NCBI GenBank assembly: GCA_026414705.1
Contig: JAOAIM010000003.1
Span: forward strand, 3,587 to 65,526
Source of the DNA: Verrucomicrobiia bacterium
GTDB taxonomy: Bacteria > Verrucomicrobiota > Verrucomicrobiia > Limisphaerales > JAOAIM01
Length of the DNA: 61,940 nucleotides
Reading direction: 5' to 3'
Shown here one piece after another: positions 1-61,940 of this stretch; position 1 is the stretch's first letter; every line of letters begins with the position of its first letter. The notes below the pieces were generated by a model that worked only from the letters and a program-made list of their open reading frames with translations, was not told where the DNA came from and searched no databases. Position numbers and translations under genes: made by a program.

Positions 1-22
1 GGGCAGCATCCTCCGACACGGT

Positions 23-3000
23 CTAATTTCCGCGCTGGAGCTTCGCGTGCCAGACCCGGTTAAAATCGTGCGCCGGCTTGTCGGGCAGATGGAAAATTAA
101 CGCCCCGCCCTCAACCGACGCGGTTGTTTGCCGGCCGTCATCCCACAACACTCGCCACTGACTGCCGCCGCCGTCCCAGGGCAGCGCCACCTTTTGAGCC
201 GCCGGGCCGTAAACCCACAAGAGCGCATCCGCACCCCGGCGCGCCAGAACAAACGAAATCCCCTCCGTGCCGTGGTCGTGGCCGGCGACCTGTTGCAAAT
301 TGCCGGCCAGGAGGTTGGTCGCTGTCGCCACAAATCCGTAGGCCGCCAGGCGATGTTCGCCCTCCTGCAAGGGCTGGGAATTCAGGTTGGCCACAATCCG
401 CACCGGACCGTAGGTCGCCCGGATCACGCCGTCATCGGTCTCTGCGGCAGTCGGGTCGTCCCGATGGTGTTCAAACGTCACCAACGGTTCGCCGATGTAG
501 CGGGCACAAACGTTCTTCTGCAGCACCGACAACCAGTTCAGCCACTGCCGGGCGGACTCGCTTCTGCTGAGCGTGTCGGCCGGGAGCCGATGCTGCAATC
601 CAAAGCCAAGGCCCAGCACCCACGCCAGAATTTGCCGGTCACTGACGCTGCCCGCGAGGTTGTGCATCGTCATGAGCACCTTGTCATGGGCCAGAATCTG
701 AGCCAGCGGGTAAACCCGCCACAGCTCGGGCGCATACTTCTCCTTCAGCAATTCCAAATGCGGCCGTCTGGGCTGGGTCGGGACAATTCCAAAACTCAAG
801 CCGCACAACTGCACCTCGAATTCGACCACTTGATCCCAGCCGCCCTCGGTTGCCAGCCCGCCGCCCGTTGCGCGGCGCACCCGCGCGCTGTCCTCCGCCA
901 CCATGGACAGCATCCCTTCGGTGTAAGCGTAGGGCGTCGGCGACGCCGGGTTGCCATCGAAACGCCATCGCCTCGCCCCGCACTGATCCTGGAAGACAAT
1001 GTCCACCGGATATTCTTCGGTGAACAACCGAATCGTCTCCCGGTTGTATCGCTGCACCAGTGGGTGCCAGAAACAAATGCTGTATCCCGACTCGGCGGCG
1101 TAATGTTCCCGCTGCGGTTTGCCGTCGGGCCCGAACGCCAGTGCTTCCCGCGCCGTGCCCTCCCGCTCCCAGATCGGTGACTTGTCCGGAAACCAGGTCG
1201 GGTTGGTGTACGGCATCACCAAATGGCCCAACGACCGGGCCCGCTTCAAGAACCCGCGCAGTTCCTCCGCCGTCCCGTAACGTTCAGAGGGCGGCAGGTG
1301 AATCGGATATGGGCGATCAAAGCCAAGCGGCAGGTATTCGCTGAAATGCACGAGGCTCGGCACCGGCAAATACGGCAGCGCGTCCAAATGCGACTGCACC
1401 GGTTTCTCTCCACCGGCCACCATACGGACCAGCACCGCGCTCTTGAACTTCTCGAAAACTTCCGGCGACATTTTGTCGGCCAGACGCCGCCGCAGCCCGA
1501 TGCGTTGTGCGTAGTCGGCCAATGCTTTCTCCGGAGTACTGCCCACCTGCAACCGCACTGGCGGCGTTTTCCACGTCTGCCCGGACTTGAGCGCCGTCAC
1601 AAACTGCCGCTCCAGGTAACCGCCCTGTTCATCGGCGCCGCAGGCCAACTGCCCCGGAACGAACACGGCGCCGTGCTCCTTCTGCCCCGCCCACGGCGAC
1701 CAATCGCGGGCTTGCGCCCGATAGAGCGACACGGACCCGACCCGGCTGTCCAAGTGCAGGAAATCCGCAAACGCCGGGGGATAATTCGCCTCCACCCGCC
1801 GGTAATAGGGCGCCGGCACCAGCCCCCGTCGAAACGGATACCCGCCCACCTCAAACCAATGCCCGCCCTTGCGCAGGAATTCTTCAATCCTGCCAATCAT
1901 CTCATCGTAATCTCTCGCGTTGCGCAACGGCAGCCGCTCCGTGTAGGGATTCACCACCGCCACCACCGACCGGCCCGACAGCGCCCGTTGCAATGCCTCC
2001 CCGTCCTGCAACAACACCACCCGACCCAGAGCCGAGAGCGATTCCCGCCAGTTGTCCAGGGACACCGCCGAGCGACTGCCCTGAGCCGGTTCGCCCGCCA
2101 GCGCAATCAACCCAATCGGCTTGCCCTCCACTCCAAGTTGGGCCAACACGTCGCCCACCAACCCTTGTTGCAACGACGCGTGTTCCGGCCGATCCATGCG
2201 CCCGCCCATCAACCAAAGCGTCCCTTCCCCAATTTGTTTTCCCGCGAAAAACGCCCGCCCCGCCTCCGTCTCCACCAACACTTTCAAATCCGAATTCTCC
2301 GACGGCGGGCGGTCCACAACAATGCGCCGCCGCGATACCATCCTTTGAACCGGGCGGCTCAACCACTTTTGGCCCTCCTCGGTCACCCGCAATGCCTCGG
2401 CCTCGCCCCGGGGCGGGCGCATCTGCAACGGCACACCAAACAACCGGGAAAACCCCCTTGCCCCGACCGTCGCCACCTCCCAGCCCGCCGGCCGTTCCGC
2501 AGGTTGCCGCTCAAAAAATCGGCCCAGTAACGCAATCCCCACCGATTCATTCCCACCCAACGGAAAGATCAACCGCCGCGTTTGCCCCGGCTCAAATCGC
2601 AACCGGCCCGGCAGAGCCATCTCCAGGACCCCGTTGGTCTTCGATGTCAATTCCGCAATCAAATCCACCCCATCCTCCCCGGCCGACAGCATCACCGCCA
2701 CCTGCAGTGACGGGTGCGCGTAACTGAAACGCAACGTCCCCGGCCCGGTCTGCTCGCCCCGCACCTCCTTCGCCGAACGAGCACTCAACTTCGCGCCGTC
2801 TGAAAACTGCGCCTGCCAAAGACCGCCTTCATCACTCCTCACGAGGAGCCCGGTCCGGCCCGGCTCGCTCAGGGAAACAATCCCGCCGTCCTTGCCGCTA
2901 ACCACCAGCTTGTAGGCTCGCCCCGTCACCTCCCAATCCTCCCCCACCCGGCGCACCTGCACGGCGCCGTCGCACCGCTCGGATTGGGACAACGCAAACA

Positions 3001-3046
3001 CGAGCATCGCCCACCCCAATGCCACTCCAGACCGTCGCAACACCAT
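23..3046 (-). CDS. Secreted DUF6259-type protein, putative glycoside-hydrolase-like enzyme
   Basis: Predicted secreted protein of about 1007 residues. I place the start at the ATG at 3046, preceded by an AGAAGG-like Shine-Dalgarno; it gives a signal peptide with hydrophobic core GVALGWAMLVFAL ending near residue 30. The open frame continues upstream to 3634, but that part overlaps the barrel gene and looks non-coding. The N-terminal third resembles a beta-sandwich (RFSYAHPSLQVAVMLSAGED). The C-terminal half resembles a TIM-barrel retaining acidic positions such as VDIVFQDQCGARRW and GGLATEGGWDQVVEFE, as in DUF6259/GH-like proteins, followed by a small beta domain. It is last in the EPS locus, 146 bp after the barrel gene. 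I infer an extracytoplasmic glycan-processing role. Family placement is by overall resemblance; substrate is unknown. Confidence 0.7.
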   Translation of the reverse strand: MVLRRSGVALGWAMLVFALSQSERCDGAVQVRRVGEDWEVTGRAYKLVVSGKDGGIVSLSEPGRTGLLVRSDEGGLWQAQFSDGAKLSARSAKEVRGEQTGPGTLRFSYAHPSLQVAVMLSAGEDGVDLIAELTSKTNGVLEMALPGRLRFEPGQTRRLIFPLGGNESVGIALLGRFFERQPAERPAGWEVATVGARGFSRLFGVPLQMRPPRGEAEALRVTEEGQKWLSRPVQRMVSRRRIVVDRPPSENSDLKVLVETEAGRAFFAGKQIGEGTLWLMGGRMDRPEHASLQQGLVGDVLAQLGVEGKPIGLIALAGEPAQGSRSAVSLDNWRESLSALGRVVLLQDGEALQRALSGRSVVAVVNPYTERLPLRNARDYDEMIGRIEEFLRKGGHWFEVGGYPFRRGLVPAPYYRRVEANYPPAFADFLHLDSRVGSVSLYRAQARDWSPWAGQKEHGAVFVPGQLACGADEQGGYLERQFVTALKSGQTWKTPPVRLQVGSTPEKALADYAQRIGLRRRLADKMSPEVFEKFKSAVLVRMVAGGEKPVQSHLDALPYLPVPSLVHFSEYLPLGFDRPYPIHLPPSERYGTAEELRGFLKRARSLGHLVMPYTNPTWFPDKSPIWEREGTAREALAFGPDGKPQREHYAAESGYSICFWHPLVQRYNRETIRLFTEEYPVDIVFQDQCGARRWRFDGNPASPTPYAYTEGMLSMVAEDSARVRRATGGGLATEGGWDQVVEFEVQLCGLSFGIVPTQPRRPHLELLKEKYAPELWRVYPLAQILAHDKVLMTMHNLAGSVSDRQILAWVLGLGFGLQHRLPADTLSRSESARQWLNWLSVLQKNVCARYIGEPLVTFEHHRDDPTAAETDDGVIRATYGPVRIVANLNSQPLQEGEHRLAAYGFVATATNLLAGNLQQVAGHDHGTEGISFVLARRGADALLWVYGPAAQKVALPWDGGGSQWRVLWDDGRQTTASVEGGALIFHLPDKPAHDFNRVWHAKLQRGN

Positions 3047-3159
3047 ACCTTCTTCGGGAATCCTGTTGTGCATCGCTTCCAGAGCCACGGAGCTTAATGA
3101 CGCACCGCCAGCCTTGGAATTCTTTTCGGAATCCTGAACCGATTGAGCCGACCCGCCCT

Positions 3160-3174
3160 CGAAACGGAGTTTCG
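3160..3174. repeat. Short perfect inverted repeat between barrel and DUF6259 genes
   Basis: CGAAAC at 3160-3165 and GTTTCG at 3169-3174 form a 6-bp stem with a 3-base loop, just after the stop of the beta-barrel gene on the minus strand. No T-run follows, so it is not a canonical intrinsic terminator. It may be a small mRNA hairpin or a dispersed repeat. The rest of the 146-bp gap shows nothing else clear. Confidence 0.3.
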
Positions 3175-3192
3175 TCCTGCCGTCGAACCGGC

Positions 3193-4455
3193 TCAGTATC
3201 GGAACTCCAGCTCGAACCCGGTCTGGTGACCGGAAAAGCCGTAGGCGGCGAAGTTCGAGCGCAGGTCGGTGTATTGATAGAAGAGCGCCACCGTGCCGCG
3301 CCTTAGAAAGCGCCAGCCCAGCCGCGCGTTGAAGCGGAAGAAATCGTCTTTGCGATCCGGCACCGTCGGGTCGGCTGCTGTGTATTCGCCCCGGAAATAC
3401 CCGCCGCCCAGCTCGAGTTGAAAGTGCTCCAGCAACCGTTGGCTCAACTGCGCCGTCACCTCGGTCATCTCGATCACCTGGCTTTCGCCCGCGCCCGCGG
3501 TCAGCAGCGACACGTCCACCGTGCGGTTGACCCCCAACGAAAGGCGCGTGTGCTCGAACGGCTGGTATTGCACCTGCGCGCCGGCCACCGGATTCAACTC
3601 GTCGTCGGCGTCGCTGTCCAAAAATTGCCGCCACTCCGCGCCTGCATGCGCGCGCAACGCCAGCTTGTCGGTCGCGCGCCAGTTCGCGCGCACTTGAAAC
3701 CGCTCATACGACATGTCCGAGCCGGTCTCCACGTCCACGTAACCGCCCGCCAGGCCCAGCCCCGCGTCAAACCGCGGCCAGAACTGGTAGTTGAGCCACG
3801 TTGAGGGTGACCATTCCTTGGAACTTTGGAACACGTCCGCCGAAACAATCCGCTGGCTCACCGCACCGTCGGCCGACATCTGACTGTTGATCTGGTAGGA
3901 CGCGCTCAATCGGGTGTAAAACGTCTCCTGATCAGTCTGCGTGCCGGTCTCCACCAGCGGCTGCGAGGTCTTGTCGTAGGTTTGAAGCAGGCCCAGCGTC
4001 CAGTCCTGATACGTCGTGCCGGCCATCAATCGCACGCTGTGGTCAAGCGTGTCCTCAAAAGCGCGACTCGAATAAAACCGCAACGTCGGCGTGTAATCCA
4101 CGCTCCAGTGCTGACCCACATTCACCAGCAACCCCGGCGCAATCTCCTGAACCGTCGTCCTGACCCGATCCGTCACCGTCACCGGCAACGCCGTCGCGTA
4201 AAGAAACCGATACAGCGCGTGCGGACGAAACGTAAACCACTCCCAACGAAACGGTGTCTCGGGCGCCTCCTCCGGCGTGAACACCACCATGGGATTGTTG
4301 GTTTGGGCCTGCTCCACGGCCGGGGGCGTGATCGAAATCGCCGGCGGCGGCGCCAAAATCACCTGCCCAAGCCCGGGCAAAACGCCGCACACCAACCCCG
4401 TCACCAGACCGCTGAGCAATCGGAGCGCACCGCACACTCGGAATCGGGTTTTCAT
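3193..4455 (-). CDS. Outer-membrane beta-barrel protein of the polysaccharide locus
   Basis: A 420-residue protein starting with a signal peptide (MKTRFRVCGALRLLSGLVTG, h-region to about residue 30) and a Pro-rich linker (APPPAISITPPAVEQ). From about residue 75 it consists of alternating amphipathic strands rich in Tyr/Trp/Arg (for example HWSVDYTPTLRFYSS and LNYQFWPRFDAGLGLAGGY). It ends in FELEFRY, an aromatic C-terminus typical of Bam-inserted barrels. It resembles the BBP2-type beta-barrel proteins often found in EPS operons. It lies 46 bp downstream of the RmlD-like gene. I infer an outer-membrane channel or assembly factor for the polymer, perhaps filling the role of the missing Wza. 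The barrel prediction is good; the specific role is inference. Confidence 0.75.
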   Translation of the reverse strand: MKTRFRVCGALRLLSGLVTGLVCGVLPGLGQVILAPPPAISITPPAVEQAQTNNPMVVFTPEEAPETPFRWEWFTFRPHALYRFLYATALPVTVTDRVRTTVQEIAPGLLVNVGQHWSVDYTPTLRFYSSRAFEDTLDHSVRLMAGTTYQDWTLGLLQTYDKTSQPLVETGTQTDQETFYTRLSASYQINSQMSADGAVSQRIVSADVFQSSKEWSPSTWLNYQFWPRFDAGLGLAGGYVDVETGSDMSYERFQVRANWRATDKLALRAHAGAEWRQFLDSDADDELNPVAGAQVQYQPFEHTRLSLGVNRTVDVSLLTAGAGESQVIEMTEVTAQLSQRLLEHFQLELGGGYFRGEYTAADPTVPDRKDDFFRFNARLGWRFLRRGTVALFYQYTDLRSNFAAYGFSGHQTGFELEFRY

Positions 4456-4501
4456 AAATGGTCAGCCGCCGGGCCGTTTTTAGCGACCCGTCCGCAAAGA
4501 A

Positions 4502-5476
4502 TCAACGCCGCAGCAGCTCCATTTCGCGCGGTCGTTGGCTCCATTCCTCCAAAACCGACCGCAGCGCTTCAGCAGCGGGGCGCAATCGCACGCCGGCCGC
4601 TTCGAGTTTCCGCGTCTCGAGCACACAGGAGGCGGCAACCCCGTCACCGTTTGCGCCCCGGCACACATCGCCTGGCCGGCTGGAGAAAAGTTCCCCGTCC
4701 ACAACCGCGCTGTCCCGCATCAAACCCAGAATTTCATCCGTCGTCACGATGCCCGGATTCACGATGTTGTAGATGCCATACCGCGCTTCGGTCTCCCAAA
4801 GCGTCAGGCACGCCCGCACAAAATCCTCCAGGTCCGTCAGCGGCCAGATGCCCTCCGAGACCCCGTCGCACCCCCGCAAACGCCACAGCAGATTTCGGGA
4901 GGACGCCTGGCGATTGAAAACCACGCCCGGCCGCCAAATGTAAACATCCGGCATTCCCGCCAGTGCCTCCTCCGCCAGCGCCTTGGTGCCGCTGTAAAAG
5001 CTGCACGGCGGCCGCCGGAACGAACAATTCGGTTCATCGGCTTCGCTGAACCCCCAAATCGTCTCTGGCGCCGTCGCCAGCCGGCGCCGAAACGCCGCGC
5101 TGTTCAGGTCGGTCTCGATCTTCGGCCCGTCGGGCCCGAGCAGCTTCGCGCCGCGATAAATGCAACCCGACGAGACATGGCCCCAGGGCGTGCGCGTGAG
5201 CCGACACACCCGCGCAATGGTCTGCGGCAGCAACGTGTTGGCCGCCAGCGCCTCCTCTCGTGCGGTCTCGCAACCCGTGCCGTCCGGGCCGCCCACCATC
5301 CCCGCCGCGTTGATCAGAAACCGCGGTCGCGTGCGCCGCACAAAATCAAACAGCACGTCAAACCGCGTGTAATCCAGCGCCCGCCGCGACACGGGGATGA
5401 AATCCCGTCCCCGGCTCAGCAACGCGGCGGCAAACGCCCGTCCTACAAAACCGCTCGCTCCCAATAACAACACCAT
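4502..5476 (-). CDS. RmlD-like NAD(P)-dependent sugar-nucleotide reductase/epimerase
   Basis: Short-chain dehydrogenase/reductase of the extended type, 324 residues. The chosen ATG at 5476 follows a GGGAGG Shine-Dalgarno at good spacing and directly begins the Rossmann strand MVLLLGASGFVGRAFA (GxxGxxG motif). The RmlD/epimerase signatures include VSSGCIYRG near residue 105 and a YSGTKALAEE YxxxK-type catalytic motif near residue 165. It is about the size of dTDP-4-dehydrorhamnose reductase (about 300) but diverges in the C-terminal substrate half. It follows the UDP-sugar dehydrogenase gene by 78 bp. It probably makes or tailors a deoxy or epimerised sugar nucleotide; the exact substrate cannot be read from sequence. 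Confidence 0.72.
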   Translation of the reverse strand: MVLLLGASGFVGRAFAAALLSRGRDFIPVSRRALDYTRFDVLFDFVRRTRPRFLINAAGMVGGPDGTGCETAREEALAANTLLPQTIARVCRLTRTPWGHVSSGCIYRGAKLLGPDGPKIETDLNSAAFRRRLATAPETIWGFSEADEPNCSFRRPPCSFYSGTKALAEEALAGMPDVYIWRPGVVFNRQASSRNLLWRLRGCDGVSEGIWPLTDLEDFVRACLTLWETEARYGIYNIVNPGIVTTDEILGLMRDSAVVDGELFSSRPGDVCRGANGDGVAASCVLETRKLEAAGVRLRPAAEALRSVLEEWSQRPREMELLRR

Positions 5477-5554
5477 ACCCCGGCCTCCCTGCTTCCGAAC
5501 CGTCTCCTCGAACAACCCAAGCCCTGCTCGCACCGCGCCCGACCGTCCTTCACC

Positions 5555-6871
5555 CTACGCTTTCCACACCTGACCCGGCCGCGTCTTCACCACAGCCATC
5601 GCGTTGCGCGTGTCCACGATGCAGGACGCCCACTCCGCCAGTTCCACGTAGTTCACGCACTGGTGATGCGTGGCGATGATCACCAGGTCAAAGCCCGAAA
5701 TCGTCTCCCGATTCCACTCCACCGAGCGCGTGCCCGCCCAGTGCGGATGCTCGCGCGTCGGACGAATCACCGGAATGTAGGGATCGTAGTAGGCCACTTC
5801 CGCCCCACGCGCCCGGCACAAATCCATCAGCACATACGTCGGCGACTCGCGGTCATCGTCCACGTTCGGCTTGTAGGACAGGCCGAGCATCAGGATGCGG
5901 CTGCCGTTCATCGGCTTGCGCGCCGCGTTGAGCGCTTCAGCCGCACGGTTGACCACATACAGCGGCATGGACGTGTTGACCTCGCCCGCCAGTTCGATGA
6001 AGCGCGTGTTCTGCCCGTATTCACGCGCCTTCCACGTCAGGTAAAACGGGTCTATTGGAATGCAGTGCCCGCCCAGGCCCGGGCCCGGATAAAACGCCAT
6101 GAACCCGAACGGCTTGGTCTTGGCCGCGTTGATCACCTCCCAGATGTCAATCCCCATCGCGCTGTAAACCAGCTTCAACTCGTTGACCAACGCGATGTTC
6201 ACGCTGCGGAAGATGTTCTCCAGTAACTTCGTCGCCTCGGCGGCCCGACACGACGACACCGGCACAATCGTGCGAATCGCCTTGGAGTAAAGGGCGCAGG
6301 CGCGCTCCAAGCACGCCGGCGTGTAGCCGCCCACCACCTTGGGAATGTTCGCCACCTTGCTCTCGGGATTGCCGGGGTCTTCGCGTTCGGGCGAAAACGC
6401 CAGGTAAAAATCCCGGCCCGCCACCAGCCCCGAACCGACCTCCAGGACTTCGCGCAAATCCTCATCCGTCGTGCCCGGATACGTCGTGGACTCCAGCACC
6501 ACCAGCGTGCCCTTTTGCAGGTGGCGCGCAATGCGCCGGCCCGTCTCCAAAATGAACGAAATGTCCGGGTCACGGTTTTTGCTCAACGGCGTCGGCACGC
6601 AAATGATGATCGCCTCAACCTCCGCCACCCGCGCAAAGTCGGTTGTCGCCGAAAACCGCCCCGCCCGGAGCATCTCCACAATCGTTTCGGCGGCAATGTG
6701 GCGAATGTAGCTGCGCCCCTGGTTGAGCGCGTCCACTTTCACCGGATCAATGTCCAGTCCCAGCACCGTCACGCCCGATCGCGCGAACTGCAACGACAAC
6801 GGCAGTCCCACGTAACCCAGGCCCACCACCGCAATTTTGGTTTTCCGTTCGCTCGTTTCGCTCATGGTCAT
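5555..6871 (-). CDS. wbpA: UDP-N-acetylglucosamine 6-dehydrogenase (WbpA-type nucleotide-sugar dehydrogenase)
   Basis: Cytoplasmic NAD-dependent oxidation of the C6 alcohol of a UDP-HexNAc to a uronic acid. The 438-residue protein has the N-terminal Rossmann motif GLGYVGLPLS (about residues 17-26), the substrate motif ICVPTPLSKNRDPD, the catalytic-cysteine motif GPGLGGHCIPIDP (Cys270) and the C-terminal UDP-binding domain with GLSYKPNVDDDRESP. This pattern fits the UDP-GlcNAc/ManNAc dehydrogenase branch (WbpA/WecC) more than UDP-glucose dehydrogenase. WbpB-, WbpD- and WbpI-like enzymes lie about 47 kb upstream in the same locus, so I favour UDP-GlcNAcA formation for a diacetamido-uronic acid pathway. 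It starts 42 bp after the flippase gene. Confidence 0.85.
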   Translation of the reverse strand: MTMSETSERKTKIAVVGLGYVGLPLSLQFARSGVTVLGLDIDPVKVDALNQGRSYIRHIAAETIVEMLRAGRFSATTDFARVAEVEAIIICVPTPLSKNRDPDISFILETGRRIARHLQKGTLVVLESTTYPGTTDEDLREVLEVGSGLVAGRDFYLAFSPEREDPGNPESKVANIPKVVGGYTPACLERACALYSKAIRTIVPVSSCRAAEATKLLENIFRSVNIALVNELKLVYSAMGIDIWEVINAAKTKPFGFMAFYPGPGLGGHCIPIDPFYLTWKAREYGQNTRFIELAGEVNTSMPLYVVNRAAEALNAARKPMNGSRILMLGLSYKPNVDDDRESPTYVLMDLCRARGAEVAYYDPYIPVIRPTREHPHWAGTRSVEWNRETISGFDLVIIATHHQCVNYVELAEWASCIVDTRNAMAVVKTRPGQVWKA

Positions 6872-6913
6872 AAAGCCGATTCCTTCCTCGATGCCTGAAC
6901 CTTCAGGTGTCTC

Positions 6914-8569
6914 TCAACCCTCGTGGCGACCGGCGCCGTCAGCGCTCCGGGACGCGCGAGCCGGAACGCCAGCCAATCCCAGCGCCCCAAACATCCGCTG
7001 CACCGGGCGCGGCCAGCGTTCCGCCGGAATCAGCGCGTAAAGCGTCCGCGCCGAATGCACCGCAATGACCGCCGTCACCAGCCCGCCCACCACCATCGCC
7101 AGCCATTGCGGCAACCACTGCGCCACCACAAACACCAGCGCGACCGCCGGCCCGTAACTCAACGCCAGCCGCCGATTCGCTGCCGACCAGCCGAAACCCG
7201 TCAGCCGCCGCGCCACCAGGTAAATCCCGACCAGATACACCACATACAACCCGAAGAACGCCATGCCCGCCCCGCGCAGGCCAAACCACGCCACCCCAAA
7301 CCACACCAGCGCCAGTTGAATCGCGTTGGCCACCAACTCGGTCCAGAAAAACCACGCGCCCTCGCCCCGCGCCACCAGAATGAACCCCAGCGGCCAGCTC
7401 ACCACCCGCAGCAACATCCCCAGGCAAATCCACCGCAGCACCTCCACCGCCGGCTCAAACTCCTGCGAGAAAAACAGCCGGATCACCCACGGCGCAAACG
7501 TCAGCGTCGCCGCCACGCCCGCCCCCGCCAGCAACAACCCCACTTCCGCCTGCTCGTTCACCAGCCGGTTGCACTCGCCCGGATGCTTCGCCACCGCCGT
7601 CAGTCTCGGATAAAAATCCGCCCCCATCGCCTGCACGATGAATCCGATATACACCCCGCCCAGCGACCACGCCGCCTGATACTGCCCCGCCGCGTCCACA
7701 CCCATCTGCCGCACCAGAATCAAGCGGATTAAATACGCCATCCCCATCGCCATGAGGGTCGTGGACATGAACACCAGCCCCAGTCGCAACAGCGCGCGCG
7801 CTTCGCCCGCCACCTCCGCCAACCGCAGTCGCACCCGCTCCACGCGCACTTTGCGCGCATACCACCACGAGGTCAGAATCCCCATGCCCGTCACGCACAC
7901 GATCGAGGGCACCACCCCCCGCTCCGGCACGCCCTGCTGCCAGAAAAACCAGACCACCCCCACGCCCAGCACTGTCCCGTAAAATGCTCCCAGCACATTG
8001 ATCCGCGCCAAATCCCCAATGCGCCGCATCCCTTGCACCAGCGCCGCCTGCGCCGCCGACACTTCCGCGAACAAAACCGCCAGTGCCAGCAACACCAGCC
8101 AGTGCGCGCTTTGAGCGCCCCCGAACGTCACCCGCGCAATCGGCTCCCGAAACACCACCAACAACAGCGCGCCCAACAGCCCCGACACCAGCGCCACGCG
8201 CCGCAGCGTCCACACGGTGCGCGCAATTCGCTGCGCATCACCACTGCCCGCCGCCTCCGCAATCTGCCGCACCCCGCTGGTGTTGATTCCCAACCCCGCC
8301 ACGCTCCGCACCAGATCGCAAATCGAAGTGTAAACGCCCAACAACCCAACCCCCGCCGGGCCCAGCAGCAGCGCCATCGCCTTCATCCGCAACGCGCCCA
8401 ACGCCAGGTTGATCACCGACGCCCCGCCGATGAGCGCCGAGGACTTGAGAATCTGCCCGTGGCTGCTCTGCGACGCGGCGTTGTCGGAAGCCGATGGCGC
8501 GGCGCGCGCCCCCTCCGGGCGCGACCCCACCGGCGAATCCGAAATCGAACTGGCGCACGTGGGATTCAT
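6914..8569 (-). CDS. wzx: Wzx-type oligosaccharide flippase (MOP superfamily)
   Basis: Integral membrane protein of 551 residues, predicted to flip undecaprenyl-PP-linked repeat units across the inner membrane. After a 40-residue polar N-terminus come about 12-14 hydrophobic segments, with the family N-terminal pattern [24 protein letters not shown] and later [19 protein letters not shown]. The start ATG (8569) overlaps the stop of the aminotransferase gene in an ATGA junction, indicating translational coupling; the frame stays open further upstream but that part lies over the aminotransferase gene. It is the only flippase seen in the window and pairs with the Wzy-like protein at 40.5-41.9 kb. 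The C-terminus (about 30 residues) is a charged cytoplasmic tail. Confidence 0.85.
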
Positions 8570-9690
8570 GCGATGGCTGCCGCCAACGATTCGCTCGCCT
8601 GCCACACCGCGCCAATGACCGCCTCCACCTGTGCCTCCGTCAGGTGCGGCCCCATCGGCAGGCTCAAGACCGTGTCCGCCAGGCTTTCGGCGATCGGGAA
8701 GGCGCCGCGTTTCCAGCCCCCGTCGGCGTATGCCCCGGAAAGATGCGGCGGCACCGGATAATGAATCAGCGTGCCGACCCCGGCCTCGGCGAGCTTTTGC
8801 TGCAACCGGTCGCGCTCCGGATGCCGCACCACGAACAAATGCCACACCGGCTCGGCCCAATCCGGCACGTGCGGCAGAATCAAGCCCGGCACGCCGCGCA
8901 ACGCTTCCAGATACCGCGCCGCGATTCGGCGCCGTCGCTCGTTCCATTCATCAAGCCGGCGCAGCTTCGCACGCAAAAACGCCGCCTGCAGCTCGTCCAT
9001 CCGCGAATTGAATCCTTTGAGGTCGTGCACGTATTTGCGCCGGGAACCGTAGTTGCGCAGCGCGCGAACCCGCTCGGCCAGCGCATCGTCGTGAGTGGTC
9101 ACCGCACCCGCGTCGCTGAACGCTCCGAGATTTTTGCCCGGATAAAAGCTGTGCCCGGCGGCGTCGCCCAGCGCCCCGGTGCGCCGGCCCTTGTAACGCG
9201 CCCCGGACGCCTGCGCGTTGTCCTCGATGACCTTCAGCCCGTGTTTCTGCGCCACGGCCCGGATGGCGTCCATGTCCGCCGGTTGCCCGTAAAGATGCAC
9301 CGGCAGGATCGCGCGCGTGCGCGGGCCGACCGCCGCTTCGAGGCGCTCCGGCGCGAGATTGGCCGTGCGCGGGTCCACCTCCACCGGCACGGGCGTCGCT
9401 CCCGCATACGACACGGCCAGCCACGTGGCGATGAACGTCTGGGATGGCACGATGACCTCGTCCCCGGGGCCGATCTCGAGCGCGCGCAGAATCAGGTGCA
9501 GCGCGTCCAGTCCGTTGCCCACCCCGATGCAATGTTTCGCGCCGCAGTAAGCCGCGTATTCGCGCTCGAACGCGTCCAGCTCGCCGCCAAACAAATAAAA
9601 CCCCGACTCCATGACGCGCCGGTAGGCCGCGTCCATTTCGGCCCGGAGTTCCTCGTAGGTCGGGCGCAATTCAAGAAAGGGCACCTTCAT
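8566..9690 (-). CDS. DegT/DnrJ/EryC1/StrS-family sugar aminotransferase (FdtB/QdtB- or WbpE-like)
   Basis: PLP-dependent aminotransferase of 374 residues that aminates a 3-keto nucleotide sugar. Visible family signatures are [34 protein letters not shown], the Asp-containing [11 protein letters not shown] and [15 protein letters not shown], in which Lys186 should form the internal aldimine. It overlaps by 4 bp both the FdtA-like gene upstream and wzx downstream. The FdtA neighbour argues for FdtB/QdtB activity, making a dTDP-3-amino-3,6-dideoxyhexose. It is also the only sugar aminotransferase in the window, so it could serve the WbpE step (UDP-GlcNAc(3NH2)A) instead or as well. Family certain; substrate uncertain. 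Confidence 0.88.
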
Positions 9691-10100
9691 GCGCCGCCTC
9701 GCACCACGCGGAGGAATTCCTGGTAATCCCGATAATAATCCGACTCGTCGTAGCGATTGGACGCAAGCGCCAGACAGACCGAGCCGGAGGAAAAATTGTC
9801 CAGTTCCCGCCAGATCATCGGGCAGACGTAAAGCCCGTAGTAGGAGCGGTTCAGGTGATACCGCTGCTTCTGGAAACCGTCGTCCAGGATCACGTCGAAG
9901 CTCCCCGACATGGCGATGATCAACTGGTGCATCTCCTTGTGTGCGTGGCCGCCGCGGTCGGCTCCGCCGGGCACGTCGTAGAGATAATACACGCGCTGAA
10001 TGTCAAACGGCACGTGGCGCCCGCCCTCGATGAAGGTGAGATTGCCGCGCGGGTCGGCAATCTTGGGCAGCGAAATGATCCGACAATCCGACAGGGGCAT
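9687..10100 (-). CDS. fdtA: FdtA/QdtA-like dTDP-4-keto-6-deoxyhexose 3,4-ketoisomerase (WxcM-like cupin)
   Basis: Small cupin of 137 residues, the usual length for FdtA/QdtA. The N-terminal [39 protein letters not shown] and [18 protein letters not shown] are classic for this family; the two histidines of GGHAHK are the conserved active-site pair. FdtA converts dTDP-4-keto-6-deoxyglucose to the 3-keto-galacto form, QdtA to the gluco form. It is followed, with a 4-bp overlap, by a DegT aminotransferase, reproducing the known fdtA-fdtB arrangement. No rmlA/rmlB is in the window, so the dTDP precursor must be made elsewhere. FdtA versus QdtA specificity is not decided here. Confidence 0.85.
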
Positions 10101-10111
10101 GGCGCACTCCC

Positions 10112-10390
10112 TCAGCCTGCGGTCGCCGCGAGTTTCCGGCGCACAAACGCCGCCAGTTTCGCCACCGAATCGAAGTTGTCCGGGATCACCTCGCTCTGCG
10201 CCACGGTGATGCCGTATTGCTTCTGCACAAACGCGACCAGTTCCACCACGCCCAGCGAATCAATGATCCCTTCGCGCAAAAACGAGGCATCATCCGCATA
10301 CGGGAAACCGTCGCTGCTGAAGAGCAGGTTCGAGGCAATGAACGCCCGAATGGGTTCTTCAATGTTCTGAATGTCGGTTTGGATCGTCAT
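10112..10390 (-). CDS. Stand-alone acyl carrier protein
   Basis: A 92-residue phosphopantetheine-binding protein. The attachment motif is GIIDSLGVVELVAFV with Ser45 as the predicted 4'-phosphopantetheine site, and the C-terminal helix (DNFDSVAKLAAFVRRKL) is typical. It sits 6 bp after the NAD-synthase-like gene and 11 bp before fdtA. No fatty-acid synthase genes are nearby, so this is unlikely to be the housekeeping AcpP. It more likely carries an acyl group activated by the AMP ligase at 13.4-15.0 kb and passes it to an amino sugar via an acyltransferase. The N-terminus (FIASNLLFSSDGFPYADD) resembles ACPs of sugar-acylation clusters. Confidence 0.88.
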   Translation of the reverse strand: MTIQTDIQNIEEPIRAFIASNLLFSSDGFPYADDASFLREGIIDSLGVVELVAFVQKQYGITVAQSEVIPDNFDSVAKLAAFVRRKLAATAG

Positions 10391-10396
10391 AAATTC

Positions 10397-11434
10397 TCAG
10401 GACGGCAGGGCCGCCGGCACGCGCAACTCGGCCGCGACCGGGCCGGCGCGGCCTGTTGGCGGCGGGCTGAGCATCAAGGCCGGCGTGCGCAAATATTCGG
10501 TCGTGCGCTGTTTGCGCGCGATGTCGTCATAAACGTGCTGCACCTGGGCTTCGGTGAGGCCCATCACGCGCGCAGCCTCGGCCGCCGGCACGCCCGTTTC
10601 CATCGCGTGCCAGAGCAGGTCCAGCGTGGCAAACGGCAACCGAAAGAAAAATTCCTGCTGGTCCTGTGGCGCGCTGTAAGTGTCGGTCGTGGGTGTGCGG
10701 CGGCGAATCGCCTCCGGCACGTTGAGAAACGCCGCCAGTTGATAAATCTGCGTCTTGAACAAATGGGCGATCGGCTGCACATCCGCCCCGCCGTCGCCGT
10801 GTTTGACGAAGAACCCCAGCGCATGCTCGTTTTTGTTGGCCGTGCCGATGACGGCGAAGTTGCGCGCCTCGGCGTGGTAGTAGAGCGTGCTCATCCGCGT
10901 GCGCTGCTTGAAATTGGAGGCGGCGACAATCTCCAGAAACTCGCGCGGCGGCAGCGGGCGCGTTTCCTGGCGTCCGTCGGCGCGCACCACGGTGACCGAA
11001 TAGACGTTGAGCGTGCCGCTCTCCAACAGACCGGGCGGCAGCACCAGTTTGGCCCGGTCGCCGCGCGCCGGATCGTAATCCGGGACCACGCGCCGGATGG
11101 CATCGTCCCGCCGCCGGTAACACTCAAAGCCCTTGAGCGCGGGCGTGATGTTCTCCAGCAGCGGCTCGACACCGAACTGCGCAGCGAGTTCGCGCGCAAG
11201 CGTTTCGCTGATCGGATCGGAGTCCTGGTCGGGCATCATGATCGCCACGACCCGTTGCGACCCGAAGGCGCGCACCGCCAGCGCGAACACAACTGCCGAA
11301 TCCACGCCGCCGCTGATGCCCACCACCGCGCCGTGGCGCTTGAAGGTTTGCCGCACCGTTTGCTGAAGAAAGCGCACGATGCGGTCGGTTTCCTGCGCCG
11401 GGTCGAGTTTCAATGCGTCGGGGTGAAAGTTCAT
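10397..11434 (-). CDS. NH3-dependent NAD synthase-like amide ligase (NadE family)
   Basis: PP-loop ATP pyrophosphatase of 345 residues, lacking a nitrilase/glutaminase domain and so of the ammonia-dependent type. The P-loop is GISGGVDSAVVFALAV (about residues 39-54), and the C-terminal NadE block IGTANKNEHALGFFVKHGDG followed by PIAHLFKTQIYQLAAF is well preserved. It is about 70 residues longer than E. coli NadE, with an insertion at about residues 110-170 (YRRRDDAIRRVVPDYDPARG). It starts 4 bp after an AsnB-like amidotransferase and ends 6 bp before an ACP gene. That position suggests AMP-activated amidation in glycan biosynthesis rather than housekeeping NAD synthesis, possibly using ammonia from the neighbour's glutaminase domain. 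Housekeeping NadE cannot be excluded. Confidence 0.78.
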   Translation of the reverse strand: MNFHPDALKLDPAQETDRIVRFLQQTVRQTFKRHGAVVGISGGVDSAVVFALAVRAFGSQRVVAIMMPDQDSDPISETLARELAAQFGVEPLLENITPALKGFECYRRRDDAIRRVVPDYDPARGDRAKLVLPPGLLESGTLNVYSVTVVRADGRQETRPLPPREFLEIVAASNFKQRTRMSTLYYHAEARNFAVIGTANKNEHALGFFVKHGDGGADVQPIAHLFKTQIYQLAAFLNVPEAIRRRTPTTDTYSAPQDQQEFFFRLPFATLDLLWHAMETGVPAAEAARVMGLTEAQVQHVYDDIARKQRTTEYLRTPALMLSPPPTGRAGPVAAELRVPAALPS

Positions 11435-11438
11435 GGAG

Positions 11439-13442
11439 TCAGGCGTGAACGGGTTGAAGACAGCAGCGGCGCAACCGGTCGCGTCCGCCCAGCGGTTGCG
11501 GGCGGCGATGTTGTTTCACAAACAGGTGATGCACCAGTTGCGTGGACAAAATCCCGGCCAGCGCCATGTCATCGGTCTCGCCCACCGGCGCGCCGGATTC
11601 GATCTTCGTCACCAGTTGCGTCACCGCCGCCGGGCGGAACAGGCCGGTCTGGCGCAACGCATCGGGCGCGAGCAGCTCGCGCACGTAATCGGGCGTGGCG
11701 TCGTTGAAGAAACTCCGGTGAATCGGGGCGCGATACGGGCGCTTGGGCCGGCGCCGGATGAGGTCCGGCAACCACGGTTGCGCGGCCTGTTTGAGCAGCC
11801 ATTTCTCCGTCAGCCCGCGCAGTTTCAGGCGCGGGTCCAGCCGGTTGCAAAACTCCACCACGCGCACGTCCAGGAACGGAAACCGGCCCTCGATCGAGTG
11901 TGCCATCGCCACGCGGTCGCCCTGCGAGGAAAGCAGGTATTGCGACAGGAACACGGCGATTTCCAGAAACTGCGCCTGCGCCAGTGGCGTCCAGCGCCCG
12001 AATTCCGGCGGCAGCAGCGCCGCCACGCGCGCGTCGCATTGCCCGGCGTTCACCAGGAGCGCCGACGGTTCGAAAAACCGCCACGTCCGACTGTTGTTGC
12101 GCCAGCGCACCGCGTGCGAATACAGCGGCGAGGCGACGTCGGCGACGCCGTTGCCGAAAAACGCGCTCAAATAGGCGGCATTGTTTTGCCCCAGCGCGGG
12201 GATGTCGGGATACAGCCGCTTGAACAGCAACGGGCGCAACGCCGAATCCGGTTGCGCCGCCCAGAAGCGCCGCACCTTGGCCTCCTTGAAAATGTCGTAG
12301 CCCGCCAGAAACTCATCCGCGCCCTCACCCGTGAGCACGACCTTGAAGCCGGACTCGCGCACGAGTTTCGAGAGCAAAAACATCGGCGCGGGCGAGGTGC
12401 GCATGATCGGCGTCTCGGTGTGCCAGATCACTTCGGGGAACACCCGGCCAATGTCGGCGTGCGTGGCGCACACGACGTGGTGTTCCGTGCCCAGGTGCGC
12501 GGCCATCTCGCGCTGGAACGCGCTCTCGTCAAACTGCTGGTCGGTGAACGCAATCGAAAACGTCACCAGCCGATTGGTGGCGTAACGGCGCACGACCGAC
12601 GCAATCGTCGAGGAATCCAACCCGCCGCTCAAATACGCGCCCACCGGCACGTCGGCCCGAAGCCGAATGCGGCAGGCGTCAATCAACAACTCCCGGAACT
12701 CCTCGATCCGCGCCCGAACTTCAGCATCACGGAGCGCGGGCGCACGCCCCACGGGCGCTTCCGGAAACCGATTCGCCCAGAAGCGGGTCACGCGTATCCC
12801 GCGCGCGTCCGCCTCCAAATAGTGGCCCGCCGGTAACTCCACAATGTCCCGGAACACCGTGCGCGGCGGCAGCGGCGCCCAAAACCGGAAGATTTCGGCG
12901 ACCACGACCGGATCCAGTTCCGCCCGCACGTTCGGATGGCAAAGCAGCGATTTGATCTCGGAGGCAAAGATCAGTTCGCCGTCCGGCGTTTCCGTATAAA
13001 ACAGCGGCCGCACGCCGAGTCGGTCGCGCGCGAGAAACAGCGCGCGGCGTCGCCGATCCCAGATGGCGACGGCGAACTGGCCATTGAGCCGGTGCAAACA
13101 ATCCGGCCCGAATTCCTCGAACAGATGCAGAATCACCTCTGTGTCGGAGGCGGTGCGGAAGCGGTGGCCGCGCGCTTCCAGTTCGGGACGCAGTTCGACG
13201 TAGTTGAAGATTTCGCCGTTGAAGACGATCCAGAGCGATTCGTCCTCGTTGGCGATGGGCTGGCTGCCGCCACTCAGGTCAATGATACTCAGGCGCGCGT
13301 TGCCCAGGCCGACTTCGCCATCGAGCAGCAGGCCGAATTCGTCCGGGCCGCGATGGCGCAGCAGGGCGAGCATCTGGCGCAGGTCGCTCTCAGCGACCGG
13401 GCGCGGATGCAGTCGGTTGAAAATGCCGGCGATGCCGCACAT
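11439..13442 (-). CDS. Asparagine-synthase-like glutamine amidotransferase (third copy)
   Basis: Glutamine-hydrolysing AsnB family, 667 residues. The start is the ATG at 13442, which overlaps the AMP-ligase stop (TGATG) and yields the obligatory N-terminal nucleophile, MCGIAGIF with Cys2. Glutaminase motifs ALLRHRGPDEFG and FNGEIFNYVELR follow. The synthetase half has the PP-loop YLSGGLDSSTIASV (about residue 260) and LTGEGADEFLAGYDIF. In glycan loci such proteins are thought to amidate uronic acids or other acyl groups rather than make asparagine. It is tightly coupled to the AMP ligase upstream and the NadE-like gene downstream. It belongs to the same family as, but is clearly different in sequence from, the two copies at 41.9-46.8 kb. 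Confidence 0.85.
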   Translation of the reverse strand: MCGIAGIFNRLHPRPVAESDLRQMLALLRHRGPDEFGLLLDGEVGLGNARLSIIDLSGGSQPIANEDESLWIVFNGEIFNYVELRPELEARGHRFRTASDTEVILHLFEEFGPDCLHRLNGQFAVAIWDRRRRALFLARDRLGVRPLFYTETPDGELIFASEIKSLLCHPNVRAELDPVVVAEIFRFWAPLPPRTVFRDIVELPAGHYLEADARGIRVTRFWANRFPEAPVGRAPALRDAEVRARIEEFRELLIDACRIRLRADVPVGAYLSGGLDSSTIASVVRRYATNRLVTFSIAFTDQQFDESAFQREMAAHLGTEHHVVCATHADIGRVFPEVIWHTETPIMRTSPAPMFLLSKLVRESGFKVVLTGEGADEFLAGYDIFKEAKVRRFWAAQPDSALRPLLFKRLYPDIPALGQNNAAYLSAFFGNGVADVASPLYSHAVRWRNNSRTWRFFEPSALLVNAGQCDARVAALLPPEFGRWTPLAQAQFLEIAVFLSQYLLSSQGDRVAMAHSIEGRFPFLDVRVVEFCNRLDPRLKLRGLTEKWLLKQAAQPWLPDLIRRRPKRPYRAPIHRSFFNDATPDYVRELLAPDALRQTGLFRPAAVTQLVTKIESGAPVGETDDMALAGILSTQLVHHLFVKQHRRPQPLGGRDRLRRCCLQPVHA

Positions 13443-14983
13443 CAGACCAGTTCCTCCTTGCGCACCTTGCCCGAGGGGGACTTGGGCAACGAGTCCCGGA
13501 ACTCCACCCACTTGGGCAACATGAAGTCCTCCAGGTGCGCCCGACAATGAGCCAGCACGCGCGACTCGGTCAGGTCGGGCCGCGCGCGCACAATCACCGC
13601 TTTGATCGCCTGGCCGAGCACCGGATCGGGCACGCCCACCACGGCCGCTTCCACCACCCCGTCGAGCGCGTGCAAAACGTTCTCGACCTCCCTGGGCGCG
13701 ACCTTTTCGCCCCGGCTCTTGATGATGTCGTCCTTGCGCCCGACGAAATACATGAAGCCGTCCTCGTCCATCTTGAACAGGTCGCCGGTGTAACAAAGGC
13801 GCTCGCCGGGAATCGGGCCGGGCCGGAATCGGGCCGCTGTCGCTTCAGGCGCTTCCCAGTAACCGCGCATGACGTGCCGCCCGCGCACGACCAGCTCGCC
13901 CACCTGGTTGGGCCCGAGCCGACGCCCCTGCTCGTCCTCGATCCACACCTCTGTGCCGGGAATGGCGATGCCGACCGAACCGGGTTTGCGGTCGAGCCAT
14001 TCGGGCGGCAGATAAAGGGTGCGCTTGGTTTCGGTCAGGCCATACATCGAGAAGATCGTGACGCCGGGGAATTTTTTCCGCAGTTCGGCGATGTGGCTGG
14101 GGGGCAGCGCGGCGGCGGTGTTGGTGATGTAACGGAGGCTGCGCAGATCGTAGGGCGACAAATCCATCTGCAGCAGCATGGCAAAAAGCGTGGGCACGCC
14201 GGGCAACCCTGTGACGCGCTCGCGCGCCATCGTTTGCAGAACCGCCGCCGGATAGGCGAACGAGTTTTCCAGCACCAGCGTGCCGCCAAAGCGGAAGGTC
14301 ATCAGCAGTTGATACAGCCCGTAATCGAAGGAGAGCGGCAGGACGTTGATGACGATGTCGTCCTCGCGATTGCGCAGGTATTGGATGATCGAGCCGGAGG
14401 CGAAGACGACGTTGCTGTGGTCGGACATCACGCCCTTGGGATCGCCCGTGGTGCCGGAGGTGTAGATGAGGCAGGCCAGGTCCAGGTCAATGTTGCATCG
14501 AGGCGGGCGCTCCTCCGAACCGGACGCGAGCACGGTTTCAAGTCGTTCCAGCCGCCCGTTGTCCAAGAAATCCGCTCGCGCGCCGCCGCAGCAGATCACC
14601 GAGCGGAGCGACGGCACCTCCTTGAGCAGGCGTTCGGCGAAACCGCCGCCGAGGGCGCGTTCGTCGGTGAGCAACGCCGTGGCGCGGCAGTTGTTGAGCA
14701 CGTAGAGCAACTTCTCCGCCTTGGTGGTGCGGTTGATGACCACGAACACACCGCCAGCCTTGAGCGCGGCGAAGATGCCGAGCACCGCCTCGACGGTGTT
14801 GTTGAGATAAAGCGCCACACGGTCGCCGCGCTGGACGCCGCGCGCGCGCAGCCCGTGCGCCAAACGGTTCGCCGCCGCTTCAATCTGCGCGTAGGTGAGT
14901 CGCCGTTCGCCGCAGATCAACGCGACCTTGTCCGGTCGCCGGTCGGCGCTCTGTTCCAGAAAATCCTGAACCAACATGCTCAT
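13442..14983 (-). CDS. AMP-dependent acyl/amino-acid ligase (ANL superfamily) loading the cluster ACP
   Basis: Adenylate-forming enzyme of 513 residues, with a complete set of core motifs: YTSGTTGDPKGV (A3), SMYGLTETKR (A5), CYTGDLFKMDEDGF (A7), GRKDDIIKSRGEKVAPREVE (A8) and PKSPSGKVRKEEL, whose Lys is the adenylation lysine (A10). It has no fused carrier domain; a separate ACP lies 3 kb downstream. The start chosen is the ATG at 14983 (MSMLVQDFLEQSADRRPDK); upstream extension adds an Arg-rich stretch that looks non-coding. The gene overlaps the third AsnB by one base. I infer activation of a small acyl or amino acid for attachment to an amino sugar; the substrate is unknown. Confidence 0.85.
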   Translation of the reverse strand: MSMLVQDFLEQSADRRPDKVALICGERRLTYAQIEAAANRLAHGLRARGVQRGDRVALYLNNTVEAVLGIFAALKAGGVFVVINRTTKAEKLLYVLNNCRATALLTDERALGGGFAERLLKEVPSLRSVICCGGARADFLDNGRLERLETVLASGSEERPPRCNIDLDLACLIYTSGTTGDPKGVMSDHSNVVFASGSIIQYLRNREDDIVINVLPLSFDYGLYQLLMTFRFGGTLVLENSFAYPAAVLQTMARERVTGLPGVPTLFAMLLQMDLSPYDLRSLRYITNTAAALPPSHIAELRKKFPGVTIFSMYGLTETKRTLYLPPEWLDRKPGSVGIAIPGTEVWIEDEQGRRLGPNQVGELVVRGRHVMRGYWEAPEATAARFRPGPIPGERLCYTGDLFKMDEDGFMYFVGRKDDIIKSRGEKVAPREVENVLHALDGVVEAAVVGVPDPVLGQAIKAVIVRARPDLTESRVLAHCRAHLEDFMLPKWVEFRDSLPKSPSGKVRKEELV

Positions 14984-15029
14984 AGGAAACGACCTGCCAG
15001 CGCCCCGGGGAACGACTGCGCGCGAACGC

Positions 15030-15848
15030 TCAGACGCATTCGGCCAGAGAGGCAGCGGGTGGTCCCGCACAAAAAACCGTTCGTGGGCGCACGCGCACCG
15101 GGCCAAGACCCAAACCCAGGATCAGGCCTGACAGCAGCAGCGCGGTTGTTCCAACTCCCCACGCAGCCGTGCGAGCCGGGCCGGGCCTGTCCGCCGAGGG
15201 TGGTCGGGGCTTTTCCTCGGGGCCGTAAATCTCGGCCGGCCGCTGCTCCGGGTGGATGCGCAATTGTTCCTGTTCCCATTCGCGCACGAGGCGCTCGGCG
15301 ACCTGCGCCATCGGCACGAGCACCTCGCGCGTGCGAAACCACGTTTCAGCGCGCAGCACACAATGCACGATGTCCACCGGCTCGCCATTGATGACCCGCC
15401 CGTGCGGTTCGATCCGAAAATTTTCAAAGCCGACCTTCCGGTTGAGCGAGATCATGGCGCGATTGGAGACGATGGTGGTGGCGCGGAGTTCGGCCAGCCC
15501 CAGTTGCTTGAAGGCGAAGTCCAGAATCAACACGTAGCTGGGGATGGCGGCCTGAACACCGGGCCGGATGACCCAGCGACCGACCTCCGCCGAGTTGCCC
15601 CGGATGTCATAGACGCCCTGCGTGCCGACCGGAATCCCACGCTCGGTTTCGATGATGAAGTAATAGTCGCCGCCGCGTTCAAAATACCCCTGCATCCAGG
15701 CCAACTGCCCGGCGATGTCGGGCGTGGTGTCGCCGATGCGTCCCCTGGCGTGATCGAGCCCGCGCAGCCACACGATGAACGCCGCGTCCTGCGCGCGGGC
15801 CGGTCGCAACCTCACGCCGAAGCCTTCGAGTTGAACCGAATGTTGCAT
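15030..15848 (-). CDS. GNAT-family N-acyltransferase with C-terminal membrane segment
   Basis: A 272-residue protein from the ATG at 15848 (MQHSVQLEGFGVRLRPARAQ). Residues 1 to about 165 form a RimJ/RimL-like GNAT fold: ETERGIPVGTQGVYDIRG, GRWVIRPGVQAAIPSYVLIL and ATTIVSNRAMISLNRKVGFE are family strand/loop patterns. FdtC- and WbpD-step acetylations in other loci are often done by hexapeptide enzymes, but GNAT enzymes also act on 4-amino sugars (WecD, PseH). The unusual C-terminus has a charged linker and then a hydrophobic stretch (TTALLLSGLILGLGLGP), likely a membrane anchor. It lies 46 bp before the acyl ligase, so it is the best candidate acyltransferase of the ACP cassette. Confidence 0.75.
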   Translation of the reverse strand: MQHSVQLEGFGVRLRPARAQDAAFIVWLRGLDHARGRIGDTTPDIAGQLAWMQGYFERGGDYYFIIETERGIPVGTQGVYDIRGNSAEVGRWVIRPGVQAAIPSYVLILDFAFKQLGLAELRATTIVSNRAMISLNRKVGFENFRIEPHGRVINGEPVDIVHCVLRAETWFRTREVLVPMAQVAERLVREWEQEQLRIHPEQRPAEIYGPEEKPRPPSADRPGPARTAAWGVGTTALLLSGLILGLGLGPVRVRPRTVFCAGPPAASLAECV

Positions 15849-15897
15849 GCCTCGTTCCCGTTCTCGGCGTCCCGTTCGTTGCCCCGGCACGGCGGCC

Positions 15898-18800
15898 TCA
15901 GGGCAGGAGCAGCACCCGGTAGAACCGGCGCGGGTCGCTGCCCACCGCGTTGGTCAGGCTGGCCGACGGCCCGGTCGCGGTCACGTCCGGGGCAATGTCC
16001 GTCCAGTTCGTGTCGCCCACGTTGGTGACGTATTGCACGCGATACGTGCGATTGCTGATCGCGTCCCACGTCAGGGTGACGATGCCGTTGGTGAAGCCGA
16101 TGAACGTGATCGGGAACGGCGTGGCGGCGGGCGAGATGACCAGCGTGTTGGTCGCCGACCCCTGATAGTTCAGTTCGACAATCGTGCCGACCACGGTGTA
16201 ACTGCCGACGTTCGTGGGCGCGTTCGGACTGCCGTCGTAGCTCAGCACCACGTTCAAGCCCGGCGGCACCGTGCTCGCGCTCGCGCTCTTGGCCGTCCCG
16301 TCATACACGTGGCTCAAATCGCTCAACACCACCACCGCGTTGCTCTTGGCAATCACCAGCACGTTGGTCGCGCTGCCCGCGTAGTTCGCCTCCACAATCG
16401 TGCCAATGACCTGATAGCTCCCGGCGTTGGTCGGCGCGTTCGGACTGCCGTCGTAGCTCAGCACCACGTTCAAGCCCGGCGGGACCGTGCTCGCGCTCGC
16501 GCTCTTGGCCGTCCCGTCATACACGTGGCTCAGATCGCTCAACACGACGACAGCGTTGGACTTGAGAATGGTGAGATTCGCGCCGATGAACGTGAGGGCG
16601 TAGTTGGTCGAGGCGCTCAACGTGCCCTGGAGGATGGGATACGTGCCCGCGTCTTCGCCCGGCACGCGCGTCAATGCGCCCGTGAGCGTGTCGCCGCCGA
16701 CCAGCGCGCCGCTGGTGATCTGCCAGGTCAGCGCCGGATCCGGATCGCCATAAACCTTCGTCTTCGCGTCGGCCGTCACGGTGAGCGCGGCCTGCGTCAC
16801 GGTCAGCGTGCCGAAGTTGGTAATGACGACGTAATTGGTGAGTTTGCCGTCCGGGTCCACCAGCGCGGGGATGATCGGATACGTTCCGATGGGACTGGTC
16901 GGCGTGGCCGGGGTCGAATACGTGGCCGTGATGTTGTCGCCCGGTTGCACGCCGGTCAGCGAGCCGCTCAACACGGGATTGGTCTGGCCATAAGCGCGCG
17001 AGACATTGTCCGGCGTCACGATCAACGCCGGGCCGACCACGATCTGGAAGCTGCCGGTTGTGCTCAGCGAGGTGAAGTCCACGGCGTCGGCGTTGTAATC
17101 GGTGACGCTCACAAGCACGGTGTTGGTCGAGGCGGCCTGGGCGAGCGTCGGCGTCCAGGAGATCACGCCGTTCGTGGAAACGGTCAGGCCCGAGGGTCCG
17201 GACACCAGCGCGAACGTGAGCGTGTTGGTTGGGATGTCGCTGTCGGTGGCGCTGGCCGTCGCGCTCCAGGCGGCCAGCGGCGGGATGGTGGGGCTGGCCG
17301 GGAGGCTCAACGCCGGGGCGGCGTTCACCTCGTTGACGATGACCATGAAGGTGTTCGTCGCGTAGAGCGGCGGGTCGGACAGGTCGTTGGCGATCGTCGT
17401 GATCCAGTTGGTGCTCGGCCCCTGGGCTTCGCTCGGCGTCCAGGTGATGACCCCCTCCGGGCTGATGGTCGCGCCCGCCGGCGGGTTGACCAGTTGATAG
17501 AAGACGGCGTTGGGCGGATTGGAGACGACGATGTCGAGCCGGATGAGGTCCAGGATCGGGAAGCCGGAGGGCGAGCCGCCCGCCCAGATGCACAGGCGCG
17601 CGTTGGTGAGGGAGTGGCTGACGGTGGCCACCGAAACCCAGTTGGTGCCGTCCAGCGAATACAAGCCGCTGATGTTGTTGTTCGTGAGGTTGCGATCCAA
17701 CCGCAGATGCAGGTTGGTCGCCACCACGCTCACGTTGCCGGAAGGCAGTGGCGCGCCGTTGACCTCGCGCACGACGCCGACGGCCTGACCGCCCTGGCCG
17801 GAGTTGTAGGTGTAGCCGACTTCGACGTAGTTGTCGTCGTCCTGGTAGAGTGCCAGGGCCACCTGCTGGTAGTTCTGCGTCGGGAAGAAGGACAGGTGCA
17901 GCCGCACGCTCAACCAGTTGGTGGACAGGCTGCGGAAGAGGCTGTTGCGCGTGTCGTTCAAATCCGCCCACAGGTCGCCCTCGTCCACCGGGATGCGGAT
18001 CATGCCCGGATGCGCGGTCTGGTCATAGGAGACCACGGCCCCGTTGGTGCGTTCGGTGTCGCGCGGCAGGCCGTTGATCGTGCGCCCGATGAAGCTCCAG
18101 CCGGCGGCCAGCAACGCCGCGCGGTCGGAATAGGCGAAGTTCAGGACGTTGGTGACGATCTGGCCGCCTGTATTCGTGCCGCCGGTCAGGATCGCCGTGT
18201 TGGTCACGACAAGAGTGGACAGTTCGTTGATGACGCGGTTGGTTTGCTCGGGCAACGTCAGGCCGCTGCCGGTCACGTGAACCAGGAACGTGTTGGTTGC
18301 GCTCAGACTCGTGGCGTTGATGGCCGGCGGGTTCGAGTCGGTCACAACCGTCGTGAAGGTGTAAACGCCCGGCACCTGCTCGGCGGAAGGCGTCCAGGTG
18401 ATGACGCCGTTGGTGCTGATGGCGGCGTTGGTCGGCGCGACCAGCAACGCGTAGGTGAGCGGGTTGGCCGGCACGTCGGTATCGCTGCCGGTGTTGATGA
18501 CGACCAGCGGCGTCTGCCCGGCCAGGTAGCGCGTCGGCTGGAACGGCAGCGTCGGCGGCTGGTTCACCTCCTGCACCGTCACGTTGAACGTGTTGCTGGC
18601 GCTCAGACTCGGCAGACCGTTGTCGGTGACGATGACCGTGACCGGATAGACGCCCGGCCCCTGGGCCTCAGTCGGCGTCCAGCTCAACACGCCGTTGGAA
18701 CTGATGGTCATTCCGGCGGGCGCGCCGGCGCCGAGGCTGAAGGTGAGGGCGTTGGATTCAGGATCGGTTGCCGTGTTGGTGATGACGAGCGTCTGACCTT

Positions 18801-21800
18801 CGGGGACGGCAACGTTGGCATTGGACGCGAGCACCGGCGGCTGGTTGGTGCCCGGCAGGAAGCCCAGGACGATCCGCTGCGGCGCGGCGGTCAGCAGCAG
18901 GTCGAGGAAGAGCCACGGCTGGCCGCCGTCGGTGCGCACCGAGTAGTTCGTGGTCGGCACGCCGGCAACGGTGACGTTGGTCAGGGCGGCTGCGCCGGCC
19001 AGGTTGATGCGCAGCGTGACGCGGTCGTTGGTGGTGATCGCGGACTCAAAACTGCGGAGCGGCGACGGATCGAGCAGCAGCCGGCGCGCATCGAACTCGA
19101 TGGTGCCGCTGGTCTCGGTGTAGTTGGAAATGATCGTGCGGTCGCGCAACAGAATGTATTTGCCCACTTCACCCGCCGGCGCGACCCAGATGTCTTTGCC
19201 GACCGTGTAGGCGACGGCGCCGTCATCGTTGCTCAAGCCGTGGAAGACCAGATTGGCCCATTTGCCCTGAGCAATCGCGTCGTCCACGACGGTCTTGAAA
19301 TCCGCCGGGTTGGGCGGCGCGCCCGGATTGAACTCATGCGGGTCGTGTTCATGAGAGTTGAAGCACTTCAGGAACAGGAAGTCGTAGGGCGTCGGGTCTT
19401 CGAGGCGGTTGAGGTTGTAACCGCGGGCGAAGAGGTAGTAGTCAGCGACGACGGCCTGTTGGCGCGGAGCAGACAACCCGCACGGATACGCGAAGCAGAT
19501 CAGTTCGTTGGTCTTCGCCGGTGTGAAGGTCACGATGGAGGTGCGGTTGGATTCGAGGTCCTCACGCCAATCGCGCTCCGCCAGCAGATAGCAGCGGTGA
19601 TGCACGGTGTGGCCGCCCATCTCCATGCCCTGCTGGTAGTAATTCGTGAAGAACGAGGGGATGGTGTAAACGTCCGACACGCCCAAAAGCATATATGTCC
19701 CGCGATAGCCGTAGTTGGTCAGGATGTTGAACATCGCCCCGGAGGAATCGTCCACCCACACGCTCATGGCGGCCTTGCGCCCGCCGCGCCAGGTGGCCGG
19801 GCGGACCCGGCTGTTCGGGTTCACAATCAGCCGCACCGGCAGCAGCGCCGGACTGTTGCTCGCGCCGGGCGCGTTGAATTGCAGCGCCGTTTCATACACG
19901 CCTGCGGTAAGCCCCGTCGTGTCCACCGACAAGTCGAAGGACGACGGGGTTTTGCCCGTGTTGGTGCTGGTGATGAGCCAGGAGGCCGTGTTCGTGAGCG
20001 TCCATTGCAAACCGAATGCGCCCCGGCGAACGACCAGCACGCGCTGCACGTTGGTGCATGGTTCGCCCTCCACGGCGCTGAACACGAAGCTCGGGCGTTG
20101 GAAGGCCAGGGCCGTGGCGACCGGCTGGTCCTGCGTCACCAGGTCGAGTCGCGCAAGGTCTGCGCCCGGAAAACCGCTCGGCGACGCGCCCGCCCAGATC
20201 ATCAGCCGCGCGTTGACCAGGTCGTAATCCGTCTGGCCCAGGAGCGTCCAGTTGGTGCCGTCCACCGAGACGTAACCGCTGATCAGCCCGTATTGCGGGT
20301 CGCGGTCCAACCGCAACCACACGTTGGTCGCGGTCATCGGCATGTCGCCCAGCTCGCGCGCGACACCGTTGGACTCGATGTTCATGGCCAGAACCGGATT
20401 GGTGGGGAATTCGTAGGCAAAACCGACCTCGGTGTAATTGTCGTCATCCTGATAAAGGCCCAGATACGCCTGCTGGAACGGTTGGAATGGCGCGAAGGCC
20501 AGGCGCAAGCGCGCGCTGACCCAGTTGGTGGGCAGGTTGCGGAAGAGGCTGTTCTGGGAATCGTTTCCGCCCGCCCACAAATCGCCCTGAGCGGCCGGGA
20601 TTCGCAGCACCGTGCCCAGCGCCGCGTTGCTCGCCGCATACGCCACGTCCGGCGGCGAGGTGCCGACCGTCGTTTCGGTGTTGCGCGGTGCGCCCGCGGG
20701 GGTGCGCGCGATGAAGTCCCAGCCGTCAGCCAGGAGCGCCGTCCGGTTGGTGTAGGTGAACAAGATGGTGTTGGTGCTGTAAAGAATCGGCCCGCCGCTG
20801 CTGGTGTTGCCAATGGCAAAGTCCCCAAACGCGTTGAGGCCGCTGACGGTCGTGTTGGTCGGCGTGCGGGCCGACACGGTCAGATTCGTCCAGCCATTGT
20901 TGTAACGCGCCACGCTGAACGCGCCCGGGTCCGCGATCGCGTCGGTGTCGGCGCCGACGCCGGCGAAACCGAAGGTCGCCTGGCTGCCGGCCACAACGAT
21001 GCCCGCGGGCGTGTTGGTCAGCGTCCAATACCGGTTGACGCTGCGGGCGGGGAGAATTGCAGAGCTGCCCAGCAACGGGTGATCGCCGGCGGTGGCGCGC
21101 GCCAGCAAGCTGCCCGCCGAGGTGACGTTCAGGGCCGTCAACTCGATCGGCGCGTAATACGAGCCGTCACCAATCGGGAAGGTGAACGACTGTCCGGCGC
21201 CGGTCGCAAACGCCTTGCGGAGCGCGCCCCTGACGTAGCTGCCGGAGTTGCCGCCGGCAATCGAAGCCGCCGAGGGCAAAATGACGGTGTTCGCGCCCGC
21301 GTCCAGAACACCGGCGATCAACTCGAGCGTGCCGTTAACGGTGGTGGTCTGCGAGAGCGCCACGCCGGCGGGATTGTTGATCGTAAGGTTGTTGACATTG
21401 GCCGGCAGGCCGCTGCCGGTGACCTGCGCGACGGTGCCGTTGTAGATGTAGTTCCCGCCCGTGTTGAACGTGCGGGTGGAGGTTTGGATGTTCCCGCTGG
21501 CCGTCGGCGCATCCACAATGCCCGCCGCTGCACCGATGCCCAACGTGCCGCCGGCGTTGAGGTTGAACGTGCCGGCCCCGGTGAGGACGTTGTTGCCACA
21601 GTGCAATGTGCCGCCGTTGGCCACGACAAACGACCGGCTCGAACTGACGTTCAACCCGCTGTTGAGCGTGAGTGTCGCGCCGGCGTTGACGTTGAAGTTC
21701 AGCCGTGCCGTGGTGAGCGTGCCGCCGGTTTGCGAGAAGGCGGCATTGGTGCCGGTGAAGTTGATCTGCAATGGCGCCTCGGTCTCGGTGTGCGTGAAGC

Positions 21801-24800
21801 TGCCGCCGGTTTGAAGCCATGAACCGCCGAGGTTCAACGTGAAGGTGGGCGTGCCGGGGGGGTCAGCCGTGTTGTTGGCAAAATCAAACGCGCCGCCCTG
21901 CAGTACCAGATTGCCGCCGATGTTCATCGTGTAGGTGCCGGCGCTGCCGCCGTTGGTGCTGCCGATGAGGCTGCCGGTGCCGGTGCTCACGATGGTAAAG
22001 TTGCCCTGGACATTGGTCAGACTCCGGCCCAGGTGCAACGCGCTGGTTTGCGACGGACAGTTCCACGTCACGTTACCAAACGCCTGGTTCAGCCCGGTGG
22101 GCGGATTGCTATTGGTGGTGTAGCCGACGAATTCGCAGGTGGAATTCACGGCCCAGACGGCGGTTGGAACCGCCCCGGGTGAGGTCGTGGCGCCGTGCTG
22201 GTATTTGGCGCCGCCTTGAAACGCGATGGTCGCGTTGGTCAGCACCGTCACGGTGCCCGCGTTGGTCACCACACCCCACACTTCCAGGTCCGTGCCCGTT
22301 GCATTGGCCACGCTGAGCGTGACACCCGGACTGATGCCGAGCGTTCCCCCGACGTCCACGACCAGTTGGTCGCAGGTCACCGGAGCGGTGAGGGTCACGA
22401 CGTGACCGCTGCGCACCGTGACCAAACCCACGTCGGCCGATGCCGGGAAATCGGCGGCCGGGAACCACAGCCCGCCGCTGTTGGTTTCCCAGGTGGCCGC
22501 GCTGTTCCAATCGCCGCTGGAGGCGCTGCGATAGGAGCCCGCGGGTAGGCTCACGACCACGTTGCTCAACGCGCCGGAAATCGAGTTCGCGTCCATTGCC
22601 ATCAGGTGCACTGTCTCGGCGACGTTGTCCCGGACCGTGATGCTCAAGGTGCCGCCCGAGAGTGCCTTGGTGTTGTCCCCGAAGATGCGGTCGCCATTGC
22701 TGTCGAACTGCGCGTTGCCACTGCTGGTGAGGGTGACGACCGTGTTGCTGTCCGAGACGATGGTCTGATTGAGGGCATCCTGCAGCGTGACGGTCAGCGT
22801 GAACGGTGTGCCGGCGGTTTGCGAAAGGCCGGCGCTGAGCGCGTAACGATGCGGCAGTTGCTCGCCCACGGCGAAATCGCTGAAAGCGGTCAGCCCGACC
22901 GCCGAGGCGCTCGTGGCAGTGCGCGTGCCGGTGGTTGTCGGTGACCAGGCCGCGCCGTCGAAGCGCCGGATGACAAACACCGCCGGGTTGGCGCCCGCGT
23001 CCACGCCGCCGGTGGCGAAGTGGTTGGTGAGGTTGTAAGTGCTAGCCACCAGGCCGGACGGTTCGAGCGTCCAGAACCGGTTCACACTGCGCGCGGCGTT
23101 CAGGCCGTTGGTCGTGATGCCCGGATGATCACCATCGGTCACCCGCGCGGTGAGCGACCCGGCGGTTGTGACGTTCATCGCGCCGACTGAAACCGGCGCA
23201 TACGTCGAAGCGCCAACGGGGAAGGTGAACGACTGGCCGCTGCCGGTGTTGAAAGCGCGCTGCACATTGCCCTGGACATAGCTCGCGGCGTCGGCCCCCG
23301 AAACCACGGCCGCCGCCGCCAAAATGACGCGGTTGGTGCCGGTCAGGATCAACCCGTTGTTGAGGGCGAGCCGTCCGTTGACCGTGACGTTGCCGCTCAG
23401 GATCAGCCCGCCGGGGTTGTCGTTGGTCAGGTTGTTCAAGACGCTCGGGCTGGCGGGGATTTCTGGCCCGCTGGTGACAGCACTGCTGCCGCTGTAGGTC
23501 ACGTTGACCGTCGTGCCGAAGTTGGGCGTGCCCGCGAGCGAACCGCCGGCCCGGACGATGAGCGCACCGTTGCCCAGGGTGAGATTGCCGCCCGGCGTCA
23601 ACACTCCTTCCGTGAGCGTCAAGCGCGAGGAGACGGTGACCGGCCCGCCGAGCGTCAGGCCACTGCTGCGGGCGAGAGTCAAGTTCCGCACCCCGGAAGT
23701 GATGCCCGGCAAGGTGATCGCCGGGCCGCTCCCGTCCACAATCAGGTCCGAACTGGTCCCGCCCGCCAGCGAGCCGCCGGTGACCGCGATCGGGCCGTTG
23801 AGGGTGAGCGTGTTGGCGCCGATGCCCAACGCACCAGCCGCGAGCGTGAGCGTGCCGTTGACGGTGACCGCACCGCCCAGATTGATGCCGCTGGCGCGGT
23901 TGATCGTGAGATTGTTCAGCGTCACCGGGGGCAGGGACGTCGCCGCGCCGGTTCCGCCGAAGATGATGTTGGCGCCCGTTCCGCCACCGAGGTTGCCGCT
24001 GGTGCGGTTGACCGCGCCGTTGAGCGTGAGCGTGTTGGTGCCAATGGCCAGCGTGCCACTGGTCAACGTCAACGTGCCGTTGACCGTCAGGTCGCCGTTC
24101 AGGGCGACACCGTTGGCGTTGTTGATCGTGAGGCCGTTGAGGGTTGTGACACCACTGGGAATGCTGATGCCGGATGCACTGCCGCCGAAGGACAGCGAGG
24201 ACGCAGCGGAGGTGATGAGATTGGCAACGTTGCCCGCGATGGCCGGTCCGTTGAGCGCCAGCGTGAAGGCGTTGACAGTGAGCGTGCCCGCCGTGAGCGT
24301 GAGCGTGCCGCTGACGGTGGTGTTGACCGCAAGATTCACCGTGCCGCCGCTCTTGTTGATCGTCAGGTTGTTGAAGGTCGTCGTCGCGGTGCCGTCAATG
24401 ATCTGGTCGCCGCTGCCGTTGAAGGTGACCGTGCCGGACCGGGCGGTGAGCGTGCCGGTGCCGTTGTTGGTCCAGTTGCCGCCGATGAAAATCGGATGGT
24501 TCGAGGTGCTCACGTCGAGGTTCGCGGAGGTAGCGATCGTCAGATGGCCGTTGACGTAAAGCGGACCACCGAGGGTGACCGTGGCGGTGTTGTTGTCGGT
24601 GAAGTTGTTGAGCACCGAGGGGCTGGTCGGGACCTCCGGGCCGGTGGTGACGGATGAGCTGCCGGTGTAAACGAGGTTGATCAGCCCGCCAAAGTTGGGC
24701 GCGCCCGACAGGCTGCCGGTCTGGCGCGAGATGGTTGCGCCGTCGGCGAGCGTCAGGTTCGCGGCGCCGGAGAGCGTGCCGCTGGTCAACGTCAACGTGT

Positions 24801-26325
24801 TGGCGACCGAGACGGCGCCGCCGAGGGTGATGCCGGCGGCGCGGTTCAAAGTCAGGTTGCGCAGCGTGATGGCCGGGAGGGTCGTGGCCGCGCCCGTGCC
24901 ACCAAAGACCAGGTCCGAATTCGCCCCGCCGGTGAGCGTGCCCGAAGCGACGCTGATCGCGCCGTTGAGCGTGAGGGTGTTGCTGCCGATGGCGAGGTTG
25001 CCGCTGGCCAGTGAGAGCGTGCCGCCGACAGTGGTCGCGCCGCCCAGGGCAAAACTGCCGCCGCCCGCGATGGTGAGATTGTTGAAGGTCACCGGAGCGA
25101 TGGTCGCGCCGGTGGCGTTGCTGTAAACGACGGTTGAAGTCCCCGCTGAAAAGCTGCCGCCGCTCAGTTGCAACGGCGTCCCGGACGCCAGAAGGGTCAA
25201 CGTGAAGCTCGACGCGTTGAACGTGCCGGTGCCGAGGGTCAGCGTGTTGGCGACGGTGATGTTGCCGTTAAGCGTGAAGGTGTCCCCCGCGTTGTTGCCC
25301 GCGATGCTCAGGTTGTGATAGGTCAGCCCGCCCGCAATATTCGCTCCGGCGGTGCTGGTGTAGGCGATCGTGGAGGTGGCCGGATCGAACGTGCCGCCGC
25401 TGATCACCAGGGGCGTACCCGACCCGGAAAAAGTGATCTGGCGGTTGTCAGCGTTGAAGACGCCGGCCAGGTTCGTGAACACGCCGCTGACGGTGAAATC
25501 CACCTCGGCCTGCGCCATGCCGCCGGTCTTGTCAATGACCAGCCGGTTGAACGTCGTCGGGGCCAAGCCGCCGATGGACTGATCGTCGCCGCCGATGAAT
25601 CGAACCAACCCGTTGCCCGCGCTGAAGGTGCCGCCGTCGTTGATCCAGTTCCCTGCCAGTGCGATGTGGTAATTGCCCGAGCCCACCGACAGGGTCACGC
25701 CCGGGTTGAGCAGCAGGTTGCCGTTGACGGTGATGTTGCCCCCCAGGGTTTTGGTGCCGCTGCCGCCAATGCGCAAATGGTGGTATGCGCCCAGCGTGCT
25801 CACGACGGTCTGCGCGCCGGGGCCGTTGTATTCAATCGTGCCGATGCCCGCGTTGAAGCCGCCCAGCGCGTTGACCACGATGGCCCCGCCGACCCGCAGC
25901 AGTCCACCCGCAGCGAAGTTCAAACTGCCGGTGCGCGTGGCGTTGCCGACCGTGAGGTTGGTGGCGCAGGTCAACTGGCTGCCGGACTGAAAGACCAGCG
26001 CGCCGTTGCCCGAACCGGTGTTGGTGCCGCCCAGTTGCAGGTTGGCACACAGGGCGTTGGTCAGGTCCACTGTCAACGTCGCGTTGCTCACGACCATCAC
26101 GGTGTCGGTCGCGTTGGGCAGACCACCCGGCCCCGAACCACCGCTCAGGGCGCTCCAGTTCGTGTCAGACGGAACGAGCACCAATGCCGCTCGCAGTGGC
26201 AACGCCGTCAGCAGCGCCATCAGCGGCAGAGCGCCCGCGGCCCATCGGCCCGTTCGATGTCCCGCCAGCGACGTCCCCACGGCCTGTGATTTCGACTCCT
26301 TGTGTTTGCTCAGAGGATTGCTCAT
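15898..26325 (-). CDS. Giant secreted repeat protein with internal polysaccharide deacetylase-like domain
   Basis: A 3475-residue protein starting at ATG 26325 with an extended signal sequence (GALPLMALLTALPLRAALVL). Residues about 60-1100 and 1500-1850 are Asn/Thr/Gly-rich beta-strand repeats (pattern TFNNLTINKSGGTVNLAVNT, SGTLTLTAGTL), like filamentous adhesin/autotransporter passengers, but no translocator is present. Two related jelly-roll-like domains (about 1862-2069 and 2729-2939, both with LYQDDDNYTEVG/VEVG) flank a NodB-like region at about 2187-2490 (MSVWVDDSSGAMFNI, GGHTVHHRCYLL). Cadherin/He_PIG-like domains (GVISWTPT...) and MBG-type repeats follow, ending in SDPRRFYRVLLLP. The start overlaps the acetyltransferase stop by 4 bp. 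I infer a cell-surface or matrix protein binding or modifying the co-produced polysaccharide. Confidence 0.85.
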   Translation of the reverse strand: MSNPLSKHKESKSQAVGTSLAGHRTGRWAAGALPLMALLTALPLRAALVLVPSDTNWSALSGGSGPGGLPNATDTVMVVSNATLTVDLTNALCANLQLGGTNTGSGNGALVFQSGSQLTCATNLTVGNATRTGSLNFAAGGLLRVGGAIVVNALGGFNAGIGTIEYNGPGAQTVVSTLGAYHHLRIGGSGTKTLGGNITVNGNLLLNPGVTLSVGSGNYHIALAGNWINDGGTFSAGNGLVRFIGGDDQSIGGLAPTTFNRLVIDKTGGMAQAEVDFTVSGVFTNLAGVFNADNRQITFSGSGTPLVISGGTFDPATSTIAYTSTAGANIAGGLTYHNLSIAGNNAGDTFTLNGNITVANTLTLGTGTFNASSFTLTLLASGTPLQLSGGSFSAGTSTVVYSNATGATIAPVTFNNLTIAGGGSFALGGATTVGGTLSLASGNLAIGSNTLTLNGAISVASGTLTGGANSDLVFGGTGAATTLPAITLRNLTLNRAAGITLGGAVSVANTLTLTSGTLSGAANLTLADGATISRQTGSLSGAPNFGGLINLVYTGSSSVTTGPEVPTSPSVLNNFTDNNTATVTLGGPLYVNGHLTIATSANLDVSTSNHPIFIGGNWTNNGTGTLTARSGTVTFNGSGDQIIDGTATTTFNNLTINKSGGTVNLAVNTTVSGTLTLTAGTLTVNAFTLALNGPAIAGNVANLITSAASSLSFGGSASGISIPSGVTTLNGLTINNANGVALNGDLTVNGTLTLTSGTLAIGTNTLTLNGAVNRTSGNLGGGTGANIIFGGTGAATSLPPVTLNNLTINRASGINLGGAVTVNGTLTLAAGALGIGANTLTLNGPIAVTGGSLAGGTSSDLIVDGSGPAITLPGITSGVRNLTLARSSGLTLGGPVTVSSRLTLTEGVLTPGGNLTLGNGALIVRAGGSLAGTPNFGTTVNVTYSGSSAVTSGPEIPASPSVLNNLTNDNPGGLILSGNVTVNGRLALNNGLILTGTNRVILAAAAVVSGADAASYVQGNVQRAFNTGSGQSFTFPVGASTYAPVSVGAMNVTTAGSLTARVTDGDHPGITTNGLNAARSVNRFWTLEPSGLVASTYNLTNHFATGGVDAGANPAVFVIRRFDGAAWSPTTTGTRTATSASAVGLTAFSDFAVGEQLPHRYALSAGLSQTAGTPFTLTVTLQDALNQTIVSDSNTVVTLTSSGNAQFDSNGDRIFGDNTKALSGGTLSITVRDNVAETVHLMAMDANSISGALSNVVVSLPAGSYRSASSGDWNSAATWETNSGGLWFPAADFPASADVGLVTVRSGHVVTLTAPVTCDQLVVDVGGTLGISPGVTLSVANATGTDLEVWGVVTNAGTVTVLTNATIAFQGGAKYQHGATTSPGAVPTAVWAVNSTCEFVGYTTNSNPPTGLNQAFGNVTWNCPSQTSALHLGRSLTNVQGNFTIVSTGTGSLIGSTNGGSAGTYTMNIGGNLVLQGGAFDFANNTADPPGTPTFTLNLGGSWLQTGGSFTHTETEAPLQINFTGTNAAFSQTGGTLTTARLNFNVNAGATLTLNSGLNVSSSRSFVVANGGTLHCGNNVLTGAGTFNLNAGGTLGIGAAAGIVDAPTASGNIQTSTRTFNTGGNYIYNGTVAQVTGSGLPANVNNLTINNPAGVALSQTTTVNGTLELIAGVLDAGANTVILPSAASIAGGNSGSYVRGALRKAFATGAGQSFTFPIGDGSYYAPIELTALNVTSAGSLLARATAGDHPLLGSSAILPARSVNRYWTLTNTPAGIVVAGSQATFGFAGVGADTDAIADPGAFSVARYNNGWTNLTVSARTPTNTTVSGLNAFGDFAIGNTSSGGPILYSTNTILFTYTNRTALLADGWDFIARTPAGAPRNTETTVGTSPPDVAYAASNAALGTVLRIPAAQGDLWAGGNDSQNSLFRNLPTNWVSARLRLAFAPFQPFQQAYLGLYQDDDNYTEVGFAYEFPTNPVLAMNIESNGVARELGDMPMTATNVWLRLDRDPQYGLISGYVSVDGTNWTLLGQTDYDLVNARLMIWAGASPSGFPGADLARLDLVTQDQPVATALAFQRPSFVFSAVEGEPCTNVQRVLVVRRGAFGLQWTLTNTASWLITSTNTGKTPSSFDLSVDTTGLTAGVYETALQFNAPGASNSPALLPVRLIVNPNSRVRPATWRGGRKAAMSVWVDDSSGAMFNILTNYGYRGTYMLLGVSDVYTIPSFFTNYYQQGMEMGGHTVHHRCYLLAERDWREDLESNRTSIVTFTPAKTNELICFAYPCGLSAPRQQAVVADYYLFARGYNLNRLEDPTPYDFLFLKCFNSHEHDPHEFNPGAPPNPADFKTVVDDAIAQGKWANLVFHGLSNDDGAVAYTVGKDIWVAPAGEVGKYILLRDRTIISNYTETSGTIEFDARRLLLDPSPLRSFESAITTNDRVTLRINLAGAAALTNVTVAGVPTTNYSVRTDGGQPWLFLDLLLTAAPQRIVLGFLPGTNQPPVLASNANVAVPEGQTLVITNTATDPESNALTFSLGAGAPAGMTISSNGVLSWTPTEAQGPGVYPVTVIVTDNGLPSLSASNTFNVTVQEVNQPPTLPFQPTRYLAGQTPLVVINTGSDTDVPANPLTYALLVAPTNAAISTNGVITWTPSAEQVPGVYTFTTVVTDSNPPAINATSLSATNTFLVHVTGSGLTLPEQTNRVINELSTLVVTNTAILTGGTNTGGQIVTNVLNFAYSDRAALLAAGWSFIGRTINGLPRDTERTNGAVVSYDQTAHPGMIRIPVDEGDLWADLNDTRNSLFRSLSTNWLSVRLHLSFFPTQNYQQVALALYQDDDNYVEVGYTYNSGQGGQAVGVVREVNGAPLPSGNVSVVATNLHLRLDRNLTNNNISGLYSLDGTNWVSVATVSHSLTNARLCIWAGGSPSGFPILDLIRLDIVVSNPPNAVFYQLVNPPAGATISPEGVITWTPSEAQGPSTNWITTIANDLSDPPLYATNTFMVIVNEVNAAPALSLPASPTIPPLAAWSATASATDSDIPTNTLTFALVSGPSGLTVSTNGVISWTPTLAQAASTNTVLVSVTDYNADAVDFTSLSTTGSFQIVVGPALIVTPDNVSRAYGQTNPVLSGSLTGVQPGDNITATYSTPATPTSPIGTYPIIPALVDPDGKLTNYVVITNFGTLTVTQAALTVTADAKTKVYGDPDPALTWQITSGALVGGDTLTGALTRVPGEDAGTYPILQGTLSASTNYALTFIGANLTILKSNAVVVLSDLSHVYDGTAKSASASTVPPGLNVVLSYDGSPNAPTNAGSYQVIGTIVEANYAGSATNVLVIAKSNAVVVLSDLSHVYDGTAKSASASTVPPGLNVVLSYDGSPNAPTNVGSYTVVGTIVELNYQGSATNTLVISPAATPFPITFIGFTNGIVTLTWDAISNRTYRVQYVTNVGDTNWTDIAPDVTATGPSASLTNAVGSDPRRFYRVLLLP
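16132..16563 (-). repeat. Two tandem 216-bp (72-residue) MBG-type repeats inside the giant gene
   Basis: Unit 1 spans 16348-16563 and unit 2 spans 16132-16347. Each encodes KSNAVVVLSDLSHVYDGTAK... to a final LVIA/LVIS. The first 46 residues are identical, and the DNA differs there only by scattered silent changes; the last 26 residues have several substitutions. The period is exactly 72 codons, so copy number can change without a frameshift. Confidence 0.9.
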
Positions 26326-26948
26326 ACGACAAGTTTTCCGGCCATCTGCGCCCGGGTTTCAGGACGCGCGTGGCCGGGTTGGATTTCCCGAAGTGCGCCG
26401 GGCGCCACTTGCTGATACACGGCGCCGCAAGCGCATCTCCATTCGTTGCCCCCGACATGTGAAAGCTTCTCGCCACAGCGACAGACCCAGCCCACCAGGC
26501 GCGCCGGAGCCCCGCGCACCAGGGCAAAGTCGGGCACGTTGCGCGTGACCACGGCGCCGGCGGCGACCATGGCCCAGCGCCCGATGGTGATGCCCGGCAA
26601 GGTGGTGCTGTTGGCGCCGACGGTGCAGCCCTGTTGCAACCGCGTTTGGGGGATTTCCTTGAGCGGCTTGCGGCTGCGCGGCCGCAGATCATTCGTAAAC
26701 ACCGCCGCCGGGCCAATGAACACATCGTCCTCCAAAATCAACCCGTCCCAGAGATAGACGCCGCACTTGATGGTGACGCGGTCGCCGATGCGCACCTGCC
26801 CTTCAATGAAGGTGTGGTCGCAGATGTTGCAGTCCCGACCGATCACGGCGCCGCTCAACACGTGAGCAAACGCCCAGATGCGCGTGCCCTCGCCCACCAC
26901 GGCACCGGACTCCACCACGGCCATCGGATGCTGGAAAAAGCACGCCAT
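26322..26948 (-). CDS. WbpD-like hexapeptide-repeat acyltransferase with C-terminal zinc-ribbon-like tail
   Basis: Left-handed beta-helix acyltransferase. I use the ATG at 26948 (MACFFQHPMAVVESGAVVGE), giving 208 residues; the upstream in-frame part looks non-coding. Hexapeptide rungs include GTRIWAFAHVLSGAVIGRDC, ICDHTFIEGQVRIGDRVTIK and VGANSTTLPGITIG, matching UDP-GlcNAc(3NH2)A N-acetyltransferase WbpD/WlbB. After the helix is an unusual cysteine cluster, WVCRCGEKLSHVGGNEWRCA then CGAVYQ, i.e. paired CxC motifs likely binding zinc. This tail is absent from the second WbpD-like copy at 53.6 kb. Its stop overlaps the start of the giant gene by 4 bp. Probably N-acetylates an amino sugar nucleotide; which of the two copies serves the WbpD step is unknown. 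Confidence 0.8.
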   Translation of the reverse strand: MACFFQHPMAVVESGAVVGEGTRIWAFAHVLSGAVIGRDCNICDHTFIEGQVRIGDRVTIKCGVYLWDGLILEDDVFIGPAAVFTNDLRPRSRKPLKEIPQTRLQQGCTVGANSTTLPGITIGRWAMVAAGAVVTRNVPDFALVRGAPARLVGWVCRCGEKLSHVGGNEWRCACGAVYQQVAPGALREIQPGHARPETRAQMAGKLVV

Positions 26949-27075
26949 GAGACTCAGGATCGCTCGCCTCCGGTTTGTCTCCCACCGACCTCCCCGATTG
27001 TTTGATGGTCCTGCTGCATCGTTCGACAACGGCTTAGAATCCTAGCATCGAGGCGCTCGAGCGCATCTTCCTGTG

Positions 27076-27095
27076 ATTACGGAGCGGCTGTCCGT
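27076..27095. repeat. Short dispersed repeat related to the inverted repeat at 57207-57229
   Basis: This 20-base sequence, ATTACGGAGCGG plus CTGTCCGT, matches the reverse complement of 57207-57226/57229 at 18 of 20 positions. It lies in the 205-bp gap between a GT2 gene and the acetyltransferase gene. A third ACGGA half-site follows at 27102-27106. It looks like a genome-wide intergenic repeat family, but only two copies are visible here. Confidence 0.4.
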
Positions 27096-27153
27096 CTGAC
27101 TACGGATTGAACGGCGGGGCCTGCCAACCTCGAGCGCCGGACGCAAAGCCGCG

Positions 27154-28215
27154 TCAACCCGACGGCGCCGTGCTGGCGGACGCGCGCGGTCTGCGACGCC
27201 GCCGCCACTCATACAGGGAGCGATAAACCGGGCGGGGCAGCCCCCGGGGCAGAAATCCCAACGCCGCCCGCCATTGGCCGCGCGCCGCCACGCCCGCAAT
27301 CAGGCGCAGTCGCCGCCCGAAAGGCGCGTCCATGAGTTCCCGCTCGGTGGCATACCAATCCCGCTCCCGGCGCGCGATGGTTTGAAGCCGGGCGCATTCG
27401 GCGGCGCTCAAGCGCCCGCGCTCCCGAAGCACCGCGAGATCGGCAATCATGTTGTCATAGGCTGCGGCCGTTTGTTCATCCACCCACCGCAACCGTCGTT
27501 CCCGATGCTCAAAGGAGCGGGTGTCATCGCCGCCGGCGAAAAATGACACATTGCTGCCGTGGCGACGGTATTTCACCAGCGGCTCATGGACGTAAAGCAT
27601 CTGGCCGATGGCGAGGCTGCGGAACGAGAGCACCAGGTCTTCCAAATTGGAAGTGAGCGGCCCGAAAAATTCAAACAGGCACGGCGACCAGGCATGAGTG
27701 CAACCCACCACCACCGGCCACTTTGTGGTGAGGAACTCCTCCAGCGTTCCGGTCTGTGGGCGCAGGCGCGTCGTGTCCCGCGGATCGCCCCGCGTGCCGC
27801 CCTCGCCCAGGTCTTCGCCGCTGGCCGTGATGGTGCGATACGACGAAAACAGGGACGTGGCGCGACGACCGGTTTGATCCCAGGCGTCAAAGAGCGCCTC
27901 GACGCGGTGCGGCAGCGACACATCATCGCCCGCAGACCCGATCACCAGTTCGCCCCGGCTCTGTTCCATTGCCAGATTCACGCTTTTGCCGATTCCCCCG
28001 TTGCGGGGCGTGCGCAGGCAACGCACCTGATGCGGCCCGCGATACCGGGCCGCCATGGCCTGCGCGAGCTCGAAGGTGCGATCCGTGGAGCAGTCGTCCA
28101 CGACCAAAATCTCCAAAGGCGACCAGGTCTGGGCGAATGCTCCTTCGATCGCCTCCTCAATAAATGCCTCCTGGTTGTAGGAGATCAGGAAGAAACTCAG
28201 CAGCGGACGGGTCAT
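27154..28215 (-). CDS. Family 2 glycosyltransferase
   Basis: GT-A-fold glycosyltransferase of 353 residues. I chose the ATG at 28215 (MTRPLLSFFLISYNQEAFIE); a TTG lies 12 bases upstream. Motifs are LEILVVDDCSTDRTFE (first Asp pair), NGGIGKSVNLAMEQSRGELV and GSAGDDVSLP (the DxD equivalent). A region rich in Arg at the C-terminus (YRSLYEWRRRRRPRAS) suggests peripheral membrane association. It lies between the methyltransferase gene and the acetyltransferase gene. It should add one sugar of the lipid-linked repeat unit at the cytoplasmic face; donor and acceptor unknown. Confidence 0.82.
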   Translation of the reverse strand: MTRPLLSFFLISYNQEAFIEEAIEGAFAQTWSPLEILVVDDCSTDRTFELAQAMAARYRGPHQVRCLRTPRNGGIGKSVNLAMEQSRGELVIGSAGDDVSLPHRVEALFDAWDQTGRRATSLFSSYRTITASGEDLGEGGTRGDPRDTTRLRPQTGTLEEFLTTKWPVVVGCTHAWSPCLFEFFGPLTSNLEDLVLSFRSLAIGQMLYVHEPLVKYRRHGSNVSFFAGGDDTRSFEHRERRLRWVDEQTAAAYDNMIADLAVLRERGRLSAAECARLQTIARRERDWYATERELMDAPFGRRLRLIAGVAARGQWRAALGFLPRGLPRPVYRSLYEWRRRRRPRASASTAPSG

Positions 28216-28276
28216 CGGTTGAAACAACAGGCGGGCGCAGGCTTGGCGGACGTTGGCATCGCGGTCCGGTCGGCCG

Positions 28277-29380
28277 TCAACGGCCCGACCGGTCCCGGGC
28301 TTCGCGGGTTTTTTCCGCGACCACGGTCACGCAGTCGGCCCATTCGGGTCGCGCGCGCAGCAGCACCAGTTCCGCCAGATTGAACAACGTCGCCAGCGCA
28401 CGGGCCGAGCGAAAGGGTCGCGTGGGCGGAAACGGGTTGGTCTGCCCGCGTCGCAACAACAGGCTCTCAAACACGACCGAGAAAACGATCTGCGGGTGCA
28501 TCACAAGTTGATGGAAACCGGCGTCGCGCAGGGCACGTCGGAGCGATTCGGGCGTGAACAGGTGCAGATGTCGGGGCGGCTCCAGCCCGCGCCAATCGGG
28601 CCCGAAAACGCGATGGCTGAGACTGCGCACATTGGGTGTGGCCACGACCAGCCGACCGCCACGCCGCAACACACGGTGGCACTCGCGCAGCGTCGCCACC
28701 GGATCGGGCACGTGTTCGATCACGTGGTGAAGCGTCACAGCGTCGAACGACTCCGCCTCGTAGCCCTGCTGCTCCAACGGGCCCAGCCGCACGGGCAATC
28801 CACGCTTCCGCGCGACCTCCACCGCTGTCGGGTCAAAATCCAGTCCTTCCACCTGCCAACCCCGCGCGCGCATCTGAACGAGCCAGTCGCCGGAGCCGCA
28901 GCCCACGTCGAGCAATCGCCCGCCCGGTTGCGCGGGCAAATAACGAACCGACGCTTCCACGTCTCTGCGCCGCAGGGGCAACAAATACATCAGTGCTGCC
29001 AGCGCCCGCGTTGGGCCGCGTTTCGCCTCGCCGTTGTAGCCGAATCGCTCGGTCAAATACGCCGCTTTCCAGGTGCGCCAGGCACGTTTGAGCGCGCTGG
29101 CGCTGCCGTTGCCGACCGCCGCGTGCGTGTAGTAGCGCGCATACGCCCTGGCGATCTCCTCGGCGCGCGGCATTGGATCGAGCCAGAGCAATCCGCAACG
29201 CCCATCCGGGCATTGACGAAGCGACCAGACCCCCGGCGCGCTGAAGAGCCGGTCGCGCAACCCTGCATAGAGCGGGCGGCCTTCCGCGCCGCAAAGGCAA
29301 CACCGCGGGCGCGCTTCCGTGCCAATGGCGCAGTCCGCCGGCACAACGCCGCTTGCCGATTGGCCCTCGAGCGGATTCAT
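28277..29380 (-). CDS. Class I SAM-dependent methyltransferase with N-terminal zinc-finger-like motif
   Basis: A 367-residue protein, started at ATG 29380 (MNPLEGQSASG); an in-frame TTG at 29410 directly abuts the preceding stop. The N-terminus has a CCLCGAEGRPLYAGL ... QCPDGRCGLLWLDP cysteine pattern typical of sugar C- or O-methyltransferases of the Methyltransf_23/13 type. The SAM-binding motif is RLLDVGCGSGDWLVQ (about residue 157) and the post-motif HHVIEHVPDPVATLREC is well kept. It follows the beta-helix gene at 29411 without a gap. Likely methylates a sugar nucleotide or a lipid-linked sugar of the polymer. Family assignment is strong; target inferred from context. Confidence 0.8.
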   Translation of the reverse strand: MNPLEGQSASGVVPADCAIGTEARPRCCLCGAEGRPLYAGLRDRLFSAPGVWSLRQCPDGRCGLLWLDPMPRAEEIARAYARYYTHAAVGNGSASALKRAWRTWKAAYLTERFGYNGEAKRGPTRALAALMYLLPLRRRDVEASVRYLPAQPGGRLLDVGCGSGDWLVQMRARGWQVEGLDFDPTAVEVARKRGLPVRLGPLEQQGYEAESFDAVTLHHVIEHVPDPVATLRECHRVLRRGGRLVVATPNVRSLSHRVFGPDWRGLEPPRHLHLFTPESLRRALRDAGFHQLVMHPQIVFSVVFESLLLRRGQTNPFPPTRPFRSARALATLFNLAELVLLRARPEWADCVTVVAEKTREARDRSGR

Positions 29381-29410
29381 GAAAACACGATGCCCTGCCG
29401 CGCGCGACAA

Positions 29411-32400
29411 CTAGGGGCTCTGAATCACCGCGCGCACGCGGTAAAACCGGCACGGATCGGTGCCAACCCCATGCGTCAGCGTGCGCAACGAGCCGTCGCC
29501 GGCAAATCCGGTCACCGACAACCAAACCGGTTGGCTGAGGTTGGTGGTGTATTCGAGCCAATACCAACGGTTGGTGCGCGTGGCGATCTGCACTGAGAAC
29601 ATGCCGGACTCCAGGCTCACCGATTGCATGAGCAGCGGGCTCAGAAGCAGCGTGCGGTCGTCCGACCAGTTCGTGCCGTTGGCGTTCCACGCGACGAGGC
29701 GGAAATGATAAAGTTTTTCTGCGATCAACCCGGTGAGCAGGTTGGAAATGACCGTTGCGCCCTGGTTGGCGCTCAATTCCCAGGGCGCGGTTCGCATCCC
29801 GTAGTTGGTCGTTGCGCCATACTCGAAACAGGCGCTGGCGGGCAGGCCGAGCGGATTGACCCGACCGCTGAGCAACACGAATTGATCCAGAAGCGGGCTG
29901 GCGGGCCGGGACTCCACCAGCGGCAGCGGGCCGGCCAACACGCGGTAAAAGGACGCGCCCGCTGGCGGCTGGGCATCCACCAGCGTCAGCAGCCCGCCGT
30001 GGCCGCGTCCGTTGGTGAGGGTGAGCCAAGCATTTTTGTTCAGTGAAGTTTGGCGTTGCAGGAAATAAACCCAGTTCGACGCCGTGCTCACGGTGACGGC
30101 GAACCGGCCATCCTGCAACATTGCCGCCCGCAACCGCGGCGTGCCGCTGAGGAACACCCGGTTGGCGCCGTAGTTGGTGCCGTTGGCATTGAAGGCCACC
30201 AGCCGGTAATGATGGACGGCGCCCGGCGCCAGGCCGCTCAAGCGCATGGCCAGTTCCACCGGCTCGCCGCCGGAACCAACGTTGGTGAGCGTCGTGGTCG
30301 CTCCGTATTCCGGTGTCAGGCCGTATTCGAAATAAGCCCACGTTTCGGTGCCGAGCGGATTGACCTCACCGAAAACGAACACCGATGTCCCGAGGCTGTT
30401 GCTCGAGCCGAGCGTCAAGACCTCGGGCAGCACCAACACCACGGAAAACCGGTCCAGGCGCACGTTGGGTTCCTGACCGCGCACGATCAGTTGGTGTGTG
30501 CCGGCGTCCAGCCGGAACACCTTCGGCGAGAATTGCGGGTCAATACACGTGCCGTCGCCGAGCCACGAAACCGTGCGCTCCTGAAATCCGGTGGTGATTG
30601 GAATCGGCCACGCCATCCCCGGCTCGGCCGGCTCACCGTCCACGTTCACATAAACGGTGCGTTCCTGAAAGAACGGGGCGTTGACCCGCGCGCGAATCAG
30701 GTAGTCGCCGGCCTTTTCGACACTGAAGGCATACGTGGCGCGGCCGCCATCGCTCAGCCCGCTGTGAACCACCTGCCCGACCGTGCCGTCCTCAATGAAA
30801 AACGGCGGGCTGATGTTTCCCAGCTCGGCTTCGAACAGCCCGTTGGTGGGCTCGCGCGGCGAGGCGATCACCTCCACCGGAAGCTGCGATTCGGCCCACA
30901 GCGGCCCGTTGTGCGCACGAAGCTTCCAGACAAACCCGCTTCCGACCAGGTTCGACCCGTAGGTGAATGTGGCCGGCGTCACCGCGCCCACGCCGCTTTG
31001 ATGAACCACATCCGGGCCTTCATCGCGCGAATACAACCATTGCCACGCGAGCGCGGGCCCGCCGGACGCCTGCCCGGAGTATTGAACGGTCGTGCCCGGC
31101 AACACCTGCAATCCGGGCGCCAACGGGTCGGCATCCGGCTCGCTGGCTGTGATGGGCGAAACTTCCGGCGGCGCGCTGGTGACGATGGGCGCTCCGCCGG
31201 GATGCTCATAGGCGCCGATGCTCCAGGGCGCACCGCTGGGCCGTAAGATGCCGTCCTTGTCGGTCTGAAACCACGCGCTCAAATCCGCGCCCGCGCCGGC
31301 CGCCGCCGTGTCCGTATCCGCCAGGCGCAGGTCGTTGGTCGGATGAAACGGGCTGTAAAATCGGAATGCGGGCGCATTGGTTTTGCCGCGCCGCTCGAAG
31401 GTGCGCGTCCACACCGAGGCCGGGAACACCTGCCCGTAGGTGATGTATGCCTGCAGGTTGCTCGCCCCGACGTAAATGTTCGCGTCGAAGTCGAACGAAT
31501 TGGTCGTAAAGGCGCAGGTGTCGTCGAAATGAATCACGGGCCGAAAACGTCCCCCGCCGCAGTGGTAAAAAATGTTGTTCTGGATCGTGTTGGACACCGC
31601 CACCGGCACGCCGTAGTTGCTGAACCAGATGCTCATCCAGTCGGGGTTGTCCACAAACGTGTTGTTGCAGATGCGCACGTCCCGAATCAGCGTCGGTCTC
31701 CCGTTGTAGATGCGAATGAACTCGGGGAACGAGTCAATTCGCTCCACGATCCGGAACACGTTGTTGTAAATCCAAACCCCGTCCACGACCGATCCCGAAT
31801 ACAGCCCGCGATCCACCGCCGAATCGCCGATATTGATGAACTCGTTGTTGTAGATTTTCGTGAAGTTGCCGACGGTCTGAATGAAATCCGGGTGTTGCGT
31901 GGAGGTGTAGCGGTCGGTGACGGCGATTTCGTGGAAGACGTTGCCAAAAATCGAAACGCCATCCCCGCACTGGATGCCGTCCGGGCCGAAATACGGCGCC
32001 GTTGCGCCTGCCGGCGCGTTCGTGTTGAAAAGCATCTCGAAGACGTTGCTGTAAATAAGGTTCGCGTCCCAATCGCCCGAACACGCCGCCGCTGCAATCG
32101 CCGCCTCGCCCCGCACCGCCCGAAACTCACAATGGCTGACGCGAAACTGCGTCCCGTAAATGAGCCGGATTGGCAGGTTGCAATTGGTGAACGCCACGTG
32201 ATCCACCACCACGCCGCGCGTGCCGTCGGCCACGATGCACTCGGCCCCCATCCCGTTGGTCACGTTGCGCAGGTTGCGAAACACCAGGTGGCGCGCCCCA
32301 TTCACATTTCCGTCAAACGTCACGTAATCGCGCAGGCACAACAACGCGCTCACGTTCGCGTAATCGCCCAGGTGATCATATTCAAAGATCACCGGCCCGT

Positions 32401-32773
32401 TGTGATTGGTGTTGGCGGCGTCGAGGCCGATGCGGATGGGCGCATTGGACGAGCCGCTGGCGCCCACGCTCCAGATTTCGGTGTAAATCTTGCCGGTGGT
32501 GCCACCGCTGATGAAGAGCGTGTCACCGGCCTTCACGCCGTTCGGCCCCCAAACCACCGAGGCGAAGTTGGTCCATGCCTGCGCCCAGCTCCGGCCCGTG
32601 TTGGGGCTGTTAACGGCGGCGTTGTCCACATACCAGTTGGCCGCGCCGGACTGGAACACCAGGCCCGCAAAACCGCTCAAAATCCCCGCCCACCGCAGCC
32701 AGACCGCCGGCCTCGAATCCCATGACCCCCAAACGATCCCGTCATCAACCCGCTCTGGACGCCAATGCGTCAT
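29411..32773 (-). CDS. Secreted right-handed beta-helix protein with CBM-like and FYRV-type C-terminal domains
   Basis: A 1120-residue protein with signal sequence (VWLRWAGILSGFAGLVFQSG, cleaved before ANWYV). Residues about 45-480 form a right-handed parallel beta-helix with the pattern IYNNEFINIGDSAVDRGLYS and ICNNTFVDNPDWMSIWFSNY, as in polysaccharide lyases/epimerases. This part is clearly paralogous to the protein at 37.0-39.4 kb (NWYV..., FASVVWGPNGVKAGDTLFIS). A CBM-like module (about 650-770) is shared with both other beta-helix proteins. Fibronectin-like modules follow, ending in GVGTDPCRFYRVRAVIQSP, like the giant protein. It is probably a periplasmic or surface enzyme or binder acting on the polymer; no catalytic residues can be assigned with confidence. 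Confidence 0.8.
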   Translation of the reverse strand: MTHWRPERVDDGIVWGSWDSRPAVWLRWAGILSGFAGLVFQSGAANWYVDNAAVNSPNTGRSWAQAWTNFASVVWGPNGVKAGDTLFISGGTTGKIYTEIWSVGASGSSNAPIRIGLDAANTNHNGPVIFEYDHLGDYANVSALLCLRDYVTFDGNVNGARHLVFRNLRNVTNGMGAECIVADGTRGVVVDHVAFTNCNLPIRLIYGTQFRVSHCEFRAVRGEAAIAAAACSGDWDANLIYSNVFEMLFNTNAPAGATAPYFGPDGIQCGDGVSIFGNVFHEIAVTDRYTSTQHPDFIQTVGNFTKIYNNEFINIGDSAVDRGLYSGSVVDGVWIYNNVFRIVERIDSFPEFIRIYNGRPTLIRDVRICNNTFVDNPDWMSIWFSNYGVPVAVSNTIQNNIFYHCGGGRFRPVIHFDDTCAFTTNSFDFDANIYVGASNLQAYITYGQVFPASVWTRTFERRGKTNAPAFRFYSPFHPTNDLRLADTDTAAAGAGADLSAWFQTDKDGILRPSGAPWSIGAYEHPGGAPIVTSAPPEVSPITASEPDADPLAPGLQVLPGTTVQYSGQASGGPALAWQWLYSRDEGPDVVHQSGVGAVTPATFTYGSNLVGSGFVWKLRAHNGPLWAESQLPVEVIASPREPTNGLFEAELGNISPPFFIEDGTVGQVVHSGLSDGGRATYAFSVEKAGDYLIRARVNAPFFQERTVYVNVDGEPAEPGMAWPIPITTGFQERTVSWLGDGTCIDPQFSPKVFRLDAGTHQLIVRGQEPNVRLDRFSVVLVLPEVLTLGSSNSLGTSVFVFGEVNPLGTETWAYFEYGLTPEYGATTTLTNVGSGGEPVELAMRLSGLAPGAVHHYRLVAFNANGTNYGANRVFLSGTPRLRAAMLQDGRFAVTVSTASNWVYFLQRQTSLNKNAWLTLTNGRGHGGLLTLVDAQPPAGASFYRVLAGPLPLVESRPASPLLDQFVLLSGRVNPLGLPASACFEYGATTNYGMRTAPWELSANQGATVISNLLTGLIAEKLYHFRLVAWNANGTNWSDDRTLLLSPLLMQSVSLESGMFSVQIATRTNRWYWLEYTTNLSQPVWLSVTGFAGDGSLRTLTHGVGTDPCRFYRVRAVIQSP

Positions 32774-32877
32774 TCAAATCGAGAATCACCCGCATGCGTC
32801 CCCACTGGTCCACCGCCGACGCGGTGGTCGGATTGGAAAATCGGCAAACGAAGTCCGCGACGGCGAACAGATGAGCC

Positions 32878-33729
32878 CTAACGAGCCGCTTTTGCCGCGG
32901 CGTCGTGTTCCGCAATCGTGGCTGCCAGAACCGGCGACAACGCGAGAATGGACTCCCCGGCCACCAACACATCGCCCTCCCGCACGCGCAGTTCGGGCGC
33001 AACCGCAACCGGCAAAAACACGTCCACCTGCGAGCCGAACTTGATCATGCCGATGCGCTGACCGCGCGCGACCTTCTCGCCCTCGCGCACGTAAGCTTCG
33101 ATTCGCCGCACCAGGCGCGAGGCAATTTGCACCAGCGCCAGCGCAAACCGGCCGTTGTCGAACACGAGCGTCTGCCGCTCGTTGAGATTGACCGCCTCGG
33201 GAATCCGCAACGACAGGAACTTTCCGGGTTGGTGGCGCGCCAGAGTGACCGTGCCGGCGATGGGCGCGCGGTTCACATGCACGTCCGTGAACACCATCGA
33301 GATGCCGATCTGCCACAATTCCGCCGCCGCCAACGGGCTGCCGTTCAACTCCTCCAACACCAGTTGCGCGCCGCGCTTCTCGGAGCGCAAGACGCCGCCG
33401 GCGGGCACACGCCGGATGTAAATCACCGTGCCGTCGGCCGGCGAAACGATCGCGCGCGGGTCCGATGGCGGCGTGCGTTCGGGATCACGATAAAACCGAT
33501 ACAGAATCGCTCCCACATACACGACCAACTCCGCGGAGCCGATGCCAGCCAACGCCGCGATCAGCGACCAGCCCGCACCGCGGGCCCACAAGCCCACCAG
33601 CACACCCGCCACCGCCGCCAGCGCCACAATCGGCCCGACCGACCGCGCCGGCAGACACCATTTCCACGACAGCGCCGCCAGCAGCGCCACGCCCCCCAGC
33701 CAACCCGCAACCAACCAGCCGTCGTTCAT
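32878..33729 (-). CDS. psd: Phosphatidylserine decarboxylase-like membrane enzyme
   Basis: A 283-residue protein with about three N-terminal hydrophobic segments (GWLGGVALLAALSW, IVALAAVAGVLVGLW, AELVVYVGAILYRFYR). The PSD core follows: RDPERTPPSDPRAIVSPADG, VFTDVHVNRAPIAGTV and PGKFLSLRIPEAVNLNERQ. Autocleavage should occur at the GS pair of MIKFGSQVDVF, making Ser233 the pyruvoyl residue. The GS-x-V-D form resembles the PSD-A/archaetidylserine decarboxylase branch rather than LGST of E. coli Psd. It lies 7 bp after the ATP-grasp gene inside the glycan locus and has no PssA partner here. It may supply phosphatidylethanolamine in general, or an ethanolamine donor for the glycan. Confidence 0.85.
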   Translation of the reverse strand: MNDGWLVAGWLGGVALLAALSWKWCLPARSVGPIVALAAVAGVLVGLWARGAGWSLIAALAGIGSAELVVYVGAILYRFYRDPERTPPSDPRAIVSPADGTVIYIRRVPAGGVLRSEKRGAQLVLEELNGSPLAAAELWQIGISMVFTDVHVNRAPIAGTVTLARHQPGKFLSLRIPEAVNLNERQTLVFDNGRFALALVQIASRLVRRIEAYVREGEKVARGQRIGMIKFGSQVDVFLPVAVAPELRVREGDVLVAGESILALSPVLAATIAEHDAAAKAAR

Positions 33730-33736
33730 GAGCGTT

Positions 33737-34906
33737 TCAATAACCGCGTTTGACCATCAGATACGGCACCAGCAGCCACTGCAGAAAAAACGGCCACGGA
33801 TCGCCCCGCTCCCATTCACAACAAACCACCGGCCGCCGCAGGCTGCGCCAGTAATCGCGCGCCGACAATTCCCTCCGCCACCACAAATGCATCACCACCG
33901 GCAAATCGGTCACGTGCTTGACCCAGCGCGCCCCGTACCGCGCCGCAATTGCCCCGACCTCCCGCCCGTCCAACACATCGAGCAGGAGTTTGGGCAGATT
34001 CCCCACCACCGACGCCGAGAGCGAATGCCAGCCCCAGGATCGCGCGTTGACCTCCAGGAACTTGAGCGTGCCGTCGCGCGGGTCGCGTTTCCATTCCACC
34101 TCGGCCAGCCCGGTGTAACGCATCGCCGCCAGCACACGCCGGCTCTCCCGTTCCACCTCCGGGTCGTGCTGCGCGATCACGTAAGTGCTCGCCCGTCCGA
34201 AATCCGGCGGGTGCTGCCGCCGCCGACAGGCCGTGTAGGCCGCCACCGGCTCGCCATCCCGAAACAACCCGGCATACGACCACTGGCAACGTCCGTCACC
34301 GGGAATCAATTCCTGATACAGCAACTCCTCGATCGGCACCTCCCGCAAGGGCCCGTTTAACACCGCCTCCAGTTCCGCCGGCGAGTTGACGCGAATGGCC
34401 TTGGCCCTGGAGTGCTTGCTGTAATTGCGCTTGAACGCCGGTTTGATGATGAACGGAAACGGCAGCGCGTCGCCCGGCAATTCGCCGCGCCGCGTCGGCA
34501 AAAACGACCGGGGCGCGCGAACGCCCTGCTGCTGACACCACTCGTAATTCGCCCGCTTGTCATACCACCAGCGATACTGTTCCCAGGGCAATCCGCCGCA
34601 GCGAAACCGGCTTCGCGCCTCGTCAAAGTGCAGCGCGATCTGTCGCACCTGTTCATCGTCGGTGGGAATCAGCGTCCAGCCCTCGTAACCGTGCCGCTGC
34701 GCCAGCGTCAGCAACCACGGCCAGAACGCCTCGCTCACGTAACGGGGCGAGCGATGAAACGGGCAGCGATGCCGGGAGAACCGCGCCACGCCGAACCGGT
34801 CCTGGTCCACCAGCGCACACGGCACGCCCTCGGCCCGCAACTGCCGCAGCAGCCCCAGCGCCTGGTATTCCGCGCCCAGAATGATCACGCCGCGACGGGT
34901 TTGCAT
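33737..34906 (-). CDS. ATP-grasp carboxylate-amine ligase-like protein (COG3919 type)
   Basis: A 389-residue protein, ATG at 34906 (MQTRRGVIILGAEYQALGLL); a GTG lies two codons upstream. The N-terminal pre-ATP-grasp fold (RGVIILGAEYQALGLLRQLR) is followed by the ATP-binding subdomain FPFIIKPAFKRNYSKHSRAK, where Lys binds ATP phosphate, and the metal site TLKFLEVNARSWGWHSLSAS (Glu and Asn). Family members join a carboxylate to an amine via an acyl phosphate and occur in several surface-glycan and amino-acid-decoration clusters. The position between a beta-helix gene and the psd-like gene, in a locus with acyl ligase and amidotransferases, suggests it attaches an amino acid or amine to a uronic acid or sugar substituent. 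Confidence 0.78.
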   Translation of the reverse strand: MQTRRGVIILGAEYQALGLLRQLRAEGVPCALVDQDRFGVARFSRHRCPFHRSPRYVSEAFWPWLLTLAQRHGYEGWTLIPTDDEQVRQIALHFDEARSRFRCGGLPWEQYRWWYDKRANYEWCQQQGVRAPRSFLPTRRGELPGDALPFPFIIKPAFKRNYSKHSRAKAIRVNSPAELEAVLNGPLREVPIEELLYQELIPGDGRCQWSYAGLFRDGEPVAAYTACRRRQHPPDFGRASTYVIAQHDPEVERESRRVLAAMRYTGLAEVEWKRDPRDGTLKFLEVNARSWGWHSLSASVVGNLPKLLLDVLDGREVGAIAARYGARWVKHVTDLPVVMHLWWRRELSARDYWRSLRRPVVCCEWERGDPWPFFLQWLLVPYLMVKRGY

Positions 34907-34962
34907 AACCACAGACGTGCGATGGTTCGGTCAAACCGGAGCGTTGCGATGCCTGCCCGACG

Positions 34963-37008
34963 CTAGTTTACGCGCCGCAGGTTGGTCGGCGGCGGCACCA
35001 CGGGCGTGATGCTGAGTCGCAACAGCCGCGTGTTTGGTTCGCGCCCCACGATCACCAACTGGTGCGAGCCAGCGGACAGGAAAAAGGTCTTCTTTGGAAA
35101 CTCCGGACTGTCGAACGTGCCGCTGCCGCGCCAGTTGAGGTAGCGATCTTCAAACCCGGAGGTCAACGGCAGGATGTCCCAGATCATCGCCGGGTCGGTC
35201 GGATCGCCGTCCACGTTGACGAAAAACGAGTTGGCCGAGGTGTTGGGCGCCTCGACGCGCGCGAGCACGGTGTAGAATCCGGCGTTGGTAATGTTGAACG
35301 CATACACCGCGCGCCCGCCTCCGCTCAGACCCGTGTCCACGGACTGGGACACGTAACCACCGTTGGTCGTGAACGGCGCGCTGATCGAACCGTTGATCGC
35401 GTCAAACGACAGCCCCGGCAGCACCATCAACCCGGCGCCGCTCACCGGCACGCTGGCCCCGCCGCCACCGGTGAACGTCATGGTCTGGCTGAAACTGCCC
35501 ACGCTGGTGGGGCGAAACCGCACGGTGACGATGTGACTTTGATTGGTGGCCAGGCTGTAGGAAGCGCCCGAGACGATCGTGAACGGCAACGGAACGGTCG
35601 CCGTGCCCTGCAACGTCCCGATGCCTATGTTGCGCACGGTGATCGTCAGATCGTTGGTCTGGCCAATCGTGACCTGACCGAAATTGAGCGCGGTTGGGGA
35701 AACGGAAATCACCGGGTTTGTGGGCGGTGCCGAAACAAATTCAAACGCGCCAACATCCCAAACGCCATCAGCACCGCGAGGGCGTCCATCAAAATCCATG
35801 TCGAACGGCGCCGGCAGCACCGTGCCGGGTGCGGTCGGTCGGGCCAGCCGGTAATCTTTCGCGGCCGGGTTCAGAAAATCGCTCGCGGCAGCGGTCAGAT
35901 TCGCCGAGGTGGTGATTCCCGCGCCCCCGTTTTCCAACGCCATGCCCCCGGAGTTGTAAATGAGGTTGTTGCGGATTTCGACCCCGGAGCACACCGCATC
36001 GGATTCCACCCGCACGGCAGCCAGCGGGATGTTGACGAAGGTGTTGTTGTAAATCTTCGTGCCGGTGTGCGTGCGCCCGCCATACAGCTCGATGCCGCGT
36101 GCGACGCTCACCCCGTCAAAGAAGATGTTCCCGTAGATTTTCCAGTTCGAGTTGTTCAATCCCAGCAGCAGGCCCTCGACGTTGTAGTTGTACACCTTGT
36201 TGTAGCGGAACGTGCCCCCGCTGCTGCCGATCCAGTAAATGTTGCCGTGGTCCACGCCCACCGACCGGCAATCGTAAAACTCGCTGTATTCGATCACGAT
36301 GTTCGCGTTGCCGCTGTTGTCCTGGATGTGCGTGGCCGAACCGTGGAGCTTGCAGTTGGAAATGAGCATCCCGGAGGTGTCGTCATAGGAACTGCCGTTC
36401 CACGGCAGCACCTTGATCGTGTAGGTCCAGGGCGGCCCGCCGAAGTCCACGTCCCCCGAACTAGCCACGCCGTCAAAGTCAATGTAGCGGAACTTGAATT
36501 CCTTGCCGCCGCGCACGAAGTCAAATCCGACCTGCAACTTGTCGAAATCAATCTTGAACCCGTGACCGCCCGGCACGTGCGGCGAATAACCGTTCATGTC
36601 AATGTAACCGCCGTTGGGCGCGTTGTGCACCATCGGCCCGAACACCGCCTGGCCGTCCCCGTAAGAGTCCTGCCAGCCCACGTCGGTGCCGTGATCCGCA
36701 ATCGTGGCCTTTTTGATGTAGATGAAATTCGTCCCGCTGGCAGGGGTCGTGAACGTGTAGCCCGGATAAGTGCCGTCGGCGATGTAGTAGGTGTCCCCGC
36801 GCACCAGGGTGGCCGGCAGTTGCGTGTAGGCGTTGTTCCAGTCGGTGCCGTTGTTCGCGCCCGTCGCGCCCGCGCGCACGTAGCGATTCGCCGCGGGGGC
36901 GGGCATCGCGCCCGCAATCGCCAGCGCGCCCAGCGCCAGCGCGCCCAGAAGTTGCTGCGCGGCCCCGACGCCGAATCCCGACAGGCTCTTTGACCGGTGG
37001 TTGCTCAT
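34963..37008 (-). CDS. Secreted right-handed beta-helix protein with ASH-like and CBM-like domains
   Basis: A 681-residue protein. The ATG at 37008 overlaps the previous stop by 4 bp and gives a long signal peptide (LLGALALGALAIAGAMPAPA, then ANRYV). The beta-helix spans about residues 45-430 (FRYNKVYNYNVEGLLLGLNN, KIYNNTFVNIPLAAVRVESD). An ASH/choice-of-anchor-like domain follows (SPTALNFGQVTIGQTNDLTI ... VTVRFRPTSVGSFSQTMTF), then a CBM-like module of about 125 residues ending near the C-terminus (RVN). It pairs in tandem with the beta-helix protein just upstream. Probably a periplasmic or surface polysaccharide lyase, epimerase or binding protein; no active site could be assigned. Confidence 0.8.
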   Translation of the reverse strand: MSNHRSKSLSGFGVGAAQQLLGALALGALAIAGAMPAPAANRYVRAGATGANNGTDWNNAYTQLPATLVRGDTYYIADGTYPGYTFTTPASGTNFIYIKKATIADHGTDVGWQDSYGDGQAVFGPMVHNAPNGGYIDMNGYSPHVPGGHGFKIDFDKLQVGFDFVRGGKEFKFRYIDFDGVASSGDVDFGGPPWTYTIKVLPWNGSSYDDTSGMLISNCKLHGSATHIQDNSGNANIVIEYSEFYDCRSVGVDHGNIYWIGSSGGTFRYNKVYNYNVEGLLLGLNNSNWKIYGNIFFDGVSVARGIELYGGRTHTGTKIYNNTFVNIPLAAVRVESDAVCSGVEIRNNLIYNSGGMALENGGAGITTSANLTAAASDFLNPAAKDYRLARPTAPGTVLPAPFDMDFDGRPRGADGVWDVGAFEFVSAPPTNPVISVSPTALNFGQVTIGQTNDLTITVRNIGIGTLQGTATVPLPFTIVSGASYSLATNQSHIVTVRFRPTSVGSFSQTMTFTGGGGASVPVSGAGLMVLPGLSFDAINGSISAPFTTNGGYVSQSVDTGLSGGGRAVYAFNITNAGFYTVLARVEAPNTSANSFFVNVDGDPTDPAMIWDILPLTSGFEDRYLNWRGSGTFDSPEFPKKTFFLSAGSHQLVIVGREPNTRLLRLSITPVVPPPTNLRRVN

Positions 37009-39437
37009 GGCCCGACCCTGATTCCCGATGGCGCGACCGGGCGCGCCGGCAGCGCCACCACCGGGCGAATCTCAAACCGATCCAACGCCGCGTTGGCTTC
37101 CCGTCCGATGACGACCAGCGAATGCGCGCCGGCCGTCAGCGTGAACACTTTCGGGTTGAACTCGTTGTTGTCGAAAGTGCCGTTGCCCCGCCAGGAAACC
37201 GTTCGCGCCTCAAACCCGCTGGTCAACGGCAACACGTCCCAGATCATGTACGGATCAGTCGGCTCAGCATTCACGTTGATGTAGAAGGAGTTTGCCGAGG
37301 TCGTTGGGGCGTTCACCCAGGCCGTCACCGTGTATTGACCCTGGCTGGGCACGTTGAAGGCATACACCGCCCGCCCCCCACTGATCAGATCGGTCTCCAC
37401 CGCTTGCGAGACCGCCCCGGCGCTGACACCGAACGGTGCGGTGACCGTCCCCGATTCAGCCTCGAACATCGCCACGGGCGCCGCCTGGGGTGCAGCCAGT
37501 GTCACCTGGGTCTCCGCCGAGGCGCTGTTGGTGCCGTCGCTGGCCGTGAGCCGGAACGTGTAAACGCCGAGGTTCGTCGGGAAAATCACGCGCGTGACCG
37601 CGCTGGAGCGAGACACCAGCGTGGCTGTGGCCGGGCCGCTCACCTGCATCCAGTTCAACGCCAGCGACGCGCCCTCGGGGTCGCTCGCCCCGCCGGCCAG
37701 CACAAAGCTGTTGGTTGGCAGATACAGCGTCGCGTTCGTTCCCGTGCTCACGTTCGGCGGCAGGTTCACCGGCCCGCCCACCGCAAACTCATACGGCCCG
37801 ATGTCCCAGCCGGCACCCTGCGGTCGCACCACGCCATCCTTGTCAGTGCTGAAATACGCGCTCAGGTTCACCCCCGCATCCCGCGCGGCGGTGTCGGTGG
37901 GCCGCAGATGAAAATCGTTGGTCGCCGCCCGCGGGCTGTAGCTCACAAACTGCGGCGCCGCGGTGATCGCGCCCGGTTCAAACGCGCTCTTCCATTCGCC
38001 CAGGGTGTAGGCGCGCCCTCGATAGTTGATGTGCGGCGCGGCGCCGGAGTTGAAATACACGTTCCGGTCGAACTCAAACTGCAGGTTCGGGGCGTTTTCG
38101 ATGAAGAAGACCGGATACGTGGCCGTGCCCATGTTGCAGAAAATGTTGTTTTTGATCTCGTTGCCGCTGCCGGTGGCGGCACTGTTGTTGAACGAGTTGA
38201 GCCGGATCGGGTAGTAGTTGTGAACGTTGTCCACGAAGAGGTTGTTGAGCACCTTGAAATGGTTCAGCGACACGAGGCTGCCGCCGCCCGAACCAGCGTA
38301 AAGCCGGATGTACTCCGGGAACGTGTCCACCGCGTCCACGATCCGAAAGACGTTGTTGTAAATCCAGATGTCGCTGGGCGTCTGGTCGGCATAGAGGCCG
38401 CGGTCAATCGCCGAATCGCCAATGTTGACGAACTCGTTGTTGTAGATGCGCACATCGTCGCCCACCGTCTGAATCGAATCCGGGTGCTGCGACGAGGTAT
38501 AGACGCTGGTGCGCGTGACCTTGAAGGTGTTGGCGTAGATGGAAATGTTGCCGCCGCATTGCAAACCGTCCGGACCGGCGTAAGGCCCGCTGCCGCCCGG
38601 AGGCGTCGCCGTGTTGAAGAGGATTTCCACGACGTTGTGGTGAAAACGGTTCACCGCTGAAGACCCGCTCGAGGCCACCAGCGACACGACCGCGTCGCCC
38701 CGGCCCTGGAACACGTTCCCGCCGATGTCGTATTCGGTCGCAGACCACGCCTTGAGCGCGTTGTTGACGTTGTAGATGTGAACGTTGGAGACGACCAGGC
38801 CGCGCGCGTTGTCGGCGGCGATGGCGACGCCGGCGAACTCGTTCAGAATGTTGCGCAGGTTGCGGATCACGAAATGGCGCGCCCCGTTCATGCCACCGTC
38901 AATCGTGATGTAGTTGCGTCCGTTCATCGCAATCGCGCTCCCGCTGCCCGAATCCCCCAGCGCGTCAAAGTCCCAGGTCACCGGCCCATTGTGACCGGCG
39001 TCCTGGCCCGGTCGGATGAAGATGCGGCTGCTCGCCGTGCCGCTGGCGCCGACCGTCAACGTCTCGGTGTAAATGCGCCCGGCCGCACCGCCGCTGATGT
39101 AAAGCGTGTCGCCCGCCCTGACCCCGGCGCTGCCCCAAACAATCGAAGCGAAATTGCGCCAGGCGTTGCTCCAGGAGGTGCCGTTGTTCAACCCCGTCGC
39201 ATCCGGGTTCACATACCAGTTGGCCGCGACGACCTGCGTCAGGGCTGCCGCCCACACAACGGCCGCTGCCAGACCCGCCCGCGAGTGTCCTGCGGCTGCC
39301 TGAAAGCGAGATACCCCTGCCCTGCAATGGAACAACTGCCCCCATCGTCGCTTTTCCCAACTTCTTGCTTCGCAAGGATGTGTCCTCTGCGCCTGGTCTG
39401 TGCATATCACGTCCCCAGGGAAAAAAGCCGAAGCCAT
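37005..39437 (-). CDS. Secreted right-handed beta-helix protein with Ig-like and CBM-like domains
   Basis: Beta-helix protein of about 810 residues. The start is uncertain: the frame is open to 39539, overlapping the GT2 gene. I use the ATG at 39437; a TTG at 39335 would put a conventional signal peptide (LAAAVVWAAALTQVVAANWY) closer to the N-terminus. The helix has repeats such as IYNNEFVNIGDSAIDRGLYA, almost identical in layout to the 29.4-kb protein. A PKD/Ig-like segment (LALNWMQVSGPATATLVSRS) and the CBM-like module with SFYINVNAEPTDPYMIWDVL follow. It ends overlapping the next beta-helix gene by 4 bp. Presumed secreted polymer-modifying or binding protein. Confidence 0.72.
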   Translation of the reverse strand: MASAFFPGDVICTDQAQRTHPCEARSWEKRRWGQLFHCRAGVSRFQAAAGHSRAGLAAAVVWAAALTQVVAANWYVNPDATGLNNGTSWSNAWRNFASIVWGSAGVRAGDTLYISGGAAGRIYTETLTVGASGTASSRIFIRPGQDAGHNGPVTWDFDALGDSGSGSAIAMNGRNYITIDGGMNGARHFVIRNLRNILNEFAGVAIAADNARGLVVSNVHIYNVNNALKAWSATEYDIGGNVFQGRGDAVVSLVASSGSSAVNRFHHNVVEILFNTATPPGGSGPYAGPDGLQCGGNISIYANTFKVTRTSVYTSSQHPDSIQTVGDDVRIYNNEFVNIGDSAIDRGLYADQTPSDIWIYNNVFRIVDAVDTFPEYIRLYAGSGGGSLVSLNHFKVLNNLFVDNVHNYYPIRLNSFNNSAATGSGNEIKNNIFCNMGTATYPVFFIENAPNLQFEFDRNVYFNSGAAPHINYRGRAYTLGEWKSAFEPGAITAAPQFVSYSPRAATNDFHLRPTDTAARDAGVNLSAYFSTDKDGVVRPQGAGWDIGPYEFAVGGPVNLPPNVSTGTNATLYLPTNSFVLAGGASDPEGASLALNWMQVSGPATATLVSRSSAVTRVIFPTNLGVYTFRLTASDGTNSASAETQVTLAAPQAAPVAMFEAESGTVTAPFGVSAGAVSQAVETDLISGGRAVYAFNVPSQGQYTVTAWVNAPTTSANSFYINVNAEPTDPYMIWDVLPLTSGFEARTVSWRGNGTFDNNEFNPKVFTLTAGAHSLVVIGREANAALDRFEIRPVVALPARPVAPSGIRVGP

Positions 39438-39535
39438 GCCAGCGGGATTATCCAGCCGGACCTGCCCGATCAAACCGAATCGCACCGCCGCAAAACCCGT
39501 CACCCGCCCGGCGGCTCGTCCCCGACCCGCCCGCG

Positions 39536-40528
39536 TCACTTAACCGCTGGCTGCCCAGGGCGAAGCGTAACGGCGTGCGGGGGCGGCCCCGTTTCGCGGG
39601 CCGACGGCTCCGCGCCGGTCAGCAACCAGCGCAGGCAGGCGGCGTGTTCGTGGAATTTGGGGTCTGCGCTGCCATGCCAACGAATGCCCCGCCGCAGCGT
39701 CCGCGTCAAAAGCCGCAACCCGTGATACGTCAACGCGAAGAGAAAATATCCGCAGCGCCCGACCCGACCGTGGTGCTTTTCCCAGTAACGCAAATTCGCC
39801 CGCAGCATCTCGATGCTGTAACGCACCGGCGCGTTGCCGGAGCTGCCTCCGCCGAAATGCGTCACGCTCGCCTCCGGCCAGTATAGCACCTTCCAGCCTG
39901 CGTCCCGGAAGCGTTTGCACCAGTCCACGTCCTCGGCATAGAAGAAAAACCGCTCGTCCAACCCGCCCACCTGTTCGACCGCCGCGCGTCGCACCAGCCA
40001 GAAGCAACCGCTCAGCACGCCCACTTCACCCGCGCGCTCGTAATCCCAGTGCCGCATTTCCAGTCCGGCAAACCAACGCCAATGCCCCAAACACCGGTCG
40101 AGTGCAAACGCCCGGCAGAACAAATTCCAAAACGTTGGCACCACCGCGCAGGTGAACTGCACCCGCCCGTCACTGCCCAGCACCTTTGGTCCCGCCATCC
40201 CAACGTCCGGTCGCGCCTCCATGACCTGCGCCAGGCGCTCGAAGCAATGCGCGTGCACGACCACGTCGGAGTTGATCAGCGCCAGCACTGAACCGGTCGC
40301 GTGGCGCATCCCCAGGTTGTTGGCCCGCGCGAAGCCCAGGTTCGCGCCGGCGCGAATCAGGCGCACCTCCGGGAACAACCGCTCCACCATTTCCGGCGAG
40401 CCGTCGGTCGAGGCGTTGTCCACCACGATGACCTCCTGCACCAACGGGCCGCCGTGTGCGCGCAGCGAGTTGAGGCAGTTCTCCAAATGCCGCCGCGCGT
40501 TCCAACTGACGATAATGACCGAGATCAT
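39536..40528 (-). CDS. Family 2 glycosyltransferase (rhamnosyltransferase-like)
   Basis: A 330-residue GT2. The N-terminus MISVIIVSWNARRHLENCLN, the nucleotide-binding EVIVVDNASTDGSPEMVERL and LGFARANNLGMRHATGSVLA, and the acidic LALINSDVVVHAHCF (DxD equivalent) match the WbbL/rhamnosyl subgroup. Later it has GGLDERFFFYAEDVDWCKRF, where the ED-x-D is the proposed catalytic base region. The ATG at 40528 overlaps the polymerase stop by 4 bp. It probably transfers a deoxyhexose to the growing lipid-linked oligosaccharide; the exact sugar cannot be assigned. Confidence 0.85.
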   Translation of the reverse strand: MISVIIVSWNARRHLENCLNSLRAHGGPLVQEVIVVDNASTDGSPEMVERLFPEVRLIRAGANLGFARANNLGMRHATGSVLALINSDVVVHAHCFERLAQVMEARPDVGMAGPKVLGSDGRVQFTCAVVPTFWNLFCRAFALDRCLGHWRWFAGLEMRHWDYERAGEVGVLSGCFWLVRRAAVEQVGGLDERFFFYAEDVDWCKRFRDAGWKVLYWPEASVTHFGGGSSGNAPVRYSIEMLRANLRYWEKHHGRVGRCGYFLFALTYHGLRLLTRTLRRGIRWHGSADPKFHEHAACLRWLLTGAEPSARETGPPPHAVTLRPGQPAVK

Positions 40529-41859
40529 GGTTGGAGCGGGGAAGGCGCGGCCTGGACGGTGACCGAACCGGATGCGGGCGCGCTGGCCACCGCAGCCGTG
40601 GCCGGCCGCGTCGCCTTCATCGCGCGCAGCGAACCGATCGCCGCCAGCGCAAAATACAAATACACCACCGTCTGATCGAAATACGACACCGACAAGAACG
40701 TCATCGCGTGCCCGAACAGAATCGCCCCCAGGGTCCAGATCAGAAATCGCTCATGGACGGGGGCGGTGCGGTTGCGGCGCAGCGCACGGCCCACGGCCAC
40801 AAAGCCCGCCGCGATCACGCCCATGAACAGCAGCATCAACGGCAGTCCGCCCAGCACCCCCATTTGCAGGTAGTGGTTGGTAATGTCGGTGTGGTTGGCG
40901 CTCCAGTGCACGCCCGTCGGCATCCAGTGTCGCGTGTAATCGGTGCCCACCGCCCACCATTCGCCCAGGTGTTTGATGCTCGCCTCAATCAGCGCCGCGC
41001 GATGCCAACCGGTGCTGCTGCCGGTCAGGTCAATTCGCGCCAGCAGATAATACACGGGCGCCTGCATCACCAGACTCAGCGCCACGAGCATCGCCACCCC
41101 CGCCCAGCGAATCCATCGCATCCAGGTGCGCACCCACCAGAGCGCCAGGCCGCACAGAATCGTCAACGCCGTCAGGATCGGCCCGCTGGAACTGCTGGCA
41201 AAAACAATCACACCCGACGCCACCGCGCCCAGGACCGCCAGCGGACGATTCCGTCGCCAGAAAAAAATCGCCAGCGGCAGGCACGCCGCGCCGACCGTGC
41301 CCGCCAGGATCGGGTGGGCAAACGGTCCCTGGGCGCGGAACTGTCCGTTGCGAACGAGCACCTCCGAGGGCACGCCGCCCAGCACGGAGAACCAGTTGTA
41401 GCCGCGCGTTTTCTCCCACAACATCAGCAGCGCCAGCGGGGCCAGCACCAGAATCACCACTTTGCACAACTGCAGCAGCTCGCCCAGGTTGCGCATGAAC
41501 ACCCGCAGCAGGAAGTAAATCACCGCGTGGTCAAACACGTAGCCCATCCGGAAGATGAGCGTCCGCTCCACCTCCTTGTGAAACAACCCGCTCAGCACCA
41601 TCCATACGGCCCAGGCGGCCATCAGCGCGTCCATCGGCTGCCACCCCCCTGCGATGCGCTCGCCCTTCACCAGCACCCGCAGCAACCCCACAGCGGCCAT
41701 GATGCGAATGACCGTGAAATTCAGCCCGCCGATGTCCAGCGCCTGCCCCGGCGTCATGTAGGTCGCCGCGATCAGCAGTGGCAGCGGCGCCCACCGCCGC
41801 GGCAACCCCAACAACAACGCCACACACGTGGCGGTGAACAAAAAACCGATGAACGACAT
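40525..41859 (-). CDS. Wzy/O-antigen ligase-like membrane polymerase
   Basis: Polytopic membrane protein of 444 residues with about 10-11 hydrophobic segments. It has a large periplasmic loop between late segments (about residues 275-325: LTGSSTGWHRAALIEASIKH ... SANHTDITNHYLQMGVLGGL), the layout and H/R pattern of the Wzy_C/O-antigen ligase family. The sequence NHYLQMGVLGGLPLMLLF closely follows the consensus around the conserved histidine. It is the only such protein in the window, so it likely polymerises the repeat units flipped by Wzx. It starts 33 bp after the second AsnB gene and overlaps the next GT2. Polymerase and ligase cannot be separated from sequence alone. Confidence 0.82.
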   Translation of the reverse strand: MSFIGFLFTATCVALLLGLPRRWAPLPLLIAATYMTPGQALDIGGLNFTVIRIMAAVGLLRVLVKGERIAGGWQPMDALMAAWAVWMVLSGLFHKEVERTLIFRMGYVFDHAVIYFLLRVFMRNLGELLQLCKVVILVLAPLALLMLWEKTRGYNWFSVLGGVPSEVLVRNGQFRAQGPFAHPILAGTVGAACLPLAIFFWRRNRPLAVLGAVASGVIVFASSSSGPILTALTILCGLALWWVRTWMRWIRWAGVAMLVALSLVMQAPVYYLLARIDLTGSSTGWHRAALIEASIKHLGEWWAVGTDYTRHWMPTGVHWSANHTDITNHYLQMGVLGGLPLMLLFMGVIAAGFVAVGRALRRNRTAPVHERFLIWTLGAILFGHAMTFLSVSYFDQTVVYLYFALAAIGSLRAMKATRPATAAVASAPASGSVTVQAAPSPLQP

Positions 41860-41892
41860 CTGCGCGAACGAGGCGCAGCGGCGCCTTCCCCG

Positions 41893-43779
41893 TCAGCGCC
41901 GCTCAAACGCCCGAATCAACAGCTCCAGCGTCACCAGCGCGAACAGTTCCCGGCTCAAGTTCTCCCCGCGCGCGTTGCGCTCGAGCATGTCCTCCATCGT
42001 GCTGCGGCGGAACATTCCCCGCTCCAGGCTCTCGCGGCTCAACAACACCTCGCGCACGCGATCGCGCAATTCATGCCGCACCCAACGCTCAACGGGAATC
42101 GGAAAACCGGCCTTCTTGCGTTCGATGATCTCGCGCGGGATGTGCCGGCGAAAGGTTTCCTTGAGGATGCGTTTGGTGACGACGCCGCGCACCCGGTGCG
42201 CCTCCGGCAGGTTCAGCGCGAATTCGAGCACCTGGTGATCCAGCAGCGGCACCCGCAATTCCAGCGAGTTGCACATCGTCATCTTGTCGGCCTTCACCAG
42301 CAGGTCGTCCGGAAGCGAGGTCTTCAGGTCAATGTATTGCATCTGGTTGAGGGGCGACTCGCCCCGCACCCGGTTGAACAACGCGCGCACCACCTGCACC
42401 GACCGCTCGGCGTCCACCTGTTCGCCGAAGCCCGCCGTGTAAAGCGCCGCGCGGTTCTCCGCGAAGAAATCAAACGGCGAGGCCGCCCGACTGTAATAAT
42501 ACTCCTGCAGCGGACGGCGCAGATGCGGCGCAAACTGGCCGATCTTTTCCAGTCGCCCAAACCGTCCCGCCCCGGCCACCACCCGTGAAACCGCGCCCGC
42601 CAACGGCCCGACCGCCGCCTTGAACCGCTCCAGAAACATGAAGTTGCGATAGGTCAGATACCCGCCGAAGGCCTCATCCCCACCCTCGCCCGAAAGCAGC
42701 ACCTTGACGTAACCCCGCGCGAGCTTCGAGACGTAATGCAGCGAGACGGCCGGCGGATCATACACCGGCTCTTCCATGTGCCGGGCCAGCGTCGGCAGAA
42801 AGTCCCAAAAGTCGTCCGGCGTGATCGTGATTTCATGGTGGTCGGTGCCAAACTGCCGCGCCGCCAGCCGCGCATAAATCCGCTCATCCGCAAAATCCTC
42901 CTGTTCGAACCCCACCGTGAAGGTGCTGATGCGCTGGCCGGTTTCCTGCGCCGCGCAACTGAGCACCACCGTCGAATCCACCCCGCCGCTCAACAGGAAT
43001 CCCACCGGCACGTCGCTGATCATGTGATCGCGCACGGTGCGGCGGATCAGCGCGTGAAGCTGCTCGGAGGCCTCTTCAAAGCGCGGGCTGCCGTTGCGCC
43101 CGTGAAAGGGCAAATCCCAATACTGCCGCACGGTCAGTTGGCCGCCACGCACCAGCAGGTAATGCCCCGGCGGCAACTTCTGAATCCCCTTCCAGAGCGT
43201 GTCCCCTCCGGGCAAACACAGATGCGTGAGGAACAGGTCCACCGATTGCGGGTTGACCTCGCACCTCACCGCCGGGTCGGCCAGCAGCGCCTTGATCTCG
43301 GAGGCGAACAGCAACGCGCGGCCCGTGTTCACGTAGTAAAGCGGCTTGATCCCGACCCGGTCGCGCGCCAGCAACAACTGCTGGCGTTTCGCATCCCAGA
43401 GCGCAAAGGCAAACATGCCCCGCAACCGTTCCAGGCACTGCTCGCCAAACTCCTCGTAGAGATGAACGATCACCTCCGTGTCGGTGGTGCTGCGGAAGAC
43501 GTGGCCCCGGGCCATCAGTTCGGCGCGCAGTTCCGGGAAGTTGTAAACCTCGCCGTTGTACACCAGCCACACCGAGCGGTCCTCGTTGCACATGGGCTGG
43601 TCGCCCGTGCTCAGGTCAATGATCGCCAGGCGCGTGTGGCCCAACCCCACCGGGCCGTCGAGATACTTGCCGCGTCCGTCCGGCCCCCGGTGCGCCAGCG
43701 CCTCCATCATGCCCTCGATCAACGCCGGCTCCACGCGCGCCTCGCGTTCAAAGACCAGTTTGCCGCAAATCCCGCACAT
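41893..43779 (-). CDS. Asparagine-synthase-like glutamine amidotransferase (second copy of duplicated module)
   Basis: A 628-residue AsnB-family enzyme starting MCGICGKL (Cys2 nucleophile). The glutaminase domain has ALAHRGPDGRGK and VYNGEVYNFPEL; the synthetase domain has the PP-loop FLLSGGVDSTVVLSC and LSGEGGDEAFGGYLTY. Members in EPS loci are annotated as XrtA-associated or WbpG-like sugar amidotransferases and are thought to convert uronic acids to uronamides. It follows a GT2 gene by 43 bp; the same GT2-AsnB order is repeated immediately upstream at 44.9-47.8 kb. The two AsnB copies share length and layout but differ in sequence (SGGVDS here, SSGVDS there), so the duplication is old or the copies were acquired separately. 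Confidence 0.85.
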   Translation of the reverse strand: MCGICGKLVFEREARVEPALIEGMMEALAHRGPDGRGKYLDGPVGLGHTRLAIIDLSTGDQPMCNEDRSVWLVYNGEVYNFPELRAELMARGHVFRSTTDTEVIVHLYEEFGEQCLERLRGMFAFALWDAKRQQLLLARDRVGIKPLYYVNTGRALLFASEIKALLADPAVRCEVNPQSVDLFLTHLCLPGGDTLWKGIQKLPPGHYLLVRGGQLTVRQYWDLPFHGRNGSPRFEEASEQLHALIRRTVRDHMISDVPVGFLLSGGVDSTVVLSCAAQETGQRISTFTVGFEQEDFADERIYARLAARQFGTDHHEITITPDDFWDFLPTLARHMEEPVYDPPAVSLHYVSKLARGYVKVLLSGEGGDEAFGGYLTYRNFMFLERFKAAVGPLAGAVSRVVAGAGRFGRLEKIGQFAPHLRRPLQEYYYSRAASPFDFFAENRAALYTAGFGEQVDAERSVQVVRALFNRVRGESPLNQMQYIDLKTSLPDDLLVKADKMTMCNSLELRVPLLDHQVLEFALNLPEAHRVRGVVTKRILKETFRRHIPREIIERKKAGFPIPVERWVRHELRDRVREVLLSRESLERGMFRRSTMEDMLERNARGENLSRELFALVTLELLIRAFERR

Positions 43780-43822
43780 CGGTTCGTTCCCCGTGAATCC
43801 GGCCGTCCGCCGTTGGGCCGGC

Positions 43823-44704
43823 TCAGGACCGCCAGAGGCTGTCGCGCCCCAGCAGCCGGTTCATTTGCTGACGCTGGAAGTAACGGATCAGTTCCGGATC
43901 ACCCACGCGCGGCATTCGCTTGAGCCAGGCCTTGGTGTAACCGGCCCACAAGGCGCAGCCGCCGATGATGTAGGGCTTGTCGGCGAGCCGGCGAATGCAC
44001 TTCAGGAACATGAACAGCGGATGGTAGCCGGCGATGTAGTTGGCGACACCGCCCTTGGCCATGTCGTTCCAGGACCCGTAGGCGGCGCCGGTGGGGCGAT
44101 GATGAATGGCGTTGATGCCCTCCAGCGTGCGCGTGCGCCAACCGAGCATGTTGGCCTTCACTTCGTCCACCGTGTCCCAGCCCGGGGCGCGGATCAGCCC
44201 GCCAATCGCCCGCCAGCACTCGGCCCGATAAATCTTGGTGGCCCCGCGCACGTGGAAGGTGGGATCAATTTTCGACTCCTCCTGCGGCACGCCGTCGCGC
44301 AGGCTGCAAATCGTCCCCCCGGCGATCCCCAGGCGCGGGTCGGCCGCAAATGCCTGGAAACACCGCTCGAAATAATTCGGCTCAAACGACAGGTCACCAT
44401 CGAGCTTGACCAGAAACTCCCACGGTTCCTTCTCCACAAGTTTGTACCCGTCGTAGAACGCCTCCATCACCCCGCTGCCGGCCTGACGAAAGCCCCGGTC
44501 GGAGCGGTGCACCACGCGAATCCAGGAATGCGTCCGGGCCGCTTCTTCGGCGAGGGCGCCGGTCTTGTCCCGCGAACCATCGTTGACGATGATCCACATC
44601 GTGGGCCGAATCGTCTGCGCCACCACGGAGCGAATCGTCAGGGGCAGGAACTCCGCCTCGTTGCGAACCGGCGTGATGATCACGTAGTTCAGAGCGCGCT
44701 TCAT
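43823..44704 (-). CDS. Family 2 glycosyltransferase (second copy of GT2-AsnB module)
   Basis: A 293-residue GT2 with N-terminal NYVIITPVRNEAEFLPLTIR, MWIIVNDGSRDKTGALAEEA and the DxD-type motif FLVKLDGDLSFEPNYFERCF. It is followed by the acceptor-site-like IYRAECWRAIGGLIRAPGWD and by TVDEVKANMLGWRTRTL. It is similar throughout its first half to the GT2 at 46811-47764 (ITPxxNExxFxxxTIxSVxxQTIRP). It is separated from the upstream AsnB gene by 178 bp, one of the larger gaps in the locus, in which I see no clear signal. Each GT2-AsnB pair could add and then amidate one uronic-acid residue; that is inference. Confidence 0.85.
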   Translation of the reverse strand: MKRALNYVIITPVRNEAEFLPLTIRSVVAQTIRPTMWIIVNDGSRDKTGALAEEAARTHSWIRVVHRSDRGFRQAGSGVMEAFYDGYKLVEKEPWEFLVKLDGDLSFEPNYFERCFQAFAADPRLGIAGGTICSLRDGVPQEESKIDPTFHVRGATKIYRAECWRAIGGLIRAPGWDTVDEVKANMLGWRTRTLEGINAIHHRPTGAAYGSWNDMAKGGVANYIAGYHPLFMFLKCIRRLADKPYIIGGCALWAGYTKAWLKRMPRVGDPELIRYFQRQQMNRLLGRDSLWRS

Positions 44705-44882
44705 ATCTCGGCTGCCTTGCTGAGAATTGAGCTGTTGACCTCCGGGCGAGCTTGGTCCTGCAAGCCGTTACAGTTCGCCACCGCGCGAGTCCAACCCTGG
44801 CATCAGCCAGCAGCCCGGCCTGCGTGCCGGTGTTCGGGGATCGGGACGTTCGATTTGCATTCGCGGCAGGCTCAACCGCCGC

Positions 44883-46796
44883 TCAGATCAGACCCGGAAT
44901 CGCGGCACTGACAATCCACTGAACCCGCAAAAACGCGCGATGCCACAGCTCCACCGAAACCAGCAGATGAATGTGGCGATGGAGTTGCTCGCGCCCGGAG
45001 CGGTCCAGGTCCAAAATCTCCCGCAGGCACTGGCGGTTGAAATAGCGTCCCAGAAACGAATCCCGGCTCAACAGGCAATCCTCGACAAAGGTGCGCATCC
45101 GCACCCGAAACCACTTTTCCAGCGGGTTGTCGAAGCCCTTCTTTTTGCGGCGGATCACGGCGTCGGGCAGCCATTTGCGGCAGGCGCACTTGTGCAGGTA
45201 TTTGCCCGTCAAGCCCTTGAGCTTGAGCCGCGGCGGCAGGCTTTCGATGAATTCCACCAACCGGTAGTCCAGAAACGGCACCCGCAGTTCCAGCGAGTTG
45301 GCCATCGAGGTTTTGTCCCCCACCATCAACAGGTCGTCCGGCAGGCTCGTGCGCGTGTCTATGTAGAGCATCTGCGTGAGCGGATCGCGCTCCCGGACAT
45401 CCACCTGCCATCGCTCCAGCGCCCGCCGCGCAAGGTGCGGCTCGGCCTCAAACCGCTGCTTCAATTCACCCTGAAAGAGCCGCGCCTTCATGTCCGTGCT
45501 GATAAACGAGTACACCTTCAAAAAGCGCGTCACCAACTCCGGCTCGCCCAGCGACATCAACCCGCGTTTCAACCGTTCCATCCGGCCCGGAACATGCACC
45601 GCCAGCCGCGCCAGCGCCTCGGTCAACGGCCGCGGCAGACGGCTGTAGAAACGCGACAACTTGATCCCCTTGTAGCGGTCGTAACCGGCCCAGGGCTCAT
45701 CCGCACCCTGCCCCGTCAACGCCACTTTCACGTGCCGACCGGCGATCTGGGACACGAAGTGAAACGCGGGCGCCGCCTCGTGGGCCACCGGCTCCTCGAT
45801 GTCCCGCATGTAGCGGTCAAAATACTTCACGTAGTCCTCCGGGCCCACCATGAGGCTGTGATGCTCCGCTCCAAACCGCCGCGCCAGCTCGCGCGCATCG
45901 TCTATCTCGTTGCAATGTTCCCCCTCCTCGAAACCGATCGTGAAAGTTTGCACCGGCCCGGCGCTGTGACGACTCATGATCGCCAGCAACGCGCCCGAAT
46001 CCACCCCCGAACTCAAAAACAATCCCAGCGGCACGTCGCTGCGCATTTGCAGCCGCACCGCATCCTCCAGCAACGCCTGATACTCTTCCACCAGCGCCGA
46101 TTCGCTCCCGTTGCGCGAGTGGCCCGGCACCCAGTCCCAAAACCGGCTCATCCGCTGCCCGCGCGCCGAAACCACCATCCGGTGCGCCGGCGGCAGCTTG
46201 AAAATGTGGCGGAAAAGCGTCTTGGGCGACGGCACGCAGCGAAACGTGAACAGCTCAATCAACGCATCCAGGTCCACCTCTCGCGGGCACTGCGCGTCCT
46301 GCAACAACGCCTTGATCTCCGAGGCAAACAGCAACCGATCCCCCACCCGCGCATAGTATAGCGGTTTGATGCCCAGGTGATCTCGCGCCATGAACAGTTC
46401 CCGATGCCGTCCGTCCCAGAGCGCAAACGCGAACATCCCGTTGAACCGCCGCACGCAATCCTCGCCCCACTGCTCATACGCGTGAACAATCACCTCCGTG
46501 TCGCACTGGGTCTTGAAAACGTGCCCGAAACTCTCCAGCTCCCGCCGCAGTTCGATGTAATTGTAAATCTCTCCATTGAAGACCACCGTGATCCGACCGT
46601 CCTCGTTGGACAGGGGTTGCGCCCCGCCGGCCACGTCAATGATGCTCAAGCGCCGGTGCCCCAAACCAATCTCACCGTCCAAAAACCGGCCCTGGCCGTC
46701 CGGCCCCCGATGCTGGAGCGCCGCCGTCATCCGGTCCACCAGCACCGGCTCGACCGGGCGACCGTCCAGATTAAACACGCCGCAAATGCCGCACAT
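44883..46796 (-). CDS. Asparagine-synthase-like glutamine amidotransferase (first copy of duplicated module)
   Basis: A 637-residue AsnB-family protein, MCGICGVF with Cys2 intact, ALQHRGPDGQGR and FNGEIYNYIEL in the glutaminase half. The PP-loop reads GLFLSSGVDSGALLAI, with Ser for the usual second Gly of SGGxDS, and LTGQGADEPWAGYDRY replaces the usual GEGADE, so the synthetase substrate site departs from true asparagine synthetases. The C-terminus has the basic, aromatic layout (RKWLPDAVIRRKKKGFDNPL) found in glycan-locus homologues. It starts 14 bp after a GT2 gene. Likely glutamine-dependent amidation of a uronic acid or acyl group; activity on free aspartate is unlikely but not excluded. 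Confidence 0.84.
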   Translation of the reverse strand: MCGICGVFNLDGRPVEPVLVDRMTAALQHRGPDGQGRFLDGEIGLGHRRLSIIDVAGGAQPLSNEDGRITVVFNGEIYNYIELRRELESFGHVFKTQCDTEVIVHAYEQWGEDCVRRFNGMFAFALWDGRHRELFMARDHLGIKPLYYARVGDRLLFASEIKALLQDAQCPREVDLDALIELFTFRCVPSPKTLFRHIFKLPPAHRMVVSARGQRMSRFWDWVPGHSRNGSESALVEEYQALLEDAVRLQMRSDVPLGLFLSSGVDSGALLAIMSRHSAGPVQTFTIGFEEGEHCNEIDDARELARRFGAEHHSLMVGPEDYVKYFDRYMRDIEEPVAHEAAPAFHFVSQIAGRHVKVALTGQGADEPWAGYDRYKGIKLSRFYSRLPRPLTEALARLAVHVPGRMERLKRGLMSLGEPELVTRFLKVYSFISTDMKARLFQGELKQRFEAEPHLARRALERWQVDVRERDPLTQMLYIDTRTSLPDDLLMVGDKTSMANSLELRVPFLDYRLVEFIESLPPRLKLKGLTGKYLHKCACRKWLPDAVIRRKKKGFDNPLEKWFRVRMRTFVEDCLLSRDSFLGRYFNRQCLREILDLDRSGREQLHRHIHLLVSVELWHRAFLRVQWIVSAAIPGLI

Positions 46797-46810
46797 CTGA
46801 CGTAACCTGT

Positions 46811-47764
46811 TCAGCGTTCCGGGCTGACCGCCCCACCCCGCCCCACCACTGCCACTCTCGAATCGGCCACAAGCCGATCCGAAAAACGCGCCACGCCGCT
46901 TGAACGCGACAACAACCCTTTCATCTTGGCCCGCTGTTCAGCCTGCAAATAACGCACCACCTCACCCGGTAACACGACCGGCTCGCCCCGCAATTTCGCC
47001 CTCAGATACCCGCACAACGCCGCCGCACTCCCCACCAACCACGGACGCTCCGTCACCCGATACGCGCAGCGGAAAAGAAAAAACCAGAAGCCGTAACCGA
47101 GCGACTGCATCCGCCGCCCTTCCTGGTAGCGGCCCACCAGCGGATGCGCCTTCGCCGTGCCCGTTCGCCGTTGCTCCCGCACCCGATACTCCGGAAACGT
47201 TCGCACCCGCCAACCCTGCATCCGCGCCATGACCTCCGCCGCCGTGTCAATCCCCCCGTGCGGCAACTCCCGGTAACCACCCACAGCCTCGAAACATCGC
47301 CGCCGAAACAGTTGCACCGCCCCGGCCACGCTGTCCAACGAAACCCGCTGCGACTCGTAACGTTCCCCAACCCGGCTCTCCACCATCCCGCCAGCCAGCC
47401 CCAGCATCGGATCCTTCTCAAACTCGCCCAAAACTTTCTCGAAATAATCCTCCGCCAGCACAATGTCCGCGTCCAGATTCCCGACAAACTCAAACTCCAG
47501 GTGTCGCACCCGCTCCCATCCCTGGCCAAACGCCCGTGCCTTGTGCCCAAAATCCCGCCCACCGGACCGGGCCACGTGCAGGCATTCGATGAACGGGTGG
47601 CCCGCTGCCAGTCGCCGGATGATTTCGCCGGTCCGATCCGTCGAGCCGTCGTTGACGATCACCCATCGCTCCGGCCGAATCGTCTGCCGCAGCACCGAGG
47701 CGATCGTGTCGGCGATGAACGCCTCCTCGTTGTGCGCGGGCGTGATGAGAACGTAACGGCTCAC
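46811..47764 (-). CDS. Family 2 glycosyltransferase (first copy of GT2-AsnB module)
   Basis: A 317-residue GT2 using a GTG start at 47764 (VSRYVLITPAHNEEAFIADT). Motifs are RWVIVNDGSTDRTGEIIRRL, FVGNLDADIVLAEDYFEKVL (DxD) and LFRRRCFEAVGGYRELPHGG with an acidic segment IDTAAEVMARMQGWRVRTFP. The arrangement matches processive-type GT2s with a membrane-proximal C-terminus. It lies 31 bp after the wecB-like gene and 14 bp before AsnB. Likely adds the sugar made by the WecB/WbpI-like epimerase or its product; this is a positional inference. Confidence 0.84.
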   Translation of the reverse strand: MSRYVLITPAHNEEAFIADTIASVLRQTIRPERWVIVNDGSTDRTGEIIRRLAAGHPFIECLHVARSGGRDFGHKARAFGQGWERVRHLEFEFVGNLDADIVLAEDYFEKVLGEFEKDPMLGLAGGMVESRVGERYESQRVSLDSVAGAVQLFRRRCFEAVGGYRELPHGGIDTAAEVMARMQGWRVRTFPEYRVREQRRTGTAKAHPLVGRYQEGRRMQSLGYGFWFFLFRCAYRVTERPWLVGSAAALCGYLRAKLRGEPVVLPGEVVRYLQAEQRAKMKGLLSRSSGVARFSDRLVADSRVAVVGRGGAVSPER

Positions 47765-47795
47765 GCGGGTGTCGGAATGTTCCCCTTCTGGACGC

Positions 47796-48998
47796 TCAAC
47801 TGCGCTTCAACAGCGCTGTCACCACTCGTTGCGCGGTGTGCCCGTCCCAGAGCGGCGGCACCGTGCCAAACCGCCGTTCCCGTCGGAGCACCGCTTCCAG
47901 GTCCGACAGCAGGCGGCGCGCATCGGTGAGCTGGTTGCTGCCCAGCGTCACCGTCACGGGTCGTTCGGTGTTCGGACGCAACGTCAGGCACGGCGTGCGG
48001 AAAAACGTGCTCTCCTCCTGCAACCCGCCCGAATCGGTCAACACCAGCCGCGCGTTCTCCGTCAGGCACAGCGAATCGTGATAACCGATCGGTTCGAGCA
48101 CCTTCAGCCCGGGCTGCTGTTCCAGTTCGATGCCAAACTCCGCGCATCGTTTGCGCGTGCGCGGATGCATCGGGAACACCACCGCCAACCGTCGCGCCAG
48201 GACCTTGAGTTGATCCAAAATCGTTCGCAGGCTCGCTTCGTCATCCACGTTGGCCGGCCGATGCAACGTCACGTAAACAAATTCTCCCGCGCGCAGGTTG
48301 AGACGTTCCAGAATCCGGCTCTGGCGCGCCTGCGGCAGATTCGCCAGCAGCGCGTCAATCATGATGTTGCCCACACACACGATCTTGTCCTCCGGCACGC
48401 CCTCACGTCGGAGGTTTTCGTTCGCGTCCTCCGAGGGCGTCAGCAGCAGGTCCGCCAGCGCGTCGGTCACGATGCGATTGATCTCCTCCGGCATCGTGCG
48501 GTCGAAACTGCGCAGGCCCGCCTCCACGTGCGCGACGCGGATGCCCATCTTGGCGCACACCAGCGTGCAGGCCATCGTCGAATTCACATCGCCCACCACC
48601 ACCACCCAGTCGGGCTTTTCCTGCTCGCACACGGCTTCAAAGGCCGTCATGACCCGCGCCGTTTGCACCGCGTGCGAGCCGGAGCCGACGCCCAGGTTGA
48701 TGTCCGGGGGGCGAATCCCCAGCTCGCGGAAAAACACCTCCGACATCGCCTCGTCGTAATGCTGCCCGGTGTGCACCAGCCGGGCGTCGAATCGCGCCCG
48801 CCCGTCGTCGCGGGCCGTATTGTGCGCTTCGATCGCTTTCATCAGCGGCGCCACTTTCATGAAATTCGGTCGCGCCCCGGCAATCACCAGCACCCGGATC
48901 GGGCGAACCGACGTGTCGGGCGCGCGCGCGGCCCGTCCGGTGCCCGATGCAGCGGGGGTCAACACCGTGTGAATTCGAGGAGCAGACAACGTGTGCAT
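47796..48998 (-). CDS. wecB: UDP-N-acetylglucosamine 2-epimerase family (WecB/WbpI-like)
   Basis: Cytoplasmic non-hydrolysing epimerase of 400 residues from the ATG at 48998. Family signatures are IRVLVIAGARPNFMKVAPLM, LVHTGQHYDEAMSEVFFREL, VVVGDVNSTMACTLVCAKMG, RVAHVEAGLRSFDRTMPEE and DSGGLQEESTFFRTPCLTLR. WecB makes UDP-ManNAc; WbpI makes UDP-ManNAc(3NAc)A from UDP-GlcNAc(3NAc)A, and the two cannot be told apart by motif. The presence of WbpA-, WbpB- and WbpD-like genes in the locus supports the WbpI role. The upstream in-frame extension overlaps the fusion gene and is Arg/Ser-rich, so I rejected it. The gap to the fusion gene is 19 bp. Confidence 0.87.
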   Translation of the reverse strand: MHTLSAPRIHTVLTPAASGTGRAARAPDTSVRPIRVLVIAGARPNFMKVAPLMKAIEAHNTARDDGRARFDARLVHTGQHYDEAMSEVFFRELGIRPPDINLGVGSGSHAVQTARVMTAFEAVCEQEKPDWVVVVGDVNSTMACTLVCAKMGIRVAHVEAGLRSFDRTMPEEINRIVTDALADLLLTPSEDANENLRREGVPEDKIVCVGNIMIDALLANLPQARQSRILERLNLRAGEFVYVTLHRPANVDDEASLRTILDQLKVLARRLAVVFPMHPRTRKRCAEFGIELEQQPGLKVLEPIGYHDSLCLTENARLVLTDSGGLQEESTFFRTPCLTLRPNTERPVTVTLGSNQLTDARRLLSDLEAVLRRERRFGTVPPLWDGHTAQRVVTALLKRS

Positions 48999-49017
48999 GG
49001 GAATCGAGTTGGGTGGC

Positions 49018-51087
49018 TCAGTGGCCGTTGCCGTATTCGATGCGGATGATCTCTTCGATGTGATTGACGATGTCGTCGAGCGCCGGGCGCGGCTGGCGAT
49101 TCGGTCCGCCGCGCTTGTCGCGCGGCACCAGGCGGATTTTCGTGTGCACATCCTCGGGCGTGCGAACGAGCACCAGGCGGCCCTCCGCTTCGAGTCGCCG
49201 ATCCACCGCGCCGATTTTGCCCCGGAAAATGCTGTAAACCGGCACGCCCAGCGCCGCGGCTTCCCGGTTCATCGTCCCGCCGCCGCTCACCACCAGGTCG
49301 GAAAACCACACCAGGTTCATCCCGTCCACGGCCCGCGCCGGCACCACCGTCTTGTCGCCGGCAAACCACTCCGGATGCGCCGCGCGCAACCGCTGCTCCT
49401 GTGCCCGATTGCGCGGCAACAGCACCACGCGCGCGCCCTCGGTCGCGCACAACCGCTCCATGAGCACTTGCAGCAGCCGCTCGGCCTCCGGGTTGTGATA
49501 ATGCGCCTCATCAGCGGGCGGACGCACCGTGACAATGAGCGTTGCGCCGCGCAGCCCCAGTTCATCGAGCAGCCGTTCGTCGGGCTGAAATTCCGGCGCG
49601 TAAACGTCCTCCTTGATGCCGCGATACTGGCGCACCCGGCCCGGCGCGCCGCCGGACTCGGCTTCCGAAATCGAGTCGGGCACGATCACCCAGCGCGGCG
49701 GGGCCAACGGCACCATTGCCGAGTGCTCATAGTCGTTCATCGAAACGGTCGGAATCCCCAGCGCGCGGCCGAGCAGCTCCTTGGAGCGCGAGCCGTGCGA
49801 AAGGGCCAGTTGCGGTTTCTCGGCGAAACACACCGGCGTCAACTGCAACGAGCGCCACAGCAGCCCCAGGGCCTTGAGCAGGCGGTTTCGCCCGTAATGC
49901 CGCCCGATGCGCCGGCACGGCAGGCCTTTTTGCTCGGCCAGTTCGCAAACCTGAAAGGCGTCGCGCGCGGTCAAAACCACCTGGTGACCCCGCCGCTCCA
50001 GTTCGCGCACGATCGGAACGAACAACGGCACGTGCGGCGTGTTGTCCAGGTCAATCCAGATTTTCACCCGGGGCGTGCCGTTTCGGCCCGGCGCGCCGTT
50101 GCCGGCGCCCGCGCTCGCCAATCCCGGCGCCGTGATCGTGCCGCGCGTCCCCGGATGCTCCGGTTTGAATCGCGCGCAGTATTCTGCGACCTCGCAGGGC
50201 AGCGCATGCCAGCAACGGTCGCCGTATTTCGAGCGCACGTAATCGAGCAGTTCGGCATACCACGCAGCGGGGAATTCAAAGGCCGTGGCGTCGCCCCGCT
50301 CGAAGTTGAGGTAATCGGGATGGACGTTCAAAAGCGCCAGCCCACCGTGTTCGGCCACCCAGTCGAGTTTGCGTTTCCAAAGTTCAATCGTCCGCTCGCG
50401 CAGGAACAAAAACAGCGTCGAGTCCTGCGCCAACGTGTAGGGCATTTCGATGAAGCCCTCCGCGCCGTTGCCGTTGGCCCCGACCCAGAACGGAAAAATG
50501 GTGCCGACTCCTTCGGGCTGCGGCTCAAACGGGTCCACGTCGAACGTGGAAAGGTCGTAGCGAATGCGCAGCGCCTGCTGCCATTCGAGATTGTGGAACA
50601 TGAAACCGGCGCGGAACCCCACCGCGCCCCAGGCATCGAGGTAGCGGTTGATGCGCGGCGCCTGCGCCCGGAAAGTTTCGCGGCTGCGGAACAACGAGCC
50701 GTCGTGATGCAAATCGTGCACACCGACCTCAAAGCCGCGCGAAATCAGTTCCGCGCGCAACGCATCCGGCACGCGGTATTCGCCCTCCGGCACAAAGTTG
50801 AACGAGGAACGAAACCCCCGCTGCGCCTCCAACTCCATGAGCTGCCGGCAGCGTTCCAGGCCGCGCGTGCCCTCGACGTCATGGGTGAGCACGAAAGCAA
50901 ATTGGCGTCGTTCCGGCCAACCGGGCCAGTTGGGCGGTGGCGTCTCGCTGCCGGGCAGAATCGGCCAGATGTCGCGGCTGCGGGCAAACTTGCGTCGCAC
51001 GTCCACCCGCCGCAGCGCGTAGCGCACGTGCCGGGGTAGCCACGGTTTCAGCACGTAGTAACAGCGTTGGAGCAGACTTGAAGGCAT
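49018..51087 (-). CDS. Fusion of polysaccharide deacetylase-like domain and DUF354 (glycosyltransferase-like) domain
   Basis: A 689-residue two-domain protein. Residues about 60-320 resemble a NodB/polysaccharide deacetylase fold: FAFVLTHDVEGTRGLERCRQ with the metal Asp, GFEVGVHDLHHDGSLF with the His pair, then STFDVDPFEPQPEGVGTIFP. From residue 340 (RVKIWIDLDNTPHVPLFVPI) to the end is a complete DUF354/COG1817 domain of GT-B type, with SHGSRSKELLGRALGIPTVS and DLVVSGGGTMNREAAALGVP. A Gly/Ala-rich linker (LASAGAGNGAPGRNGTPRV) joins them. Normally these are separate proteins. No signal peptide is visible, so it is probably cytoplasmic and may deacetylate a lipid-linked amino sugar and then transfer to it. 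Start ATG 51087. Confidence 0.82.
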   Translation of the reverse strand: MPSSLLQRCYYVLKPWLPRHVRYALRRVDVRRKFARSRDIWPILPGSETPPPNWPGWPERRQFAFVLTHDVEGTRGLERCRQLMELEAQRGFRSSFNFVPEGEYRVPDALRAELISRGFEVGVHDLHHDGSLFRSRETFRAQAPRINRYLDAWGAVGFRAGFMFHNLEWQQALRIRYDLSTFDVDPFEPQPEGVGTIFPFWVGANGNGAEGFIEMPYTLAQDSTLFLFLRERTIELWKRKLDWVAEHGGLALLNVHPDYLNFERGDATAFEFPAAWYAELLDYVRSKYGDRCWHALPCEVAEYCARFKPEHPGTRGTITAPGLASAGAGNGAPGRNGTPRVKIWIDLDNTPHVPLFVPIVRELERRGHQVVLTARDAFQVCELAEQKGLPCRRIGRHYGRNRLLKALGLLWRSLQLTPVCFAEKPQLALSHGSRSKELLGRALGIPTVSMNDYEHSAMVPLAPPRWVIVPDSISEAESGGAPGRVRQYRGIKEDVYAPEFQPDERLLDELGLRGATLIVTVRPPADEAHYHNPEAERLLQVLMERLCATEGARVVLLPRNRAQEQRLRAAHPEWFAGDKTVVPARAVDGMNLVWFSDLVVSGGGTMNREAAALGVPVYSIFRGKIGAVDRRLEAEGRLVLVRTPEDVHTKIRLVPRDKRGGPNRQPRPALDDIVNHIEEIIRIEYGNGH

Positions 51088-51094
51088 GGCAGCG

Positions 51095-51127
51095 TCACTG
51101 TGGGTGTGCGCGTATCGGGTAACGCAC
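51095..51127 (-). CDS. Possible 10-codon leader ORF with strong Shine-Dalgarno
   Basis: A GTG at 51127 follows AGGAGG by 7 bases and opens a 10-codon frame (VRYPIRAHPQ) ending in TGA at 51095, 7 bases before the ATG of the deacetylase-DUF354 gene. That gene itself has no visible Shine-Dalgarno, so its ribosomes may come by termination-reinitiation from this mini-ORF. The peptide matches nothing I know. Real but tiny; may be only a ribosome-loading device. Confidence 0.35.
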   Translation of the reverse strand: MRYPIRAHPQ

Positions 51128-51220
51128 CAAAAAACCTCCTTGCACGGGGCCGCTCGGACGGGGCGGACGGGTCAGAGCACCAACCCGCGCCGCACCGCAC
51201 CGGAACCGCAACGTGCCCGC

Positions 51221-53485
51221 TCAGGCATCCGGTAACAGCTCCTGATACAGACCGCGCGGGATGTAAGAGCGCACCTTGTTGAGCACCGTGCTCACGTTGG
51301 CCCGCGTGCGCGCGAGCATCGCGTTGGCCCGTTCCACGGCCTCCAAATGCGTTTTCTCGGATTCCAGCACCAACAGCACCGAGTCCATCAACCCGGCCAT
51401 CCGCACCGTGACGCTGGTCTGGCTGACCGGCGGCATGTCAAAGACGATGTAATCGTAGTCACTGGCGCGCAACCGGGGCATCAAGCCCGCGACGGTCTGG
51501 GCCACGACGGCCGGCAGGTGGGCTGCCGTGCCCCCGTTGGACTCGGCCGTCTTGTTACCGTCGGCCACGCCGCCCGGGGCGCCCCCCGTCTGCGGACTCA
51601 AAGCGATCTCGGGCGCATTGCCGGGTTTGCCCCGATGAAATGCAAACGCGCGCGTCTGTTCCTCTTTGGCCTCCACCAGCAGCACGTTCCCGGCCCCCGT
51701 CTCCGAGAGAGCGCGCGCCAGGCCGCGCGCCAGACTGCTCACCCCGGCCCCGCGACCGCAACTGGTCAGTGCGATGAGCTTGGGCTTGTGCCCGATGTTT
51801 TTGACCTCAAAGTCCACCAGCAACTGATCGCGCAACCCCTGGCAGTAACGGCGCAACGGGTCTTCCGGGTCCCAAAGCGCCAGCGCCATCGTGCCGCCGG
51901 GCGTCCCGCTGCTGCTCGATTCCGGCGCGGCGTTCGGCGACGCCCCGCCCCCGGGTGAGGAGCGGGGCGACTGCGGCTTGCGCTGCCCGTTCCAGCGCAC
52001 GTCCGGAATGGCCATCAGCAGTGGCAGTTGAAGACGTTTTTCAACATCGGCAGGACGCTTGACGGAGCGGTCCACGACGAATTCCAAAAGGAACGCCAGC
52101 GCAAAACCGCAGAAGACGCAACCGCCGGTGAGCATCGCCAGCTTCTTGAGGAAATTTTTCGACCACATTTTGCGCGGCACCGTGGGCGATTGAATGATGC
52201 TGATGTTGGGCGCCTTGCCCGAACCGAGCGCGGCTTCGATTCGCGCCTGTTCGACCGCCGCCGCATACCGTTTGAGGTCGGCCTCGATCAACTCCTTCTT
52301 CCGCTGCAGGTCCACGATGGTGGCTTCCATCTCATCGGCTCTGGCGACCTCGGCCTGCACCTCGGCCAGGTGATTGGACAGCACCTGAATTTTGGACTCC
52401 AGAGCGCGCACCTGAACCGAGGCCGTCGCCGGGTCGAACGCGGTGGGTTGGCCGCCGACGGGTGGGGTGGTCGTCGCCACGCCGAGCAGCGCCGGAAAAT
52501 CCTCCTCGAGTTTCTGCTTGCGCGCCTGCACCTCGGCGATCTGGGCGCGCACCGCTTTGACGTAGAGGCTCTCCTCGGTGAACTGCAACAGAAGGTTTTG
52601 TTCGTTGGTGGCAAGCTGGTCGAGCCGCGCACAAAGTCGCCGATACTCCGCGAGCCGTTCGCGCGGCACGGCACTCAGATTGGTGGATGCGGCGTTGGTT
52701 TCACTGCGAATCGCGCCCCGGCCCATTTCGGCCAGGATGGCCTGCTGCGCCGCCAGGTCGGCCTGAGCCTTGATCAATTCCTCGCGGATGGTCGCAATTT
52801 GCTCGGCGTAGGCCTTTCGGGAGTCTTCCAGCGAGCCGACCCCGGCCTGCTTGCGCGCCTCGGCAAGTTTTTGCTCGGTCTCCGCCAGTTCTTTTTGCAA
52901 ACGGTCGGTTTCCTTGACGAACATCTGGGTGAACTCCGCCGTCGGCAGGTGCATCTCGGCGTGCTTCTTGAGGTAGGCGTTGATGACCTGCCGAAGAATT
53001 TCCTGAGCGAGCGCCGGGTCCGGATGCCGGAACAGGATCGGCAGCACGCTGCGCCGCGAGATGGGTTCGACAACGAGGTTGCGCTGCACCAGGTTGGCGG
53101 CGCTGCCCGGATCGTTGCCGCCCCCCACCGGTGCCAAAATCCGCTCGGCGCCGATCACCCGCACCACTTCTTCGGCCACGTCGAGACTGCGCAGGATGTC
53201 AATCTCGGTGTTGATGATGCTGTCGTCGGCCTCGTTGAGCACCCGCACGGGCACTTCGACGCCCTGGGGTGTGGGCGTGCGGCTCTCGGCGACGTAGCGG
53301 ATGAAAATCTTCGCCTCCGAATAAAACTGCGGCGGCTTGACGACGAACAACAACAGCCCCGCGGCCAGCGCCGCCAGCGCAATGAAGCCCAGAATGATCC
53401 ATTTGCGCCGGAACAGGACGAAGTAGATGCGGTCCAGGGAAATCGTCGCTCTGGCCTGTTCTTCGATGTCGGGTTCGCCGCTCAT
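51221..53485 (-). CDS. Wzc-like polysaccharide co-polymerase with degenerate BY-kinase/ParA-type ATP site
   Basis: A 754-residue chain-length/co-polymerase protein. Wzz domain with TM1 (KWIILGFIALAALAAGLLLF, about residues 28-50), a long periplasmic coiled coil (about 185-415: FVKETDRLQKELAETEQKLA), TM2 near 440-460 (LTGGCVFCGFALAFLLEFVV) and a cytoplasmic ATPase-like domain. The Walker A position reads SCGRGAGVSSLARGLA, with Val582 where Lys is expected. Walker A' reads NVLLVEAKEE, with Glu605 for the usual Asp. Walker B DYDYIVFDMPPVSQ is intact. The C-terminus (RSYIPRGLYQELLPDA) is not a Tyr cluster. Wzz function is likely kept, with catalytic kinase activity probably lost. It follows a 128-bp gap after the acetyltransferase gene. 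Confidence 0.85.
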   Translation of the reverse strand: MSGEPDIEEQARATISLDRIYFVLFRRKWIILGFIALAALAAGLLLFVVKPPQFYSEAKIFIRYVAESRTPTPQGVEVPVRVLNEADDSIINTEIDILRSLDVAEEVVRVIGAERILAPVGGGNDPGSAANLVQRNLVVEPISRRSVLPILFRHPDPALAQEILRQVINAYLKKHAEMHLPTAEFTQMFVKETDRLQKELAETEQKLAEARKQAGVGSLEDSRKAYAEQIATIREELIKAQADLAAQQAILAEMGRGAIRSETNAASTNLSAVPRERLAEYRRLCARLDQLATNEQNLLLQFTEESLYVKAVRAQIAEVQARKQKLEEDFPALLGVATTTPPVGGQPTAFDPATASVQVRALESKIQVLSNHLAEVQAEVARADEMEATIVDLQRKKELIEADLKRYAAAVEQARIEAALGSGKAPNISIIQSPTVPRKMWSKNFLKKLAMLTGGCVFCGFALAFLLEFVVDRSVKRPADVEKRLQLPLLMAIPDVRWNGQRKPQSPRSSPGGGASPNAAPESSSSGTPGGTMALALWDPEDPLRRYCQGLRDQLLVDFEVKNIGHKPKLIALTSCGRGAGVSSLARGLARALSETGAGNVLLVEAKEEQTRAFAFHRGKPGNAPEIALSPQTGGAPGGVADGNKTAESNGGTAAHLPAVVAQTVAGLMPRLRASDYDYIVFDMPPVSQTSVTVRMAGLMDSVLLVLESEKTHLEAVERANAMLARTRANVSTVLNKVRSYIPRGLYQELLPDA

Positions 53486-53613
53486 CTCATCTTAGAGTCT
53501 GCCCGCGCGGACGTTTTCCGCCAGCGAATTTCGCAACAGCCGGCCGCCGGACACGCGCCGGGCTGAAATCATGGAATGCTTCCGCCGGTGAATCCGGGGC
53601 CGCCGGCGGGCGC

Positions 53614-54111
53614 TCAGCGGCCGGGCGGAAGCCACTTGATGATGCGGGCCGGGTTGCCCGCCACCACGGCGCCGGGCGGCACGTCTTTGGTGACCACGCT
53701 GCCCGCGCCCACGAGCGCGTTCTCGCCAATCGTCACCCCGCACAGGATGGTCGCGCCCGAACCAATCGAAGCGCCCCGTTTGACCACGGTGGGAATGCAC
53801 TCCCAGTCGGCCTCGGTCTGCAGGCGGCCGTCCCCGTTGGTCGCGCGCGGATACCGGTCGTTGATGAAGGTGACGTTGTGTCCGATGAACACGTCGTCTT
53901 CCACGGTCACTCCTTCGCAGATGAAGGTGTGACTGGAAATCTTGCATCGGTTGCCGATTTTGACGCCCTTTTGAATCTCGACAAACGTGCCGATCTTCAC
54001 GTCGTCGCCGATCTCGCAACCGTAGAGATTGGTGAAGTCGTAGATGCGAACGTTGCGGCCCAGCCGCACGTCCGGCGCAATGCGTTGAAAGCGCAGTTCG
54101 GCGGCACTCAT
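53614..54111 (-). CDS. wbpD: WbpD-like hexapeptide N-acetyltransferase
   Basis: A compact 165-residue left-handed beta-helix enzyme, the usual length for WbpD/WlbB. The hexapeptide rungs [39 protein letters not shown] and [19 protein letters not shown] and the acceptor-side [20 protein letters not shown] are well preserved. Known WbpD N-acetylates UDP-GlcNAc(3NH2)A to UDP-GlcNAc(3NAc)A with acetyl-CoA. Its start overlaps the stop of the WbpB-like oxidoreductase by 4 bp, reproducing the wbpB-wbpD adjacency of Pseudomonas and Bordetella loci. Family assignment strong; a longer relative is encoded at 26.3 kb. Confidence 0.87.
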
Positions 54112-55280
54112 GGCGTCACTCGCGCCCGCGGGCGCACCGACGGCTTGATCGCGCGGCGGGCGCGGCCCCGGGCCTTCGCCCGGCCGTTGCGCGCGCTGCC
54201 GTTTTTGACCACCAGCCGCACGGCGATGCGTCCGTTGGCCGCCGGTTGGCCGTTGACGCGGAAGGGCAACTCGACCGGACTGCCGCCGCGACGCAACGAT
54301 TCCGAGGAGGCTTCCAGAATCTCGACCAGTTGCCGGCCCTGCTCACCGTCGGACAACGGTTTGGCGCCGGTGCGAATGCAGTCCAGGAAATGCTGGCACT
54401 CCACCTTGAGCGGCTCCTCCTGCTTCAGGTAGGGGATGTAAACGTCGCCGTAGTGGTAGGCATAGTGGAACTCGCCAAACGTGTCGTAGTGCGGCGGCCG
54501 TTCCACGCGGGCGTCGAAGATGCGGATTTTCTCCAGCGGCGCCACGTCGTCGTAAACGATCATCCGGCGGCTGCCCACGATCGTCATCTCGCGCACCTTT
54601 CGCGGATCGAGCCAACTGCTCTGGATGATCGCCGTTTGTTGTTTGGGAAACGTCAGGCACATGGTCGTCACGTCCTCGATGCCCGGGGTCACGTGCGACA
54701 TGCCGCGGCAGTTCACGGCAGTGGGCTGCTGGCCGATGATGTATTGGATGATCGAGATGTCATGCGGCGCGAGGTCCCACGCGACGTTGATGTCCTTCTG
54801 GAACAGTCCCAGGTTGAGCCGACGCGCCGAGATGTAGCGGATTTCGCCCAGGTCACCCGAGTCGACGATCTCTTTGATGCGCCGCACCGCCGGCGAATAC
54901 AGAAACGTGTGGCCAACCATGAGGATCAAACCGTTCTTGCGCGCCAGCTCGATCAACTCGGTGCATTCGGCCACGGACGTGGCCATGGGCTTCTCAATGA
55001 AGGTGTGTTTGCCCGCCAGCAAACTCGCGCGCGCCATCGGGTAATGCAACCGCACCGAGGTCGCAATCGCCACCGCGTCCAGGTCCGGACGCGCCAGCAT
55101 CCGCTCAAACTGCGTCTCGGCCTCAACCTCCGGGTAAAGCTTCTTGAGGTGCGCGAGCCGCTCCTCGTTGACGTCGCACATCACCCGCAACTGACAATCC
55201 GGCAGCGTGCGGAAATTTCGGATCAGGTTCGGTCCCCAATACCCGCACCCGACCACCCCCACTCCAATCGGTTTGTTCAT
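54108..55280 (-). CDS. wbpB: Gfo/Idh/MocA sugar-nucleotide 3-dehydrogenase (WbpB/WlbA-like)
   Basis: A 390-residue oxidoreductase. The ATG at 55280 ([20 protein letters not shown]) follows a textbook AGGAGG. NAD-binding motif [15 protein letters not shown] (residues 8-22), then [20 protein letters not shown] with the EKP motif, [20 protein letters not shown] and [20 protein letters not shown], with the catalytic D-x-x-x-H element, match WbpB/WlbA-type enzymes that oxidise UDP-GlcNAcA at C3. The C-terminal tail is basic ([18 protein letters not shown]), about 35 residues longer than usual. It begins 22 bp after the sugar transferase and is coupled to the WbpD-like gene by a 4-bp overlap. Confidence 0.84.
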
Positions 55281-55302
55281 GGTTGTGTTCCTCCTTGGTG
55301 TT

Positions 55303-56241
55303 TCAAGACAGGCTTTGGTTGCGGACAAAGTAACTTGGATTCGCCTCCGAGCCGGCCCGTTCGGCGTCGAATCGCGGCATGGCTGCCGCGGCTCCGTTTT
55401 GCGCGCCGTGCCCGTTTTGGGCCAGAGCTTTGCGGCCCGCTCGCTGATCGCGCATCTGCAGGATCAGCGCCGGCACGGTTTTGAGGATGATTTTGAGATC
55501 CAGCCAGAGGCTCTGGTTGCGCGCGTATTGAATGTCCAGACGGATCATCTCGTTGAAGGTCGTGCGGTTTTTGCCGCTGACCTGCCACAGGCCGGTCAGG
55601 CCGGGCATGGCATTGAAGCGCTCCATCTGCCAGGGCAGATATTGCTCGAACTCATAGGGCATGCAGGGGCGAGGACCCACGAGGCTCATCTCGCCCCGCA
55701 ACACGTTGAAAATCTGCGGCAGTTCATCCAGACCCGAGGCGCGCAACAGCCGCCCGAATGGAATCACACGCGGGTCGCCCTTGGTGTCCATCTTCACCAT
55801 CGGCTTGTCCGAGCGCAGCAACTCCTGCAAATGGCCCTGGTGCAACCCGGGGTCGGCATCCACGACCATCGTGCGGAACTTGAAACAGGTGAAGCGCCGG
55901 CCCCGAAAACCAACACGCTCCTGACGGAACAACGCCGGCCCCGGCGAGGACAACCGAATCGCCACCGCAATCAGCGCCATCAACGGCACCAGCACCGGCG
56001 ACGCCACCAAAACCAGCGTCACGTCCAGCACCCGTTTCCATCGGGGCACCGAAACGGCCCGATCCAGCTCTTCGTGGCATCGCGCCGCCGAATCTGCAAC
56101 CAGGTCCGCGCCCAGACTACGCGTGCTGACCGCGACGGCCTTGTGCTGGCCGTTGAAGCCATGGGTGGCGCTGTTGCCGTTGGCCGACCCGTTGCCAATC
56201 ACCCGTCTTCCAAAACGGCCCAAGTCCAAATTCCGTTTCAC
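55303..56241 (-). CDS. Polyprenyl-phosphate sugar-1-phosphate transferase (priming enzyme, PF02397 type)
   Basis: The priming enzyme that puts the first sugar phosphate onto undecaprenyl phosphate. I chose the GTG at 56241, preceded by AGGAGC at 9 bases (312 residues). An N-terminal polar region of about 65 residues is followed by a single membrane segment (KRVLDVTLVLVASPVLVPLM) and the catalytic PF02397 domain: ALFRQERVGFRGRRFTCFKF, SGLDELPQIFNVLRGEMSLV, GPRPCMPYEFEQYLPWQMER and PGLTGLWQVSGKNRTTFNEM. It lacks the multi-TM N-terminus of WcaJ/WbaP, being of the short PglC/EpsL-like type. It heads the EPS genes after the antiterminator, with a 193-bp hairpin-bearing leader. Confidence 0.88.
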   Translation of the reverse strand: MKRNLDLGRFGRRVIGNGSANGNSATHGFNGQHKAVAVSTRSLGADLVADSAARCHEELDRAVSVPRWKRVLDVTLVLVASPVLVPLMALIAVAIRLSSPGPALFRQERVGFRGRRFTCFKFRTMVVDADPGLHQGHLQELLRSDKPMVKMDTKGDPRVIPFGRLLRASGLDELPQIFNVLRGEMSLVGPRPCMPYEFEQYLPWQMERFNAMPGLTGLWQVSGKNRTTFNEMIRLDIQYARNQSLWLDLKIILKTVPALILQMRDQRAGRKALAQNGHGAQNGAAAAMPRFDAERAGSEANPSYFVRNQSLS

Positions 56242-56303
56242 GACTCGTTTGCTCCTGGAGCGGCTTGTCGCGGTTCGATTCTCGACAATGCTCCGCACTT
56301 GCA

Positions 56304-56323
56304 GGCGGGAACTGTTTCCCGCC
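56304..56323 (-). promoter_or_regulatory. Perfect hairpin in the leader between antiterminator and sugar transferase (hairpin 2)
   Basis: GGCGGGAA at 56304-56311 and TTCCCGCC at 56316-56323 form a perfect 8-bp stem with a 4-base loop. On the minus-strand transcript the stem is not followed by a U-run, so it is not a simple terminator. It lies about 60 bases upstream of the GTG of the sugar transferase gene. It could be an RNA element recognised by a LoaP/RfaH-like protein. Confidence 0.4.
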
Positions 56324-56416
56324 CGATTTTCATCTCGGCCCCGGCCCGGCCCCCACACGCCTGTGTTCGGGGCGGACGCCAGGGGACTGCCTGGCTCTGC
56401 AGTCTCAATGCTTTTC

Positions 56417-56432
56417 GGCCCGACAACGGGCC
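56417..56432 (-). promoter_or_regulatory. Perfect hairpin directly after the antiterminator stop (hairpin 1)
   Basis: GGCCCG at 56417-56422 and CGGGCC at 56427-56432 form a 6-bp GC stem with a tetraloop, 2 bases past the stop codon of the NusG-like gene. In the transcript it is followed by GAAAAG and not a U-run. A possible pause or attenuation site acting with hairpin 2. Confidence 0.35.
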
Positions 56433-56434
56433 TC

Positions 56435-56986
56435 CTAGACCGCTGCCAACGCCGGCACGCACTCCAGCACGCTGTTGCGTTCCACCGCCAGCGATTGCCG
56501 ATGCACTTCCACCGGAGTTGGCCTCCCCAAAATGTCCAGCAACACCTGCACGCGTTGCCGCGCGGGCATCACCCGCAACACGTAGGCTCGCATGCCCGCA
56601 AACGCGCCCTCGCCCACCACCACCTCATCGCCCGGCGACAGCCGGTCTTCGACTTCCAACGGCGCGTCATCCGCAAAACATTCCTGCAACTCTTCGATCA
56701 ACGCGTCCTCCACCACCGGCACCCGACCGCCGAACCGAACCAGGCTGCTGATGCCACTGACGCGCTGCACTTCGCCAAGCTGCTCCACCGCTCCGCAGCG
56801 AACGAACAGGTAACCGGGGAACAACGGCTCGACCACGCGCACGATGCCGCGTCGCGTCACGCGCTCCACGCGCAACCGGGGCAGAAACACCTCCAACCCC
56901 AGACGCGCCGCGACATTCGCCGCCGCAATGTGTTCGTGCTTCGGCTTCGTTCGCGCGCAATACCAAGCTGCTGTTGGCCCGTTCAT
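56435..56986 (-). CDS. NusG-paralogue transcription antiterminator (RfaH/LoaP/UpxY-like)
   Basis: A 183-residue NusG-family protein. N-terminal NGN domain: WYCARTKPKHEHIAAANVAA, LEVFLPRLRVERVTRRGIVR and VEPLFPGYLFVRCGAVEQLG. C-terminal KOW domain: LSPGDEVVVGEGAFAGMRAY. Such paralogues bind RNA polymerase at leader elements and prevent premature termination in long operons; Bacteroides UpxY and Bacillus LoaP work on capsule or polyketide operons. It is the first gene of the glycan locus, and a locus of this length is the typical client. The start ATG (56986) is the only good one. It is not the housekeeping NusG, since no secE/rplK neighbours are present. Confidence 0.85.
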   Translation of the reverse strand: MNGPTAAWYCARTKPKHEHIAAANVAARLGLEVFLPRLRVERVTRRGIVRVVEPLFPGYLFVRCGAVEQLGEVQRVSGISSLVRFGGRVPVVEDALIEELQECFADDAPLEVEDRLSPGDEVVVGEGAFAGMRAYVLRVMPARQRVQVLLDILGRPTPVEVHRQSLAVERNSVLECVPALAAV

Positions 56987-57434
56987 CGCTCGATCCTGAA
57001 CCGGTCTTATCCAGTCTGCGTCACCATCGGGTGAACACGCCGTGACTTCCTTGATCGCAACCCAGAGCGGCGCGGTATTTCGGCTCGATCCGAACCCTTC
57101 TGAAATTCGTTCCTGCTCTGCGCTGCGTGGACGCTGTTTTGGCGTTCATCAACGCCTATATTGATTCACCCGCGTCCGCTGAACGCAAGGAACTGGCCAA
57201 AAGTTGATTACGGACGCCCGCTCCGTAATTTTCCCGACGAGGTTGTTGCGCGCTGAAGAACAACGTGAGGCCAAGCGCGCGGGGAAAGACGGCGCCTCTG
57301 AATCATCCGCCGGGTGAAACTCCGAACGATGGCAACGGTTGGCTATCGGTGTCCATCCGTGGTTTCACCCCTTTTTTCAGGAGAGAAAAAAGTCGCTCGA
57401 GGGTTCGGGCGTGCGCGCAACAGCAACCGCCAGA
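56987..57434. other. 448-bp intergenic region upstream of the glycan locus; probable promoter region
   Basis: No gene seen. It separates the oxidoreductase stop (57435) from the antiterminator start and must hold the promoter of the glycan locus if there is one. Reading the minus strand, an AT-richer stretch around 57155-57170 (AATCAATATAGG) could be a -10-like region, but no convincing -35 at standard spacing is seen. It also carries the inverted repeat at 57207-57229. A GGGTGAAAC/GTTTCACCC pair (57312-57320/57362-57370) spans a 41-base loop and is followed on the plus strand by a T-run. Confidence 0.35.
57207..57229. repeat. Perfect 8-bp inverted repeat, related to 27076-27095
   Basis: ATTACGGA (57207-57214), a 7-base spacer, then TCCGTAAT (57222-57229). 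On the plus strand it runs into TTTT. Its reverse complement resembles the element at 27076. It could be an operator for the glycan promoter or a member of a dispersed repeat family. Confidence 0.45.
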
Positions 57435-58625
57435 TCAGCTCAGGCCGTATTCTTTCGCGGCACCGGGACCGATTTGAGACACGGCCAACTCGCACAGGTC
57501 CACCTCCGGACCGAGCGTCACGCCGCCTTCGAGCTTGCGCCCACGGGTCAGGCTTTGCTCCGCGCCCTCCAGCACCAGCGTCGTGTAGAAGCCAAGCGTC
57601 ATCGGACTGAACGCCACCGCGCGCTCGGCTTCGGAGAGTGTTCCGTTGCGCATCGCAAGAATCTGCTGGTAAAGCCGTCCGGGCCCGCTGATTCCGTAAC
57701 CGGTCACGCGACCACCGCTTTCAAAATTTCGAAACAGAGGATTCACCTCAAAAATTCCGTCCGCGTGAATCTCTCGCAGGCCCGGGGTGTCGAGCCCCAG
57801 ATCAATCAAACCGTCGGAACAAAGCAACCGGCCCGACTGCACCGTGAGCGCGTGGGCCGAGTTCGGCACCGCCCAGCCGGTGAGAATGTGCGCGACCGCG
57901 CCGTTGGCGAAGACCACTTCGGTGTCCACCAGATCAAACCCGTGCACCGGAATCGGGCGCAGGGACGGGAGCTTTTGCGCGTAGCCCGTCGCGCGCACTC
58001 GCACCGGCACCAGATTCACGATGTGCATCAGCGCATCCGCCATGTGCACCGTCAAAAACGACACCGGCGTGTTGCGCTCCGCAAAATCCGCCGTCGCAAA
58101 AAAACGCGGCTCGTGGTTCGGGTCCGCCACGCAGAGCTTGTCGAGCATGTAAAACACGGCGGCTTGCAACGTGCCGTATCGCCCGCTCCGGTAGCGCGCC
58201 CGCGCCTCCTTGATGCGCGGGTCCTCGCGTTTGTGGAAGTCCACGCCCAGAAAGCGCCCCGCGCGCATCGCCGTCCGGATCATTTCATGCGCATCCCGCA
58301 CCGTCGCCGCCGTCGGCTTCGGAACCACCACGTCCAGCCCCGCGTTCAATGCGTCCACCGCCGGGCCGCAATGCAGGTGATCGGGTGTGTTCACCTGCGC
58401 CACGTCCAGTTCCACCTGCGCGAGCATCTCCGAGTGACTGGCAAACCGGCGATGCGCCGGCAGCCCCGCCAGGTCCCCAAACCAGTTCCGACACCGATCA
58501 TCGGGATCAGCCACGGCCGCGACCTCGATCAACGCCGAGTAGTCGCTCCGAAAATACAGGTGCTGATAAATCTCCCGCACCACCGACCCCGCGCCAATCA
58601 CTCCCAATCGCAACTTCGTCTTCAA
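57435..58625 (-). CDS. Gfo/Idh/MocA-family oxidoreductase
   Basis: A 396-residue NAD(P)-dependent oxidoreductase. The frame starts at a TTG (58625) preceded by a good GGAGG at 6 bases and immediately gives the Rossmann motif RLGVIGAGSVVREIYQHLYF. Then come VAAVADPDDRCRNWFGDLAG, VVVPKPTAATVRDAHEMIRT (EKP replaced by PKP) and GRFLGVDFHKREDPRIKEAR. The EKP lysine is retained but the Glu is Pro. Substrate is probably a sugar or sugar acid; there is no clear link to the glycan genes. It follows the M20 peptidase gene by 27 bp and likely shares its transcript. Confidence 0.78.
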   Translation of the reverse strand: MKTKLRLGVIGAGSVVREIYQHLYFRSDYSALIEVAAVADPDDRCRNWFGDLAGLPAHRRFASHSEMLAQVELDVAQVNTPDHLHCGPAVDALNAGLDVVVPKPTAATVRDAHEMIRTAMRAGRFLGVDFHKREDPRIKEARARYRSGRYGTLQAAVFYMLDKLCVADPNHEPRFFATADFAERNTPVSFLTVHMADALMHIVNLVPVRVRATGYAQKLPSLRPIPVHGFDLVDTEVVFANGAVAHILTGWAVPNSAHALTVQSGRLLCSDGLIDLGLDTPGLREIHADGIFEVNPLFRNFESGGRVTGYGISGPGRLYQQILAMRNGTLSEAERAVAFSPMTLGFYTTLVLEGAEQSLTRGRKLEGGVTLGPEVDLCELAVSQIGPGAAKEYGLS

Positions 58626-58652
58626 ACCATGCCTCCTGCCCGGCTCTCCCGT

Positions 58653-60422
58653 TCACGCGCCGCGCCCCACGCGCAGCGTTCCGGTTTCCTGCAACAAAAA
58701 CAGCGCCAGGAACTCCACCGCCGCTCGAAGCTCCCCGACCGAAATCTGCTCCGCGTCCGAGTGCGCAAAGGCCAGTTGTCCCGGCCCGAACGTGACCACC
58801 GGCATCCCCGGATACTCCGTCGCAAACAACCGCGCGTCGCACGACACCGTCCAGCCCAGGACCGGTTCGCCCTTCCACAAACCGCAGCGCCGCGCCACGG
58901 CCAGCGCGTTGCGCATGGTCGGCGAACGCGGATGCCCGTCGTAGGCCACGTTGTGCAACTTCTCGTAGGTCACAGACACCACGTCGGCACCCCGCTCCGC
59001 CCGTCCGATGCGCCGCAAAAAATTCTCCGCGCCCCGTTCCGCCGCCGCGCGCAGCCGCTCCATCACCTCGCCGATGTCATGCGTCGGCACGAACCCCTGC
59101 CCGCCCTCCAGCACCAGCGGCTCGCCCGCCACTTCGCCGCTCAACCGCAACTCCATGCGCCCGCCGGCAAGCGACTCAATCCGGGCGCGCGACGCCACCA
59201 GACTCCGCACCAGATGTGCCGTCTTGGTGATCGCCCCGTCGCGCTCGCGGATCGCGCCCATGTGACCGGTCGCCCCGTGCACGCGCACCGCAAAACCGCC
59301 GTCCCTCCGACGCAAATCGTAATGCCGCGCGACCAGGGGCCGACCCGTCGCCGGGTCCATCACCTTGGTTTTGTCGCCGTAAAGCCCGACATAGCCCGCC
59401 AAACCCGCCTCCAGACAATCTCGCACCAGCGCCTCCAGCCGCGCGTCGGGCCGACGCCCGAATCGAATTTCAAACCCCACCTCCCCGCAAATGCGGCTCG
59501 GATGCTCCCCGAACGGCCCCAGAATCCCGTGACACGTCTGCACCGGACGTTGTGGGAAAAGCGGATGCCGGCTTTCGGCCCGAATCGCCGCACCCTCCTT
59601 CTCCAACTCCTCGTTCACGAACGCGAACATCTCGAACAACGACACGCCCGGCAGCGGACGCAACTCTGCCCGATACCACACCGCCCCGCGATTGGCCGGA
59701 TAAATCTTCAACCCCGCGCACTCCAACACCATCACCACGTCATAGAGCGACTTCAGTTGCCGATCCGTCGCAAGCGACAGCGACCCGTTCCCGCCGGTTT
59801 CCTCCTCCACCACAAACATCGCCACCACGTTCCGATTCCAGCGCAGGCCCACCTGCGGCATGACCTCGGCCAGAACTCGCAATGCGCCCAGCAGACTTAC
59901 CAACGGCCCTTTGTCATCGCACGCGCCGCGACCAAACACGACCTCCCCGCGCACACGGGGCGGGAAATACGGCGCGACCACGTCCACATGCCCGTTGACC
60001 GCCACCGCCCGGCCCACGCCCTCCGCGCCCAGCCCCGGAATCACATAGAGCAGGTTGCTTCGGCCCGCGTACGCATCTTCGGCTGTCAAGCCCTCCGGAC
60101 GCGCCGCGGTTTTGGTGTGGTGCAACTGCGAAAAGTGGCGGTGCTGCTGAATCGCCGGGTTGATCGCGCGCCGTTCGGTTCGCGCCCCTTCAAAACGCAG
60201 GGCGTTGAGCTCCCGTTCGAGAATCCGAAAGCAGGCGTCCTCCGCCGCGCGCATCACCCGCACGTCGGGATTCGGCGTGGTGTTCACGCGACACAACTCC
60301 ACCAACCGTTCACGCAGCCAGTGTTGGAACTCCCGCGTGCGCGTGCACGTGGCGATGGCGCGCGCGACTCGATCCCCCAACGCGCCGGCACGGAATTCAC
60401 AGCGAGTCCGAGTGTGGTTCAC
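58653..60422 (-). CDS. M20-family metallopeptidase/deacylase
   Basis: A zinc-dependent M20 hydrolase. Visible metal-site motifs are AVAVNGHVDVVAPYFPP (His, Asp), GRGACDDKGPLVSLLGALRV (bridging Asp), VVEEETGGNGSLSL (catalytic Glu pair) and PVVTFGPGQLAFAHSDAEQI (His near the C-terminus), with a dimerisation domain between. The N-terminus is unclear: the frame is open to a TTG at 60569. I use the GTG at 60422 but a TTG at 60380 is as likely; the family helix REFQHWLRERLVELCRVNTT begins near residue 77 of the longest frame. Substrate may be an acyl amino acid or a dipeptide. It is co-directional with the oxidoreductase downstream. Confidence 0.75.
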   Translation of the reverse strand: MNHTRTRCEFRAGALGDRVARAIATCTRTREFQHWLRERLVELCRVNTTPNPDVRVMRAAEDACFRILERELNALRFEGARTERRAINPAIQQHRHFSQLHHTKTAARPEGLTAEDAYAGRSNLLYVIPGLGAEGVGRAVAVNGHVDVVAPYFPPRVRGEVVFGRGACDDKGPLVSLLGALRVLAEVMPQVGLRWNRNVVAMFVVEEETGGNGSLSLATDRQLKSLYDVVMVLECAGLKIYPANRGAVWYRAELRPLPGVSLFEMFAFVNEELEKEGAAIRAESRHPLFPQRPVQTCHGILGPFGEHPSRICGEVGFEIRFGRRPDARLEALVRDCLEAGLAGYVGLYGDKTKVMDPATGRPLVARHYDLRRRDGGFAVRVHGATGHMGAIRERDGAITKTAHLVRSLVASRARIESLAGGRMELRLSGEVAGEPLVLEGGQGFVPTHDIGEVMERLRAAAERGAENFLRRIGRAERGADVVSVTYEKLHNVAYDGHPRSPTMRNALAVARRCGLWKGEPVLGWTVSCDARLFATEYPGMPVVTFGPGQLAFAHSDAEQISVGELRAAVEFLALFLLQETGTLRVGRGA

Positions 60423-60701
60423 AGCAACCGCGCTGTCGGCTGCGATCCACGCGGAATCGCGCCGCAGCGGCCTGCGAAAGCTAACCGGCCCTGTTTCGCA
60501 TGCGCAAGCGAACAAACGGTTTGCCGCTTCGCGCCCGAATGGTTGATCAGCTTGCGCCGTGCTGCTCAAAGCCCGGGAGTCTTTGGTCGAGCATGGAAAT
60601 CGCAGCGGCCCGCGACAAACCTGCAGATTTCACACTTGTTGAGTCCAATTTCACCAGCACCGCGTTTGAGCGCGGCGAACCGGGGCGAATCGGCCTGCCA
60701 G

Positions 60702-60744
60702 CGTTTCAACGGCTTGTGACTTTCTGCGAGAAGCCGTTGAAACG
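60702..60744. repeat. Inverted repeat with perfect 14-bp arms
   Basis: CGTTTCAACGGCTT (60702-60715) pairs with AAGCCGTTGAAACG (60731-60744) across a 15-base loop. It stands between convergently placed repeats, not next to any gene start. No T-run follows on either strand. It looks like a member of an intergenic palindromic repeat family. Confidence 0.6.
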
Positions 60745-60768
60745 GCTCTGACCGGTTGGTCGCCAAAT

Positions 60769-60788
60769 CACCGGGCTGAAGCCCGGTG
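60769..60788. repeat. Palindromic hairpin with 8-bp GC-rich arms
   Basis: CACCGGGC (60769-60776), loop TGAA, GCCCGGTG (60781-60788). It lies 25 bases from the preceding inverted repeat and about 145 bases after the end of the BrnA-like gene. The two could together terminate the toxin-antitoxin transcript, although no U-tract is present. Confidence 0.55.
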
Positions 60789-60933
60789 TGGATACGAGGT
60801 GCGTGAAAAATGCAAGTTGGGTTTTTGACCGTGCGGGTCAGCACCACCTTGCCGTAAAGCACGGAATCCATGAGAAGCCGGCCACATCCCGGCGCATCAC
60901 CTTGCGACCCGCGCCAAACACGTCAAAGGTGGT

Positions 60934-61188
60934 TCAGTCGCCAACCCGCGCGTGGGTCTCCAAGACGCGCTGCATCAATTCCGCGGGGCTTTGACGCCGC
61001 CGTCGTGCCTCGCGTTCGTAGTATCGGAAGCTCCGAGCTGGGAGGGAAATGGTCACCTTCACCTCGCGGAGCGCCTTTCGGACCTGCTCCGGGCTGGGCA
61101 AAAAATCGAGCTTCACCGGCGAACCGGGCAACCCAAGCCGCTCACTATTCAGCTCGTCGAGGTCAACGTATTTGATTTTGCGCTTCAT
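60934..61188 (-). CDS. brnA: BrnA-like/CopG-type antitoxin
   Basis: An 84-residue protein from the ATG at 61188 (MKRKIKYVDLDELNSERLGL). The C-terminal half, VKVTISLPARSFRYYEREAR then RRRQSPAELMQRVLETHA, is a ribbon-helix-helix DNA-binding domain. It overlaps the BrnT-like gene by 26 bp and follows it, the standard brnT-brnA order. The antitoxin should bind and neutralise BrnT and repress the shared promoter. Similarity to BrnA proper is limited, so CopG-type antitoxin is the safer name. Confidence 0.75.
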   Translation of the reverse strand: MKRKIKYVDLDELNSERLGLPGSPVKLDFLPSPEQVRKALREVKVTISLPARSFRYYEREARRRRQSPAELMQRVLETHARVGD

Positions 61189-61459
61189 ACAGCTCTTTGC
61201 CCTTTCGCCAGTATCCGGCGCCAATGATACGCACCCGCCCCAACCGCCGCGTGAATCGCACGGTCAAAATAGCATCGCCCACCCGGCCCAGGCAATACCA
61301 CCGCTGCTCGCGAAGACTGTGGCGCAGGTCTGGCAGAATTACCCGCTGCGGATCAGCAAACGCCTCAACCGCTTCGACGAACGAAACGCCGTGCTTGGCG
61401 AGGTTGCTTGCGGCCTTGGCATCGTCCCATTCAAAAAACTGTCCGAAAACAACTGTCAT
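61163..61459 (-). CDS. brnT: BrnT-family ribonuclease toxin
   Basis: A 98-residue protein from the ATG at 61459 (MTVVFGQFFEWDDAKAASNL); an in-frame non-ATG extension exists to 61501. The signatures FEWDDAKAASNLAKHGVSFV, LPDLRHSLREQRWYCLGRVG and GRVRIIGAGYWRKGKELY follow the BrnT consensus (EWD-x-x-K-x-x-x-N-x-x-KHG, later RxIIxA). BrnT is an RNase of the RelE-like fold that arrests translation under stress. Paired with the RHH antitoxin downstream. Catalytic residues were not checked one by one. Confidence 0.85.
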   Translation of the reverse strand: MTVVFGQFFEWDDAKAASNLAKHGVSFVEAVEAFADPQRVILPDLRHSLREQRWYCLGRVGDAILTVRFTRRLGRVRIIGAGYWRKGKELYEAQNQIR

Positions 61460-61553
61460 GCGCACGATCCGCGCCCGCCGGGTTGTTCGCCCACTGAGCA
61501 AGCCCGCACAATTTCCCGTGGCCCAGCTTCAGGACGAGCCGGGGGCCGGCGCT

Positions 61554-61940
61554 TCACCGCGCTCCGGCCGCGCGCCGAAGCCGATCCGCCGCGGCTCTGG
61601 CCTGCGGATCACCCGCCGCCGCCGCAGCCGCTATGTCCGCCTGCAACCGCTGCATCTGTTGCCAGTATTGAGCAGCTTGTTGCTCGGAGAACGCGCGACG
61701 AAGCGCCTGCTGCCGTTGCAACGCCAGAAGCGCATCCGCAGCCTTCTCGTATTCTCGCGCCCTCGCGGAGGCCTCGGCCTGGCGAATCTGCTCCAGAATC
61801 GCCTGTTGCGCAGCCAACGCAGCCGGAGACACGCCGGGCTGCACCGGCGCCGATGCCGCCGTTGCCTCCCGCTGGCGCGCATCGCTCGCTGGGGCCGGGG
61901 ACGCCGCATCTGTCTCTTGCCGACCGCACCCGTTCCCTGC
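61554..61940 (-). CDS. C-terminal part of a small Ala/Gln-rich helical protein, possibly lipoprotein (5' truncated by window edge)
   Basis: The frame is open to the right edge and ends in TGA at 61554. The visible part starts AGNGCGRQETDAASPAPASD, where the Cys after small residues could be a lipobox Cys, though the exact lipobox is cut off. The rest is a Gln/Ala-rich helix (QAILEQIRQAEASARAREYE, LLALQRQQALRRAFSEQQAA) to LRRAAGAR. A GTG at 61844 would be only an internal start. Function unknown; it is not linked to the toxin-antitoxin pair. Confidence 0.55.
   Translation of the reverse strand, partial: AGNGCGRQETDAASPAPASDARQREATAASAPVQPGVSPAALAAQQAILEQIRQAEASARAREYEKAADALLALQRQQALRRAFSEQQAAQYWQQMQRLQADIAAAAAAGDPQARAAADRLRRAAGAR

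What the first reader, a model, noticed from the sequence alone, without database searches (positions are those of the whole stretch)
41893..47764. Tandem duplicated GT2 + asparagine-synthase-like module
Order in transcription is GT2, AsnB, GT2, AsnB (46811-47764, 44883-46796, 43823-44704, 41893-43779). The two GT2 genes share the same N-terminal layout (ITPxxNE, xQTIRP, xIVNDGS) and the two AsnB genes share length and architecture. The copies differ at key places (SSGVDS and LTGQGADE in one, SGGVDS and LSGEGGDE in the other), which suggests divergence to different substrates. A parsimonious reading is that each pair adds and amidates one uronic acid residue.
Basis: partly seen in the sequence, partly recalled or inferred. 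Interest (0 to 1): 0.6.

Follow-up and report, generated by a model that had tools for sequence, protein, structure and literature searches.

The report
Two stacked glycan-amidation cassettes, not duplication
A bacterium of the Verrucomicrobiota carries, side by side in one surface-sugar gene cluster, two look-alike pairs of genes that probably each add a sugar and turn an acid group into an amide; the pairs are not copies of each other but two long-separated gene cassettes brought together, one of them probably swapped in from another lineage.

Summary
The four genes exist as described: GT2-A, AsnB-A, GT2-B, AsnB-B, minus strand, catalytic residues in place. The interpretation "tandem duplicated module" is wrong for this lineage. 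The GT2s are 37% identical and the AsnBs 42%; each has closer relatives in other families of the order: A in G024 (62/72%), B in G014 (71/67%). The B pair even occurs in an acidobacterium (51/51%). Trees with the window's own two genes as sisters are rejected (AU p = 2e-9 GT2, 5e-44 AsnB). An ancient common origin of clades A and B is neither shown nor excluded. Some genomes carry only A, some only B; the two others with both AsnBs have an unrelated GT2 between them. The window is a mosaic of a G024-like and a G014-like part, and rpoB disagrees with the B grouping. The motif differences are old clade signatures. Uronamide formation is plausible: the nearest glycan-linked family, TIGR03108, holds the experimentally supported uronamide enzymes WbpS/WbqG, and the window holds homologues of the Wbp pathway to diacetamido-uronic acids. 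"One residue per pair" is untested. A third AsnB in the window was missed. Ordinary modular evolution of a polysaccharide locus.

The parts
46811..47764 (-). GT2-A: family-2 glycosyltransferase, 317 aa (ITPAHNEE, NDGS, DAD motif)
   Evidence: closest relatives G024 62%, G070 51%; clade 100/99*
44883..46796 (-). AsnB-A: class-II glutamine amidotransferase/synthetase, 637 aa; SSGVDS, LTGQGADE (Gln at the E. coli E348 / human E364 position)
   Evidence: orthologues G024 72%, G070 62%, G040 59%
44705..44882 (.). 178-bp gap between the A and B cassettes, much longer than the other gaps inside the block (14, 43, 33 bp); proposed cassette junction; no similarity to relatives found
43823..44704 (-). 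GT2-B: family-2 glycosyltransferase, 293 aa (ITPVRNEA, NDGS, DGD motif)
   Evidence: closest relative G014 71%, others 54-59%; clade 100/98* with G014
41893..43779 (-). AsnB-B: class-II glutamine amidotransferase/synthetase, 628 aa; SGGVDS, LSGEGGDE (Glu kept)
   Evidence: closest relative G014 67%; clade 100/100*
40525..41859 (-). Wzy-like polymerase/O-antigen ligase-like membrane protein directly downstream (just under the Pfam cut-off)
   Evidence: Wzy_C 31.1 against 31.7 bits; G014 57%
39536..40528 (-). GT2-C: a third glycosyltransferase, not close to A or B
   Evidence: G014 63%
47796..48899 (-). non-hydrolysing UDP-sugar 2-epimerase; best solved match is UDP-2,3-diacetamido-2,3-dideoxy-glucuronate 2-epimerase (WbpI type); homology begins about residue 85 of the ORF 47796-49151
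   Evidence: TIGR00236 over cut-off; 8sxv, E 8e-96
49018..51087 (-). one ORF with an N half similar to a protein conserved in relatives' loci (polysaccharide-deacetylase-like, named by inference, no Pfam match) and a DUF354 C half
51221..53485 (-). Wzc-like chain-length determinant/tyrosine kinase
53614..54111 (-). hexapeptide N-acetyltransferase (WbpD/WlbB type possible)
   Evidence: 3mqg lipopolysaccharide acetyltransferase, E 5e-28
54108..55328 (-). Gfo/Idh/MocA dehydrogenase (WbpB/WlbA or UDP-GlcNAc 3-dehydrogenase type)
   Evidence: (NF040723, E 4e-57, below cut-off)
55303..56358 (-). initiating sugar-1-phosphate transferase (Bac_transf)
8566..9690 (-). DegT/DnrJ aminotransferase (WbpE type possible)
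   Evidence: WbpE 3nyu, E 2e-87; other sugar aminotransferases such as QdtB score higher
5555..6871 (-). nucleotide-sugar 6-dehydrogenase of the UDP-HexNAc class: the uronic-acid-making step
   Evidence: TIGR03026 over cut-off; Cap5O 3ojl, E 7e-67
6914..8560 (-). Wzx-like flippase
11439..13442 (-). AsnB-C: third amidotransferase of the window, a separate clade, between a NAD-synthase-like and an AMP-ligase gene

Best explanation
The block is two independent GT2-AsnB cassettes stacked inside a Wzx/Wzy-type exopolysaccharide locus of a Limisphaerales (Verrucomicrobiota) metagenome-assembled genome. Each cassette belongs to its own old subfamily, spread over several families of the order and, for B, into Acidobacteriota. 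The downstream part (GT2-B, AsnB-B, Wzy, GT2-C) was most likely exchanged laterally as a block and now sits behind a GT2-A/AsnB-A pair; the junction is probably the 178-bp gap. Function (inferred): the AsnB proteins hydrolyse glutamine at Cys1, channel ammonia, adenylate a carboxyl group and convert it to an amide, the acceptor most likely being the C6 carboxyl of a uronic acid (probably a Wbp-type 2,3-diacetamido-uronic acid) of the repeat unit. The neighbouring GT2s add residues to the lipid-linked repeat. Shown: genes, motifs, trees, synteny. Inferred: acceptor, timing, and which GT2 serves which AsnB.
For: Own pairs as sisters rejected (AU p 1.9e-9 GT2; 5e-44 AsnB). A and B clades each hold orthologues from other families. 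GT2-B/AsnB-B also occur as an adjacent pair in a Sulfotelmatobacter contig at 51%/51%. A-only (G070), B-only (G014, G158, G050, G055, G091) and A+B (G024, G040) loci occupy the same slot between Wzc/DUF354 and Wzy. Mosaic identities: G024 for GT2A/AsnBA (62/72%), G014 for GT2B/AsnBB/Wzy/GT2C (71/67/57/63%). rpoB rejects G000+G014 (p 0.0016), while AsnB-B groups them at 100/100 and rejects G000 as the outgroup (p 0.005). Function: best glycan-linked family is TIGR03108 (E 6e-171 and 4e-166), which holds WbpS, WbqG and PGN_1234; deleting PGN_1234 abolishes the uronamide (PMC7468200). Homologues of all Wbp steps lie in the window. A Sphingomonas exopolysaccharide cluster in which insertions change colony morphology holds the same set: dehydrogenase, exosortase-associated amidotransferase, aminotransferase, acetyltransferase, MviM dehydrogenase (PMC11340318). 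Catalytic residues intact.
Against: Both AsnBs fall below the TIGR03108 cut-off (570 and 554 against 817 bits), while TIGR01536 (asparagine synthase) is met. No WbpS or WbqG sequence was in hand to place on the tree. AsnB-B keeps the Glu of true asparagine synthetases. A deep common origin of A and B is not excluded (p 0.30 and 0.20). rpoB does not clearly reject G000+G024 (p 0.050), so the A part may be vertical. rpoB is a single gene with a weak backbone. The glycan is unknown.
Confidence: 0.62

Rival explanations
1. Recent tandem duplication of one GT2-AsnB module in this lineage, then divergence.
For: Same order GT2-AsnB-GT2-AsnB; homologous GT2s and AsnBs.
Against: Own-pair sister trees rejected; closer relatives of each copy lie in other families and another phylum; in G024 and G040 the GT2 between the two AsnBs is an unrelated subfamily.
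Confidence: 0.02
2. Ancient duplication: one GT2-AsnB cassette duplicated before the families of the order diverged, and both copies were kept side by side by descent with many losses.
For: A and B clades as sisters are not rejected; the best AsnB tree joins the A superclade and B at 84/57; three families carry AsnB-A next to AsnB-B.
Against: Needs loss of A or B in almost all of the 196 sampled genomes; the middle GT2 differs between the three tandem loci; AsnB-B relationships disagree with rpoB; the cassette is found outside the phylum.
Confidence: 0.25
3. One or both AsnBs are plain asparagine synthetases, or act on a non-uronic carboxyl such as an amino acid or acyl group on the glycan.
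For: TIGR01536 cut-off met; AsnB-B keeps Glu at the ASNS E364 position; the nearest solved structure is a hydroxyamidotransferase (7ylz), so acceptors vary in the family.
Against: The orthologues found lie inside exopolysaccharide loci next to GT2s; AsnB-A has Gln where E364Q inactivates human ASNS (PMC6748925); uronate-pathway genes in the locus.
Confidence: 0.3

Closest known systems
WbpS / WbqG / PGN_1234 uronamide-forming amidotransferases (TIGR03108, eps_aminotran_1)
   Same: Two-domain Cys1-glutaminase plus PP-loop synthetase of about 630 aa in a polysaccharide locus with Wbp-type genes; TIGR03108 is the best glycan-related model.
   Different: Below the TIGR03108 cut-off; two of them in tandem, each behind a GT2; AsnB-A carries Gln and a bona fide TIGR03108 member from Vibrio carries Asp at the E348 position.
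Sphingomonas exopolysaccharide cluster with exosortase-associated amidotransferase (PMC11340318)
   Same: Nucleotide-sugar dehydrogenase, aminotransferase, WxcM acetyltransferase, MviM dehydrogenase, amidotransferase, Wzy and Wzc in one cluster.
   Different: One such amidotransferase in the insertion list, and different glycosyltransferases (GT4).
Asparagine synthetase B (E. coli AsnB, TIGR01536)
   Same: Domain layout, catalytic Cys1, R49, N74-E76, D98, D351, K449 conserved.
   Different: Polysaccharide-locus context; AsnB-A has Gln at E348; about 75-85 residues longer.

Membership tests
Tandem duplication (recent, in this lineage) | The two copies are each other's closest relatives | tested here: not met
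   AU p 1.9e-9 (GT2), 5e-44 (AsnB)
Tandem duplication (recent, in this lineage) | Motif differences arose after the duplication | tested here: not met
   Gln at E348 in all 13 members of the A superclade, Glu in all 9 members of the B clade
TIGR03108 / WbpS uronamide synthase | Score over the family cut-off (816.9 bits) | tested here: not met
   570.2 (A) and 554.4 (B) bits
TIGR03108 / WbpS uronamide synthase | Intact glutaminase and PP-loop synthetase sites | tested here: met
TIGR03108 / WbpS uronamide synthase | Locus context able to make a nucleotide-activated uronic acid | tested here: met
   nucleotide-sugar dehydrogenase 5555-6871 and WbpI-type epimerase; substrates not proven
TIGR03108 / WbpS uronamide synthase | Product is a uronamide | not testable with these tools
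   needs biochemistry or glycan analysis
Asparagine synthetase (TIGR01536) | Score over the family cut-off (267.1 bits) | tested here: met
   500.8 (A) and 509.3 (B); the model is broad and AsnB-C passes too
Asparagine synthetase (TIGR01536) | Glu at E. coli E348 / human E364, needed for activity with aspartate | tested here: inconclusive
   Gln in AsnB-A (not met), Glu in AsnB-B (met); E364Q inactive in human ASNS, PMC6748925
GT2 glycosyltransferase | PF00535 over cut-off, NDGS and DxD motifs | tested here: met

The most novel reading that the evidence does not exclude
GT2-AsnB pairs are exchangeable 'add and amidate' cassettes that bacteria stack in polysaccharide loci to tune the number of uronamide residues; and the A superclade, with Gln in place of the catalytically required Glu of asparagine synthetase, is a biochemically distinct amidotransferase class acting on a glycan precursor.
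Probability: 0.15. Interest if true: 0.45.

Novelty: new member of a known kind. Interest (0 to 1): 0.22.

Why it matters
It corrects a duplication reading: similar gene pairs side by side in a polysaccharide locus can be separate cassettes assembled by exchange. It points to amidated, charge-neutralised uronic acids in Verrucomicrobiota surface glycans, and offers a natural E-to-Q variant for studying acceptor choice in the asparagine-synthetase family. Otherwise it fits known modular evolution of such loci.

Tried and rejected
Recent tandem duplication: rejected by AU tests. Deep sister relation of A and B: could be neither shown nor rejected. Relics of the GT2 found between the AsnBs of G024/G040 in the 178-bp gap: none. 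Promoters at the junction: none found; terminator-like sites close to the shuffled expectation. A WbqG reference from an E. coli O121 record was sought and given up. A literature search for modular Verrucomicrobia polysaccharide loci found nothing. rpoB of G069 and G099 was dropped because their extracted sequences did not align (about 23% to all others).
Full report
What is there. The GT2s share 37% identity (E 6e-55) and the AsnBs 42% (E 1e-165). Gaps between genes are 14, 178, 43 and, to the Wzy-like gene, 33 bp (from coordinates). All glutaminase and synthetase residues examined are present in both AsnBs, apart from the E348 position in AsnB-A, and both GT2s keep NDGS and DxD.

Where it lies. 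The window is contig C324 of a 3.94-Mb, 390-contig genome, about 90% complete. Contigs of order-mates G010 and G040 match by length records titled Limisphaerales and Verrucomicrobia, so the order is most likely Limisphaerales (inference). [quoted passage not shown] The genome has two exosortases and 17 PEP-CTERM matches.

Duplication or not. In 196 genomes of the order the best relative of GT2-A is in G024 (62%) and of GT2-B in G014 (71%), while the window's own pair is 37-38%. The AsnBs behave alike: G024 72% and G014 67% against 42-44% between themselves. In trees each window gene sits in its own starred clade with members from other families. Forcing the window's own two genes together costs 255 (GT2) and 438 (AsnB) log-likelihood units and is rejected. 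The GT2-B/AsnB-B pair also stands adjacent in a Candidatus Sulfotelmatobacter contig, at 51% and 51%: the B pair is closer to an acidobacterial pair than to its neighbour. Whether clades A and B as wholes are sisters cannot be decided.

How the block was assembled. In the same slot, G070 has only A, G014 and G158 only GT2-B/AsnB-B, and G050/G055/G091 have GT2-B, another GT2, then AsnB-B. G024 and G040 have both AsnBs, but with a GT2 between them that shows no BLAST similarity (E 1e-5) to A or B. So in this sample the arrangement with two related GT2s is peculiar to the window. Identities make the window a mosaic: GT2A/AsnBA nearest G024; GT2B, AsnBB, Wzy and GT2C nearest G014. On rpoB the window's genome is about equally far from all (82-85%), G000+G014 is rejected (p 0.0016) and G000+G024 is borderline (p 0.050); on AsnB-B, G000+G014 has 100/100. 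Lateral exchange of the B part is the simplest reading; for A it is open. The 178-bp gap between the cassettes fits a junction, but no scar or homology was found in it.

What the motif differences mean. SSGVDS/SSGIDS is confined, among the proteins compared, to the four AsnB-A orthologues and a distant AsnB of the same genome. The Gln of LTGQGADE is at the E. coli E348 / human E364 position and is present in all 13 members of the A superclade; all nine B-clade members have Glu; a bona fide TIGR03108 protein from Vibrio has Asp. E364Q human ASNS is inactive with aspartate (PMC6748925), which argues against AsnB-A being a plain asparagine synthetase. The differences are old and clade-wide.

Function. 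The best glycan-linked model for both is TIGR03108 (E 6e-171 and 4e-166), below its cut-off. That family holds WbpS, WbqG and PGN_1234; deletion of PGN_1234 abolished the uronamide form of a Wbp-pathway sugar, and WbqG is reported as needed for uronamide formation in E. coli O121 (PMC7468200). The window has homologues of every Wbp step: UDP-HexNAc-class dehydrogenase, MviM dehydrogenase, DegT aminotransferase, hexapeptide acetyltransferase and an epimerase whose best solved match is UDP-2,3-diacetamido-glucuronate 2-epimerase. In Sphingomonas the same set plus an exosortase-associated amidotransferase was hit in a screen for exopolysaccharide-dependent colony morphology (PMC11340318). The most likely acceptor is therefore a uronic acid of the repeat unit, possibly a 2,3-diacetamido-uronic acid. 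The individual Wbp assignments are family-level: the dehydrogenase and aminotransferase have other close families, and the MviM and hexapeptide genes occur also in loci without AsnB. 'Each pair adds and amidates one residue' is a hypothesis; GT2-B without AsnB-B and AsnB-B behind another GT2 show that the GT2 and AsnB partners are not obligate.

Verdict. Observation right, duplication wrong, amidation plausible, stoichiometry untested. A well-resolved but ordinary case of cassette assembly in a polysaccharide locus.

Noticed in passing
11439-13442 (-), with 10397-11434, 13442-15106, 15030-15890: A third AsnB (own clade, orthologues in at least six other genomes) between a NAD-synthase-like protein and an AMP-forming ligase near TIGR03098 (exosortase-associated), beside a GNAT-like ORF: another amide or acyl tailoring module of the same locus.
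   Followed up: partly
49018-51087 (-): One 689-aa ORF joins a deacetylase-like half and a DUF354 half that occur singly in most relatives.
   Followed up: no
29411-32773, 34963-37008, 37005-39539 (-): Three large secreted-looking proteins (one with a Pfam beta-helix, one with a PKD domain) inside the polysaccharide locus, with counterparts in relatives' loci.
   Followed up: no
L067:6225-7244, L088:6038-7261, L104:8403-9539, L111:8227-9351: A GT2 subfamily without detectable similarity to GT2-A/B occupies the place before AsnB-B in other genomes.
   Followed up: partly
G000:C356 (L004, L092): A further, distant AsnB (37-39%) elsewhere in the genome, with SSGVDS and Leu at the E348 position.
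   Followed up: no
15898-26325 (-): A 3475-aa repeat-rich secreted-looking protein lies in the middle of the polysaccharide locus.
   Followed up: no
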